Source: Triglochin maritima
Lineage: Eukaryota; Streptophyta; Magnoliopsida; Alismatales; Juncaginaceae
Assembly (NCBI GenBank): GCA_963682175.1
Contig: OY821791.1
Span: 33,292,326 to 33,356,325 of the forward strand
Reading direction: 5' to 3'
Length of the DNA stretch: 64,000 nt
Of the stretch, positions 1-64,000 are shown one piece after another. Under the pieces are notes generated by a model. It searched no databases. It saw nothing but the letters and a program-made list of their open reading frames with translations, and had not been told where the DNA came from. The first letter of the stretch is position 1. Each line of letters opens with the position of its first letter. The position numbers were made by a program, and so were the translations under genes.

Positions 1-537
1 TAAATCCAAGCAATTGTTTTTAATACTTTCTTTTAATATTTTAAATGTTTATTGCCTTGCTTCTTTGAGTTTTCAATAATATTTACATATTTTCTGTAAA
101 TATGTTGGTATTATGATAATAGCTCATCGACCCCCTTAAGCAAGTTTTCCTTTAATAACCTATAACAAAATATTAGACAATTTTTGCTAAGTCATTCATC
201 ATATAGGACTTTCCATTCATCGTATTTATTTTTTACTTTACAATTTTTGTCATAGATTGTTGGCGTAAAGTCGTAATCTCTTTCACTCTTCATTCATTAT
301 AAAGCACGTATTAGTTAGTAGGACTTGCATTGAAACAGGAGTGAGGTAAGTATTTGTTTAGTGTGTTATTTGTTAGATTGAGGTATGAAAAACACCTAGG
401 GACAGTCACAAATAGGGGATGAAGTGTTGGATTTCATCACCCTTTCCTTGGCCCAAAAATCACATAATAAAATAACCTTAATAAAATCAATTTGACGTTG
501 GCCCCTAGGATTTCCAAACACATTAAGGAGAGGAAAC

Positions 538-740
538 CATTTAAGACCATTATGGCTTGAACGTCGTTGTCCATTTATAGTCTCCTGAGGTTATAGGAAC
601 ATCCGGGTTCTTGATTTCCTACATACTAGTGGTCCTCACTATTTAAGACCATTTCAGCCTGACCCTCGTTGCCCATCTAGTCTCCCTGAGATTTTAGGAA
701 CCTCCGGGTTCTTGATTATATACAAACTAGTGGTCCTCAG
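538..740. repeat. Two-copy tandem repeat of about 102 bp
   Basis: A block beginning TTTAAGACCAT and ending AGTGGTCCTCA occurs twice head to tail (about 540-640 and 643-740), the copies differing by scattered substitutions. It lies in the non-coding part of the CACTA element upstream of the transposase start. The rest of 1-998 is AT-rich and shows no gene. Confidence 0.75.
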
Positions 741-998
741 TGGGACCTCGAAGTTTGGCATCATCTAGTGCTAAGGACCTATAGTGGATTTTAGGCTTGT
801 TTTTGCCTTGATTGCTTAGTTAGAGGTTTCTAACCTTCCGTATTCCTACGCTAGATTAAGGACTTCATCTCCTCTCTCCTGAGTCATTCTTTTCTTATCT
901 TCATGTCTCTGGATCCTCATCTACAACACTTTCTTTTAAATTGAAATTTTATTTCATCTTCAATAATACCTATCATTTTTCTTAATGTTTAGATTGAA

Positions 999-2160
999 AT
1001 GGATCGAGAGTGTATTCTTTCAAACCGATTGTGTGATGTGTATGAGAACAGAGTGAATATGTTCATAGAGGTTGCCCAAAATCATTCAAAGAATACGAAT
1101 GACAGAGACATGACATATTGTCCATGCAGTAAGTCTCATAATATGTCAGTGCTGACTTTTCAAAAAATAAAAGATCACTAGTTTAAAAAAGGTTTCGACC
1201 AAAGTTACAGACGGTGGATATGACATGGTGAAAATGAATCATTTAGTTGTTCCAGGAATGACGGGGACAATGTTAGTGTGGGAGATCAGTTAGAGAAAAT
1301 GGTTCAGGATATAGCTGAATTTTTTTCGTCCAATGCCGATTTACTTGGTAGTTTGTTTAGTGACAATGATAAGTCGTTGCATAAGGGTTGCACAAAATTT
1401 ACTAGATTGTCAGCGGTGTTGAAGTTGTACAATTTAAAGAAGGAAATGGTTCGACCCATGTCAGTTCACATCATTGTTGAAGCTATTGAAAGAGATGCGT
1501 CTAGAGCAAAATGAACTGCCGAATATAACTTATGATGCTAAGAAAGTGTTGTGTCCTATGGGAATGATATATAGGAAGATACATGCATGTCCAAATGATT
1601 GTATATTCTATAGGGGTATTTTGAAAACTTACATTCTTGTCCCAAGTGTAATGTTTCATGATACGAAATGAAACGCAGTGGACCAAACCACAATGTAGAT
1701 GGTGATGAGTTGAAAATCAAAGGATCTCCTACTAAAGTTTTGTGGTATCTTCCGATAATACCATCGCTTAAACGTTTGTTTGCGGGTAAAGAGGATTCCA
1801 AAAATATGACATGGCATGCTGATGGTGAGAAACCAAATGATCAGTTGCTACATCATCCTGCATATTCACCTCAGTGGAAAAAAGTAGATTACGACTTTCC
1901 TGTGTTTGGTGAAGAATCTAGGAATGTACGACTTGGACTTTGTATGGACAGAATGAATCCTTTTGGTAGTTTGAGTAGCATTCACAGTTCTTGGCCTATT
2001 CTGCTTGTAATTTACAATCTGCCACCATGATTATGCATGAAAGGCAAATGTATTATGTTGTCCTTAATGATTTATGGTCTGAAGTAACCTGGAAATAACA
2101 TAGATGTGTATTTAAGAACCTTAATTGATGACCTAAAGAGATTGTGGGATGACGGAGAGC
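999..2160 (+). pseudogene. TNP2-like CACTA transposase, degenerate
   Basis: The open frame from the ATG at 999 begins MDRECILSNRL and has the transposase-associated domain pattern with a Cys pair (CPCSKSHN) and the following YRRWI-HGE block (about 1205-1235), broken by a stop at 1179-1181. At 1474-1671 the TNP2 motif LCPMGMIYRKIHACPNDC is intact. At 1668-2030 the conserved blocks KVLWYLPIIPSLKRLF, LTWHADGEKP-like text, NVRLGLCMDRMNPFGSLSS and SSWPILLVIYNLPP are read. The frame continues after a stop to about 2160 (block like PGNNIDVYLRTL). In life it would cut and paste CACTA elements; here frameshifts and stops abolish it. Family assignment is confident. Confidence 0.85.
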
Positions 2161-2239
2161 CCGTACGGTCGTGTATGGAGTAGGGAGTAGGGTTTGACTG
2201 CGACAATAATATGGAAAGACTCATCGGTCCACTTCCTCG

Positions 2240-2745
2240 ACAGTTCATACCAAATGCTAGCAACAAATTGCAAATTTGCAAAACAAATTGCAACTTGTTA
2301 TGGAGAGATTGGATCATGATTTGCCTACTCCTACCCATCGTAGGACCACTTCTTCCCCGATGACCACTCCTCCGGTGCAGCCAGTTGTCAACCCCGACCG
2401 ACAATTTGATTTCACGGCTCATTCTCAAGAGCTGGCCCTAGTAGACGGTCCCTCATTTAGTAAATTTGATGATGGATCTAGATGTGCTCTATTTGTCGAA
2501 GACCCTGATCGAAAAATGGTGGGACATGGCAAAGTTTATAACATCTCCAAACACCACTTAAAGAGGTGGAAGAGGGAGAAGTGAAGGTTGCAGTGGGGAG
2601 TTGCTTAGACTCTGGTGCTCTGGTACCAATTCTGGAAGATGAGGTTGTTACCCTCGCCGATGCTATCAGTGGGTTCCTGAGGTGGCCTTGTCATTTAGTA
2701 GAGCTAAATGACACACATGAGTTATACTTGAAATTTGAAAACTAA
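2240..2745 (+). pseudogene. CACTA-associated C-terminal domain remnant
   Basis: The frame at 2276-2584 (containing ALVDGPSFSKFDDGSRCALF and GHGKVYNISKHHLKRWKREK) and its continuation after the stop (LDSGALVPILEDEVVTLADA, then WPCHLVELND) resembles the domain found downstream of TNP2 in plant CACTA elements, where a residue-marking motif is followed by an 'L..A.....WP..L+' block. I recognise the pattern but not a specific family name with certainty. It is broken by a stop at 2582-2584. Confidence 0.55.
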
Positions 2746-2790
2746 TAAATTTCAATTTTTTTTAAAATTGTATTTTTAAGGTTTGTATAT

Positions 2791-3210
2791 ATGTATATAT
2801 ATATCTGTAAGGTTTCAAGCTCCCGGAGCAAAGGGTCAAACAACCAACCTCTGATCAATATTAATTTGCTACCAAATAGGTGCAAAATGTTGTATCAATT
2901 AATGGTAGGTAGGGAATCACAATCCTTAACTACCTGGTGGGATTTGGAGGAGGGGTTAAAGGGTTGCCTTCAGCTTTATACGTCGTCAAAGAGCATGTTA
3001 TGCAGTTCTTGGCAATGGATCAATTGTGCATAATGATTATCGATGTGCAAGTGAAGTAAGTGTTTTTTCTTTTATATAAGTTACAATGTATTGAACAATT
3101 TTATCCTAATCATAACATAATGTAATTTGTACTCTTGTAGACACCTTTATGACGCAAGAAGGTCAGTCTTTCCCAATGATCAAGTATTGGGATTTGTGAG
3201 TTCATCTACT
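2791..3210 (+). pseudogene. CACTA second-part coding remnant with an intron
   Basis: Reading about 2990-3050 gives HVMQFLAMDQLCIMIIDVQV, followed by a GTAAGT donor (about 3056), a roughly 85-nt T-rich intron and a TTGTAG acceptor near 3140, then HLYDARRSVFPNDQVLGFV. The 'W(M/L)...YL.+LY+' arrangement is usual for the C-terminal region of plant CACTA proteins. The frame is short and decayed. Position between the transposase and the subterminal repeats supports the assignment. Confidence 0.5.
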
Positions 3211-3409
3211 TATATATACGGGAATGACGATAAATGAAGGTTTACAAAGTGTTAGGTAGAAAAAGAAAAACAAAAAATGCAGGAGTAACATGGCATGGAA
3301 TGGAAGTAATGTGTTAAGAATGTGTTGTGCTGGATGAATGCTTTTCTTGTGCAGGTAGAATGTGTTTGTTAAGCAAGAATCTATGATTGCTACATTTTAT
3401 ATTTATTTT

Positions 3410-3739
3410 TTAATCTGGTGAGAGTATAGACATCAATTGTACCTAATAGCCGACGTCTATACCCTTCAAAAAAGGAATAGACGTCAACGATTAGGTATAA
3501 TCGGCATCTATGCTTAGAGAATAGATGTCGGTTGGGAGATAAAATCGACGTCTATTCTCTACGTATAGAGGTCGGTTGAACCAAATAGCCAACGTCGATT
3601 CTCTAAGCATAGATGTCGGGTTTTAAATGACCGACGTCTAGGTATATACAACACATAAATAGAAGTCGGGTAAGGGAAACCATATAACTGACGTATATAA
3701 GCTGTATATCTGACGTATATTCCATTTTTTGCACTAGTG
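3410..3739. repeat. CACTA subterminal repeats and right terminal repeat
   Basis: At least eight copies of a motif close to ATAGACGTCGG or its complement are packed into about 300 bp, ending with the terminal sequence TTTTTTGCACTAGTG. Such arrays are transposase-binding sites in characterised CACTA elements. The same motif recurs at 5590-5950 and at 43210-43222, marking related elements. Confidence 0.8.
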
Positions 3740-4571
3740 AATGTTGGGCTAGGTTATGATGACATGGATCTGCTACCATAACACTTACCAACTTAAGTTT
3801 TGTAGCAAAAAATGGTAGGTGTTGTGGGCCAGTGGACTTGTGGGTTATGGACCGAACTCGAGGTCGGTGCGGGCTCAGGGATGGGACGTTACAAATGGTA
3901 TCAATGCCTAGACCAAACAGAATTTTGGGAACTAAGTGCTACACCAAGAGGGTGGAGCCACCTCTACAATCCCAATACGGCTGGTGACTGACTGGCTTGA
4001 CCATGATGAGGATGTCAGGTGTTCAAGTGGGATAGGTTGTAACAGTACTCCACACATTAGTCCCACATTTCCCAACCTAAAAATGCTGGGGTGGGTTATG
4101 ATGACATGGATCCTCTACCATAACACTTATCAACTTATGTTTGGTGGCACTAGGTGGGTGTTGTGGGTCAGTGGGCTTATGAGTGACAGACTAGGACCCA
4201 AGCTCGGTGCGGGCTCGAGGATAGAACATTACAGATTGTATCAGAGCCTAAACCGGTCAGAATTGTGGGAACTAAGTGCTACACCAAAAGGGTGGGAGCC
4301 GCCTCTAGAATCCCACGTCGCTTGGTGACTGATTGGCTTGACCGTGACGTTGACGTCAGGTTTTCAAGTGGGGTAGGTTGTAACACCCCAAATATTAGTC
4401 CCACATTGCCTAACATAAAAATGTTACGGTGGGTTATAATGACATGGGTCCACTACCTCAACACTTACCAACTTAAGTTTTGTGGCAATAGGTAGGTGTT
4501 GTGGATCAGTGGGCTCATGGATAATGGACCGAGACCCGGGCTCGATACAAGCTCAGGGACAGAACGTTACA
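3740..4571 (+). mobile_element. TRIM retrotransposon, tandem LTR-int-LTR-int-LTR array
   Basis: Three LTR copies are read: 3740-3893 (5' end removed by the CACTA insertion), 4038-4233 (196 bp) and 4379-4571 (193 bp). LTRs start TGTAACA and end GTTACA or ATTACA. The two spacers, 144 and 145 bp (3894-4037, 4234-4378), each start with a sequence like TGGTATCA(G/A)(A/T)GCC, the initiator tRNA-Met primer-binding site, and end with the purine-rich CAAGTGGGGTAGG just before the next LTR. No coding capacity. This matches a terminal-repeat retrotransposon in miniature joined in tandem. The copies differ at many positions, so it is old. Confidence 0.85.
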
Positions 4572-5400
4572 GTGATCATGAAATAGATTTAGTAAAGAAA
4601 TATTTGAAATCCAAATTGGACATAAAGGACTTAGGATTTATGAAATTCTTTCTCGAGATAGATATTGTGTACTCAGAAAGGGGGCTTTTTCTCTCCTAAT
4701 GGAAGTATGTTCTAGAGCTTCTTAAAGAAACTAGTAAAATGGGTTCCAAACCCACAAACACTCTTGTTAAACAAATAAGAAAATAGGACCCCCAGATGGT
4801 ACACCTCTAAGTGACATCGACCAATTTCAAAGACTTGTTGGAAAGCTGATCTATCTCATTGTCACTCGACCTGATATTAGTCACTTCATGCATTCACCTC
4901 ATACTCATCACTTAGACATCATAAATAGAATATTGTGTTATCTTAAAGGTACCCTAGGACAAGGACTTTGGATGAAACCTAATAGTTCTAATTCCATAAT
5001 TAGTTACTATGATGTAGATTGGGCAAGAAGCCATGACCGAAAGGCAACCACCGGTTTCTATACATTTGTAGGAGGCAATCTAGTAACTTGGAGAAACAAG
5101 AAGAAAAACATCGTTGCCCAATCTATTGTAGAGGCAGAATACTGTGTTATGGCTTGCACCACTAGCGAGTTAATCTGATCAACCAATTACTCATAGACAT
5201 TGAACATCAAAACTGAAGAACCATGACAATGTTTTGTGATAACAATGCAGCTCGACATATCATTCAAATCCGATCTTCCATGAAATGACCAGGCACATAG
5301 AAGTTGAGTGCCATTTCATCAGAGAAAAGATCCAATCGTAACAAATTGAATTCCCATAGGATCCTTTATGAGATAAATCTCATGTAAAGTATGAAATAAA
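4572..5400 (+). pseudogene. Ty1-copia RT/RNase H fragment
   Basis: Text read in broken frames includes LDIKDLGFMKFFLEIDI (end of RT), LVGKLIYLIVTRPDISHFM, ILCYLKGTLGQGLWM, and the RNase H blocks YDVDWARSHDRKATTGFYTF and VAQSIVEAEYCVMACTTSEL. Stops occur at 4698, about 4784 and 5178, and the tail to 5400 carries the degenerate CDN..A and HIE blocks. It begins abruptly at the end of the TRIM array, which was probably inserted into it. Confidence 0.85.
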
Positions 5401-5570
5401 TTATGGATCACATTACGTACGTGTTGAGTTGGAAGGAAATGGATTTTGTTATCTCACACCAAGTTCTTTTTTGTGAATTTATTGGAATGAAATAGATGAA
5501 GTAGATTAATGGTTATTGACTTTTTTATTTATTGAACTTTTTTCCTATCTTTCTTGAGAAAATCAACAAG

Positions 5571-6050
5571 CATTGACCAGAAAGTCATTGTATAGACGTC
5601 CGATGTATAGAGTGGCCGACGTCTATAGGCCATACTGTATGTATAGACGTCGGTCACCCTATATATCCGACGTCTATAGGTCGTATATATTTAGTACCAC
5701 ATCAGCCAATTATTTTTTTGCTGTTGTGGTTCATGTACTCCGCCACTCCGCTACAAACAAATTCGAACGTGTTTGGTCACTTGGGCAACTTGGGCTTGCT
5801 GTACGCGATTATTGGTCAAAAGATTGACACTTGGGCAACTTGGGCTTGGTTACCGTAGAGACTGGGTGCCTGTTATAGGCGGTATTGTATTTTTTGGTAA
5901 ATTAAAGGTATAATAGACGTCGGCCATATATTGCCGACGTCTATACACAAGGGCATAGATGTCGGTGAATATGCGTCAGGCACTTGGATAAAAAAAATCA
6001 TCGTATATACCCTTGTGTATCCGACATATATGGCCTTTTTTCCAGCAGTG
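5571..6050 (+). mobile_element. Small non-autonomous CACTA derivative
   Basis: The right end reads GGCCTTTTTTCCAGCAGTG, i.e. CACTGCTGGAAAAAAGGCC in reverse, and the left end CATTGACCAGAAAGTCATTG is a weaker partner. Inside, ATAGACGTCGG-type motifs occur in both orientations at 5590-5690 and 5900-6030, matching the subterminal repeats at 3425-3720. No 3-bp target duplication is convincing. No coding capacity. Confidence 0.55.
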
Positions 6051-7250
6051 TTGGAAGCTTGGAAAAAATGTAATAGTGGTGACAAGTTTTATATACACTC
6101 TCATTTATGTATGCTTTCTTTTCATTTTATTTGCTACTAATATTGTTTTTTTTTCTTGTTTGTGCTTGACGTAATGGCCATAATAGGGATAAATAGCTAT
6201 ATTCTCAAGTAAATTCTCATTTGCATTTGCATTTTGCTATGCCTGTGTTGCAATTACATTAAGTTTGGTGGTTATACGAGGAAGGTAATGGAAAATCCTT
6301 GATATGAATTGACACTTATTATCTTGATCAGCTCTCAAACAACTCTTGTTTTGCTTCTTTTGCTTTGCTATTGCAGAAGTTAGATTGTTTGGAACTATGG
6401 TAGTCTTCCGGCTGCAACATGAGTCACACAATTTGCAGATCCTACAATATCTCTATCAGAGATTACTTGATCAATTTGAGTTCCTCATATCCTTATATAG
6501 GTTTCCAATGCATCTTGTTTCATCGATTTGGGAGCAGTGTAGCTCAAATTACATCAGTTTAATGATGACTATACCTAGAAATCGAGTTGCTGATTATGGT
6601 TTTAAATATATCTCGAATGCTGCTTTTTTTTTGAGTTACCATCATTCAGTATATTTTAAGTACATAGAATAGCTTCTGAAAGCTTCTAGTGACCTATACA
6701 GTCATAGTGATGGGTGATTTTACATAGAATAGTTTTATATATTTTATGTTTTACTTTGCAGGTTTAACAGTTGGCAACAAGTTTGATGGGTGATTGAACT
6801 ATTTATACATACACTATGTTTTTATTTTTCAGAGTAATAGTGGTTAGTGTTGTGTATCGCACTTTGTTTCCATACAATTTAAACTTATGATTAGTGAACT
6901 TGAAATGTTGATACTTATATGAGATTAGGTGTGTTTCCTTGATTATTAGTTTATTTATGTGCTTGTTTTGGGAAATATGTGATTTTGTTATGGTTGTGTA
7001 TATGTCAGTTGAAGCCTTGTGTGACGTTACAGTAGTTGTTACTTAAGCTTTGAATATGTACTTAATTTATGCATGTATGTGATCTTCAATCTTAATTTGG
7101 CATCTAAACTTTATGTATGTGATGTTGTGTGTGTTTTCTATGTTAGAAATATAATTATTACGATACATGTTTTATGTATTCTATATGGCATAAAAGTAAT
7201 TATCTATTCAAGTCAAGTGTTTAGTAAACTTGAGTTTTTGAAAATTAAAG
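6051..7250. other. AT-rich stretch without a recognisable gene
   Basis: Only short open frames occur (for example 6346-6672, 108 codons, hydrophobic-rich and not recognised). A TTGCTATTGCAG splice-acceptor-like sequence precedes that frame near 6376, so a decayed exon is possible but not supported. No repeat boundary was found. Confidence 0.5.
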
Positions 7251-7510
7251 ATATGAACGACTGGAGTGGGAGAGTCAGTCGAAAAGAAGATTCCTCACTT
7301 CTTTCTCTCATTCAAAACCGTGCATGAGACTTTCGCCCCTCCTTCTCCAGTTCTACAGAGGAACCGGCAGGCAGGTAGTGGGGGCTTGTTGTCTACTTTG
7401 CGAGCCTTCGCTGCCCTGTTCTGGGAATTCCCTTCTTTCGTCCGTCCATGAGGTAGTCAAAAGAAAGAGAGTGCCAAGGCGGCTAGGAAGCTGGAGTCAT
7501 TGCGGTTGTA
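7250..7510. other. Possible mitochondrial DNA insertion (NUMT)
   Basis: A roughly 260-bp block of much higher GC than both flanks contains AAAACCGTGCATGAGACTTTC, a phrase I associate with group II intron regions of plant organelle genomes, and the purine/pyrimidine-balanced text typical of plant mitochondrial spacers. No gene is read. The assignment rests on style and one phrase. Confidence 0.4.
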
Positions 7511-7639
7511 TGCCGTGTTTATAGTTGTTAATGTTGTTAGATGAATGTATTTTATTGCAACTCGGAGGAATTGCAGTGATGTATTGTTGTTTTACTTGTG
7601 GTTGAATGTTATTGTATGTTTGGATATGTTAGTGTTGTA

Positions 7640-8120
7640 TGTGTGTTCTACCAGACCAGGCGATTGTTTTTTTTCTCTTGATAACATTAACCAAGCTAAT
7701 AAAATGCAGCAGAAAGTATAACTTATAATCACCCAATTACAATAACTAATAATAGAGAAGTACAGTTTCAAAAAAACAAACCAAAGATGAAAAAAATTGG
7801 GGGGCAAAGAGATATATGTGTTTTCTTTTTATGTCTCCGAATGTGTACAATAGCCTCCTATACATAAGTTGGGGAGGTAAATAGGAGTTACAACCGAATA
7901 AATGGAATTACACCATATTAATAATAATAAAATCTACTTAAATGGTGGGGGTTAAAGAATGTGAATCATCCATATGAATATGGATTTCATAACACTCCCC
8001 CTTGGATGATTAGAGTTATATCTTGCTAGAACATTCACAACAAAACTTATATCTGGTTGTGTATTGTTAGCGAGATACATTAAAACTCCAATTGCACTTA
8101 GGTATATATGGTACTTCTGG
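7640..8120 (-). mobile_element. Ty1-copia 3' end (RNase H scrap, PPT, LTR)
   Basis: On the minus strand 8120-8030 reads YLSAIGVLMYLANNTQPDISF, the conserved copia block between RT and RNase H, then an internal deletion leads to a polypurine tract CCAAGGGGGAG (about 7995-8005) and an LTR starting TGTTATGAAATCC (from 7994). The LTR appears to run to about 7640. The gap between the coding block and the PPT is far shorter than in an intact element. Confidence 0.6.
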
Positions 8121-8640
8121 ACCAAGAAGATTGCTCAGCCACACAACTAAGATTGTCTCAACCATACGGGGTGTTTGTCTGAGGCACCCTAGGTTGCATG
8201 GGTCCGGAATACCAGGGAGAATAGTCCTGGTCCTTATAATGAAATGGATGGTCGCCCATGTAACCACCCATCTTGACAAAGAACTCTCGAGTCGACCACT
8301 CTCACTACCACGAGGCCAAGTTGGCAAAAAGTGCTTGAACCCTGAAACACTAACAGAGAGTGTAAAAGGGGATGAGACTAGAACGTAGAGGTAGGTGAGA
8401 AGAAGATGACTAAAAGGAGAAGGGAAGAATCCCTAAAACTAGCATGGGTAGAAGCCTAGTTTAGCAAATACGGCTCTAACAAGCTTAGGCTGGCTATGGG
8501 TCCTTAAGCTAGACGACGCCTAACTTCAAGCTCACACGGCCTCAACACGCCTCACCTCCCTACGACGAAGACCAAAGAGCCCAACAAGTGAGCCAAGATC
8601 CAGAGATCTCGTCCCTCCTACTATCGACGAAGTGGGTGAT
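8121..8640. other. Unassigned stretch
   Basis: Short overlapping frames on both strands (8092-8388 plus, 8067-8327 minus) are not recognised as protein families. No boundaries or repeats are evident. It lies between a copia fragment and the LTR end of a gypsy element. Confidence 0.4.
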
Positions 8641-8642
8641 GA

Positions 8643-9536
8643 GAATTTTATTTATACCGCAAGTGCACGACGTCAATGAAGACGTGGCATGTACGGGTCA
8701 AACACAATGAGGGAGAGATATTGTTATTTTTGTGATTTTCGATTAAGGAAAGAAAGAGAAAGAAATAAGGTTGGTTTGAGGTTTTTGGATTTTTAATTTT
8801 CTAAAGTAAGAACAACAAAACAAAACTAAGAAGAAAGCAAATATGGATGAGAGTCCAGCGGGTGGAGGTTTAGATATCGGGTTTTGATTAGAGAATTCTG
8901 AAACTTATAATAAATCAACTTAGTTATAAAGCATTACATGATAAATGACTCAACATAAACTCAAGTAATCAAAATATACTAACACGAAATTAAAATAATA
9001 ACATTATTCTTCTTCTCATCACCCTAAATCCATCACCCCCACCCTTTGGAGAGAGTTAGAAACTCATGGATGGAGGGAAGGAGAAGGGGTCCTAGAGAAA
9101 CTATGAAAGAAAACTAAAAACAAGAATTAAACAAACAGAATTTTATTGCTAAAAAGAAGAACAAAAAGAAGAACGTTTTTACAACATAGTTTCGGGGCTA
9201 TTTATAGCCGATATATAACAGGAAAGTACATGCGTGATGACACGACTGGACAAAATCTGGGGCCACGGATCGCAAGGGTTGCGGCGTTTTCGCCGCCAGT
9301 TGTGGGTGATATGCGGCGGAATCGCCGCAAATTTATCTCTGATTGGATCCGGATTTTTCTTGTGTGTTTATGGTATGATTTAAATGTTCTTTGCGCGTCT
9401 GGATTGATTCTTTCCTTTCTTTTGAGCTCCGACTTTATTTCTTCATATATATATGGAGATCCAAATTGATTTTTCTTTAAAACTTCTCCAAAATAATAAA
9501 AGCTACTCGTAATTTGCAGTTGGGTCCTCGGCTTTT
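8643..9536 (-). mobile_element. Gypsy element 1: left part of its 3' LTR
   Basis: The sequence TTTATACCGCAAGTGCACGACG near 8650 matches the LTR end seen at 46300 and 50690 (ACCGCAAGTGCACG followed by a 'tacgggtc' block), so this is a Tat/Athila-type gypsy LTR read on the minus strand. A TATA box GGCTATAAATAGCC is at 9196-9209 (minus). The LTR is interrupted at 9536 by the copia element and resumes at 19345, ending at 19608. Joined length is about 1.16 kb. The outer boundary near 8643 is approximate. Confidence 0.65.
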
Positions 9537-10704
9537 TGAAGGGAATGTGTTCTGAAAGTTTTACTTTTAAATGTCAATTATTATGAATTGAATGAGAAAT
9601 CGTTTTGTTCCTTGTTTATGTTATTCGTCTTTTAGAAGTGTTAAGGAAGAGGCTCTTGGTCCTTAACCGTAGAGCTCTAAAAGATATTGGTTTACATAAA
9701 ACAAAAGATATTCGCAATCATGGTAATAAACATGGGACATCTATTACCGAGTTAAGATTGTCGTGTTGGTCATAGATCATTGTAACTCTACAAGTGAGTG
9801 ACAACACGGATACACAAAAGAGGAATATATTACTTTTGTATACTGAATAGACCTAATAAGTAAAACATTATAGAATTGTATTTTCTGTGTCATTAATGTT
9901 TTACTGTGTCCTTGGTTCTTTGATATGAGACTTATATCAGATCACTTAAGGAATGCTTGATTAGGCTAGTGTCTTGAGCTATCGATAAGTGTAGTGTAAA
10001 GACATTGGTTCGTTAAGTATGACTTTTATTGGAGAAGATAGTTAGTCAAAAGATTATCATTGCCCCTCTTAATTGAGTGATGATATTAGTGGGCCCTTTG
10101 ATAAAGCAAAGTTATAATGTGCACAATGTGATTTGAGTTAAGTCACATATTTATAACACTTAAAGAGATCAAGAAATGAATACTAATACAAAGATTACAC
10201 AATACTACTTTGTGTGTATTCTTAATATCATGAGGCAAGGGACGGACACAAGTGGTGCACTCCATCACTAAATGGATCGGGTTTTGGTTCGAGTGGAATT
10301 AAGACATCTAACTAATTGGGAGCTATAATGTGTAGCTAGATACCGCTTATAGCTTGTGATATTAAGCTCTTAATATCACTGTCAACTTAGCTTAGATCCT
10401 CCCATAGGTCACACCTCAAAACTGGGAAACAAGAAATGGGGATTTTGAGTTCATAATGTGTGTCGGGTTTCATGTAGAAAATATGACCCACGGGGTTAAC
10501 AAGCAAAATCAAAATTATGTTGTGACTAATAACATAATTAGAATCTAAGTTAAATTCATATGTGATGTAAATATTATGGGGTGTATTGATTTATCATTAC
10601 ATAGGATAATATGTTACATAAGTTGTGAATTTACTACTAATCCCGAAATGTCAAATTTTGTAGGGGTTAAACCGAAATTTGACCAACTGTAAGACTGTGA
10701 AAAA

Positions 10705-10945
10705 ACGGTCGACCGTTTACTGTTGATCGGTCGACCGAATGTTGCACGATCGACCGGATGTGTCTCGACCAATAACAGGGAATTTCGTCTGTTCGGTTTC
10801 GGTCGACCGAATGTAATCGGTCGGTCGACCGAAGATTGCGATGGAATATTTTTGTTACGAACGGTCAACCGAGTTATTGAACGGTCGACCGAAACTTGGT
10901 TCGAGCGGTCGACCGAACCTCCAAACGGTCGACCGGTCCAGACGG
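10705..10945. promoter_or_regulatory. Cluster of CGG-core palindromes in the copia LTR
   Basis: CGGTCGACCG or one-base variants occur about nine times in 240 bp, 170 to 410 bp before the TATA box. The palindrome has CGG half-sites spaced by four bases. Similar clusters are in the 3' LTR (18460-18700), the solo LTR (24600-24990) and the Sirevirus LTR (43840-44530). Confidence 0.6.
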
Positions 10946-11114
10946 TTAATGCATAATTAATTTAAGAATTAATTAGATCATGCATGGAATTGGTCCATAA
11001 CTGATTTAATTCGTGGCTAAGATTATTTGTTAGCAAATAATGGATGGTTAGATGGAAGTTTGCATGAAATCATGGGCAAGAGGTTGCACATGAATAGGTA
11101 ATTTGGAGTGAACT

Positions 11115-11122
11115 TATAAATA
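11115..11122 (+). promoter_or_regulatory. TATA box of the copia 5' LTR
   Basis: TATAAATA is in a suitable place, downstream of the palindrome cluster and about 460 bp before the LTR end. The corresponding site in the 3' LTR reads TAGAAATA, so the 3' copy has lost its TATA box. Confidence 0.6.
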
Positions 11123-13090
11123 CAAGTTATTCTCATTACCTTATCATTTAATTCATTATCTTCTCATGCAAATTTCTCTCTCCATAATTCTCCACGAAAT
11201 TTCCTTAATTCTTAAGATTAGTTTTAGTTTTCAGAGATCTTCTTCTCAAGGGAACTAAAGAGGGGTTAGTAATTGGATTCTAAACCCTATTGGAGATTGA
11301 GAGGCCAGCTCTTCTCTCTCCGATCTTGTTTAGAGTTTGGTGAATACTCGGAGGCATCCGGCGCAGCGACAAACATCCTCAACGTCTCCGGATCATCAAG
11401 AAGTTTTAGAGAACTTCTAGGTATGAATTTCGGAGCCCCATGTTTGTTTTAATAATGTTTTAAAACTAGTTATTGAAACAAACCGATGCATGCATGAAAC
11501 AAATCATAGAAAAATTGTAATTGATCCTTATTGTGCATAAAAATTCCGAAAATATATATGTGCAATTAAACATGAAATCCTACAGTGGTATCAGAGCTTT
11601 GGGTTCAATTTTCTAATGATTTGAAACTATAAACAAACTTAGTTTACCATCTAGGGTTCGAACAATTCGATTTTCCTGTTTTTCGGTCTTTAAATGTTTT
11701 GTTGGGATAATTCTTTGTAATAATTCGTTTTGAACGTTTTAAGTGGTTTAAAACATGCCATGTAATTATTAGAATTATGATTTAGACATAAGTCTAACTT
11801 GCAATAATTTCGTTTTAAGTATAAACGATTGTTTTGTAAGAGAATCAACAAAACCGAAAAACTGCGGTTCGTCTTTCCTTTTAGGAAATTGGATGGACAG
11901 CGGTTCAAAATTGTTTTTGAACTTATGGATAGATAAAAAATGTTTTTAATGGATTTCAGAATGTTTTTCAAAAAATTGTTTAGGATTCTAGATGATTGAT
12001 AAACTAGGTTGTATAGTTTATATCAATATTGCGTGCATGGATGCTCGAGTTGTCTTTGCAGGAATTGTGAGTTTATATGTTCCAATTCAGCAACTATGAA
12101 TGTATGTAATTGTTATTATACAGGGGCTTATTTATATGTAAAAGCCAAATTCTCTATTTCTATCTTTAGATAATTGCATTGCATTTGAGAGGTTTTACAT
12201 AGGACTTGCACTAGTCGGTTTTTATCGAATGTGAGGAGCATGTTTATTTTCTGTAAAATCTACATCTCCAGTGCAAGAAGAAGTCACCGCTGTAGCGCAT
12301 CGATCGAAGATCAGGGATCGAGGATCAAGGATCGAAGGGAACATATAAACTCACACGATATGGATTGTGTGAATGGTTTAATTTCTGTTTTATAATCTTG
12401 CTATGCATGTGATGAATGTGTTGAATGTTAGGATGTGTATGAATGATAATATGCATGATAACCTAAAATTCTGAATGACATGTTAATATATGAAATTGTC
12501 CAACAAAATTAAGAGTAATTTTCCTTCTTATTTCATCCACTAGCAGCCATCGATCGGGGGATACTCTGCTCGCCCTTAGCGGGAGATAGCTCCCTCCATC
12601 TTTGGGAATAGTGGGAGATATAATGGTTGTCTGTTGTTGTGCTATGATTAGACATATGAGGTGCGTTTCACCCTAGTGAACCCCAAGTATGTTTAGTTAT
12701 GAATACAATAGATAAACGTATCTCGTATCAAATGAAAATAAGTTTTCTTAACATCACCTAGAGCCCTCGCTCGGTTTTGGGAAAAAGTTTTTCTTACGAG
12801 GATAGGTCATATTCCCTCATAATTAAAACGACAAGAATCACAAGAGTTTGAAGATTCTAATATTGCTAAAATTCAAAAAGGTTGTGATTAGAAAGAGTTC
12901 TTCTTACCTTGATATTGTGATGTATTCGATAGCCCTTAGCTAGTCTATATTGCAATTGACAGGATCTTGGATTGCTGCAATTATGGGCAAAATTTTATTT
13001 GAAGTATTTATATTTATATTCGATATATATGTATGTGTTTTAAAACATAAAATTGGCATTAAAATCCTGTATGATTTATTTTGTAGAAAA

Positions 13091-14455
13091 ATGTCGAACA
13101 TCCAACCTATCGTACGATCCATGATAGAAAAACACCCTTTAGCAAATGATGGCTCAAACTTCATTAGTTGGCAACTCAAACTCAACATCGTGTTAAAGTT
13201 TGAGAATCTGTCTCACATTTTGGAAGGTCCAATCCCAAAATGGAATAAAAAATTAACCGATGAAGAGAAAGAGGCTAAAGCCAAGTGGGAAGACCAAGAG
13301 AACCAAGTTCACGGTCTCATGCTAGCATCTATGGGTGACTCACTTCAAGCGAAATACTTGGATTCAAAACCCAAGAAGACCATGGAGGCTCTGTCTAAGA
13401 TGTTCATGGATAGTGCCTGAAAGGAGCGCTATAAGACCACCATCGCACTCACAAGGTGCCATATGGCGGAGGGAACATCGGTATCCATGCATTTTCTCAC
13501 GATGCAAGGGTACCTTGAGAAGTTGGCAAAGCTCTCCTCACCAATGCCCGAGGACATTGCTGAAGATATGATTCTTGGCTCTCTAGCCCCGTCCTTTAAG
13601 GACTTTGTGATGCACTATCACGTGCGTGAAAAAGGGATGAGTCTTGAGGAGCTGCACAACGCTCTCAAAACTGCTGAAGTTGACATGGGCAAGGGTAGGG
13701 ACAAGCATGTCCTTGCCGTCCATGGGAGGAGCCAAAAGATTGGTAAAGGAAAGGGCAAATCTACAAAAAGTGGTTCAATCAAGAGCAAGGGAGTAGGAGG
13801 TGCTCGTGCGAGTGCCTCAAGGGGGAAATCTTTGAAATCTCCAACTCCCAATACGGAGTGGTTTCACTGCGGTGAAAAAGTACACATCCGGCCAAATTGT
13901 CCCAAGTACAAGGAAGACCTTGACAACGGAGTGATTGAACGTCAGCGCCCCAAAAAGGCCAAAGGTATATTTGTTATTGAAATAAATTTATCCACCTCTG
14001 TCCAGGATTGGGTAATTGATACCAGATCTTGTGCTCACATAGTTTCTAATGTGCAGTTACTCATGGATAGGAAGGAACTCGTAAGGAACGAGGTAGAATT
14101 GAAGGTCGGAAATGGTGCGAACGTTTCTGCGGTTGCACAAGGTTCTGTGGTGCTTCAATTATGTAGTGGTTTAAATTTATGTCTAAAGAATGTTTATTAC
14201 GTGCCTTCGATTAGCAAGAACATTATTTCTGTATCATGTTTAGATATGGATAATTTTAATATAAATATTTCAAATTCTTGCTTGTCTATATCGAAGAATG
14301 GTGTTTTCTATGCAAATGTGTTCATAAGGAATGGTCTCTATTTGCTTGAATTGAATAATAAACAAATCTTTAATATCAATAGCAAAAGACTTAAGACCAC
14401 TCACGAGAATGATACTCTCTTGTACGTGGCACTATCGTCTTGGTCACATAAATGA
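13091..14455 (+). pseudogene. Copia element 1 gag and protease
   Basis: The frame starts at the ATG at 13091 (MSNIQPIVRSMIEKHPL) and runs in one frame to 14455 except for a TGA at 13418-13420. Gag: the copia gag block near residues 10-230, including WEDQENQVHGLMLASM and LTRCHMAEGTSVSMHFLTMQ. The zinc knuckle reads WFHCGEKVHIRPNCPKY; the first Cys of C-x2-C-x4-H-x4-C is replaced by Trp. Protease: DWVIDTRSCAHI, where the expected D-(S/T)-G has Gly changed to Arg. Near 14420 the frame is lost just before the WHYRLGHI block, which continues in another frame from about 14409. It would package and process retroelement RNA; these lesions abolish that. Confidence 0.9.
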
Positions 14456-15437
14456 AAAACGCATCAAGAAATTGCAAGAAGCTAATCTTCTTGGTCTACT
14501 TGATTTTAAATCATTGGAGACGTGCCAACCATGTCTAATGGGAAAAATGACCAAAAAGCCTTTCAAGAAGAAAGGTCCAAGGGCGAGTGGCTTGTTGGAT
14601 TTGATACATTCCGATGTATGTGGTCCAATGAGTACTAGTGCACGAGATGGTTTCAGGTACTTCATTACGTTCACGGATGATTATAGTCGTTATGGCTATG
14701 TTTATCTAATGAGAAACAAAAGTGAGTCCTTTGACAAGTTCAAAGAATTCAAGAATGAAGTAGAGAACCAACTCGACAAGAAAATCAAGTCTCTACGAAC
14801 GGATCGTGGAGGTGAGTACTTAAGTGCCGAATTTGACTCATACCTAAAGGAGTTTGGTATTGTACCTCAACTCACCCCTCCCAGTACACCTCAGTGGAAT
14901 GGGGTATCCGAAAGGAGGAATAGGACATTGCTCGACATGGTTCGGTCAATGATGAGTCATGCGGAATTACCTCTTTACTTTTGGAGTTATGCACTACAAA
15001 CAGCGGCTTACACACTAAATAATGTTCCATCCAAATCCGTAGAGAAAACGCCTTATGAGCTATGGAGTGGTAAAACACCCAAGCTCAATTTTCTCAAGAT
15101 TTGGGGTTGTGAGGCTTACGTCAAGAAATTGATGTCGACCAAACTTCAACCAAAAGCGGATAAGTGCTTCTTTATTGGTTATCCTCGTGAGACAAGAGGA
15201 TACTACTTTTGGCATATCACCTCCAATCGAGTGATTGTAGAGAGGGATGCCACATTTCTGGAAAAGGAATTTCTGGAAAGAGTAAAAAGTAGTGGGAGTA
15301 GGGTTGTGCTTGAGGAAACTCAAGATACTCTACAAGATCATGACATGAATGATGACATTCAAGATCATGAAGGCCCAACCGAGGTTCCTTTGGTTAGTGG
15401 GAGCGTGAGTGATAGACCTTCGCAAGAAATTGTGTGA
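14409..15437 (+). pseudogene. Copia element 1 integrase
   Basis: The frame has the GAG-pre-integrase HHCC region (WHYRLGHI to CQPCLMGKMTKKPF), then the integrase core with the D-D-E residues in HSDVCGPM, RTDRGGEY and SERRNRTL, and the C-terminal block TPYELWSGKTPKLNFLKIWG. It ends at a TGA (15435-15437) in the hydrophilic linker before RT. The same frame carries on after that stop. It would join the cDNA ends to host DNA. The core motifs look intact; loss comes from the upstream frameshift and the stops. Confidence 0.9.
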
Positions 15438-17207
15438 GAATCTCAATCATCCCCACCTAGTGTACGTTCAAGAGTTCAACGTGAACCGACTCCTCAAGAA
15501 ATTGTGGAAGAAGTTTGAGAGACACGAGAAGAACCAAAAGAACTAAGAAGGTCAATGAGGGAAAGGAAGAAACCCGACTTATATCTGGGACTTCATGAAA
15601 TCATGGTACTAGATACCAATGATCCCTTGACCTTCCAAGAAGCAATGGAAAGGGAAGACTCCAAACTATGGCTTAAGGCCATGGAATCCGAAATAGAATC
15701 TATGTATGATAACCAAGTATGGAGCTTGGTTGACCTTCCTCAAGGGAAAAAGGCCATTCAAAATAAATGAGTTTTCAAGAGGAAGATGGACATGGATGGG
15801 AACTTGACAACCTACAAAGCAAGGCTTGTAGCGAAGGGTTTCACTCAAGTTCAAGGAATTGACTATGATGAAACTTTTTCATCGGTTGCCATGTTCAAAT
15901 CTATTCGGATTATGCTCGTTATTGCTGCATTTCATGATTATGAAATATGGCAAATGGATGTCAAAACGGCGTTCCTTAATGGGAAATTGGAAGAGGATGT
16001 GTACATGGTACAGCCTCAAGGTTTTGAAGATCCAAAGAATAGCGAGAAGGTATGCAAGCTTCAAAGATCCATTTATGGATTGAAGCAAGCATCAAGGAGT
16101 TGGAACAAACGCTTTGACGAGGAGGTGAAGAAGCTTCACTTCATTCAAAGCAAGGAAGAACCTTGTATATACAAGAAGGTTAGTGGGAGCCATGTAGTAT
16201 TCCTAATCTTATATGTCGATGACATATTGCTCATGGGTAATCATATTCCTTTGCTTGAGCAAACGAGAAGTTCATTGAAATCTGCATTTTCAATGAAAGA
16301 TCTGGGTGAGGCTCAATACATCTTGGGAATCAAGATATTTCGAGATAGATCTCGGAGACTCATTGGCCTCAGTCAACGTGCATACATTGACAAGGTCTTG
16401 GAAAGGTTCAAGATGAACAACTCCAAAAAGGGCAGTGTGCCAATGAGTATGGGTGTGCAACTCAAGAAGTCTCAACGTGCGCAATCACGTAAGGACTTAG
16501 AGTACATGAAGGATGTCCCTTATGCTTCGGCAATTGGGTCGATCATGTACGCGATGACTTGCACAAGACCCGATGTCTCGTATGCTCTAAGCGTGACAAG
16601 TCGTCAACAATCCAACGCAGGTCCTGAGCATTGGACTGCGGTCAAGAATATCCTGAAGTACCTTAACCGGACTAAGGATAAGATTCTTGTTTATGGAGGA
16701 CAAAGGGAATTGATAGCCGAGGGTTACTCGGATGCGAGTTTCATGAGTGATCCAGACGATAGAAGGTCGCAATCAGGATATGTCTTTCTTTTGAATGGTG
16801 GAGTTATGAGTTGGCGTAGTTGGAAGCAAAGCACTACGACCGACTCAACCACTGCTTCCGAAGTAATGGCTGTCGCTGAAGCGAGCAAGGAAGGAGTGTG
16901 GATTAAGAAGTTCCTTGAAGAGCTTGGAGTAGTTCCCTCGAGCGAGGGACCCATTGAGCTATTTTGCGACAATAGTGCATCTATCTCGCAAATCAAGGAT
17001 CCTAGATCCCACCACAAAATGAAGTACATGGATCGTAAGTACTTCGTGACACGTGACCTCATCGACGAAGGCAAAATAAATCTTTTATGGGTGGACACCA
17101 ATAGCAACACAGCTGATCCATTGACAAAACCTTTATCCCAAGCCAAGGGCGAAATGCATTTGGAGACCATGGGATTCAGGAACCATGTAGATTGGCTTGA
17201 TGATTGA
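15438..17207 (+). pseudogene. Copia element 1 reverse transcriptase and RNase H
   Basis: In the same frame as the integrase, with TGA stops in the linker (about 15518) and in place of the Trp of the (W)VFKRK block (15768-15770). From 15786 a 473-codon frame is uninterrupted: ARLVAKGFTQVQGIDYDETF, WQMDVKTAFLNG, SIYGLKQASRSWNKRF, the catalytic YVDD (LILYVDDILLMGN), then RNase H with YSDASFMSDPDDRRSQSGYV, TASEVMAVAEASKEGVW and FCDNSASISQ. It ends 84 bp before the polypurine tract. Motifs are complete, so it decayed only recently. Confidence 0.92.
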
Positions 17208-17291
17208 TATGTAATGGGGTTTACCCTAGTTATTATTGTTTTATACATTAAGAATGTATGTGAGAGAAAACTTTAATAACAAGTGGGAGAT

Positions 17292-19339
17292 TGAAGGGAA
17301 TGTGTTCTGAAAGTTTTACTTTTAAATGTCAATTATTATGAATTGAATGAGAAATCGTTTTGTTCCTTGTTTATGTTATTCGTCTTTTAGAAGTGTTAAG
17401 GAAGAGGCTCTTGGTCCTTAACCGTAGAGCTCTAAAAGATATTGGTTTACATAAAACAAAAGATATTCGCAATCATGGTAATAAACATGGGACATCTATT
17501 ACCGAGTTAAGATTGTCGTGTTGGTCATAGATCATTGTAACTCTACAAGTGAGTGACAACACGGATACACAAAAGAGGAATATATTACTTTTGTATACTG
17601 AATAGACCTAATAAGTAAAACATTATAGAATTGTATTTTCTGTGTCATTAATGTTTTACTGTGTCCTTGGTTCTTTGATATGAGACTTATATCAGATCAC
17701 TTAAGGAATGCTTGATTAGGCTAGTGTCTTGAGCTATCGATAAGTGTAGTGTAAAGACATTGGTTCGTTAAGTATGACTTTTATTGGAGAAGATAGTTAG
17801 TCAAAAGATTATCATTGCCCCTCTTAATTGAGTGATGATATTAGTGGGCCCTTTGATAAAGCAAAGTTATAATGTGCACAATGTGATTTGAGTTAAGTCA
17901 CATATTTATAACACTTAAAGAGATCAAGAAATGAATACTAATACAAAGATTACACAATACTACTTTGTGTGTATTCTTAATATCATGAGGCAAGGGACGG
18001 ACACAAGTGGTGCACTCCATCACTAAATGGATCGGGTTTTGGTTCGAGTGGAATTAAGACATCTAACTAATTGGGAGCTATAATGTGTAGCTTGATACCG
18101 CTTATAGCTTGTGATATTAAGCTCTTAATATCACTGTCAACTTAGTTTAGATCCTCCCATAGGTCACACCTCAAAACTGGGAAACAAGAAATGGGGATTT
18201 TGAGTTCATAATGTGTGTCGGGTTTCACGTAGAAAATATGACACACGGGGTTAACAAGCAAAATCAAAATTATATTGTGACTAATAACATAATTAGAATC
18301 TAAGTTAAATTCATATGTGATGTAAATATTATGGGGTGTATTGATTTATCATTACATAGGATAATATGTTACATAAGTTGTGAATTTACTACTAATCCCG
18401 AAATGTCAAATTTTGTAGGGGTTAAACCGAAATTTGACCAACTGCAAGACTGTGCAAAAACGGTCGACCGTTTACTGTTGATCGGTCGACCGAATGTTGC
18501 ACGGTCGACCGGATGTGTCTTGACCGATAACAGGGAATTTTGTTTGTTCGATTTCGGTCGACCGAATGTAATCGGTCGGTCGACCGAACATTGCGATGGA
18601 ATATTTTTGTTACGAACGGTCGACCGAGTTATTGAACGGTCGACCGAAACTTGGTTCGAGCGGTCGAGCGAACCTCCAAACGGTCGACCGGTCCAGACGG
18701 TTAATGTAGAATTAATTTAAGAATTAATTAGATCATGCATGGAATTGGTCCATAACTGATTTAATTCGTGGCTAAGATTATTTGTTAGCAAATAATGGAT
18801 GGTTAGATGGAAGTTTGCATGAAATCATGGGCAAGAGGTTGCACATGAATAGGTAATTTGGAGAGAACTTAGAAATACAAGTTATTCTCATTACCTTATC
18901 ATTTAATTCATTATCTTCTCATGCAAATTTCTCTCTCCATAATTCTCCACGAAATTTCCTTAATTCTTAAGATTAGTTTTAGTTTTCAGAGATCTTCTTC
19001 TCAAGGGAACTAAAGAGGGGTTAGTAATTGGATTCTAAACCCTATTGGAGATTGAGAGGCCAGCTCTTCTCTCTCCGATCTTGTTTAGAGTTTGGTGAAT
19101 ACTCGGAGGCATCCGGCGCAGCGACAAACATCCTCAACGTCTCCGGATCATCAAGAAGTTTTAGAGAACTTCTAGGTATGAATTTCGGAGCCCCATGTTT
19201 GTTTTAATAATGTTTTAAAACTAGTTATTGAAACAAACCGATGCATGCATGAAACAAATCATAGAAAAATTGTAATTGATCCTTATTGTGCATAAAAATT
19301 CCGAAAATATATATGTGCAATTAAACATGAAATCCTACA
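17292..19339 (+). repeat. 3' LTR of copia element 1
   Basis: 2048 bp, same length as the 5' copy, starting right after the polypurine tract and followed by the target duplication CTTTT. The downstream 615 bp (18725-19339) are included in the 9.18-kb tandem duplication and recur at 27907-28521. The TATA position is mutated to TAGAAATA. Confidence 0.93.
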
Positions 19340-19344
19340 CTTTT

Positions 19345-19608
19345 TGCAATTAAGTCCCTGGCCTTTTTGTAATTAGGTCTTTGAATGCTTTTATGCTTGG
19401 ATGGACTTCAATTTGAATCCCGATAATCTTGAACTCGGTCTTTATGATAGAAATGAGTCTCTTGCACGCGTTTATGCTCTGGATGTGGGTAATTTGCATT
19501 CAGGTCCCTATATTCTGTAAATAAGACTAAACACATACCTTAGTAGCATTTATTGATATAAAGTTAATCTAAATGAACGACATATGATGTAATGTATGCA
19601 ATGCGTCA
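19345..19608 (-). repeat. Gypsy element 1: right part of its 3' LTR
   Basis: Resumes after the copia target duplication and ends at 19608 with GCGTCA, i.e. the LTR starts TGACGC on the minus strand. The polypurine tract CTAGGTGCGGGGGTATT adjoins it (minus strand, about 19609-19625). A duplicate lies at 28527-28790. Confidence 0.75.
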
Positions 19609-20640
19609 AATACCCCCGCACCTAGATTTTGCTAGTCCCTAGCAAAACAAAATATAAGAAGAATGAAAACAGGGAAATCCTAACTCACTTTCGTAGGAAT
19701 CACGGTTGCACTTAGCATGTGCAACAAGCCTTTAAACCCCTAAGTTTCCTTAGAGGACGAGTTTTGTCTCGTGAGGGTTTTCAGTTGACACACCCACAAA
19801 GTCTTAATTCAATATTTCATTAATAACTCTCAATATCTCCACCTCAACCTTATACATCTCACTTAGAATTCTTGCATGCTCATTATATAAATCTAACTCA
19901 TAAAAATTCTGACTTGGTCTTTGTTCCTCCAACATTCACACCACTAACCCTTCTACACATGTTATCACTTAAATTATTTTGCACGCCTCCTCTGGTGGTG
20001 AAGTATCATTCGGATCAACCATGGCATGGATCATTCTTTTAACTTTGGGCCTTGAGTATCTTAAAGTATTTTTTTTTCCAGTGATTCAACACATTTGCTT
20101 TTTTTGACACTTTTACCATTTTTGCATTCGTGTAGGGAGTTTGGTCGATAATCCCGAGCTGGCAGATTCAAGTTACCGGGTTTTAAGATACCCCTACGGA
20201 CCAGTGACTCGAAGGCTTGAGTTTTTGTAATCATTTTGCAAAATGTGCTTTCCTCACTTTATTATTAATTTTTTTTTCTCAAGGCTTAATTGCTATTAGA
20301 AGTCCACACTTCCCGGTATATTTTCCTCAACCTCTGCTTTTAATCAACCACTTCAAAGATTTGATTCATCCAATTTAAGTGCATACATGTCTTAAACCGT
20401 AATGAGTTATTTCTTTGGAACTTAGATTTATATCATAGTTTCTATAAGCAGAACTATATAATAAGGAACAAAAACTCAATGCAATTTGTACACGGGTTTT
20501 GGTAGTTCAATCTTAAGCTATGTCATGGAGCATTAAATAATTGATTTTTTTTCTCTTTTTTTTTTAAACAAACATATATAGATAGATAAACACCCCCCAC
20601 ACCTAAATCATGCATTGTCCTCAATGTATGCAAAGATAAA
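19609..20640 (-). other. Gypsy element 1: 3' untranslated region with conserved hairpins
   Basis: Non-coding region between gag-protease and the 3' LTR. It contains three hairpins: TTGCAC...GTGCAA (19706-19724), CTAAG...CTTAG (19740-19753) and ACGAG...CTCGT (19757-19772). The block is conserved with 47940-48020 of gypsy element 2. A second polypurine-like tract (minus strand AGGTGTGGGGGGTGTTT) lies at about 20587-20603, just after the gag frame. A duplicate is at 28791-29822. Confidence 0.6.
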
Positions 20641-20792
20641 GCAAATGCACTTATTACCTGAGTCAACTTGCGGTAGAGGGATTGAATTTGCTCAGAGTCA
20701 ACCATAGTCAGAACTGGATTGAATGTCACCATGTTGGTGCATGTATCCAGTTGAATTGTTCCCCACGTTGCCCTTAGGTAAAGATTCGACAC
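20523..20792 (-). other. Short frame overlapping the end of gag-protease
   Basis: An 89-codon frame (containing VTFNPVLTMVDSEQIQSLYR) overlaps the protease end in another frame. It starts at a non-ATG codon and has no recognised domain, so it is probably a shadow of the 3' region. The same is found at 29705-29974. Confidence 0.2.
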
Positions 20793-23211
20793 CCCTCACA
20801 TGTGTTGGTTCTCCTATTTGCTCGAGTGGTGGTGGTTGGGTCGATGAATTACTCCCCTTTTTCTCACTTTCTTTTTGATTTTGTGATGATTTATTTGATT
20901 CAGAAATCTTATAGATACGTGATCTCATCACAACATCACTTTGATTGCAAACTATTTCTTGTTCATTATCAACATGAAAGATATTAAATTCAGCTTTTAA
21001 GTTTCCAAAAGATAGTTGCATGAGCCCATTTCGACAATTTATCAAAGCTTCAGAAGTGGCTAAAAAGGCTCTGCCTAGTATTACAGGGATTTGTCTTTTA
21101 GGATCGACAACAGGTTCAGTGTCTAGAACGACAAAATCTACTGGGTAAATGAAGTCACCAACCTTAATCAAAACATCCTCTACTACACCTCTTGGTTTCT
21201 TAACAGAGCAATCAGCAAATTGAAGGGTTGTCTTAGAGGGTTTTAGTGGACCAAGGTTGAGTTGCTCATAGACAGAGAACGGGAGTAGGTTAACACTAGC
21301 ACCAAGGTCTAGAAGGGCTTTGTTGATAAAAGTATCTCCTATCGCACATGAAATTGTGGGACACCCAGGGTCCTTATACTTTATAGGAGATGAGTTGGAC
21401 AAAATAGAGCTTATGTTTGCAGTCAAGAATGCCTTCTTTGGTACGTTCGTTTTCCTCTTCTTAGTGCACCGATCCTTTAAGAATTTAGCATAAGCAGGTA
21501 TTTGTTGAATCATATCTAGGAGTGGAATATCCACCTTAACTTGCTTAAATACTTCCAAGATTTTCTCCATTTGTGCACTTGAGCTCTTCTTGAGTCTATT
21601 GGGGAATGGGGCTTTAGGAACATAGACTCGCTCAGGTTGAGCTAGAGGGTCAGGTTGAGTAGGTGGGTTGGGCTTTTCAAATTGGACTTCAGGTTCAATG
21701 GTCAGGTCACATGTGGGTGCTTGATGGCTAGATTGATTAGGAACTCTAGGATTTACCACATTGTTATCAACTTGTTTTCCGGACCGTAATGAAACTACTG
21801 CATTTATTTGTTGGAACGGTCCTTCCTCATTAACCATTTGAACTGGTCTAGGGTTGTTATTTCCTAGAGGTGGTTGATAGGGCTGATATTGATTATTAGG
21901 TCTTGGATTCACCTCAGGTTGACTTGGAAACTGACCATTTTCTCTTTCACCTACAATTTGTGCTAGTTGGCTGACCTGTGTTTCTAGCCTGTGGAAGGAT
22001 TGGGTGGTTGTTTCCATAAAAGTTTTAACCAAAATTTCCAAGCTAGTCAACCTAACATCATAATCTCCATTGTTACTAAACCCAGATGATGTATTATTTT
22101 GGTTATACTAGTTTGGTTGTTGTCTAGGAGGTTGACCTTGTTGGCTCCATGAAAAATTGGGATGATTACGCCAACCCTGGTTATAGGTTGATGCGTATGG
22201 GTCATTTCTAGAATGGTTAAAGGTGGCATTAACTTGTTCCAAGTCCGCACAATCCTCCATTATATGACCAATTTGACCACATCTAGAGCAAGGGATAGAA
22301 GATGTTTGATTCACTAGGGGTCGAATTTTTAGCTCTAGACTTTCCATTCTACGCATAAGGGTAGCTAGTTTTGCTTCAGCAGCTACAGTAGCATCTACAG
22401 CTAAGACACCTGGTTTGGGTTGACTTGCTATTCTAGATCCAATACTCGGGTTAATCGGTGCTCTAGCATTGTCCCATTGCATACTATTTTCGGCTAAATC
22501 CTCAAGAAAAGTCCAAGCATCATTCTCATTTTTGGACATGAAGTTCCCTTGGCTTACAGATTCTAACATAACCCTACATGTAGGTGTCAATCCCTCATAA
22601 ATAACTTGGCACAATTGTCATCTTGGAATTCCGTGATGAGGGCATTGGGTCAACAGACTCTTAAATCTTTCTAAATAGGAATAGAACGGCTCGCTCTCAG
22701 ATTGAACGAATGCAACAATTTCATTCCTAATCTTAATAGTCTTATGGTTGGGGAAATATTTCTTTAAGAACACTTGAACAAACTCGGCCCAACTCCTAAT
22801 AGATCTTTCGGCTAGACTATATAGCCATTTCTTAGCGTCGTCCTTCAGTGCTAGAGGCACGAATTTAAGACGCACTGCCTCCTCAGGGATATGCTGGTAT
22901 TGCATAAGGGAGCAGATTTCCTCAAATTCTCTAAGGAAGAGATATGGGTCTTCCATAGAGGTGAACTTGGGCAACATACTCATGTATTGTGCCTTTAGTT
23001 CGAAGTCGCGACCCGGTATGATGGGCATAACGATGCACGATGGCTGAGCAGCCATCGTTGGGTAGCACCGATCCCTCAGAGTCCTAGGTGGTGCAACAGG
23101 CGGATCCACTACATTCTCACCCATTGGATCCGGGTGAGGTGGTGCAACAGGTGGATTGGGGCTAAGCTCTAGACTGGAATCTAGATGAACTCGTGAGAGT
23201 CGATTGCTCAA
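20698..23211 (-). pseudogene. Gypsy element 1 gag-protease (copy A)
   Basis: One minus-strand frame runs from about 23211 to 20698 with only two stops: TGA at about 22618, where related gags have Trp, and TAG at about 22107. The first 197 codons contain the gypsy gag core (FLREFEEICSLMQYQHIPEE, DDAKKWLYSLAERSIRSWAE, FVQVFLKKYFP). Then comes a zinc knuckle CSRCGQIGHIMEDC and a glutamine/proline-rich linker. From about residue 600 there is an aspartic protease with DLGASVNLLPFSVYEQL and the second lobe IPVILGRAFLATSEALI. The first codon of the open frame is not ATG; the start is uncertain. No RT, RNase H or integrase follows, so the element is gag-protease only. It is of Tat/Athila type. Confidence 0.88.
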
Positions 23212-23380
23212 GTCCCGAACCCAAATCTGAGTGCACCGGTTAGAATTAATTTTTGAATTCGAATTCGAATTCGAAATTTAAATTCCAAATTCAAATTCAA
23301 GAATCAATTGATTCTTTTTTTTTAATTTTTTTTTCAAAAATGGAAACAAACAATAGAAGGGGGAAAGATGAGAAAGGAAT
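23212..23380. repeat. Gypsy 5' truncation point with simple repeats
   Basis: GAATTC-type repeats (23256-23310) and T-rich tracts follow the gag frame on its 5' side. No primer-binding site or 5' LTR of gypsy element 1 is visible before the DPH1 fragment, so the element is truncated here. A duplicate lies at 32394-32562. Confidence 0.5.
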
Positions 23381-25990
23381 CCTAATCTAGAGCTATTGCC
23401 GCAATCGTCGTCCTGGCATCCCGCTACACTTTGAGATCCACAATGAAAGGAATGTGTTCTAAAATTTTATTTTTATATATCAATTATTATGAATTGGATG
23501 TGGAAATATTTTGTTCCTTGATTATTGTATTCGTTTTTTTGGAAGTGTTAAGGAAGATGCGCTTGCTCCTTAACCATAGAGCTCTGAAATATAATAGTTT
23601 ACATAAATCAAAAGTTATTCACAATCATGGTAATTAACATGGAACATTAATTACCAAGATAAGATTGTCTTGTTGGTCATCGATTATTGTAGCTCTACAA
23701 ATAATTGACGACACGAGTATATAAAAGAGGAAAATTGTTGTTTTTATATATTGAATAGACATAACAAGTAAAATATTATGGAATTGTGTTTCGTGTCATT
23801 AATGTTTTACTATGTCTTGGATCCTAAGATATGAGACATATCTTTTCACTCAAGAAGTGCTTGATTTGATTATTGTCAAAAGCTATGATGAGTATAGTGA
23901 CAAAGGCAATAGTTGGTTGAACATGATTTGTACTGGAAAAAATAACTAGTCAAACGATTATCATTGCCCCTCTTAATTGAGTGATGATATTGGTGCGTCC
24001 CTTGATAAAGCAAAATTATAAGGTGCACAATGTAGCTTGAGTTAAGTTACATAGTTATAATTAGCTTAAAGAGATCAAGAAATGAATATAATACAAATGT
24101 GACACATTTCTACGTTTGTATATATTCTTAATATCATGAGGCAAGGGACAAACACAAGTGATGCACTCACATCACTAAATAGATCGTGTTTCGTTCGAGT
24201 GGACCAAGACATCTATGCTAATTGGGTAACTATAATGTGTAACTAGATACCACTTATAGTTTGAGATATTGAGTGTTCAATATAACTGTCAATTTAGCTT
24301 AGATCCTCCTTTAGGTCACACCATAAAATTGGGAAACAAAAAACTTGATTTTGAGTTCATATTATGTGTCGATTTCATGTGAAAATGGACACATGTGGTG
24401 AATCAATAAAATCAATATGTCACGAAAATTGACATAATTAGAATCATGGATAAATTCATTTGAGGTATATATATTATGGGGTGTAATAATTTAATATTAC
24501 ATAGGATAATATATTACATAAGATATGAGTTTGCTAAAAACCCCCAAAGATCAAATTTTGTTGGATGTAAATCTAAAATTTGACAAAGGCAAAATCAGGG
24601 CTAAAACGGTCAGCCGTTTTGGGTTCGGTCGACCAGGTTTCTCAGAAACGGTCGACCGGACAAAGATCGGATAACGCGAGTGGTTGACCGAAATTGTCCA
24701 TAGTGCCTGGACAATTGGAATCGGTCAACCAAGCGTAAACGTTCAACCGAAAGAAAATATCCAGGAGCTGCCTTGGGATATGACGGTAGACCGAAAGAGA
24801 CACGGTCGTCTAAAGAGATTTACCAGGAGAAATTTGGGTGGATCAACGGTCGACCGGAGCGAGACGTGGATCGACCAAAATTTTCTAGGGAATTTTTCTC
24901 AAGAATATCCGATCAACCGTCTAACTCACGGTCATCGAAACTTGAATAAAACTAAATGGTTCGGTCGACCGAGTGGAAATCTCAGTTCACCGAATATCAC
25001 GATTTTTGCCTGAATTATTAAGAGAATAATTAGATCATGGGTTGGATTAATTCCAGATATGATCAAACATTTTTTAGGATCCTTATGTGGCAATTTGGGA
25101 TTAATTTTAGGTGAGAAAAAGCAAGAGATCATGGCTAGAGAATAGTTCTTGATATGAGTTTGTTGGGAGCCTATAAAAGGACCCGTCATCCTACTTGTTT
25201 AAATACATGCAAAATTCTTTCTCTCCCTAATCACCCAATTAACCCATCCGAAAATTATCTTAGTATTTTAAGTTTTGGAGATAAAAATCTCAGGAGCTTT
25301 TAGAGGGGTTATTAGCTAGATTCTAAGCTTAATTAGAGATTGATTGGCTAGCTCCTTTCTCTACAATCTTGTTTAGTGTTTGGTGAACACTTGGAGGCAA
25401 ATCAACGGGCAACGAAACTCTGGATATTCTTAAAGGTTTTAGAGAACCTTTGGGTATGATCCTCTCTCTTTTGTTTATTTTAATATGTGTAGGAATGCAT
25501 GATATTAGAAGAAATATAAACATGTACATAAAATCAATGAAAATATGAAATCGATCATGTATGCTTGTATTAAATTGTTTAAAATATACACATACATAGG
25601 GACACGAAATCCTACACACAAGACCGTTCACCGCACCCTCTCCCTCTCCGCCCGCCATGTCGCTCTCCAGTTCCCGGATGACCTCCTCCTTTTTGCCCCC
25701 CCCCCCCCCCCCCCCCCCATCACTGACATCCACCTCGCCTTCGCCAACGTCGACCACGTCCTCGTCCTTGCCGACCCCACCTACGGCGCCTGCTGCGTCG
25801 GAGACCTCGTTGCCACCATCTTTGGGGCTGACTTGCTTATTCATTACGGGCATAACTGTTTGGTTCCAGTTGGGGAGAAGGTTGTGCCGACGTTGTATGT
25901 GTTTGTTGATGTTCGTATTGACGTATAGAGGTTGGTGGATGCTATGAGGGGAAGTGTTGCTGGGGAGACGCCTTGGGCTTGCTGGGACTA
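23381..25990 (+). pseudogene. DPH1: DPH1-like gene fragment, copy A, split by a solo LTR
   Basis: Joining across the solo LTR and one target duplication, the frame around 23425-25940 reads HFEIHKTVHR, then ARHVALQFPDDLLLFA, a proline run from the poly-C tract, ITDIHLAFANVDHVLVLADP, TYGACCVGDLVATIFGADLL, IHYGHNCLVPVGEKVVPTLY and VFVDVRIDV. These are the N-terminal blocks of the diphthamide synthesis subunit DPH1/DPH2, including a Cys in the YGACC block that serves as a cluster ligand in the family. The upstream bit (LELLPQ) is in another frame. A TAG follows RIDV, the remaining two thirds of the protein are absent, and the coding GC content is high. It is a dead, captured first exon or retained pseudogene. 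Confidence 0.8.
23444..25616 (+). mobile_element. Solo copia LTR, copy A
   Basis: 2173 bp starting TGAAAGGAATG and ending AAATCCTACA, flanked by the perfect target duplication CACAA (23439-23443 and 25617-25621). It is a diverged relative of the copia element 1 LTR along its whole length. It carries a CGG-palindrome cluster (24600-24990), a TATA-like CTATAAAAGG near 25172 and the hairpin AAAGGTT-TTAGAG-AACCTTT (25432-25451). No internal region follows, so the element was lost by LTR-LTR recombination. Confidence 0.93.
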
Positions 25991-26267
25991 TTTAATTTAA
26001 ATTGGATGTTCATGTCGCCAAATCCATGCTTGCATCTGTCGGGTAATTTCAGATTGCAAATTTTCAATTGAGGTTTTGTTCCTGGATTTGGATGAGGTTG
26101 TCGATTTCGTGTACAAATTTTGAAAAAGTTTTTACTAACTCAACCTTGCGAAATCTCATTCGAGTACAAATGAAGTTATCAATTGTGCTTGATGGTTATG
26201 AATCTGTGATTATTAACTTAGAGCTTGTGAACTTGTGATTGAAATTCAGAAGAAAAAAATTTGGTCC

Positions 26268-26311
26268 ATCAAGGTTCGGTCCGGTTTTGGACCGAAGCTC
26301 ACCCCTACGTG
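26268..26311 (-). mobile_element. hAT-like terminal sequence
   Basis: The minus strand starts TAGGGGTGAGCTTCGGTCC, the usual plant hAT terminal style. It follows the DPH1 fragment by about 280 bp. A matching opposite end was not found. The same is at 35447-35490. Confidence 0.4.
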
Positions 26312-27685
26312 TAGTGTGTGTTCAAATGTGCTCATCAAAACATGTTATACATGAAATCCATAAAACTCAACTCAAAACGCTGCCTCCACATGAAATAAGA
26401 TAAAACCTTATCATTAAAACATACAAGACAATAATTGAAATGAAGCTAATATGTTCACAATGCATCATGACTCAAATCCAACTACGTCTCCACATGAAAT
26501 AAGATTTATCACAATCATTAAAGCATACAAGACATTAATTAAAATAAAGCCACATGAGCACATGCATGCACATGTCTTGTTTCCTTCTTCTACTCCTTCC
26601 TTATCCTTACTAATCATTCCCCATAAAATAGGCTAACTAATCTAAGCATGTGCTAAGCTTCACGCAAGAGAATTAACACATCAAAGAAAAGAGTAAAATC
26701 TCATTAGATGGTTATGGAATTCATGTAAGGCTCAAAGGATTAAGATTAACACACACTAATCTATCACATGATCAAATCACCTTCTTCTCCACCCCCCCCC
26801 CCCCCAATGGGGATGGACTACTCTCTACTCATCTCTAAACTAAGGAAAGCATAAAATAATATAAACCCATAATGGAAATTCAGAAAATTAAATGAATGAA
26901 AAGAAGCACAAAGGAAATGGCATCAAAGGAAATACATCAAGATAAAGAATAGAAAACTAAACTATATTAAAAGAAAGATTACAATGTTGCTCCTCCTCTC
27001 CTCCTCTACACTACTAAACAAGAAATAAAACCTACTCTACTAAACAAGAAAAGAAACTAACCTAAAGAGGAGAGGGAGGAAGAAGAAGAAAGGAGGCATT
27101 ACAAGTGTATTTATAGAAGTTTAGAGGGTTTGGATGGATCTGACGGTTGTAAATCAGATCTGGACGTCCTAGAATGCTCTGATCTGACAACCCGACCCGC
27201 GACCAAAATTTGAGAGTCAAACTCTTAACCGGATCCGTCAGTGATGGATTTTAATCCGCCACTGGCGGATCACTTTCTCTGATTGACTCCAAATTTTAAT
27301 CATGGCTTTAGTTCACATAATAAACACGTGGGATGTGCCTAGAGCTATTGGTTCAAGCCGGTCATTTGGTTTTAATTGTTGAATTATTCCTTAGGTTCAG
27401 GAGATTCTGGACTTTTGCAACCAACATATTTTTCTATACGCTTAAGTCCCTATACGTTTTCACTTGGGTCCTTCCTGAGTTACAATCCAATCCTTGGGCA
27501 TTACAAACAGGTCCAGAACCTTCCAAATCAGTCCATTCTTCTTGCGTTTAGGTCATTTTTCTCTTCATTTCTCTTCTTTATTGCCTAAACCCTGAAACAC
27601 ATCAAACAAACACTCGAGTAGCACAAATATGGGGTAAAATAAAGGATATATTGTATGAATGTAATGTATGATATGCTACTAATCA
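26312..27685 (-). mobile_element. Gypsy family-2 LTR, truncated, copy A
   Basis: On the minus strand the LTR starts TGATTAGTAGCATATC (27685) and contains a TATA-type TATAAATACAC near 27110. It contains the blocks CTCTACTCATC, CCATTTGGGG-like, and ATTATTGTCTTGTATG shared with the LTRs at 46284-47842 and 50664-51660. Its 3' end is missing and the sequence next to the U3 start is not a polypurine tract, so it is a partial solo LTR. A copy with a longer poly-C is at 35491-36869. Confidence 0.6.
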
Positions 27686-27699
27686 CCAACTGAATACAT

Positions 27700-27859
27700 T
27701 TGGTCGGAAAATTCACGCCAAAATTAACGCCGATGGTTGTTATCCATTGGTGGAAGTAAACACCAATACAGGCAACACCGATGACAAGTATAAACACTAA
27801 TAGATGAACACCTTTGTGACGGATATGATTCGTCAGTGAATGCTTGTTCTGTGGTAGTG
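27700..27859 (+). mobile_element. CACTA-type right end, copy A
   Basis: Ends GTTCTGTGGTAGTG, i.e. CACTACCACAGAAC in reverse, preceded by a short-motif-rich region (ACGCCGATGG, AACACCGATGAC, GACGGATATG). The left end is not seen. A duplicate ends at 37043. Confidence 0.45.
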
Positions 27860-29879
27860 AAATTCTTTTGAAATATAGAAAGTGCTATAAAATGAAGAAG
27901 TATTCATAATTAGATCATGCATGGAATTGGTCCATAACTGATTTAATTCGTGGCTAAGATTATTTGTTAGCAAATAATGGATGGTTAGATGGAAGTTTGC
28001 ATGAAATCATGGGCAAGAGGTTGCACATGAATAGGTAATTTGGAGAGAACTTAGAAATACAAGTTATTCTCATTACCTTATCATTTAATTCATTATCTTC
28101 TCATGCAAATTTCTCTCTCCATAATTCTCCACGAAATTTCCTTAATTCTTAAGATTAGTTTTAGTTTTCAGAGATCTTCTTCTCAAGGGAACTAAAGAGG
28201 GGTTAGTAATTGGATTCTAAACCCTATTGGAGATTGAGAGGCCAGCTCTTCTCTCTCCGATCTTGTTTAGAGTTTGGTGAATACTCGGAGGCATCCGGCG
28301 CAGCGACAAACATCCTCAACGTCTCCGGATCATCAAGAAGTTTTAGAGAACTTCTAGGTATGAATTTCGGAGCCCCATGTTTGTTTTAATAATGTTTTAA
28401 AACTAGTTATTGAAACAAACCGATGCATGCATGAAACAAATCATAGAAAAATTGTAATTGATCCTTATTGTGCATAAAAATTCCGAAAATATATATGTGC
28501 AATTAAACATGAAATCCTACACTTTTTGCAATTAAGTCCCTGGCCTTTTTGTAATTAGGTCTTTGAATGCTTTTATGCTTGGATGGACTTCAATTTGAAT
28601 CCCGATAATCTTGAACTCGGTCTTTATGATAGAAATGAGTCTCTTGCACGCGTTTATGCTCTGGATGTGGGTAATTTGCATTCAGGTCCCTATATTCTGT
28701 AAATAAGACTAAACACATACCTTAGTAGCATTTATTGATATAAAGTTAATCTAAATGAACGACATATGATGTAATGTATGCAATGCGTCAAATACCCCCG
28801 CACCTAGATTTTGCTAGTCCCTAGCAAAACAAAATATAAGAAGAATGAAAACAGGGAAATCCTAACTCACTTTCGTAGGAATCACGGTTGCACTTAGCAT
28901 GTGCAACAAGCCTTTAAACCCCTAAGTTTCCTTAGAGGACGAGTTTTGTCTCGTGAGGGTTTTCAGTTGACACACCCACAAAGTCTTAATTCAATATTTC
29001 ATTAATAACTCTCAATATCTCCACCTCAACCTTATACATCTCACTTAGAATTCTTGCATGCTCATTATATAAATCTAACTCATAAAAATTCTGACTTGGT
29101 CTTTGTTCCTCCAACATTCACACCACTAACCCTTCTACACATGTTATCACTTAAATTATTTTGCACGCCTCCTCTGGTGGTGAAGTATCATTCGGATCAA
29201 CCATGGCATGGATCATTCTTTTAACTTTGGGCCTTGAGTATCTTAAAGTATTTTTTTTTCCAGTGATTCAACACATTTGCTTTTTTTGACACTTTTACCA
29301 TTTTTGCATTCGTGTAGGGAGTTTGGTCGATAATCCCGAGCTGGCAGATTCAAGTTACCGGGTTTTAAGATACCCCTACGGACCAGTGACTCGAAGGCTT
29401 GAGTTTTTGTAATCATTTTGCAAAATGTGCTTTCCTCACTTTATTATTAATTTTTTTTTCTCAAGGCTTAATTGCTATTAGAAGTCCACACTTCCCGGTA
29501 TATTTTCCTCAACCTCTGCTTTTAATCAACCACTTCAAAGATTTGATTCATCCAATTTAAGTGCATACATGTCTTAAACCGTAATGAGTTATTTCTTTGG
29601 AACTTAGATTTATATCATAGTTTCTATAAGCAGAACTATATAATAAGGAACAAAAACTCAATGCAATTTGTACACGGGTTTTGGTAGTTCAATCTTAAGC
29701 TATGTCATGGAGCATTAAATAATTGATTTTTTTTCTCTTTTTTTTTTAAACAAACATATATAGATAGATAAACACCCCCCACACCTAAATCATGCATTGT
29801 CCTCAATGTATGCAAAGATAAAGCAAATGCACTTATTACCTGAGTCAACTTGCGGTAGAGGGATTGAATTTGCTCAGAG

Positions 29880-32393
29880 TCAACCATAGTCAGAACTGGA
29901 TTGAATGTCACCATGTTGGTGCATGTATCCAGTTGAATTGTTCCCCACGTTGCCCTTAGGTAAAGATTCGACACCCCTCACATGTGTTGGTTCTCCTATT
30001 TGCTCGAGTGGTGGTGGTTGGGTCGATGAATTACTCCCCTTTTTCTCACTTTCTTTTTGATTTTGTGATGATTTATTTGATTCAGAAATCTTATAGATAC
30101 GTGATCTCATCACAACATCACTTTGATTGCAAACTATTTCTTGTTCATTATCAACATGAAAGATATTAAATTCAGCTTTTAAGTTTCCAAAAGATAGTTG
30201 CATGAGCCCATTTCGACAATTTATCAAAGCTTCAGAAGTGGCTAAAAAGGCTCTGCCTAGTATTACAGGGATTTGTCTTTTAGGATCGACAACAGGTTCA
30301 GTGTCTAGAACGACAAAATCTACTGGGTAAATGAAGTCACCAACCTTAATCAAAACATCCTCTACTACACCTCTTGGTTTCTTAACAGAGCAATCAGCAA
30401 ATTGAAGGGTTGTCTTAGAGGGTTTTAGTGGACCAAGGTTGAGTTGCTCATAGACAGAGAACGGGAGTAGGTTAACACTAGCACCAAGGTCTAGAAGGGC
30501 TTTGTTGATAAAAGTATCTCCTATCGCACATGAAATTGTGGGACACCCAGGGTCCTTATACTTTATAGGAGATGAGTTGGACAAAATAGAGCTTATGTTT
30601 GCAGTCAAGAATGCCTTCTTTGGTACGTTCGTTTTCCTCTTCTTAGTGCACCGATCCTTTAAGAATTTAGCATAAGCAGGTATTTGTTGAATCATATCTA
30701 GGAGTGGAATATCCACCTTAACTTGCTTAAATACTTCCAAGATTTTCTCCATTTGTGCACTTGAGCTCTTCTTGAGTCTATTGGGGAATGGGGCTTTAGG
30801 AACATAGACTCGCTCAGGTTGAGCTAGAGGGTCAGGTTGAGTAGGTGGGTTGGGCTTTTCAAATTGGACTTCAGGTTCAATGGTCAGGTCACATGTGGGT
30901 GCTTGATGGCTAGATTGATTAGGAACTCTAGGATTTACCACATTGTTATCAACTTGTTTTCCGGACCGTAATGAAACTACTGCATTTATTTGTTGGAACG
31001 GTCCTTCCTCATTAACCATTTGAACTGGTCTAGGGTTGTTATTTCCTAGAGGTGGTTGATAGGGCTGATATTGATTATTAGGTCTTGGATTCACCTCAGG
31101 TTGACTTGGAAACTGACCATTTTCTCTTTCACCTACAATTTGTGCTAGTTGGCTGACCTGTGTTTCTAGCCTGTGGAAGGATTGGGTGGTTGTTTCCATA
31201 AAAGTTTTAACCAAAATTTCCAAGCTAGTCAACCTAACATCATAATCTCCATTGTTACTAAACCCAGATGATGTATTATTTTGGTTATACTAGTTTGGTT
31301 GTTGTCTAGGAGGTTGACCTTGTTGGCTCCATGAAAAATTGGGATGATTACGCCAACCCTGGTTATAGGTTGATGCGTATGGGTCATTTCTAGAATGGTT
31401 AAAGGTGGCATTAACTTGTTCCAAGTCCGCACAATCCTCCATTATATGACCAATTTGACCACATCTAGAGCAAGGGATAGAAGATGTTTGATTCACTAGG
31501 GGTCGAATTTTTAGCTCTAGACTTTCCATTCTACGCATAAGGGTAGCTAGTTTTGCTTCAGCAGCTACAGTAGCATCTACAGCTAAGACACCTGGTTTGG
31601 GTTGACTTGCTATTCTAGATCCAATACTCGGGTTAATCGGTGCTCTAGCATTGTCCCATTGCATACTATTTTCGGCTAAATCCTCAAGAAAAGTCCAAGC
31701 ATCATTCTCATTTTTGGACATGAAGTTCCCTTGGCTTACAGATTCTAACATAACCCTACATGTAGGTGTCAATCCCTCATAAATAACTTGGCACAATTGT
31801 CATCTTGGAATTCCGTGATGAGGGCATTGGGTCAACAGACTCTTAAATCTTTCTAAATAGGAATAGAACGGCTCGCTCTCAGATTGAACGAATGCAACAA
31901 TTTCATTCCTAATCTTAATAGTCTTATGGTTGGGGAAATATTTCTTTAAGAACACTTGAACAAACTCGGCCCAACTCCTAATAGATCTTTCGGCTAGACT
32001 ATATAGCCATTTCTTAGCGTCGTCCTTCAGTGCTAGAGGCACGAATTTAAGACGCACTGCCTCCTCAGGGATATGCTGGTATTGCATAAGGGAGCAGATT
32101 TCCTCAAATTCTCTAAGGAAGAGATATGGGTCTTCCATAGAGGTGAACTTGGGCAACATACTCATGTATTGTGCCTTTAGTTCGAAGTCGCGACCCGGTA
32201 TGATGGGCATAACGATGCACGATGGCTGAGCAGCCATCGTTGGGTAGCACCGATCCCTCAGAGTCCTAGGTGGTGCAACAGGCGGATCCACTACATTCTC
32301 ACCCATTGGATCCGGGTGAGGTGGTGCAACAGGTGGATTGGGGCTAAGCTCTAGACTGGAATCTAGATGAACTCGTGAGAGTCGATTGCTCAA
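29880..32393 (-). pseudogene. Gypsy element 1 gag-protease (copy B)
   Basis: Duplicate of 20698-23211 at an offset of 9182. It has the same two in-frame stops (near 31800 and 31289), the same zinc knuckle and protease motif. No amino-acid difference from copy A was seen, which fits a very recent duplication. Confidence 0.88.
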
Positions 32394-32561
32394 GTCCCGA
32401 ACCCAAATCTGAGTGCACCGGTTAGAATTAATTTTTGAATTCGAATTCGAATTCGAAATTTAAATTCCAAATTCAAATTCAAGAATCAATTGATTCTTTT
32501 TTTTTAATTTTTTTTTCAAAAATGGAAACAAACAATAGAAGGGGGAAAGATGAGAAAGGAA

Positions 32562-35169
32562 TCCTAATCTAGAGCTATTGCCGCAATCGTCGTCCTGGCA
32601 TCCCGCTACACTTTGAGATCCACAATGAAAGGAATGTGTTCTAAAATTTTATTTTTATATATCAATTATTATGAATTGGATGTGGAAATATTTTGTTCCT
32701 TGATTATTGTATTCGTTTTTTTGGAAGTGTTAAGGAAGATGCGCTTGCTCCTTAACCATAGAGCTCTGAAATATAATAGTTTACATAAATCAAAAGTTAT
32801 TCACAATCATGGTAATTAACATGGAACATTAATTACCAAGATAAGATTGTCTTGTTGGTCATCGATTATTGTAGCTCTACAAATAATTGACGACACGAGT
32901 ATATAAAAGAGGAAAATTGTTGTTTTTATATATTGAATAGACATAACAAGTAAAATATTATGGAATTGTGTTTCGTGTCATTAATGTTTTACTATGTCTT
33001 GGATCCTAAGATATGAGACATATCTTTTCACTCAAGAAGTGCTTGATTTGATTATTGTCAAAAGCTATGATGAGTATAGTGACAAAGGCAATAGTTGGTT
33101 GAACATGATTTGTACTGGAAAAAATAACTAGTCAAACGATTATCATTGCCCCTCTTAATTGAGTGATGATATTGGTGCGTCCCTTGATAAAGCAAAATTA
33201 TAAGGTGCACAATGTAGCTTGAGTTAAGTTACATAGTTATAATTAGCTTAAAGAGATCAAGAAATGAATATAATACAAATGTGACACATTTCTACGTTTG
33301 TATATATTCTTAATATCATGAGGCAAGGGACAAACACAAGTGATGCACTCACATCACTAAATAGATCGTGTTTCGTTCGAGTGGACCAAGACATCTATGC
33401 TAATTGGGTAACTATAATGTGTAACTAGATACCACTTATAGTTTGAGATATTGAGTGTTCAATATAACTGTCAATTTAGCTTAGATCCTCCTTTAGGTCA
33501 CACCATAAAATTGGGAAACAAAAAACTTGATTTTGAGTTCATATTATGTGTCGATTTCATGTGAAAATGGACACATGTGGTGAATCAATAAAATCAATAT
33601 GTCACGAAAATTGACATAATTAGAATCATGGATAAATTCATTTGAGGTATATATATTATGGGGTGTAATAATTTAATATTACATAGGATAATATATTACA
33701 TAAGATATGAGTTTGCTAAAAACCCCCAAAGATCAAATTTTGTTGGATGTAAATCTAAAATTTGACAAAGGCAAAATCAGGGCTAAAACGGTCAGCCGTT
33801 TTGGGTTCGGTCGACCAGGTTTCTCAGAAACGGTCGACCGGACAAAGATCGGATAACGCGAGTGGTTGACCGAAATTGTCCATAGTGCCTGGACAATTGG
33901 AATCGGTCAACCAAGCGTAAACGTTCAACCGAAAGAAAATATCCAGGAGCTGCCTTGGGATATGACGGTAGACCGAAAGAGACACGGTCGTCTAAAGAGA
34001 TTTACCAGGAGAAATTTGGGTGGATCAACGGTCGACCGGAGCGAGACGTGGATCGACCAAAATTTTCTAGGGAATTTTTCTCAAGAATATCCGATCAACC
34101 GTCTAACTCACGGTCATCGAAACTTGAATAAAACTAAATGGTTCGGTCGACCGAGTGGAAATCTCAGTTCACCGAATATCACGATTTTTGCCTGAATTAT
34201 TAAGAGAATAATTAGATCATGGGTTGGATTAATTCCAGATATGATCAAACATTTTTTAGGATCCTTATGTGGCAATTTGGGATTAATTTTAGGTGAGAAA
34301 AAGCAAGAGATCATGGCTAGAGAATAGTTCTTGATATGAGTTTGTTGGGAGCCTATAAAAGGACCCGTCATCCTACTTGTTTAAATACATGCAAAATTCT
34401 TTCTCTCCCTAATCACCCAATTAACCCATCCGAAAATTATCTTAGTATTTTAAGTTTTGGAGATAAAAATCTCAGGAGCTTTTAGAGGGGTTATTAGCTA
34501 GATTCTAAGCTTAATTAGAGATTGATTGGCTAGCTCCTTTCTCTACAATCTTGTTTAGTGTTTGGTGAACACTTGGAGGCAAATCAACGGGCAACGAAAC
34601 TCTGGATATTCTTAAAGGTTTTAGAGAACCTTTGGGTATGATCCTCTCTCTTTTGTTTATTTTAATATGTGTAGGAATGCATGATATTAGAAGAAATATA
34701 AACATGTACATAAAATCAATGAAAATATGAAATCGATCATGTATGCTTGTATTAAATTGTTTAAAATATACACATACATAGGGACACGAAATCCTACACA
34801 CAAGACCGTTCACCGCACCCTCTCCCTCTCCGCCCGCCATGTCGCTCTCCAGTTCCCGGATGACCTCCTCCTTTTTGCCCCCCCCCCCCCCCCCCCCATC
34901 ACTGACATCCACCTCGCCTTCGCCAACGTCGACCACGTCCTCGTCCTTGCCGACCCCACCTACGGCGCCTGCTGCGTCGGAGACCTCGTTGCCACCATCT
35001 TTGGGGCTGACTTGCTTATTCATTACGGGCATAACTGTTTGGTTCCAGTTGGGGAGAAGGTTGTGCCGACGTTGTATGTGTTTGTTGATGTTCGTATTGA
35101 CGTATAGAGGTTGGTGGATGCTATGAGGGGAAGTGTTGCTGGGGAGACGCCTTGGGCTTGCTGGGACTA
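32562..35169 (+). pseudogene. DPH1: DPH1-like gene fragment, copy B
   Basis: Duplicate of 23381-25990, with the same solo LTR inside. The only difference noticed is the poly-C run (34878-34897, 20 C instead of 23); removing three C drops one proline and keeps the frame. The TAG after RIDV is shared. Confidence 0.8.
32626..34798 (+). mobile_element. Solo copia LTR, copy B
   Basis: Duplicate of 23444-25616, again flanked by CACAA (32621-32625, 34799-34803). It arose by the segmental duplication and not by a second insertion, because flanks and target duplication are identical to those of copy A. Confidence 0.93.
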
Positions 35170-35490
35170 TTTAATTTAAATTGGATGTTCATGTCGCCAA
35201 ATCCATGCTTGCATCTGTCGGGTAATTTCAGATTGCAAATTTTCAATTGAGGTTTTGTTCCTGGATTTGGATGAGGTTGTCGATTTCGTGTACAAATTTT
35301 GAAAAAGTTTTTACTAACTCAACCTTGCGAAATCTCATTCGAGTACAAATGAAGTTATCAATTGTGCTTGATGGTTATGAATCTGTGATTATTAACTTAG
35401 AGCTTGTGAACTTGTGATTGAAATTCAGAAGAAAAAAATTTGGTCCATCAAGGTTCGGTCCGGTTTTGGACCGAAGCTCACCCCTACGTG

Positions 35491-36869
35491 TAGTGTGTGT
35501 TCAAATGTGCTCATCAAAACATGTTATACATGAAATCCATAAAACTCAACTCAAAACGCTGCCTCCACATGAAATAAGATAAAACCTTATCATTAAAACA
35601 TACAAGACAATAATTGAAATGAAGCTAATATGTTCACAATGCATCATGACTCAAATCCAACTACGTCTCCACATGAAATAAGATTTATCACAATCATTAA
35701 AGCATACAAGACATTAATTAAAATAAAGCCACATGAGCACATGCATGCACATGTCTTGTTTCCTTCTTCTACTCCTTCCTTATCCTTACTAATCATTCCC
35801 CATAAAATAGGCTAACTAATCTAAGCATGTGCTAAGCTTCACGCAAGAGAATTAACACATCAAAGAAAAGAGTAAAATCTCATTAGATGGTTATGGAATT
35901 CATGTAAGGCTCAAAGGATTAAGATTAACACACACTAATCTATCACATGATCAAATCACCTTCTTCTCCACCCCCCCCCCCCCCCCCCCAATGGGGATGG
36001 ACTACTCTCTACTCATCTCTAAACTAAGGAAAGCATAAAATAATATAAACCCATAATGGAAATTCAGAAAATTAAATGAATGAAAAGAAGCACAAAGGAA
36101 ATGGCATCAAAGGAAATACATCAAGATAAAGAATAGAAAACTAAACTATATTAAAAGAAAGATTACAATGTTGCTCCTCCTCTCCTCCTCTACACTACTA
36201 AACAAGAAATAAAACCTACTCTACTAAACAAGAAAAGAAACTAACCTAAAGAGGAGAGGGAGGAAGAAGAAGAAAGGAGGCATTACAAGTGTATTTATAG
36301 AAGTTTAGAGGGTTTGGATGGATCTGACGGTTGTAAATCAGATCTGGACGTCCTAGAATGCTCTGATCTGACAACCCGACCCGCGACCAAAATTTGAGAG
36401 TCAAACTCTTAACCGGATCCGTCAGTGATGGATTTTAATCCGCCACTGGCGGATCACTTTCTCTGATTGACTCCAAATTTTAATCATGGCTTTAGTTCAC
36501 ATAATAAACACGTGGGATGTGCCTAGAGCTATTGGTTCAAGCCGGTCATTTGGTTTTAATTGTTGAATTATTCCTTAGGTTCAGGAGATTCTGGACTTTT
36601 GCAACCAACATATTTTTCTATACGCTTAAGTCCCTATACGTTTTCACTTGGGTCCTTCCTGAGTTACAATCCAATCCTTGGGCATTACAAACAGGTCCAG
36701 AACCTTCCAAATCAGTCCATTCTTCTTGCGTTTAGGTCATTTTTCTCTTCATTTCTCTTCTTTATTGCCTAAACCCTGAAACACATCAAACAAACACTCG
36801 AGTAGCACAAATATGGGGTAAAATAAAGGATATATTGTATGAATGTAATGTATGATATGCTACTAATCA
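35491..36869 (-). mobile_element. Gypsy family-2 LTR, truncated, copy B
   Basis: Duplicate of 26312-27685 with five more C in the poly-C tract (35971-35989, 19 C). Followed by the duplicate CACTA-type end at 37043. Confidence 0.6.
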
Positions 36870-37092
36870 CCAACTGAATACATTTGGTCGGAAAATTCAC
36901 GCCAAAATTAACGCCGATGGTTGTTATCCATTGGTGGAAGTAAACACCAATACAGGCAACACCGATGACAAGTATAAACACTAATAGATGAACACCTTTG
37001 TGACGGATATGATTCGTCAGTGAATGCTTGTTCTGTGGTAGTGAAATTCTTTTGAAATATAGAAAGTGCTATAAAATGAAGAAGTATTCATA

Positions 37093-37490
37093 TTACTGCC
37101 TTGTTTGGAGCACCAGGAAATAGGTATGATTCTTGTGTTACACATGGAAATTCATATTTTGGTTAGGTATCTTTCTTCCAAGAGTGGATGACCCTCGATT
37201 GGACCTATGTTGCCTAAACAGGCCCTTTGGGCAACATTGGTCCTCTTTGTTTCATACTAATATTTTTTAGTTACACCTCGCTTGGTTTATGTGACATTTC
37301 GCTATAAATTGATCAATTTTAAATTAAACTTAATCTACAATTGCGTGGTAGTTGAACTCAAAATTATACTTGTTTCCAAAGTCATGGTCTTGGAAGTTCC
37401 TCCATTAACTAAAATTGTAGTTTTTTTTTGTAAAAACAGGTCTACTCCACTCACTAAGCCAACTCATAAAGATTGGACATTTGAGAACAT
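37093..37490. other. Unduplicated flank, no gene
   Basis: First unique sequence after the tandem duplication. GCCTTGTTTGG near 37098 and a reversed GGCCTGTTTAGGCAAC near 37215 could be ends of a small MITE, but no target duplication was found. A 70-codon frame (37282-37494) is not recognised. Confidence 0.3.
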
Positions 37491-38172
37491 CTAGCCTAGA
37501 CAGGGTACCGGGTCGGGCCGACCCTGCCTGGCCCTGGTCCCTTGGCCCATTCAAGCCTGGCACAAGAAGCAGGATCCCCAACACAGCCTGGCCCATGGCG
37601 CGTGGCAGACAGGGCCGAGCTAGCACGTCGGGTTCGGTTTTGGGTTTGTGTCGGTCGGGTTTGTGGGTATTATTTTTTGTACCAAAGATATTCAAATAAA
37701 TTATTTTCTACTCAAATAAAATAATTATACTAAATAAGATAAAAAATAAAAAAAATGCAAATGAGAAGCGAAGAAAAGGTATCGACGTGTTGCGAATTCG
37801 GACGAATCAGACAGTAACTTTATGCCTTTGCTCTAACTCGATTCACTACCAATACAATTAGAACACTTTGTGAAACTTTTGAAAGATTAAGTAAGAAAAT
37901 TGAAGAGATAAAGAAGATTAAGTGTGAAAAATATATAGAATGACAGCTTTATATAGACTTCTGTATTGGTATTTTGGTAGCTTTTTTAAAAAAATTAAAA
38001 AAATACCTTCAAAGGTCGTGTCGGGCTGGCCTGACACAGTGGAGCAGAGCCCACCTGGACCCATGCTAGGCCTGGTACGATTACCATTCCACAGACCTAG
38101 GTTGTCATTCCAACGTGTCAGGTTGGGTTGGAATCGTGTCTTCCCGGCACAACCTGGTACCAAGGTCTAATC
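37488..38172 (+). mobile_element. hAT-like non-autonomous element
   Basis: Both ends carry GC-rich imperfect inverted repeats: left TAGCCTAGACAGGGTACCGG and right, reversed, TAGATTAGACCTTGGTACCA. Subterminal GGGTCGGGCC and CGGGCTGGCC blocks are typical of plant hAT elements. The middle is AT-rich and non-coding. An 8-bp target duplication is not clear. Confidence 0.5.
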
Positions 38173-38840
38173 TAGGACACTCTTATCCATAAGCTCCTCA
38201 CAACCTAGGACAAAACCTTTATGTCATTGTTTGGACGTTACACACGTCCTGATTTCATCCTCATTTTTCTATTGCAAATGAATATTCTAGTCCTTGACTA
38301 TGGATGTATGGTTCAGATAAATATCTAATCCTGACAGAAGAAGTGATAATAGGGAAATAGGAGTTAAAAAGAGACGGAAAGAGACTTAGAGGTTAGGTTT
38401 TGGGACATAGAGAAAGAAAAATCTTTTTCATTGCATATAGAGTTTGTTTTTAGATCAAAAGGTTAGTACTTATAAGCATAATAGTCACACGTGTCTTTCA
38501 GTTCACGTCTGGAATCCTGTTTGGGGTTTTGAATAAATTTACTTCAATGCTTACAATAGTCTACATTTGGGCAATTAAGGATATTTTACTGAATTGCTAA
38601 ACATCGCCCCAAAATTACTTAAATCGCCCCTTGAAATTATCATTTTGCCCTTCTCTCATTTCTACTGCTATAACGCGACATTTTACCCTCCTATCACACA
38701 TCTCTCTTCATATTCCTCTTATAATCATAAAAAATAATGTTTTGGAGGTCAGTAATGAACCAACGGACGCCCCAGTGTACTCGAATCTGGTAAAACATCT
38801 AACATCTTTTTAATAAAAAAATAATAAAAAATAATAAAAA

Positions 38841-39069
38841 ATTACGGGCGTCTGACGGAGCCGCCCCCACGTAGGAGGGGGCGTCTGGCTAAGACGCCTT
38901 CCCCATGGGGGCGGCGTTTTACCCAGACGCCTTACCCATCGGGGAGGCGTTTTACCCAGACGCTCCGCCCTTGGGACAGGCGTCTGTGTAAGACGCCTCC
39001 TCCATGGGGGAGGCGTCTTAGCCAGACGCCCCCTCCTACGTGGGGGCGGCTCCGTCAGACGCCCGTAAT
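38841..39069. repeat. Palindromic 33-bp unit array 1
   Basis: Units of 33 bp, each with GGCGTCTGGCTAAGACGCC-type dyad (or its inverse) followed by a second short palindrome such as CCCCATGGGGG. The whole array is also one large inverted repeat: it opens ATTACGGGCGTCTGACGG and closes with the exact reverse complement. Confidence 0.9.
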
Positions 39070-39350
39070 TTTTTATTATTTTTTTGAAAAAATAATTGAT
39101 TATAAATTTAGATAATTGTTAAATTAACTGAATTGCTATTCATCGCCCCAAAATTACTTAAATCGCCCTAACAAATTACCTTTTTGCCCTTGACCTTATT
39201 TAGGCTTATATAAGTCACAATTTCACTTTTTTACCACCGTTTTCTCTTCCTATACCTCATGCACAATATCTCGAATGTCTCGGAAACCAGAAAAGCAACC
39301 AGCGGTTCCCCCGATGTATATTTTTTCAAAAAAAAAAAACCACTTACCTG

Positions 39351-39472
39351 GGCGTCTAAGGCAGACGCCCCTCCATAGGGGGGAGGCGTCTGTCGGAGAC
39401 GCCTCCCCCCTATGGGGAGGCGTCTACGACAGACGCCTCCTCCCTATGGAGGGGCGTCTGCCTTAGACGCCT
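39351..39472. repeat. Palindromic 33-bp unit array 2
   Basis: Four GGCGTCT/AGACGCC dyads with CCTCCATAGGGG-like palindromes between them, again arranged so that the two halves are reverse complements. Confidence 0.88.
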
Positions 39473-40005
39473 CCCCCTATTTTTTTTTTAATTTGGTTAA
39501 AATGGTAATTTTCAGGGGCGATTTAAGTAATTTTTGGGTGATGTTTAGTGTATACTAATGGGGTTGTTATGTACAGTGGATGGGTAAGATGATTTGGGCT
39601 GTGTAGCCGATCCTGGCGAAGAAGGACGAGATGTCAGACGAGTACAGCAGAGCTGCTTGTGTAGATGATGGTCACTTGATACAGGCGTGACATTCTCAGT
39701 TGGGCATCCCCGACCATGATTAGGTTGATAAGTAGTTAGAGTATTAGTATCTTACTCTTATTATTGTATTCTCGTTTCTGTCGTACACTTACTATTCGTA
39801 CTTGTATTTGTTTATCTGTCGTACGTTTGTTTTCGTATTTGTGTTTGTTTCTCTGTCGTACTGTTATTTTTTTATGATGAGTATTCTACCTTTTAATTTT
39901 TTTGATAATCAATTCACACTATATAATGTACAAACATATTAAATTTGATAATGTAAACCCTATTTTCTATTAATATTAAAAAAAACCCCAAAAAAAATTT
40001 TTTTT

Positions 40006-40210
40006 TAGGGGGAGGCGTCTGCCGGAGACGCCTCCCCATAGGAGGGAGGCGTCTGCCGGAGACGCCTCCCCATAGGGGGGCGACGTCCGCCACAGACGCC
40101 CGACCCAAGGGTCGGGCGTCTGTGTCAGCCGCCTCCCCCCTATGGGGAGGCGTCTCCGGCAGACGCCTCCCTCCTATGGGGAGGCGTCTCCGGCAGACGC
40201 CTCCCCCTAA
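40006..40210. repeat. Palindromic 33-bp unit array 3
   Basis: Six dyads (GGCGTCTGCCGGAGACGCC and variants) separated by CCTCCCCATAGG-like segments; symmetrical about GACCCAAGGGTCGGG near 40107. Flanked by A- and T-tracts. Confidence 0.88.
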
Positions 40211-40328
40211 AAAATTTGTTTTTTAAGTTTCTTAAGGGCAATTTGGTAATTTCAAGGGGCGATTTAAGTAGTTTTGGGGCGACGTTTAGTAGTTCCCTAA
40301 ATTAATTAATAAGTTAATAATTACTATA

Positions 40329-40362
40329 TTCGGATGACCGATACCTCTTCGGTACACCGAAA
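40329..40362 (+). other. Sirevirus-LTR-like scrap inside element A
   Basis: CGGATGACCGATACC(T)CTTCGGTACACCGAA is almost the same as 44317-44347 of the Sirevirus LTR (one base different over about 32). Confidence 0.6.
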
Positions 40363-40363
40363 A

Positions 40364-40588
40364 TTCAAAAATTTCCAGATCCAACAATTTCAAAATCCAA
40401 AAAATTTCCAGGGGGCGCTGCCCCCTTGCCACCCCCGCCACCTCACCGGCGAGGTGGAATGCCGCTCGCTCACCGGGGAGCGAGACCCCCGAACGACCTG
40501 TCGAGGTGGTATTTGTAAGTCATGATGTTTTACCACCGGGGGATTTGGAACTTTAAAAATGTTGGATCTGGAATTTTTTTGAATCTTC
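40364..40588. mobile_element. Small inverted-repeat element inside A
   Basis: Starts ATTCAAAAATTTCCAGATCC and ends with its imperfect reverse complement (GGATCTGGAATTTTTTTGAAT). The core holds GGGGGCGCTGCCCCC and CCTCACCGGCGAGG palindromes. Looks like a 225-bp MITE; no target duplication identified. Confidence 0.5.
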
Positions 40589-40710
40589 ATCACTTGTAAA
40601 AAAACTCATTGTAATCCAACCGGTTACCACCGAAAATTTGCAAAGAAACGTCAAATAATTTGAGATAACACACCGTATAATTTTAATTTGACAAAAAACA
40701 TTAAAAAAAA

Positions 40711-40933
40711 CGGGACGTCTGGCTAAGACGCCTGTACCATCGTGGAGGCGTCTGGCTAAGACGCCTCCACCATGGTCGAGGCGTCTTAACCAGACGCCTA
40801 GACAATGGTATAGGCGTCTGGCTAAGACGCCTGTACCATCGTGGAGGCGTCTGGCTAAGACGCCTCAACGATGGTGGAGGCGTCTTAGCCAGACGCCTCC
40901 ACGATGGTACAGGCGTCTTAGCCAGACGCCCGT
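40711..40933. repeat. Palindromic 33-bp unit array 4
   Basis: Seven clear units of exactly 33 bp, GGCGTCTGGCTAAGACGCC plus TGTACCATCGTGGA-type spacers; the orientation of the inner GGCTA/TAGCC flips along the array. On the minus strand the same DNA translates as an 11-residue repeat (RRLSQTPPRWY and variants) downstream of the ATG at 40991. Confidence 0.9.
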
Positions 40934-41201
40934 GTCGGAAAAAAAAATCCACCTCCGTTACTTCGCCTGATCTAGGTGTTTCGCCAGACATTTTCGTGGT
41001 GTTGGTACTAGGAATGTTAGTAAAACTGAGTCAATAACCTTGTTTAAAGACACGGGACGATATGGGTATTAAATATATTGTTAAGGGCAATTTGGTAATT
41101 TCAAGGGGCGATTTAAGTAGTTTTGGGGCGACGTTTAGTAGTTCCCATATTTTACGTGTAACTATTTTTCTCAAGAAACAAGTTTCCTCTCGTTAATAGA
41201 C

Positions 41202-41876
41202 ATGGGTAATAGGCCGGCCCGGTTGGTTAAGCGGTTCTCGCCAGGGCCGGGTATTTGGAGGTATTTTTTATATTTTTTGAGGTATTTTAATTAGATATTT
41301 TTAAAATAAAAAATTAAGGGAACTACTATTCGTCGCCGGAAAACTACTTAAATCGCCCCAAAAATGACTTTTTTGCCCTTAACAAATCAATTAATACTCA
41401 TTTCGTCTCGTGTCTTTAACCAATGTGTTTGACTCAGTTTTATTCACATTCCAAGTACCAACACCACGAAAATGGTATCGACGTGTTGCGGTTCCGGCAG
41501 CCGCCCTCTCGTTGGGTCGGGCGTCTCCCGCGGACCCAAAAATGTTTTTTTTTAAATTAATTAAAATAAACAAGGCAATTTACCAGATGTGAGTAGTCCG
41601 GGGTGTCCGCTGGTTCTTTTCCTGGCCTCCGAGACATTCTATTTGGTGAATAGAAGAGTGATATGAAGAGAAAGTTGTGTTAAAAGAGTGAAATGAAGAG
41701 TTATATAAGTAGAAAGGGTAGAGGGGCAAAATGGTAATCTTACGAGCGATTTAAGTAGTTTTACGGCGACGAATAGCAGTTCAGAAAATTAATTATTTGA
41801 GCATGTTGTATCAAGCTGCACGGGCCCATGCCCCCTAATGAGCGCAAGCCTAGCACGACATGCCGGCCCATTACTC
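41202..41876 (+). mobile_element. hAT-like element split by hairpin-family element
   Basis: Left end ATGGGTAATAGGCCGGCCCG and right end, reversed, TTGAGTAATGGGCCGGCATG form imperfect terminal repeats with hAT-style GGCCGG content. The middle is occupied by the element at 41318-41784. Confidence 0.45.
41318..41784 (+). mobile_element. Hairpin-family TIR element E (467 bp)
   Basis: Left terminus GGGAACTACTATTCGTCGCC and right terminus reversed CTGAACTGCTATTCGTCGCC, with the 8-bp target duplication AAAATTAA (41310-41317, 41785-41792). Its left subterminal 130 bp match the inverted right subterminal region of element A, and its right part matches the left part of A and B. Two short frames start inward: ATG at 41472 (plus) and at 41637 (minus, MSRRPGKEPADTPDYSHLV). 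Only a degenerate GGGCGTCTCCC remains of the hairpin array. Confidence 0.85.
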
Positions 41877-42081
41877 AAGTCTTCTCATTAAGCATGAAAA
41901 TTCAATTTTGTGAGGGACATGAAGCATCTTGTTTGGATGTTGAGTTTCATGTGAGACTCAAAACGTCTCATCACGTCAAGAGGTACCGAGCTACCTTCCC
42001 TTCCATACAATGTGTAAAGCCTTGTTTCTCATGTCGCTCCCGACCTTTCTGGGCTCCAAAATATTTTCTCTCCTCCAAAAT

Positions 42082-42738
42082 TAAGAAAGAAATATGTTAT
42101 AAAAGTTACTTTTATATATCAATTATTATGAATTAAATGTGCAAACATTTGTTCCTTGATTACCATCTTTTGGAAGTGTTAAATAAGAAGTTCTTGATCC
42201 TTAACCGTAGAGCTCTAAAAGATAAGGGTTTACATAAATTAAAAATAATTCACGATCATGGTAATTGACATAAAACATTAATTACCGAGGTAAGATTGTC
42301 GTGTTGGTTAAAGATTATTGTAGCTCTACAAATATTTAACGACACGAGTATATAAAAGAAGAAAACGATTAACTTTCATATATTGAATAGACTTAATCAG
42401 TGAAACATTATGGAATTGTGTTATGTGTCATTAATGTTTCACTGTGTCGTGAATCCTAAGATATGAGACTTATATCTTTTCACATAAGGAGTGTATGATT
42501 TTATTATTATCAAAAGCTATTGATGAGTATAGTGATAAACGTATTAGTTGGTTATGAAAGGAATATATTCTAAAAGTTTTACTTTTATATGTCAATTATT
42601 ATGAATTGGATGTGTAAAAATTTTGTTTCTTGAATTAGGTATTCATCTTTTAGAAGTGTTAAGGAAGAGGTTCTTAGTCCTTAACCGTAGAGCTCTAAAA
42701 CATAATGGTTTACATGAATCAAAAGTTATCCAAAACAA
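42082..42738 (+). repeat. Two partial copia LTRs in tandem
   Basis: 42082-42554 and 42555-42738 both match the first part of the copia element 1 LTR (shared blocks ATCAATTATTATGAATT and CTTAACCGTAGAGCTCTAAAA). The second begins with the LTR start TGAAAGGAATA. They are independent truncated fragments. Confidence 0.75.
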
Positions 42739-43221
42739 CCTCGATTTAACCTTGTTCCGACAACAAACAGAAAATGAAACTCTACAAGACTACAACCAAT
42801 CAACCGATAAAACAACACACAACACCTACGATCTGTGGGATCCAATCATCATACTAACGCCACCACTTTAACTGCATGGTAAAACAATTAAACACAAACA
42901 TGTTAAAGATCCAATTATCATACTACAACATCTACGAAACAGAGGAGGAGGTCGGAAGTCGCGGCTGCGACGACGGTGGTGGTGGAGGTGGAGGGTCGTG
43001 GAAGTGGAGGAAGACGGCTGCAGTGACTATGGTGGTTGTGGAGGTCGGAGATTTGTTGGAGGGTCGCGGAAGTGGAGGAAGACGATTGTGGTGACGGCTG
43101 GTCGCAGAGGTCGGAGTTTGGTCAGAGGGTCACGGGGTTAGCTAGGGTTTGACTGGTTTTTGTCAGGATAAAGGAAAAAAAACAAAGGGAAAGGTTCCAA
43201 ATAAAGACCTATAGACGTCGG
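42739..43221. other. GGN-rich stretch ending in a CACTA subterminal motif
   Basis: Contains a glycine-codon-like GGT/GGA tract (42955-43060) in a 72-codon frame without a recognised domain. The last bases CTATAGACGTCGG match the CACTA subterminal motif of 3425-3720, cut off by the Sirevirus LTR. Confidence 0.35.
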
Positions 43222-44811
43222 TGTAAGTTGATCGATCACTAATCTAGAGGGGGATGAATAGATTATCTCCTAATTTTCTAAAACAATTGCACAATTAAAA
43301 TAGTAAGAGAAAGAATGCAAACCACAAGATCACTTTGGAGATTTATAGAGGTTCGATCACACCACCGTGTTCTAGTCCTCTCCTCAAGTTCCGATCGATC
43401 CTCTGATCCCTACTTGGGAATTCACTATTATCTTCGTTCCGAGTCGAAGATAAACCCTCTTACAATTGGAGCCTTGCGAACACCCTCGACTTGCTCGGAT
43501 CTCCTCTCACAACCCGAGAGGGTGCTTCCTCGAAGCTTTACAACAAAATGGAAATTGAAAGAGGTTGTTGAACTCTAACTTGAATGCACTCAAGGGTTGG
43601 AATTTAGCTTGGAGTGAATTTAATGGAAGTTTGAGAGTTGGTGGAGCTTTGAAGGCTTGATGATTGAGAGCACAAGAGTAGGATTGATTTTTTTGGCAAG
43701 AAGAAGATGAATGTGTCTCTTAAATGAAGCTTATATAGCCTGCAACACAAATAGAGCCGTTTTGGTGAGTTGATGAGGTTTGGACCAAAACGGAACAAGA
43801 AGTGACTTAAGTTTGGACCAAATTCAGAGCATATTCGGTCGACCGGGACACCAACGGTTGTCCGACAAAATGTGGGTTTATTGGTCAGATTGAAGAACTC
43901 GGTTGACCGAATATTCACCAACTTTCAGTAACTTTTTTCTAATATCGACCAATTAAATTCGGTTGTTCGAGAAGATTTCGGATCACCGTTCCAATTGAAC
44001 AGTAAAGAATTGTTGTGACTTGGTGATCATGTTCGGTCTACCGTTGCAAGGTCGGTTGACTGATACATGTGCTGGTTTTCTGCTGACATTGCCTGGGAAA
44101 TTGGTTTATCAATAACGGTCAAAATATTACGTGGAAAAATAGTCGTTATGTTTTCATTGACAACAAGTCTTCGGTAAACGAAGGTTAATCGGTAGACCGA
44201 TATGGACTTTCAAAGGTTGTTGCTAAACGACAAAAGATAAGTCTGTTGGAGTTAGTTTGTGCCACGTGGGGCCAATAAGATGAAGTCGTTTAGTCCAAAA
44301 GACACAAGAGAAGTTCGGATGACCGATACCCCTTCGGTACACCGAATAGAGATATCCAGAGAAATGTCGAAGTTACTGAGGATAAGGAAACGGTTGACCG
44401 GGTAGCGGTCGGTACGCCGACCCAAGGATTCCTGGAAGATCAAGAAGTTACTGTCTCTAAGATCACAGTTCACCGAGGGAAACTCGGTCATCCGTATGGA
44501 ACAAGTTCAGTAGACCGAGAGGCAAACGGTCGACCGACAGAGACAGGTTTATCCTTTTGTGCATCAAGTGTACATTTGATCCTATAACTTAAATAAATAA
44601 AAAATTACATAAGTCCTTGAGCTTTGATTACAAGTCTTGCGCCTTTATCTTGAAGTTGATTAGTTTCTTGGTTTGAGCACCTGCAATGTTAGGAATACAC
44701 AATATCTATGCAATTTGACAATATCATGTGTGTGATGTGCTAATTGGAGTTGTGCATAATATTAGTTTGTTAATCATCAAAATTAAGATTTAAAGGGCCA
44801 AAAAGCCAACA
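43222..44811 (-). repeat. Sirevirus 3' LTR
   Basis: On the minus strand it starts TGTTGGCTTTTTGGCCC and ends AACTTACA; 1590 bp. About a dozen CGG/CCG palindromes (CGGTCGACCG, CGGATGACCG, CGGTACACCG and others) fill 43840-44530. A TATA box CTATATAAGC follows at about 43731-43740. Confidence 0.82.
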
Positions 44812-44970
44812 ATCTCCCCATTTTTGATGATGACAAACTAATGTCAAATTGTGTAAGTGCTCCCCCTATCAATATGCAAAAGATATGTTAACTCCCCCTT
44901 ACTCAATACATGTGTTTCATATATTTGATTTAGGCATGTTGTATCCATTTGTTCTCCCCCTTTTGACATC
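44812..44970 (-). promoter_or_regulatory. Sirevirus multiple polypurine tracts
   Basis: Minus strand: TTTGTCATCATCAAAAATGGGGAGATT next to the LTR (only the last part is the tract), then AAGGGGGAG at about 44885-44895 and again at 44953-44962, plus AGGGGGAG near 44862. Repeated tracts here are a Sirevirus trait and prime plus-strand DNA synthesis. Confidence 0.7.
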
Positions 44971-45154
44971 CATCAAAAAGAATGGAATAATCAAAGATTA
45001 TGACAAAAAGACACACAATATGTAAATGAAATTGCATTTCTTAAAAGGGAAGATAAGGCATAAAGCCGATACAAAAACAAACACACCAGAAAGCAAATGA
45101 CAAATGAAACAAACACCATAAACAACAAGAAGCAAAACAAGCAACAAAGATAGT

Positions 45155-46030
45155 CTAGTTGTCCGGCTTGTTCATGTCTCGAAGAAGCTCCATAATTTCA
45201 TTTTGGAAGTCGAGAAAGGCTTGACGAGAATCTCCAACCACACAAATTTGATTGTTGATCTCATTGAGCAAGGTTGACGTCTCCAACTGCAATGATTGGA
45301 ATTGGGAGGTGAGGTCTTGAATACCTTGATAGTTACAATTCTCTAAACTCCGAACGTCATGGATCTCTTTGCAATTCCGGTCCAAGAGCTTCTCGTGACG
45401 ATAGGCCCAAGCCAGTTGGTTCCATTGAGCATTGGCACCGGATGGCCATTCGGGACGAGTGTGTCTCCGTGGACCACGAGTCAAGCTAGGATCCCAATTA
45501 GGATTCACCTCGGCATCGGATGGAGGAGGAGACCAATGTGGAGCTTCGGTTGAGACTCCATCATCCTCATTTTCAGAGGAATCATCTTCCGATTCTTCTT
45601 CAAGTGCTTGCTTCCCCGAGCGCATTCGTTTGTGTGTATATTTGTAGATGGCCGTCTTGGAGGATTTCAAAAGATCACGGTAAAATTTGATGTTGAAGTG
45701 ATCTATGACCAGCCAGATTAACATAGGAAAAAGGACAAAGTTGCGCTTCTTCCGAGCAATGTAGATCATATGGTTGATGATGAATAAGGGCCAATTAGTG
45801 TGAGTACCGGTGGAGAGGTTGAAGAGGCACTTCATCATTTGGTGGCTAAGTTTTTCGTTGTGCCCTTTGCGCACAAAAAGGTTGGTGGAAATGAAACGAC
45901 AAAGAATATGGCCAACAACCGGAAGATGAGGAATGCCAAGTTTGCTATCTTGAGGAACATCCGGTTGAGTCACCTCCAAAAATTTACTCATAGAGCCACA
46001 AACTTCTTCCCAAGAGAGGTTGTAGATATC
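45155..46030 (-). pseudogene. Sirevirus envelope-like ORF, distal part
   Basis: The frame continues the ORF at 52749-52161 after the inserted composite; the first 79 bp are the duplicated target. Blocks HILCRFISTNLFVRKGHNEK and FNLSTGTHTNWPLFIINHMI resemble the conserved region of plant Sirevirus envelope-like proteins. A hydrophobic segment FVLFPMLIWLVIDHF follows, then an acidic stretch (EEESEDDSSENEDD) and a C-terminal coiled-coil-like part. Stop near 45155. The role in plants is unknown; no fusion or entry activity is established for this family. Confidence 0.75.
45952..46030. repeat. 79-bp target repeat, left copy
   Basis: From GAGGAACATCCGG to GTAGATATC; 78 of 79 bases equal 52161-52239 (T versus G in AAAATT(T/G)ACTC). 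The two copies flank the composite insertion and both encode the same piece of the envelope-like ORF. Confidence 0.93.
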
Positions 46031-46283
46031 TGATTGGCATCATTTCATGCATATTCATGTCTCTTATATCCATTATCTTTCACCTTAAACAATGCTATCT
46101 AACGAGTTTTATGTTTAGATTTCAGAAATAAAGAGGTTTGAAGAGGAGAGACATGAAAGGACCCAAAAGCAGGGAAAAATGACTTAATTGTGAGACCTGG
46201 GAACCAAGATGCAAGGGAGAAGGACCTGAACGTAAGACAGAAGGACCTAAGAGCAAAACCGGAAACTCCACACCACAAAAACT

Positions 46284-47842
46284 TGATTGATCGTTTTATA
46301 TTAACCGCAAGTGCACGGCCGCGTTGAAGCGGTGGCAAATACGGGTCGTCCACTAGGAGGTGTGTCGACACTTGGTTTGTGCGAATGCGAGAGGTAAAGA
46401 AAGGAGAAAAGGATTGGTTACACTAAACTACACTACAATGCGAAACGAAATGGAGAAGAAACGATAAAACTAAACCCCAAAGGGGGTAGAGAAATAATGT
46501 GAACATAAAGAAGTGTGTGTGTGTGTGTTCATTAAGCTCCTCACAATGTGTAGTGCATGAAATCATAAAACTACATCCAACTTTGCCTCTACATGAATTA
46601 AGATTTCACTACATCATTAAAACATACAAGACAATAATTGGAATGAAGTCAAATGAACTCAAGTATAAAGACTAGACCCTACTATGCCTCTACATGAATT
46701 AAGATAACACTACATCATTAAAACATACAAGACATTAACCAAGGTCAAGGCAACAAGAGTACATAAACTACATATTGTGTTTCCAATATTAATTTCATCC
46801 ATATCCTAACCTTATCATTCCCCATAAAATAGGTCCACTAACCAAAGCATAAACTAAGCTTCATTCAAGAGCATGAGCATATCAAAGATAAGAGTGGAGA
46901 CCCATTAGATGGTTATGGAAATCATTTAAAGCTCAAGGGATTAAGATAACACACACTTAATACACTACATGATTATATCACATATTTCTCCACCCCCAAA
47001 TGGGGATGGATCTACTCACTACTCATTACACTAACTACCTTAACAAAATGAAACATTATACTGAAAGGAAAGTTAACTAAGAAAGCAAGAAATATTAAAG
47101 AAGCTTAAAAGGAAAGCAAAGACTAAACAAGCATGCACAAATTAAAAGACAAGATTAAAAGAAACTAGAACAATTATTTTATTAACAATGACTCACATTG
47201 AAGGTAGCATTCTTCTCCACCTTGAGTTTTTGCTTCAAGGCTCACTCCTTAGTAGAGAGAATGCCACCAAGCAATGGGGTGATTACAATGGAAGGTGAAG
47301 AGTTCTATTTATAAGCATGGAAAAAGCTAATCCGGGACAATCCCCCGATGTGGGACTAAACCAATACCAAAAATAGCCTAAACACATAATAATACAAGTC
47401 CAGGAGAAAGCTTAGCGGATCTGGGGCCAAATGGACCGCCAATTAGCGGTCCAAGACCGCCAATTGGCGGTCTATAAACTTCAGATCGCGTTGATGTTGG
47501 TTGTGGGCTTTGCTTGAAGTATGTCTTGGTCTTGGATGCATCTACTTGGTTTGTTGGAGCTCCGACCCGAATCGAATTGACAAAATACACCCCATGATGG
47601 TGTGGAGTTTCCTGTTTTGCTCTTAGGTCCTTCTGTCTTACGTTCAGGTCCTTCTCCCTTGCATCTTGGTCCCCAGGTCTCACAATTAAGTCATTTTTCC
47701 CTGTTTTTGGGTCATTTCATGTCTCTCCTCTTCAAACCTCTTTATTTCTGAAATCTAAACATAAAACTCGTTACATAGCATTGTTTAAGGTGAAAGATAA
47801 TGGATATAAGAGACATGAATATGCATGAAATGATGCCAATCA
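46284..47842 (-). repeat. Gypsy element 2, 3' LTR
   Basis: About 1.56 kb. Minus-strand start TGATTGGCATCATTTC at 47842, adjoining the polypurine tract CTTAGGTGTGGGGGTATT; end near AAAACTTGATTGATCG (46280). About 990 bp of it recur at 50666-51660. A GT dinucleotide run lies at 46514-46528. Confidence 0.85.
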
Positions 47843-49390
47843 AATACCCCCACACCTAAGTTTTTGCTAGTCTCGAGCAAAACAAAGAAAGAGAAAAACA
47901 AACGAGAAACAAGAAATCCTAACTCACTTTCGTAGGAATCACGGTTGCACTTAGCACGTGCAACAAGCCGTTAAACCTCCTTGTTGCCAAGGAGGAGGAG
48001 TGTTGTCTCCTGAGGGTTTTCAGCGGATATACCCACAAAATCCGAAGAAGATGCATTATTCAATCTAGACCTCGACTCGTTGGACAAATTTTGTCGATCA
48101 ATGGACGCGATAATGCTACGGCTGACTCTATATAGGTAATCAGTCCACACCTAGCCTAATGAACCATTCGTGCAAGTTAAATAAGGAATTAAGTGAAAGA
48201 CATAGACAACTTCAACATCCTCAAGTGATACGAAGTGTAAGGTCCATTAAGGTTCTTATTTGCATCATTTTTTTTCTTTTCTTTTTGTTTCTTTTCTCAT
48301 CATTTTTTTTCTTTTTATTAGTTGGAGCTTCATTCTCCCATACACCTTTCTCCAAATCTCCACATAGGGCAATCCCTACCACCCGTGTAACGGGAGTTCG
48401 GTCGGCGCATCCAAAGTCAGATGACTCGAAAGCACCAGGCACAAAGTCCCCTCAGACCTACTTTCCCGAGTGATAGGAGCCGTGCGAGAAGAGAGAACAT
48501 CTACTCACTTATTTCTTATCTACATATGAACCAAAACCCCTACACTAATGTCTCACAACAAGATTTAGAGGGCCCTTGACTACAACAAACCTCCTTAAGT
48601 TAACAGACACGAATTATTGACTCACTAGGTTCAGGGTTGATTTCTTTAAATGTTTGAGCACTGAAACCCTATGATTACTCACCCCCAAAGGAAAACTGGG
48701 GTGCATCCTAACGACTCGATAAATCCTAAAGCCACTGTACTAGATATCCTAATGCATCAAGTTCAAGACAATTTTGGGAGCTTTCTTTTTACTTTGCCTC
48801 TCAACGGTTTTACACATGCTAAACACACGCAAAACCCACAAAACATTTTCTTTCGCAAACACATGAAGATTTTGAAAGAAATGTGAAAATTTTGAAGCAA
48901 TAGGCAAGCAAAAGAAGACAAGTCACCCAAGGATCATGGCAAGCAGATATATCGATATTAAATGCAGCACACTAACATGACCCTAACAATGCACACAAAA
49001 GAAAACAAAAAATCAAAGGAAAAGACTCGACTATGTAAATACGTAAAACACCCCACCACACCTACTTCATGCATTGTCCTCAATGAATGCGAGCAAGATA
49101 GAATTATGCAATGAAACAGGAAAGATCTCACCAACGTGAAGTACAAAGGGAAGTGCATGGTTATGTTGATGGACACAACCCAAATTCCCTCAAAACTTGT
49201 GAGATGCTAAAGAAGGGATACAAATACGTGAAAGAAATGGGGGCCCAAATACACAAGGGTTGGAGCCCACAATAAACGATGCTCACTGAAGGGGACTTTT
49301 TTTTTGTTTTTTTTGTTTTTTTTTATATAACTATGTACAAACATAAGTTCTCATCTTCATTTGTCAAAAGACATCAAATGGGAACCTCAA
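47843..49390 (-). other. Gypsy element 2, 3' untranslated region
   Basis: Contains the conserved hairpin block (47945-48011) shared with gypsy element 1 and, at about 49047-49066, a polypurine-like tract and a CATGCATTGTCCTCAATG block also seen at 20607-20625. No pol gene is present. A-rich and T-rich tracts at 48265-48320 and 49300-49325. Confidence 0.65.
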
Positions 49391-49397
49391 GAGTGGG

Positions 49398-50555
49398 TTA
49401 ATGCACTTGGAAAGGGAACATGACACCACGCGGGGCCAGAATACGCATGCGTGGGCCCCCTTCACAAAGAGCACCAGATGAAATGAGAGGTTCATGAATT
49501 GGACGCAAAGGCGTCTCATTCAAAGGATCAAACTGAAAGAGCTTGAACCTCTCGAGAGTTTGGGAAATAAGGGGCAACGGAAGAAGAATCTCTCCCGTTG
49601 TGGAACTGAAGTTATGATCATCAATCCAAACTCTCCAACCAACAGGCTGGTGGGTCGGAACAAGGTCAAGCACCTCGTTATGCATGTCCAACTCACCAGG
49701 AGAACAGGAAGTGGGTCTCATACCAAAGGTATCCTCCAAGGAACTCCTAATACCCTCATGAGCAATGTAGTTGTTTGATGTTCCATCATTTCCAAGATGA
49801 TCAGGAACAATAGTGAGAGGCAAACTCTCATCAGGTTGTTTGAAATTGAGGGTACTAGGGAGCTCTTGCTCCACCAGAGGTGAGTCCTTAAGAGGCACAA
49901 CATGAAGATCATGTAGCTCAAGGGCCACGGGACAAAAAGATAAGGCACAATCCTGTGCCGACTCATAATGAAGCTGGTCCAAGTTATTCTCAATTTGAAT
50001 CGAATCCTCCACTAAGTGATCGTGAATTGAAACTCCAAGTCCCTCAGACAGACTAGGAGTTTGACTTTGAAAGGTTGTGCTTTGAATTTGTGGATGTGGT
50101 GGTGGTTCGATATCAAAAGAAGAATCCTCATGTTGACATGAAATGTCACTCTCCTCACGTTCACGTAATTGCTGCGACATTTGACTCACTTGCAGTGACA
50201 TATTTTGTATGGACTCTTGAGTGGTTTCCATGAACGTAAGGAAAGTTTGTTTCAAGGAATCAGGTATGCGGTCAACGATGAGGTCCAAGTCAGAGCTTGG
50301 AAAATTTTGGGGTTGGGTGTTGATGGGCTGAGAATGAGTCCAATGATTTGGAGTGGGGTGTTGGTAGAATTCTGGGTATTAGGGAGGAGGATACTGGGGT
50401 GAACATGAAGTATAAGAATTTGAATAAGAATTGTCTCCCCATGAATCCATCACTCTCGGGTTGTACGCGGATGCGTAATGGTCATAATGAGCATTTTGGG
50501 AAAATGTATGCTCATACTCAGGCTCTGGGGGAACATAAGGACATTCCTAGATAAC
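49398..50555 (-). pseudogene. Gypsy element 2 gag-like remnant
   Basis: The minus frame 50288-49398 opens at a non-ATG codon and extends upstream as NYPQNFPSSDL-like text back to a truncated zinc knuckle FCGLSGHVI-ECPY at about 50575, with stops on the way (about 50540 and 50385). It contains FLTFMETTQESIQNMSLQVS, similar to TFMETTTQSFHRLETQVSQL in gypsy element 1 after the knuckle. The gag core, protease, RT and integrase are all absent, so it is a large deletion derivative. Confidence 0.6.
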
Positions 50556-50578
50556 ATGACCACTCAACCCACAAAAAC

Positions 50579-50611
50579 TCTTTATTTCTGAAATCTAAAC
50601 ATAAAACTTGG
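50579..50611 (+). repeat. LTR-derived filler next to the tRNA sequence
   Basis: CTCTTTATTTCTGAAATCTAAACATAAAACTT (positions 50579-50609) matches LTR positions about 47742-47771. It sits between the gag zinc-knuckle remnant and the tRNA-Asp segment, so it was copied in from an LTR. Confidence 0.7.
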
Positions 50612-50613
50612 AC

Positions 50614-50665
50614 ATTCCCGCCTGTCACGCGGGTGACCCGGGTTCGGTCCCCAGCAACGGTGCCA
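50614..50665 (+). other. tRNA-Asp(GUC) 3' part with CCA at the primer-binding site
   Basis: Starts ATTCCCGCCTGTCACGCGGG (anticodon arm, GTC anticodon), continues with GTGACCCGGGTTCGGTCC (variable region and T arm) and ends GCAACGGTGCCA. It covers about tRNA positions 25-76. As remembered, plant tRNA-Asp has GGTTCGATCC, so A58 is G here; the other two differences (CCCCAG for CCCCGG, GGTGCC for GGCGCC) are CpG-type changes. On the minus strand the first 18 bases, TGGCACCGTTGCTGGGGA, are the element's primer-binding site. It lacks the 5' half and is not a tRNA gene. Confidence 0.85.
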
Positions 50666-51660
50666 AAAACTTAATTGATCATTTTATATTAACCGCAAGT
50701 GCACGACCGCGTTGAAGCAGTGGAAAATACGGGTCGTCCACTGGGAGGTATGTCGACACTTGGTTTGTGCGAAGGCGAGAGGTAAAGAAAGGAGAAAAGG
50801 ATTGGTTACACTAAACTACACTACAATGCGAAACGAAATGGAGAAGAAACGATAAAACTAAACCCCAAAGGGGGTAGAGAAATAATGTGAACATAAAGAA
50901 GTGTGTGTGTGTGTGTTCATTAAGCTCCTCACAATGTGTAGTGCATGAAATCATAAAACTACATCCAACTTTGCCTCTACATGAATTAAGATTTCACTAC
51001 ATCATTAAAACATACAAGACAATAATTGGAATGAAGTCAAATGAACTCAAGTATAAAGACTAGACCCTACTATGCCTCTACATGAATTAAGATAACACTA
51101 CATCATTAAAACATACAAGACATTAACCAAGGTCAAGGCAACAAGAGTACATAAACTACATATTGTGTTTCCAATATTAATTTCATCCATATCCTAACCT
51201 TATCATTCCCCATAAAATAGGTCCACTAACCAAAGCATAAGCTAAGCTTCATTCAAGAGTATTAGCATATCAAAGATAAGAGTGGAGACCCATTAGATGG
51301 TTATGGAAATCATTTAAAGCTCAAGGGATTAAGATAACACACACTTAATACACTACATGATTATATCACATATTTCTCCACCCCCAAATGGGGATGGATC
51401 TACTCACTACTCATTACACTAACTACCTTAACAAAATGAAACATTATACTGAAAGGAAAGTTAACTAAGAAAGCAAGAAATATTAAAGAAGCTTAAAAGG
51501 AAAGCAAAGACTAAACAAGCATGCACAAATTAAAAGACAAGATTAAAAGAAACTAGAACAATTATTTTATTAACAATGACTCACATTGAAGGTAGCATTC
51601 TTCTCCACCTTGAGTTTTTGCTTCAAGGCTCACTCCTTAGTAGAGAGAATGCCACCAAGC
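50666..51660 (-). repeat. Gypsy element 2, 5' LTR, truncated
   Basis: Nearly identical to 46280-47275. It lacks the U3 end; at GCCACCAAGCAA (51649-51660) it switches to plus-oriented LTR sequence. Confidence 0.85.
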
Positions 51661-52160
51661 AAAGCCCAGCACAAATTCCAGATGGATCCGGACTTTTTAG
51701 ACCGCCAATTGGCGGTCACTTTTGGCCCAAATCCGCTAAGATTTCTCTGGGTTACGTATTAGTGTGTATTTAGTCCATTTCTGGTATTTGTTTAGTCCCA
51801 CATCGGGGGATTGTCCCGGATTAGCTTTTTCCATGCCTATAAATAGAACTCTTCACCTCCTATTGTAATCACTCCATATTTTAAGTGGCTATTCTTCCTA
51901 CTAGAAGTGAGGCCTTGAAGCACACACTAAAGTAGGATGATGCTACTTGAAATGTGAGTCATTTTATCAATAAAGTTTTGTGTTTCTTTCATTGTTTGTT
52001 TTATGCTTCTTTTATTGTTTGTGCATGTTTTAGTTTAATCATCTTTTATTTCTAGCTTAGTTTTAATATGCTTTCTTTGCTTAGTTTAATAATTAGTGTA
52101 ATATTTAGTGAGTAGTTTCATCCCCTTTGGGGGGTGGAGTAGATGTTCTCCTTATGTTTA

Positions 52161-52239
52161 GAGGAACATCCGGTTGAGTCACCTCCAAAAATTGACTCAT
52201 AGAGCCACAAACTTCTTCCCAAGAGAGGTTGTAGATATC
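52161..52239. repeat. 79-bp target repeat, right copy
   Basis: Second copy of the repeat at 45952-46030. A normal LTR-retrotransposon insertion would leave a 5-bp duplication. Confidence 0.93.
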
Positions 52240-52749
52240 CTCGCCGGCACTAGGAAGTCCGGTAATTTCCGAGAGAAGAGATGCAGTGAGAGAGAAGGAG
52301 ATGGAATCAACCTGGGTGGTAAGCGCCGCTTGAGTGCCATCAAGAGCGGTAGTCTCCCGGAGATTGGCATAGAATTGACGACAAGCTTCCGTGGAGAAAG
52401 GGACCGGAAGTTTGTCATGAAAGAAAGCTCCAAGGTGATCAACCGCGAGATAGGTGGAGAGACCAATCGACTTGAAATCTTTGATGATGATCTTCCGCTC
52501 CGGAATTGGATTTGCACCACTAATAGTGTAGTAGTGCTCCTCCTCCATAAGATTGTAGAAGATGCCTTTGTTGAAGGGCCGAAGATATTCGTCGACGGGT
52601 TCGTTCGCCGGATTTGTAGAAGAAGAAGGTATGTCGGGGTTGAGTCTTGTCTTCTTTGCCGGAGGAACGGGTTTCTTTCCTCTCCTAGTTGTTTGTTTTT
52701 TTGTTGGTTCCATCGTCTTCTTAGATGAACAAACTTTCCTTGGACCCAT
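52161..52749 (-). pseudogene. Sirevirus envelope-like ORF, proximal part
   Basis: Start ATG at 52749 (MGPRKVCSSKKTMEPTKKQ) is chosen because Sirevirus envelope-like ORFs typically begin with a short basic MGPK-like segment; the upstream extension of the open frame begins with a non-ATG codon or unlikely start. A Lys/Arg-rich N-terminus is followed by the block PFSTEACRQFYANLRE and ITGLPSAGEDIYNLSWEEV. The frame is interrupted at the 79-bp target repeat (52161-52239) by the composite insertion. Confidence 0.75.
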
Positions 52750-52852
52750 AAGGAATGAAGAAGATTTGAGAAGGATATGAAGGTTTGTGAAGTGGGAAAG
52801 GGGAGGATGCAAAAGTTTGCTTTGGGGATGATAGAAATGAAAGAGGGGATCC

Positions 52853-53245
52853 AAATATATAGAAGATGAGAGAATATGGGAGATTTCAAGCATGAAAACC
52901 CGTGTCCAACGGTCATCCATAATTGTCTCGGAAGACCGTTGGACCAGTTCCAACGGCTAGAAAAACGAACAATTCGGTCGACCGAACGGGCTTCGGTATA
53001 CCACCAAAAGGAAGAGAGTAAGTGAAGAAGGTTTACTGGATCTTGGGAACGGATGACCGAATCTGGGATGATCGTCCGTTTCTAGATGAACAGGGAAGTT
53101 TGCTAATTTTAGCATACCAAAAGTGTCGGTCAACCGGATATGAAACAGTGTACCGAAATGGTGAATCCAGACCAAGTTTGGATCCCTGTCCAGACACAAT
53201 CCAGTTAACTGAATGGTGTTCGGTCATCCGTCCTGTGTGGACAGA
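52853..53245 (-). promoter_or_regulatory. Possible internal promoter of the envelope-like ORF
   Basis: Between the RNase H end and the ATG at 52749 lie several CGG-core palindromes or half-palindromes (CGGTCGACCG at 52976, CGGATGACCG, CGGTCAACCGG, CGGTCATCCG; 52970-53235) and then a TATA-like TCTATATATTT (about 52855-52865), about 105 bp before the ATG. The LTR has the same order: palindromes, then TATA box. Confidence 0.5.
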
Positions 53246-53261
53246 CCACAAATGAGATGAA

Positions 53262-53588
53262 TTATGATATTTCATTAGCACTACACATCCCTAGTTCTTG
53301 TCTTATCTTATCAAATTGATTAACGTTTAAGGGTTTTGTAAATATATTTGCTAATTGATCATTTGTTGAAATAAATTTTAATTCAATATCACCTCTAAGA
53401 GCATGATCTCTAAGAAAGTGATGGCAAACATCTATATGCTTGGTTCTTGAATGAAGAATTTGTTTTTTAGATAAGTTTATGGCACTGGTATTATCACAAA
53501 ATATGGGTATAGTTTGAAACTCAAGTCTCAAATCCTTGAGGGTTTGCCTAATCCAAAGGATTTGTGCACAACAACATCCGACGGCCAA
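53262..53588 (-). pseudogene. Sirevirus RNase H
   Basis: Minus frame with QILWIRQTLKDLRLEFQTIP, FCDNTSAINLSKKQILHSRT, KHIDVCHHFLRDH, and ANIFTKPLNVNQFDKIRQEL, the usual copia RNase H and tail. The preceding part with YSDADYAGCKSDRKSTS is in the frame above, separated by a damaged segment near 53600-53660. It would degrade template RNA. Confidence 0.85.
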
Positions 53589-53657
53589 ATACTCGACTTC
53601 GGTTGTTGAGAGTGCAACACTATTTTGCTTCTTACTAAACCAAGAAATTAAAGATTT

Positions 53658-54910
53658 TCATAAGAATTGACATGTCCTACTAGTACTTTTCCGATCGGAT
53701 TTGCATCCGGCATAATCAGCATCACTATAGGCAATGAGATCAAAAGATCGAATCTTGGGATAAAACAATCCAAAATCACAAGTAGTTTTCAAATATCGAA
53801 AAATCCTTTTCAATGCTTGCATATGAGATTCTTTAGGACAAGATTGCAAATGAGAACAAAGGCAAACACTAAACATAATATCGAGTCTACTAGCGGTTAA
53901 ATAAAGAAGTGAACCAATCATACCTCGATATTTTTTAATGTCAACTCCTTTACCTTCTTCATCTTTATCCAATTTCAATCTTGTGCTCATGGGAGTATTG
54001 TGAGGTTTGCTATCTTCATATCCAAATCTTTTGACTAGTTCTCTTGTGTATTTGGTTTGGTTGATGAAGTTTCCCTCCGAGGTTTTCTTAATTTGGAGTC
54101 CAAGAAAGAAGTTGAGTTCACCCATCAAGCTCATTTAGAATTCCCCTTGCATAGACTTAGAAAACTCTTGGCATAGACAATCATTAGTAGAACCGAATAT
54201 TATGTCATCGACATAATTTGTACGATTAATAAATCTTTATCTTTGGTCTTAGTAAATAATGTGGTGTCAACTTTCCCCATGGTGAATCCGTTTTCAAGCA
54301 AAAAGGTCTTCAACCTTTCATACCAAGCTCTAGGAGCTTGCTTAAGCCCATAAAGAGCCTTCTTAAGCTTGAGTACATGATCCGGGTATGTTTCATTCAC
54401 AAAACCGGGTGGTTGTTTAACATAAAGTTCTTCCATAATAAAACCATTCAAAAATGCACTTTTAACATCCATCTGAAAGAGTTTAAAATCCATGTATGAT
54501 GCCTAGGCTAATAACATTCTAATTGCTTCTAATCGAGTTACCAGAGCATAGGTTTCATCAAAGTCGATGCCTTCCTCTTGGTTGTAACCTTGAGCGACCA
54601 ATCGAGCTTTGTTTCTAACCACTTGCCCCGATTCATCAAGTTTGTTTCGAAAAACCCACTTGGTGCCAAATACCGATTGATCTTTAGGTCTCAGTACAAG
54701 CTCCCAAACAATATCATTACGAATGAATTGGTTTAACTCTTCATGCATAGCTATTAACCAAAATTCATCATCACATGCTTCTTCTATTTTCTTAGGTTCA
54801 AGTTGAGATATAAATGCATAAGATTCACATACAACAAGAGAATTAGACCTAGTAACGATTCCTTTTGATACATCACCAATGACAAGATCCTTCGGATGGT
54901 CCTTCTTATA
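53658..54910 (-). pseudogene. Sirevirus reverse transcriptase, frameshifted at the active site
   Basis: Read on the minus strand: [57 protein letters not shown], a TAG near 54501, FQMDVKSAFLNGFIMEELYV, LKKALYGLKQAPRAWYERL, then a one-base loss just before the YVDD motif (about 54215) which puts YVDDIIFG in another frame, a stop near 54135, and LNFFLGLQIKKTSEGNF to SLLYLTASRLDIMFSV. It would copy RNA to DNA. Confidence 0.88.
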
Positions 54911-54913
54911 TTG

Positions 54914-56310
54914 TCAATCTTTTGGAAGCTCTTGTTTTTCTTGAGATGTCTCATTGGGTTGTTCTTGAGATGTTATATTCCGAATGTGATCAATAAGTTC
55001 ATCATCAAGGTTAGAATTATCCTTACATGGTTCTTCTTGGAAATGAACATGCATGGATTCTTCTACACAACTAGTTCTCTTGTTGTAAACTCGATACGCT
55101 TTACTCCTACTTGAATATCCTAAAAATATGGCTTCATCGGATTTAGCATCAAATTTGTCTAAATTATCTTTGGTATTGAGAACAAAACATTTAGAACCAA
55201 AAGCTTTGAAATAGGAAATTTTTGGGGGTTTGCCAAACCAAAGTTCAAAAGGAGTTTTGTTTAAATTTGGTCGAATCAAAACACGTTTAAGAATGTAACA
55301 AGCCGTGTTAACCGCTTCACACCAAAAATACTTTGGTAAATCATTTTCACAAAGCATTGTTCTTGACATTTCTTGAAGAGTTCTATTCTTCCTTTCAACT
55401 ACCACATTTTGTTGAGGTGTTCTTGGGAAAGAAAAAGTATGTTCAATACCATTTGAATCACAAAATTCCTCAAAACCTTCATTTTCAAATTCGCCACCAT
55501 GATCACTATGAATTTTCAAAATCAAAGACCTTTTTTCTCTTTGAATTCGTTTTGTAAATTTTTCAAATTCCTTGAAAGCTTCATTCTTGTTTGCAAGAAA
55601 CAAAACCCAAGTAAATCGAGTAAAATCGTCAATTATGACAAATGCATATCTCTTGCCACCTAGACTAAAGGTTCTAGATGGACCAAAGAGATCCATATGC
55701 AAGAGTTCCAAAGGTTTTGAAGTAGAAACCATGTTAATTGACTTGAAAGAACTTTTAAATTGTTTTCCAAATTCACAAGCATTGCAAAGCTTATTTTTCT
55801 TGAAATCCAATTTGGGCAATCCTCTTACCAAGTCAAATTTAGCAAGTTTATGAAGTTGGCTCATACTAATGTGGTCTAACCTCTTATACCATAACCAAGT
55901 TTCGTCATTTGAAGTAACTAAGCATGTTTCCTTAGAGAATGAGTCAATGCTATCAACATGCACAACATAAACATTTCGATATATATAGCCTTTAAAAGTG
56001 GTTTCCATACTAGCTTTACAAATGATGTATACAATATGTTGATCAAAGACCACTAAGAATTCTTTATCGGTTAATTGACTCACACTAAGAAAATTATGTT
56101 TTAAACCATCCACAAGAAGTACATTTTGTATTTGAGTAGTAGAATCATTACCAACATCGTTGATGCCAATAATGTGACCTTTAGAATCATCCCCAAATGT
56201 GACGGTTCAACCTTTCTTTGATTTCAATGTTTTGAACATAGAGTGGTCTCCCGTCAAGTGCCTCGAACATCCGCTATCTACGATCCACTTCCCCTTCTTT
56301 TTCACCTACA
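54914..56310 (-). pseudogene. Sirevirus protease and integrase
   Basis: Protease is read at about 56290-56115 as KGKWIVDSGCSRHLTGDHSM with the catalytic DSG, with a TGA near 56205. From 56113 a 399-codon frame holds the pre-integrase zinc region (WYKRLDHIS, where the first His is Tyr, and CNACEFGKQ) and the integrase core with MDLFGPSRTFS, HSDHGGEFENEGF and VVVERKNRTLQEM (D, D, E), then TPFELWFGKPPKISYFKAFG. It stops at 54914 before RT. Confidence 0.88.
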
Positions 56311-56327
56311 TTCAAAAAAGAAGAAGA

Positions 56328-56846
56328 TTATTTTGGTACCCATATTTGTTTGGGTCCTTTGGGGTTAACTTTAGGTACCCAAACTTGTTTGGTTCTAGGT
56401 ACCCAAACATTTGAAGAAAATTTCTTTTTCACTACACCATTTAAAGCATGCACAAAATAACTCTTAGAGTTTTTCTTTTCATTCATGTATCCTAAACCAT
56501 GCTTTTCTAATGATTGAATTGGACTACCAAGTAACATGTCTAGCATCTTCTTTCCTTTTGTGAATTTCTCAAGATCAATTCTCAATTGCTTATTGCATTC
56601 TCTAAGCTCATGTATTTCTTTAGCATGAGATTCAACATTGAGTTCTTTTAAGCTTTTATTTTTCAACACAAGCTTATCAACTTCATTTGATAATGATTCA
56701 TTTATACAAGCTAGATCATGATTAGCTTTCCTAGATAATTTACTTTTATGCCTCAATATGTCACATTTTTCAAGCAATTCATGAAAGGCATCAAGTAATT
56801 CATCATACGAGATTACCTTTTTTCTCCATATTTGGCGACATTGCAA
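56328..56846 (-). pseudogene. Sirevirus gag C-terminal coiled coil
   Basis: Minus frame rich in Leu/Lys/Glu heptads (SLSNEVDKLVLKNKSLKELN, HELRECNKQLRIDLEKFTKG) and ending with repeated WVP(K/R) motifs, as in the long gag C-terminus of Sireviruses. It is separated by a frame break at about 56835 from the upstream acidic/serine segment (about 56840-57050). Confidence 0.75.
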
Positions 56847-57082
56847 GTGTTGGGCTCGTCTTGCTCGCTTGATGAAGATGCACTACTTAATTCTCCATCG
56901 ACTTCTTGAGTGTAGAGACATAGATGAGCTTCTTCATTTTCCGACTCACTTGAAGAATCGGATGATCCATCCCAAGTTGCCTTGAGGGCCTTTTTCTTCT
57001 CCTTCTACTTCTTCTCTCTTCTTTTGAATCTCCTTTCTTTTTCTTCATTCTCTCTTCTCTTTTTCTCTTTTCTTTCCTTGGA

Positions 57083-57780
57083 TTAGATTAAGGGACAATC
57101 TTTCTTTATATGTCCAACTTTATCACATCCATAACAAATAGGACCTTTTGAGCTTTCTCCATCATCCCTTCTCTTTCTTTGAAATTTCTCTTTTAGCCAT
57201 CGCTTCTTGAATCTCTTAACCATCATTGCAAGCTCTTCATCACTCTCCTCGTTGTCTGATTTTTCGGATTCAAAGTTAGCCTTCAGAGCAATGACTTTTT
57301 CTTTCTTTTTCGAGCTCTCCATCTCTTTTCTCTCATTCATTTGAATCTCATAAGCCATAAGGCTTCCGATGAGATCCTCCATCGACAATGTGTTGAGTTC
57401 TTGAGCCTCCTCAATGGCGGTTGTCTTTTTCTCCCAATCGCTTGAGAGAGATCGAATCTTCCGCACCTTGTCACCTTCATTCACCTTCTTACCAAGATTT
57501 TTCAAATTGTTAGTAATCTCGGTGAAGTGAGTGTTCATCTCGCTTATACTTTCACCGGGTTGCATAGAGAAGAATTCATATTTACGCATAAATATATCAA
57601 CCCTAGTTTCTTTCATTCTAGATGATCCTTCATGATGAGATTCAAGTAATTTCCATATCTCATAAGCGGTATCACATCCGTTAATCCTACCATATTCTTG
57701 AGTATCCACTCCACAAGCAAATGTATTCACAAGTTTTGCATTCATCTCGGCATTAGCAATTATACCATTGGTTAATGTTG
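57083..57780 (-). pseudogene. Sirevirus gag, N-terminally truncated
   Basis: Starts inside gag at about 57780; conserved blocks GCDTAYEIWKLLESHHEGSS, MRKYEFFSMQPGESISEMNT and the zinc knuckle CYGCDKVGHIKKDC near the end. TAA at 57083. The missing N-terminus and 5' LTR were lost at the filler-containing junction with the F-box gene. Confidence 0.85.
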
Positions 57781-57803
57781 CTGTTGGTTTGTGACTTTAT
57801 GTG

Positions 57804-57840
57804 TTTGCATTCATCTCGGCATTAGCAATTCATCTCGGCA
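57804..57840. other. Templated filler at the Sirevirus truncation junction
   Basis: 57804-57830 repeats gag sequence 57735-57761 (TTGCATTCATCTCGGCATTA and following bases), and ATCTCGGCAT recurs at 57831, 58322 and 58345. These are short copies of nearby DNA at a breakpoint. Confidence 0.8.
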
Positions 57841-58300
57841 TTCATCCCCGCTTGATGATTGTTATCTTGAGATTCTTTATTGTTAAAATTCAAATTTTTC
57901 CGCTGTAACGGGATGTTAGAGTTTGTCTTTGGTCATATACAATTTCAAATTCATGAGGTAATAAAATGACGTGATTGTTTTAAATTTCTCATTTTAAATT
58001 AAAAATTACATCACTATTCAAAAATTGCAAGTGTATATCACATCATTAATTTATATATTTTAGATTTGTAAATTCTATTCGAAACAAAAAGAAGCTTACA
58101 ATATCGTATCCTAACACAACCTGGAATTCTTTTTGCAAATTTCAAGCCGAAAGTAATACATCTTTGGGAAAAGCACTCTCAACCGATGACTAAATACACA
58201 TTAGAAAATTAGAATAATATATTAAAATTTTGTAGCAGTGAGTAACAATATTTAGTTCGCAAGTGTAAAATAATTAACGAGCAAATATAGTATGGAAATA
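57832..58300. repeat. 469-bp direct duplication, copy 1
   Basis: Matches 58346-58814 at offset 514 with one mismatch each noticed near 57897/58389 and 58075/58588. Followed by 58301-58321, a 21-nt copy of 58938-58958, the exon 3/intron boundary of the F-box gene. Confidence 0.92.
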
Positions 58301-58345
58301 AAACTTTGTAAAACCTGCAAATATCTCGGCATCCCACCCACTAAT

Positions 58346-58814
58346 ATCTCGGCATTCATCCCCGCTTGATGATTGTTATCTTGAGATCCTTTATTGTTAA
58401 AATTCAAATTTTTCCGCTGTAACGGGATGTTAGAGTTTGTCTTTGGTCATATACAATTTCAAATTCATGAGGTAATAAAATGACGTGATTGTTTTAAATT
58501 TCTCATTTTAAATTAAAAATTACATCACTATTCAAAAATTGCAAGTGTATATCACATCATTAATTTATATATTTTAGATTTGTAAATGCTATTCGAAACA
58601 AAAAGAAGCTTACAATATCGTATCCTAACACAACCTGGAATTCTTTTTGCAAATTTCAAGCCGAAAGTAATACATCTTTGGGAAAAGCACTCTCAACCGA
58701 TGACTAAATACACATTAGAAAATTAGAATAATATATTAAAATTTTGTAGCAGTGAGTAACAATATTTAGTTCGCAAGTGTAAAATAATTAACGAGCAAAT
58801 ATAGTATGGAAATA
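58346..58814. repeat. 469-bp direct duplication, copy 2
   Basis: The copy contiguous with the F-box gene; it is probably the original, an intron or 3' flank of that gene. Confidence 0.92.
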
Positions 58815-58952
58815 ATAATTGGATAAAAGTTCACATCCCACGTGCACTGCATTTGCCACAGAAAGTTTTCAAATGTATCTTGGATCTTAGTTTGTAACAA
58901 ACTGTAGTAGTCTCTGACACTTTTGCATGTATTCTCAAAAACTTTGTAAAAC

Positions 58953-61900
58953 CTGCAAAACTATTGTCATTATCGTTCAAAGATTTTAGGGCAAGATTTC
59001 TTAGGCGAAATAAACACGCTGAAGGCTTTTGTGTTCCCCAGAAAGAGAACAAGTCTTGTGGGCATTCAATAACACCATCCGAAGAATTCTAGATAACACA
59101 AACAAAAATGTTAGAAAAGAGTGATCACGTACGGATACGAAAAAATAGTTGGAAGTGTAATAAGAACACTTGCAAATCAAATATTTCTGGTTAGAGTGAC
59201 ACCATTAATGTAATGAAACCAAGAAATTGGATGTGTGTTTCTAGAAACATAAAAAGTTACATGTGAGTACGTGTTGGGGAAGTTTACTTTTAGTGAAAAT
59301 TTTGCACACCCATTATACTCAATATCCTTGGTTCCCATCTTAATACCACCAATACCCTTCATTTTTTAAGATTTTACGTCAGTACCCTTCGTGTATACTC
59401 TGATATTGCACTAACAGCCTAACACCCTCCTGTTAGTATCCGTAGATGGAAACATACCATGGTTTGCTGAATTTCAACCCGAAGTTTAAAATAGTAACTT
59501 GCCATTCAATGCTTCGAGATTCACGAACTCTTTAATATTTAAAAAGGCGTATAGATTGCCTTTGTATGTCAAATCTGAGAACAGTGGTCGACCACTACCT
59601 GAATGACTCACGATTCATGAACAGTGAGTGCTCTTATCTACGGTTGCTCTTGCATGATTCCTAAACAATGCTCCAATTCCGGAGAAATTTAGATGAAGTC
59701 AACCTTGCAGCTACTAGGATCCCCTATCTGTGGGGAACAACATTTGATGAGCATGTCACGGTTTTGAATTTTGATAGGAGATGTGAGATTGTTTGGGCGG
59801 AAGACCAGCCGGACTGCCAAAATTTCCAACTTCTTCACATTTAGTTGGAAGTGTAATTTTATAGGGGAGCTCTTATCTAAACCCCGAATAGGTGGAAGAA
59901 AAACGACCATCCCGAACAGAATATGATCTTCGACCTTGTTCTGTTCACAATAAAATTGACGATGGATATGGAAGTGTATGGTTATAACGACCGATTGAAA
60001 ATTGGGGTATTACTGCAAATAGATTAGAGTGTTGCCGGTATATATAAGAAGGGAAATAAAGGGTATTGAGTAAGAATGACAACGGATCAGTTTCGGTTCA
60101 AGTATTGGCAGAATCGGAACCAGACTCATTTTTTATTTGGTTATCCAGAGCTGAACCAAATCCAGGTTGGTTCCCAACTAGGATACCCAGAATCAGATTC
60201 GATGGGATCACGAATACCCAGAATCGAATCCGTTGGAACCAGATTCGGTACAAAATTTGCATTTTTCAAGGGATTCTTTGTTCATCTGCTTAAGAAAACT
60301 CATACCAAAAGAATTGTTCAACTCACTTGCCTATGATGAGGTTATATAGGTTGGAATGAGAGTAAAAAATCCAATGTGAGATTAAATTTCTCACAATTGA
60401 ATCTCGTTGACAAAGTAATAGTTATTTAGTAGAACATTACTCAACAACTCTACTAGTTAGTAGAGTGGTAAATGTCATATACATTGTCCTTTCAATCCAT
60501 TATCAAATCCTATGAGTGAGAATTTTTTTATAGAAAATTCAGTTTTGGGTCCAGTGGTTAGAATCAGAACTGGATCAGTTCTGAAATAAGATATTCAGAT
60601 TCAACTCATATCTGTTTTATTCCGGTTCGATTTGATTACACAAACCTCTGCTAAATACCCATTGGCGATACATTAAATTACTACAAATGTCGACGTGTCA
60701 GACAAGAAAGAGGACAAGTAAATGAATAATGAAACGTAGCCGAAGGATTTCGAAACGGTAGTAGTACTTTCGTGTGATAAATTCTCATTACTGAAACTAA
60801 AAGCCGTAATATTCGTTTGTACGAAGGATGGTAGAAGCAAATCAAGTTAATTAAAAACACAACAAACATGCCAATACTATCAAATAAAGATCGAATATAA
60901 TGCAGCAATAGGAGTGTGGATACATGTGATTGCTTACCTCAACCCACAGCTCTTCCAATTTCGTACATCGATGCAGGAGACAAGAAAGGAATAAATTCGC
61001 TGAAACATCGGACAAGTCAATCGTGATGACCAATTTCTTGACATTATTCAAAATATCTTCCTTTGGCATTCTTTCCGAAATTTGTGAGAGAACCTACAAA
61101 TAATAGAACACAACAAATCGCCGTCATTAAATTACGTATCTCTAATGAACCGGCCATGTGAGATTAAAATAATAAATCACTCTAGCAATAGACAAAAAAT
61201 CACTGACTATGATAATATATATCTTACCCCATGTGTTTATTTATTTTTTAACATAGGTATCCAAACATATAAATACAAATGACATCATTTATAAATTTTA
61301 AATTCCGTCAATTGCGAATTCTATGCAACTTACAAACGTCCAAACACAACCTAAATGAATTGCAATACACTTCTTATATCTTATGCCATGTGTTGTGCGT
61401 ACAAATACGTTCACCTGGTAAATAAAAGAGATCCATATATCAAGCATATCAATACCTTACAGGAAATTGTGGGGCATGAAATAGACAGATTCTCGACAGT
61501 CTGTATTTCTGAAAGGAACCGCAAAAGACAATTGGATTCCTCAGTACCATCAGAAATACTTCGTCCCAATTGAGGTGCGACGATCTCCACCTCGCGTAGA
61601 CTGGTGGCTTCTTTTAAAGACACTTTTCTCATCACCCTCAACAATCTAATGAAGCGCACCGTCAACAAACTCTTCGAATGAAGTACAAAGTTGTTAACTT
61701 GGGTTGTCCCCCGGACTATCAACTCCTCTAAACGCGCACAGAGAGGTATGGTTGTCTCCAGCCAGCCATCCTCGATGTGGACGTTCACAAGTTCCAGCTT
61801 CTTAAGGCGGGGGAGAGCGACGGGACTTCCAGAAACCATAATGCTGCAATTCGTGAGGTTCAGTGCAACCAACGAGCTGCACAAGAAGAGACAAGAGGGA

Positions 61901-62304
61901 ACGGTGTAGACGTGTTTCAGGGAAAGCTTTTCTACAACATTTCCGCAGATGTTTGAGATGACGTTTTCCAAGACTTCCTGTTTGTCACTTCTGCGGAAGG
62001 ATACCAGGCAATTCGTAATTGGGTAAGCTTTGCGCCCACGAAGAATGCTTACTATGCAATCATACTGATGGAGACCCTCGAAGGAGAGGGTTGGGATGCG
62101 GTAGAATAGAGGTCTCCATCTCTTGGAGAGAGTGGTGGTGCGTGCAGCTTCCTGCATGGAGAGATGATCTATGATACGTAACAAAATGTCTTCGGGTAAA
62201 CAACTGATGACATCCTTCTGCACTTTCTGTTGATGGTCGGCCTTGGTTGTTGTGGCTTCAATCTTTCGCTTCATTTGGCAAATACTTGTGGTCTCCTTTG
62301 TCAT
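58953..62304 (-). CDS. F-box/LRR(-FBD) protein, 3' end missing
   Basis: Exons proposed on the minus strand: 62304-61456 (283 codons), 61093-60938 (52 codons), 59088-58953 (45 codons). Donors AAG|GTATTG, GAG|GTAAGC and CAG|GTTTTA and acceptors TTTGTAG and ATCTAG keep phase. The F-box is at residues 33-75 (SCLPEDILLRIIDHLSMQEA, TTTLSKRWRPLFYRIPTLSF); leucine-rich repeats follow (LVALNLTNCSIMVSG, LPRLKKLELVNVHIEDGWLE, LCARLEELIVRG, NVKKLVITIDLSDVSANLFL, CTKLEELWVE). Exon 3 has the family block FSFWGTQKPSACLFRLRNLA. Such proteins bind SKP1 and choose targets for ubiquitination. At about 380 residues it is shorter than usual (400-500), and no FBD exon is found before the Sirevirus junction. Start at 62304 fits the TATA box; 62274 is an alternative. 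Confidence 0.8.
59100..60059. other. Remainder of intron 2, no recognised gene
   Basis: Short minus frames (59177-59362 and 59689-59910) are not recognised. The intron of about 1.85 kb is long for the family, in part because of the hAT-like insertion. Confidence 0.4.
60060..60675 (+). mobile_element. hAT-like element in intron 2 of the F-box gene
   Basis: Left end TAAGAATGACAACGGATCAG and right end TACCCATTGGCGATA have the usual plant hAT 'GGCAATGGGTA' style, with repeated CCAGAATC and GGTTC subterminal motifs (60100-60245, 60560-60640). Target duplication not established; no coding. Confidence 0.4.
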
Positions 62305-62355
62305 GTTGGATCGAAGATGGAGTTTTGAATTATTTCCGTAAGTTGCTTTAAACAA

Positions 62356-62364
62356 CTTTTATAG
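62356..62364 (-). promoter_or_regulatory. TATA box of the F-box gene
   Basis: Minus strand CTATAAAAG, 52 bp before the proposed ATG at 62304. With a usual transcription start about 30 bp downstream the leader would be roughly 20-25 nt. Confidence 0.6.
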
Positions 62365-63440
62365 ATATGTTAAGGCCGTCCATATGAGTATAAATTTGGA
62401 AACATTCTTCTAGATAAATTACATATGTGGTTACTGATCCTATTTTCGTGCTTCTTAATTGACCATATAATTAGGAATAATTCAAATGAGTACGTGGCTT
62501 CTAACTTAACCAAGTTGAGAACTCGTTACTTTGGGTTTTCCTCAGCAAGAGTTTGCACATTCGAACCCCATAAGCAGCAATGGCTGGGATTTTCTCTTTC
62601 CTCCTTTCTGGGTGGCTGGAATTGCGTGTGTACATTTGCTCTCGAGAAATAAAAAATGTAAAAAATATTAAAATATTATTATTACTAACTTGATTAATTG
62701 GTTACCATAATTAGGAAATGAAAGTTGAACAGTTGATTCACATATATTTATGCGCTTCGAACTAAGCAAATTAGTAGTAGTAGATGTAGTATGAGGGTTA
62801 TTGGTACGCTTACTAGTAGGGATTATTTTCTTTTCTTATTCAATACAAATCAATTAGAAGGTTTTCTTTAATACAACCTCTGTTTACCGAATTGGGTTTT
62901 ATATAGTTGTATCCGCAGCTTCCCGTCCTAATTTGAAATCAAAACTAAGCAAAATAAAACTTCGGCACAAACGTCAAACCTAAAATTTATTATGATGTTT
63001 CCTTCATACAGCGTCTTTTTTCCCCCACAATTTTGGTTTTTGATGTTATCATAATTATGATATATGTAATATTTACCAAGAACTTAACCAATCAAGCATA
63101 CGCCTGACTGTTATATTTCTGATTACCATATATCCATGATTAGATTGTTAGACTTAGTAGTAAGCCTTGAGAAAATGTTGGCGGTAGGTAGACGAGAGGT
63201 ATTTGTTATTCTAAAGTTTACGGAGTTGCTAATATAAAAACATAATTTTTTTTTCCTTCTTCTATTATATGACTAGGATTTGTTTTTCAAATACGTGATA
63301 TTTCATCATAAATAGTTCTTTTAAATTTTTTGGCATTCCAATTTTTTAATACAATAAACCAACTAAAATAAGTCCAGCAATCAACAACCGGTCTGTCCAA
63401 ATATACGTACTTAGTTTGGAAAAATTATTTCATTAAATCG
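62365..63440. other. Upstream region, no recognised gene
   Basis: AT-rich. A 75-codon frame at 62425-62652 has no known domain. It separates the F-box gene promoter from the satellite array. Confidence 0.5.
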
Positions 63441-64000
63441 AAGCGTCCGAAGAGAGATTTTTAGATATCTCATTTTTTAGCAAAAACCAAAGGTAAGCAC
63501 ACAAATTTCGTCGAAAACCCTTACCTTTTAAAACTGTCCCTATTTCCATATTCTTTGAGGTGCCTCACGATACAAAAGAATCATTCACTACAAAAATGTT
63601 AAACCAAAGCGCGGAAGAGAGATTTTTAGATATTTCATTTTTTAGCAAAAAAACAAAGACTATATAGCACACGAATTTCGTCGAAAACCCTCAGTTTTTA
63701 AACCTGTCACTATTTCTTTGTTCTTTGAGGTGTCTCACGATACAAATGAATCCTTAACGACGAAAATGTTAAACCGAAGATTCCGAAGAGAGATTTTTAG
63801 ATATTTCCTATTTTAGCAAAAAAACAAAAGGCTACACACACGACTTTCGGCAAAAACCCTGAGTTATTAAAACTGTACTATTTCTTTATTCTTCGAAGTG
63901 TCTCACGATACAACTGAGTTCATAAAAACGAAAATGTTAAACCAAAGCGTCCGTAGGGAGATTTTTAGATATTTCATTTTTAGCAAAATAACGAAAGCCT
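63441..64000. repeat. Satellite array of about 168-bp units, continues past the window
   Basis: Units begin near 63441, 63606, 63777 and 63945, each opening with AAGCG(T)CCG(A)AGAGAGATTTTTAG-like text and containing GTCGAAAACCC, TCTCACGATACAA and AAAATGTTAAACC. Units differ by 15-20 percent by eye. The array is cut by the window end. Confidence 0.9.

Follow-up and report, generated by a model that had tools for sequence, protein, structure and literature searches.

A foldback-type TIR transposon family with arrays of palindromic 33- to 34-bp units in Triglochin maritima

In a contig of Triglochin maritima, three related elements (A, B and E) were found within the 64,000-nucleotide stretch that was analyzed, hereafter the window. 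With a probability of roughly 0.55, we regard them as non-autonomous members of a single foldback-type TIR family, the Mutator superfamily being the most likely assignment; half-sites in this family would be held by constraint, and the arrays that carry them shaped by strand switching. All the evidence on this family comes from one locus. Its four arrays separate two forces, namely a sequence constraint on 7-bp half-sites and, in the spacers, pairing with the sequence left unconstrained. To our knowledge, it is not settled how foldback transposons acquire and keep up their repeat arrays; if the present pattern holds true across copies, template switching in a plant genome would have left a natural record in this family, whose transposase could be sought by means of a defined candidate binding site.

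The original prediction of three related TIR elements flanked by perfect 8-bp duplications was confirmed for 3/3 elements, all of which carried related TIRs at both ends (Table 1). The TIRs could be aligned over about 62-69 bp at all six ends of A, B and E; they were built of three imperfect copies, in tandem, of a repeat of about 21 bp, and the ends were asymmetric, with CTGAA on one side and GGGAA on the other. The left subterminal sequence was common to all three elements and the right one to A and E, with 83% complementarity between 40989-41101 of A and 41362-41474 of E. Without the nested B, element A measures 1380 bp. Element B is a composite, as a seventh, right-type TIR is present in its interior. 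No additional TIR copies were obtained in the rest of the 64-kb window.

Table 1. Positions of the elements, their ends and the hairpin arrays in the window.
Feature	Position	Strand	Remarks
TSD of A, left copy	38581..38588	.	ATATTTTA
Element A	38589..41146	+	2558 bp, counting nested B and the second copy of the B TSD; TIR pair and perfect 8-bp TSD
Left TIR of A	38589..38652	+	CTGAA end
Left subterminal region of A	38653..38825	+	Alignable to the left side of B and, as reverse complement, to the right side of E
Hairpin A_L	38826..39084	.	7 units, period 33 (38847-39063), and a 21-bp mirrored AT-rich flank per side; 114/129 pairs, outer 74 perfect
TSD of B, left copy	39120..39127	.	TAAATTAA
Element B	39128..40297	+	Nested within A, length 1170 bp; paired TIRs, perfect 8-bp TSD
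Left TIR of B	39128..39191	+
Hairpin B_L	39351..39471	.	4 units, period 34; 56/60 pairs, outer 30 perfect
Internal right-type TIR in B	39499..39548	-	90% identity to left TIR of A over 50 bp; terminal bases diverged
B interior	39557..39985	+	No coding homology detected (Pfam, two conceptual pieces)
Hairpin B_R	40001..40214	.	6 units (40014-40201), intervals 34/34/33/34/34, and a 13-bp mirrored flank per side; 101/107 pairs, outer 80 perfect
Right TIR of B	40234..40297	-	GGGAA end; 98.6% identity to right TIR of A over 69 bp
TSD of B, right copy	40298..40305	.
A interior	40306..40692	+	33 bp also present at 44314-44346; extra hairpin 40373-40573, without relation to the 33-bp unit
Hairpin A_R	40714..40930	.	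7 units, period 33; tandem duplication of 3 units (99 bp) included; 97/106 ungapped pairs (40716-40928), outer 58 perfect, one mismatch just beyond
Right subterminal region of A	40934..41077	+
Right TIR of A	41083..41146	-	3 imperfect tandem repeats, about 21 bp each
TSD of A, right copy	41147..41154	.
TSD of E, left copy	41310..41317	.	AAAATTAA
Element E	41318..41784	-	467 bp; backbone like that of A but inverted; no arrays
E TIR, GGGAA end	41318..41380	-
Degenerate unit remnant in E	41487..41538	.	4/14 mismatches, then a partial unit with 3
E TIR, CTGAA end	41720..41784	-
TSD of E, right copy	41785..41792	.

The motif GGCGTCT-N5-AGACGCC, allowing up to two mismatches, occurred 24 times in the 64-kb window, and all 24 were located within the four arrays (0.03 expected by chance), in agreement with the four GC-rich arrays predicted for A and B. 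Units of exactly 33 bp had been described; this period was obtained in A (12/12 intervals) but not in B, where 7 of the 8 intervals measured 34 bp and the remaining one 33. The second palindrome ascribed to each unit was real, albeit imperfect, with 89 of 140 spacer pairs being self-complementary against 39.6 in shuffles. Distances between the arrays and the nearest element end are 258 bp (A_L) and 223 bp (B_L) on the left and 216 bp (A_R) and 96 bp (B_R) on the right; A_L is 73% complementary to A_R over 241 bp, and B_L 84% to B_R over 95 bp. A and B thus show the composite inverted arrangement of foldback-type elements, tandem repeats lying near each end. Each array was also a large inverted repeat in itself, as had been claimed: folded as DNA, the four arrays reached z scores from -20.1 to -27.8 relative to dinucleotide-shuffled sequences, and 0/200 shuffles were as good for any of the arrays. 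The predicted self-similar folding was supported at the scales of unit and array. The A interior carries its own, different hairpin and was therefore set aside as a part of the array system.

Among the half-sites, 40/48 were exactly GGCGTCT, and 9 of 336 positions deviated. Half-site identity was 0.92 within and 0.926 between arrays, whereas spacer stems reached 0.591 within and 0.493 between arrays (random expectation 0.391). The identity of the N5 segment was 0.738 within vs 0.51 between arrays, i.e. its drift was array-specific. A short divergence time could account for part of the half-site conservation. Because the half-site sequence is kept while the paired spacers drift, there is fairly strong reason to take the GGCGTCT half-sites as sites bound by a dimeric protein, which could be the transposase or else some accessory protein. 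The arrays might instead have no binding function and be neutral palindromic minisatellites in a TIR transposon, their likeness resulting from tandem duplication, unequal exchange and hairpin copying. Element E, having an intact TSD without arrays, is in line with this, as is the 99-bp tandem duplication that makes up part of A_R, and switching that perfects the arms could repair unit-level dyads too. Neutral arrays nevertheless appear rather unlikely, since spacers and half-sites both lie in stems and would undergo the same process, and yet their identities between arrays are 0.493 and 0.926, respectively; the array-specific drift of N5 argues against neutrality as well.

The distribution of mismatches between the arms was polar. 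All 34 ungapped arm mismatches fell in the half nearer the centre, and 0 of 100,000 simulated placements were as extreme; when the measure was taken over whole arrays, the outer halves held 2/35 mismatches, and a mismatch of A_R lay at the outer edge. After shuffling of unit order and orientation, as many pairs were obtained in 16 (A_L), 80 (A_R), 282 (B_L) and 6 (B_R) of 20,000 shuffles. For A_R the control on the outer run was uninformative (20,000/20,000 shuffles), and likeness averaged 0.97 both in its mirror pairs and in its other unit pairs. Arms that are perfect outside and divergent inside are the pattern expected of hairpin-templated copying. In the flanks, the TTAC..GGGCGTC junction left of A_L resembles the left side of B_L (TTACCTGGGCGTC) and has a mirror copy on the interior side, and AGACGCCTCCCCCTA, found right of B_R, recurs right of B_L, with a mirror copy on the interior side. 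These short similarities suggest that the terminus-facing arm was copied inward in two of the four arrays, and the polarity together with the flank pattern fits hairpin-templated strand switching.

The same polarity could in principle arise from palindrome instability, if the arms were recent inverted duplications and replication spared no copy whose centre was intact. Palindromes are often fragile sites, as stated in an excerpt of PMC7999016. The centres of all four arrays were imperfect, and in A_L (0.89 vs 0.81) and B_L (0.95 vs 0.87) the innermost mirror pairs still slightly exceeded the average likeness of the other unit pairs. The innermost mirror pair of B_R went the other way (0.79 vs 0.86), though its outer pairs were identical. 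Moreover, stabilization of palindrome centres usually leaves deletions, whereas all four arms aligned ungapped up to the centre, with substitutions only. We consider instability a doubtful source of the polarity.

With A, B and E taken as non-autonomous foldback copies, their movement would have depended on a transposase encoded elsewhere in the plant genome. We infer, with moderate confidence, that the arrays grow and stay palindromic via hairpin-templated strand switching in replication or repair: after folding back at a point a few tens of bases away from the dyad, the nascent strand would copy one arm outward, leaving perfect outer arms and an unconverted centre. It is a tentative idea, with the odds against it, that the family builds and renews its own paired-site arrays in this manner, new GGCGTCT/AGACGCC sites in the correct orientation being added on the interior side; the number of sites could then rise without unequal crossing over, with selection holding the half-site sequence. 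In template-switch mutation, reverse-complement copying is described, in an excerpt of PMC8794818, as making or perfecting stems, and it may leave the loop unchanged; that account concerns RNA genes, while the present case is a transposon with perfect outer runs of 30-80 bp.

The occurrence of TIRs with a TSD of fixed length, 8 bp in 3/3 elements, places A, B and E among the class II TIR transposons. They probably belong to the Mutator superfamily, judging from TSD length, TIR style and analogy. An 8-bp TSD would equally suit hAT or another superfamily with duplications of this length, and subterminal repeats are likewise typical of hAT. However, the hAT TIR is short and begins with YARNG, to which CTGAA/GGGAA termini do not conform, and about 65 bp is long for a hAT TIR; an assignment other than Mutator is hence held to be unlikely. 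For Mutator, the TSD lies within the range of 8-11 bp (PMC3903597) in all three elements. The TIRs, at about 65 bp, are shorter than the 100-500 bp of plant TIR-MULEs, but MULEs with shorter TIRs also exist (PMC3903597), and an excerpt on the plant MULE family MuTAnT gives a TIR mean of 47 bp (PMC4486113). CACTA was rejected, as the elements show CTGAA/GGGAA termini and an 8-bp TSD against CACTA termini and a 3-bp TSD. The region was overlapped by 51 open reading frames of at least 35 aa. A Pfam search with two conceptual pieces of the B interior gave no family above the cut-off, and no transposase or coding relative was found in them; in a protein search for mis-annotated copies in other plants, made with one open frame of A_R, none of 417 candidates (E ≤10) was such a copy. 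The F-box reading frame matched one protein, from Cichorium (31%, E 2e-5), whereas the Copia frame matched 2819 proteins at E ≤1e-100; the 120 listed reached up to 83%, and those with a named source came from many flowering plants.

It is improbable that the arrays were selected as RNA, as a transcribed hairpin locus for siRNAs or as miRNA-like precursors: the folds were very stable (z -29.8 for A_R as RNA) and several Rfam miRNA families matched the arrays with low E-values, but all 35 Rfam matches listed were below the gathering score (best 76 vs 268 bits) and were scattered over numerous unrelated families, frequently on both strands, as could happen with any long hairpin, and the pairing is explained by copying at the DNA level. 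A microRNA precursor was accordingly rejected, with 0/35 of the matches listed in 36000-46000 reaching the gathering threshold. Transcripts spanning the arrays would form dsRNA, and a role of the arrays as a siRNA source is possible as a by-product.

The structure had been held to be unlike every named kind of element, which was not supported, as foldback Mutator elements with arrays are known (Muta1, Tm1 and Tetris). The kind of element is thus already known, while the hairpin-array layout was not found described in the literature searched. One or more of four unit strings occurred in 66 open-licence full texts, and none of the 20 listed among these concerned a transposon, judging by titles and the starts of abstracts; TIR strings matched 2 papers, both on bacteria. 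TIR 20-mers gave 0 matches in the viral contigs and genome contigs searched. Array patterns gave 0 matches in viral contigs with one pattern search and 2 with another; both were taken as chance, since only three half-sites were matched in each, without the TIR core.

Excerpts of the cited papers provide the following comparisons. Foldback Mutator elements with TSDs of 8-10 bp and internal or subterminal repeats have been described (PMC5225508, PMC3169594, PMC4079207). Muta1 and related foldback MULEs of Aedes aegypti share with the present family TSDs of 8-9 bp and subterminal tandem repeats, and Muta1 derivatives likewise have common ends with variable repeat number and interiors (PMC5225508). 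The Muta1 repeats are 12 bp long with 3-4 bp spacers, in a 145-bp TIR (PMC5225508); in the present family, every unit of 33-34 bp is a dyad, and every array forms an inverted repeat on its own. Tm1, a Mutator/Foldback element of root-knot nematodes, resembles the present family in its composite tandem-repeat TIRs, its asymmetric terminal motifs and its mostly non-autonomous copies, but its commonest TSD is 9 bp, its repeat unit is 13-15 bp and the excerpt makes no mention of dyad arrays (PMC3169594). Among plants, FARE of Arabidopsis is a foldback element now placed among MULEs, with the palindromic structure in the element ends and not in separate self-complementary arrays (PMC4486113), and rice foldback transposons contain tandem repeats of <90 bp inside the TIRs (PMC10794571); both were compared by description. 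Tetris of Drosophila virilis, like the present family, has no known transposase, a TSD of 8-10 bp and internal tandem arrays, but its repeats are AT-rich and about 220 bp long; its authors liken them to extra transposase-binding sites in Galileo (PMC4079207). An analogy of working is offered by CACTA elements (Spm/En, Tgmt*), where multiple short subterminal motifs near the ends are bound by TNPA-like proteins (PMC2613891), although CACTA termini and the 3-bp duplication are absent from A, B and E.

The constrained half-sites, the outer-to-inner polarity of mismatches and the presence in E of the subterminal backbone of A minus the arrays came in addition to what the original prediction had described. 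Given the intact TSD of E, transposition perhaps does not require the arrays, unless E lost them once it had inserted.

The window has abundant LTR-retrotransposon reading frames and is the DNA of a flowering plant. Three related elements lie at 38589-41784 (Table), A and E being neighbours and B being nested within A, and perfect 8-bp duplications flank all three; were the sequence made of A and T alone, a single 8-bp match would still have a chance of ~0.4% (0.5 to the 8th power), so three of three cannot be put down to chance. Terminal inverted repeats (TIRs) of ~65 bp, composed of three imperfect tandem repeats of ~21 bp each, were present at all six element ends, and a seventh, right-type copy was found inside B; BLAST (E up to 0.01) found no further copies elsewhere in the window. 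The outermost five bases were unlike at the two ends (CTGAA versus GGGAA, or near these), and such asymmetric terminal motifs are shared with the Tm1 Mutator/Foldback family as described in the cited passages (PMC3169594).

Subterminal regions could be aligned between A left, B left and the reverse complement of E right, and A right was alignable with E left as inverted pairs; E thus belongs with A and B in kind but lies in the opposite orientation, lacks arrays and retains a single degenerate unit. B combines an A-type left subterminal region with a right array close to the right TIR and the extra internal TIR; tandem TIRs are known among plant MULEs (PMC3903597). The element region was overlapped by 51 ORFs with a minimum length of 35 aa; no coding relative emerged from a Pfam search with two conceptual pieces of the B interior, which matched no family above its cut-off.

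Coordinates of the elements, their arrays (L, left; R, right) and neighbouring repeats in the window
Feature	Position	Units	Self-pairing (pairs)	Outer perfect run (pairs)	DNA folding z-score	Remarks
Element A	38589-41146					
Element B	39128-40297					
Element E	41318-41784					
Array A_L	38826-39084 (units, 38847-39063)	7	114/129	74	-26.8	
Array B_L	39351-39471	4	56/60	30	-20.1	
Array B_R	40001-40214 (units, 40014-40201)	6	101/107	80	-25.1	
Array A_R	40714-40930	7	97/106	58	-27.8	
Seventh TIR copy	39499-39548					right-type, inside B
CGGTNNACCG clusters	10706-10935, 18461-18690, 24649-24971, 33831-34153, 43836-44536, 52975-53136					33/34 sites
Long repeats	9536-11269, 17291-19024, 23443-24592, 27907-28206, 32625-33774					spacing 7755 and ~9180 bp; several 98-100% identical
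Tandem array	63433-63997					170-bp unit, 3.4 copies; extends nearly to window end

The unit GGCGTCT-N5-AGACGCC, with up to 2 mismatches, occurred 24 times in the window against 0.03 expected, and all 24 copies lay inside the four arrays; every in-phase unit was counted, the degenerate unit of E being held separate. The period was 33 in A (12/12 intervals) and 34 in B (7/8 intervals). Exact copies of the 7-bp half-site (GGCGTCT) numbered 44 in the window, 41 of them within 38589-41784. Units were identified through their half-sites, which leaves a selection effect in these counts.

Across the 24 units 9 of 336 half-site positions deviated from consensus. Exact half-sites accounted for 40 of 48, and the other eight fell into five variant forms, all of which retained the CG. 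When left arms and centres only were compared, so that mirrored copies were not counted twice, mean half-site identity was 0.92 within and 0.926 between arrays, while the outer seven spacer bases gave 0.591 and 0.493 (random 7-mers of the same composition, 0.391) and the five central bases of the unit (N5) 0.738 and 0.51 (random, 0.359). The spacers were nevertheless self-complementary at 89 of 140 pairs, against 39.6 (sd 5.3) in shuffles, with none of 20,000 as high. Because half-sites and spacers both lie in stems, a process preserving pairing alone does not explain letters kept in the one and lost in the other, and this difference is taken as the best sign of a putative binding site.

Every array paired with itself, ungapped, about a single centre. 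All 34 arm mismatches fell in the half nearer the centre, at a mean relative distance from it of 0.175 versus 0.481 expected (0/100,000 simulated placements as low), although arm ends set by ungapped extension are biased towards matching and the simulation left out only the last three positions; whole arrays without flanks had 2 outer versus 33 inner mismatches. As a stronger control, unit order and orientation were shuffled 20,000 times per array. As many pairs were reached by 16 (A_L), 80 (A_R), 282 (B_L) and 6 (B_R) shuffles, and as long an outer run by 4, 20,000, 277 and 2, respectively, the A_R run being uninformative (run = 1) because the whole-array measure meets a mismatch at the second base. 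The innermost mirror pair scored 0.89 versus a mean of 0.81 for other unit pairs in A_L, 0.95 versus 0.87 in B_L, 0.79 versus 0.86 in B_R and 0.95 versus 0.97 in A_R. The centre is thus clearly no better than unrelated units only in B_R, A_L and B_L being intermediate; since A_R is also a 99-bp tandem duplication, its mirror pairs taken together did not exceed its other pairs in similarity.

The A_L palindrome reaches 21 bp into the AT-rich flank. Its left side looks native and its right side copied, since the left flank prolongs a TAATAAAAAA repeat and the left junction, TTAC..GGGCGTC, resembles the left side of B_L (TTACCTGGGCGTC); the right side of B_R likewise looks native because its junction AGACGCCTCCCCCTA is met again on the right of B_L. 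In our reading, which draws on these two short junctions rather than on a formal test, the apparently native side faces the element terminus in these two of the four arrays. The pattern would suit template switching, a process whereby the nascent or complementary strand serves for a short time as the template for replication, so that stems can be created or perfected (PMC8794818).

A transposase encoded elsewhere may bind the TIR repeats, and the same transposase or an accessory protein might bind the half-site arrays, by analogy with TNPA, which recognises Spm/En subterminal repeats (PMC2613891), and with Galileo foldback repeats, for which a similar binding role is cited as suggested (PMC4079207). 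Hairpin-templated copying would supply and perfect the arrays, and their deletion would yield E-like copies. Transcripts across the arrays would be predicted to form dsRNA; none of the 35 Rfam matches listed reached threshold. Foldback elements are mostly Mutator (PMC4079207), and both animals and plants have examples that combine 8-10 bp duplications with internal tandem repeats (PMC3169594, PMC4486113, PMC4079207, PMC5225508, PMC10794571); among the matches listed in the open-licence PMC literature, none described dyad units of 33-34 bp in arrays that are each an inverted repeat in their own right.

Since the period of 33 is divisible by three, several frames on each strand stay open through the arrays at 38847-39063 and 40714-40930. 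The resulting ORFs of ~100 aa contain 11-residue repeats and might be mistaken for proteins in annotation; one frame used as a protein query had no relative among 417 candidates. A separate hairpin in the A interior (40373-40573), whose ends resemble CCAGATCCAAC and which includes several GC-rich stem-loops, is possibly another small inserted element (40366-40575 folded as RNA, MFE -89 kcal/mol).

The window contained the 10-bp palindrome CGGTNNACCG (mostly CGGTCGACCG) 34 times, compared with an expectation of 0.2, the lone site outside clusters being at 40350. This is a second element class, unrelated to A, B and E, likewise with clustered CG-rich palindromes. Its first two clusters flank Copia-type reading frames (12944-17207) and so may be in LTRs. 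The A interior may contain a fragment of another element, since 40329-40361 has 33 bp in common (97% identical) with 44314-44346, a region with CGGTNNACCG motifs. The long repeats between 9536 and 33774 could be accounted for by LTRs together with a large duplication of recent date, and the 170-bp tandem array is possibly a satellite.
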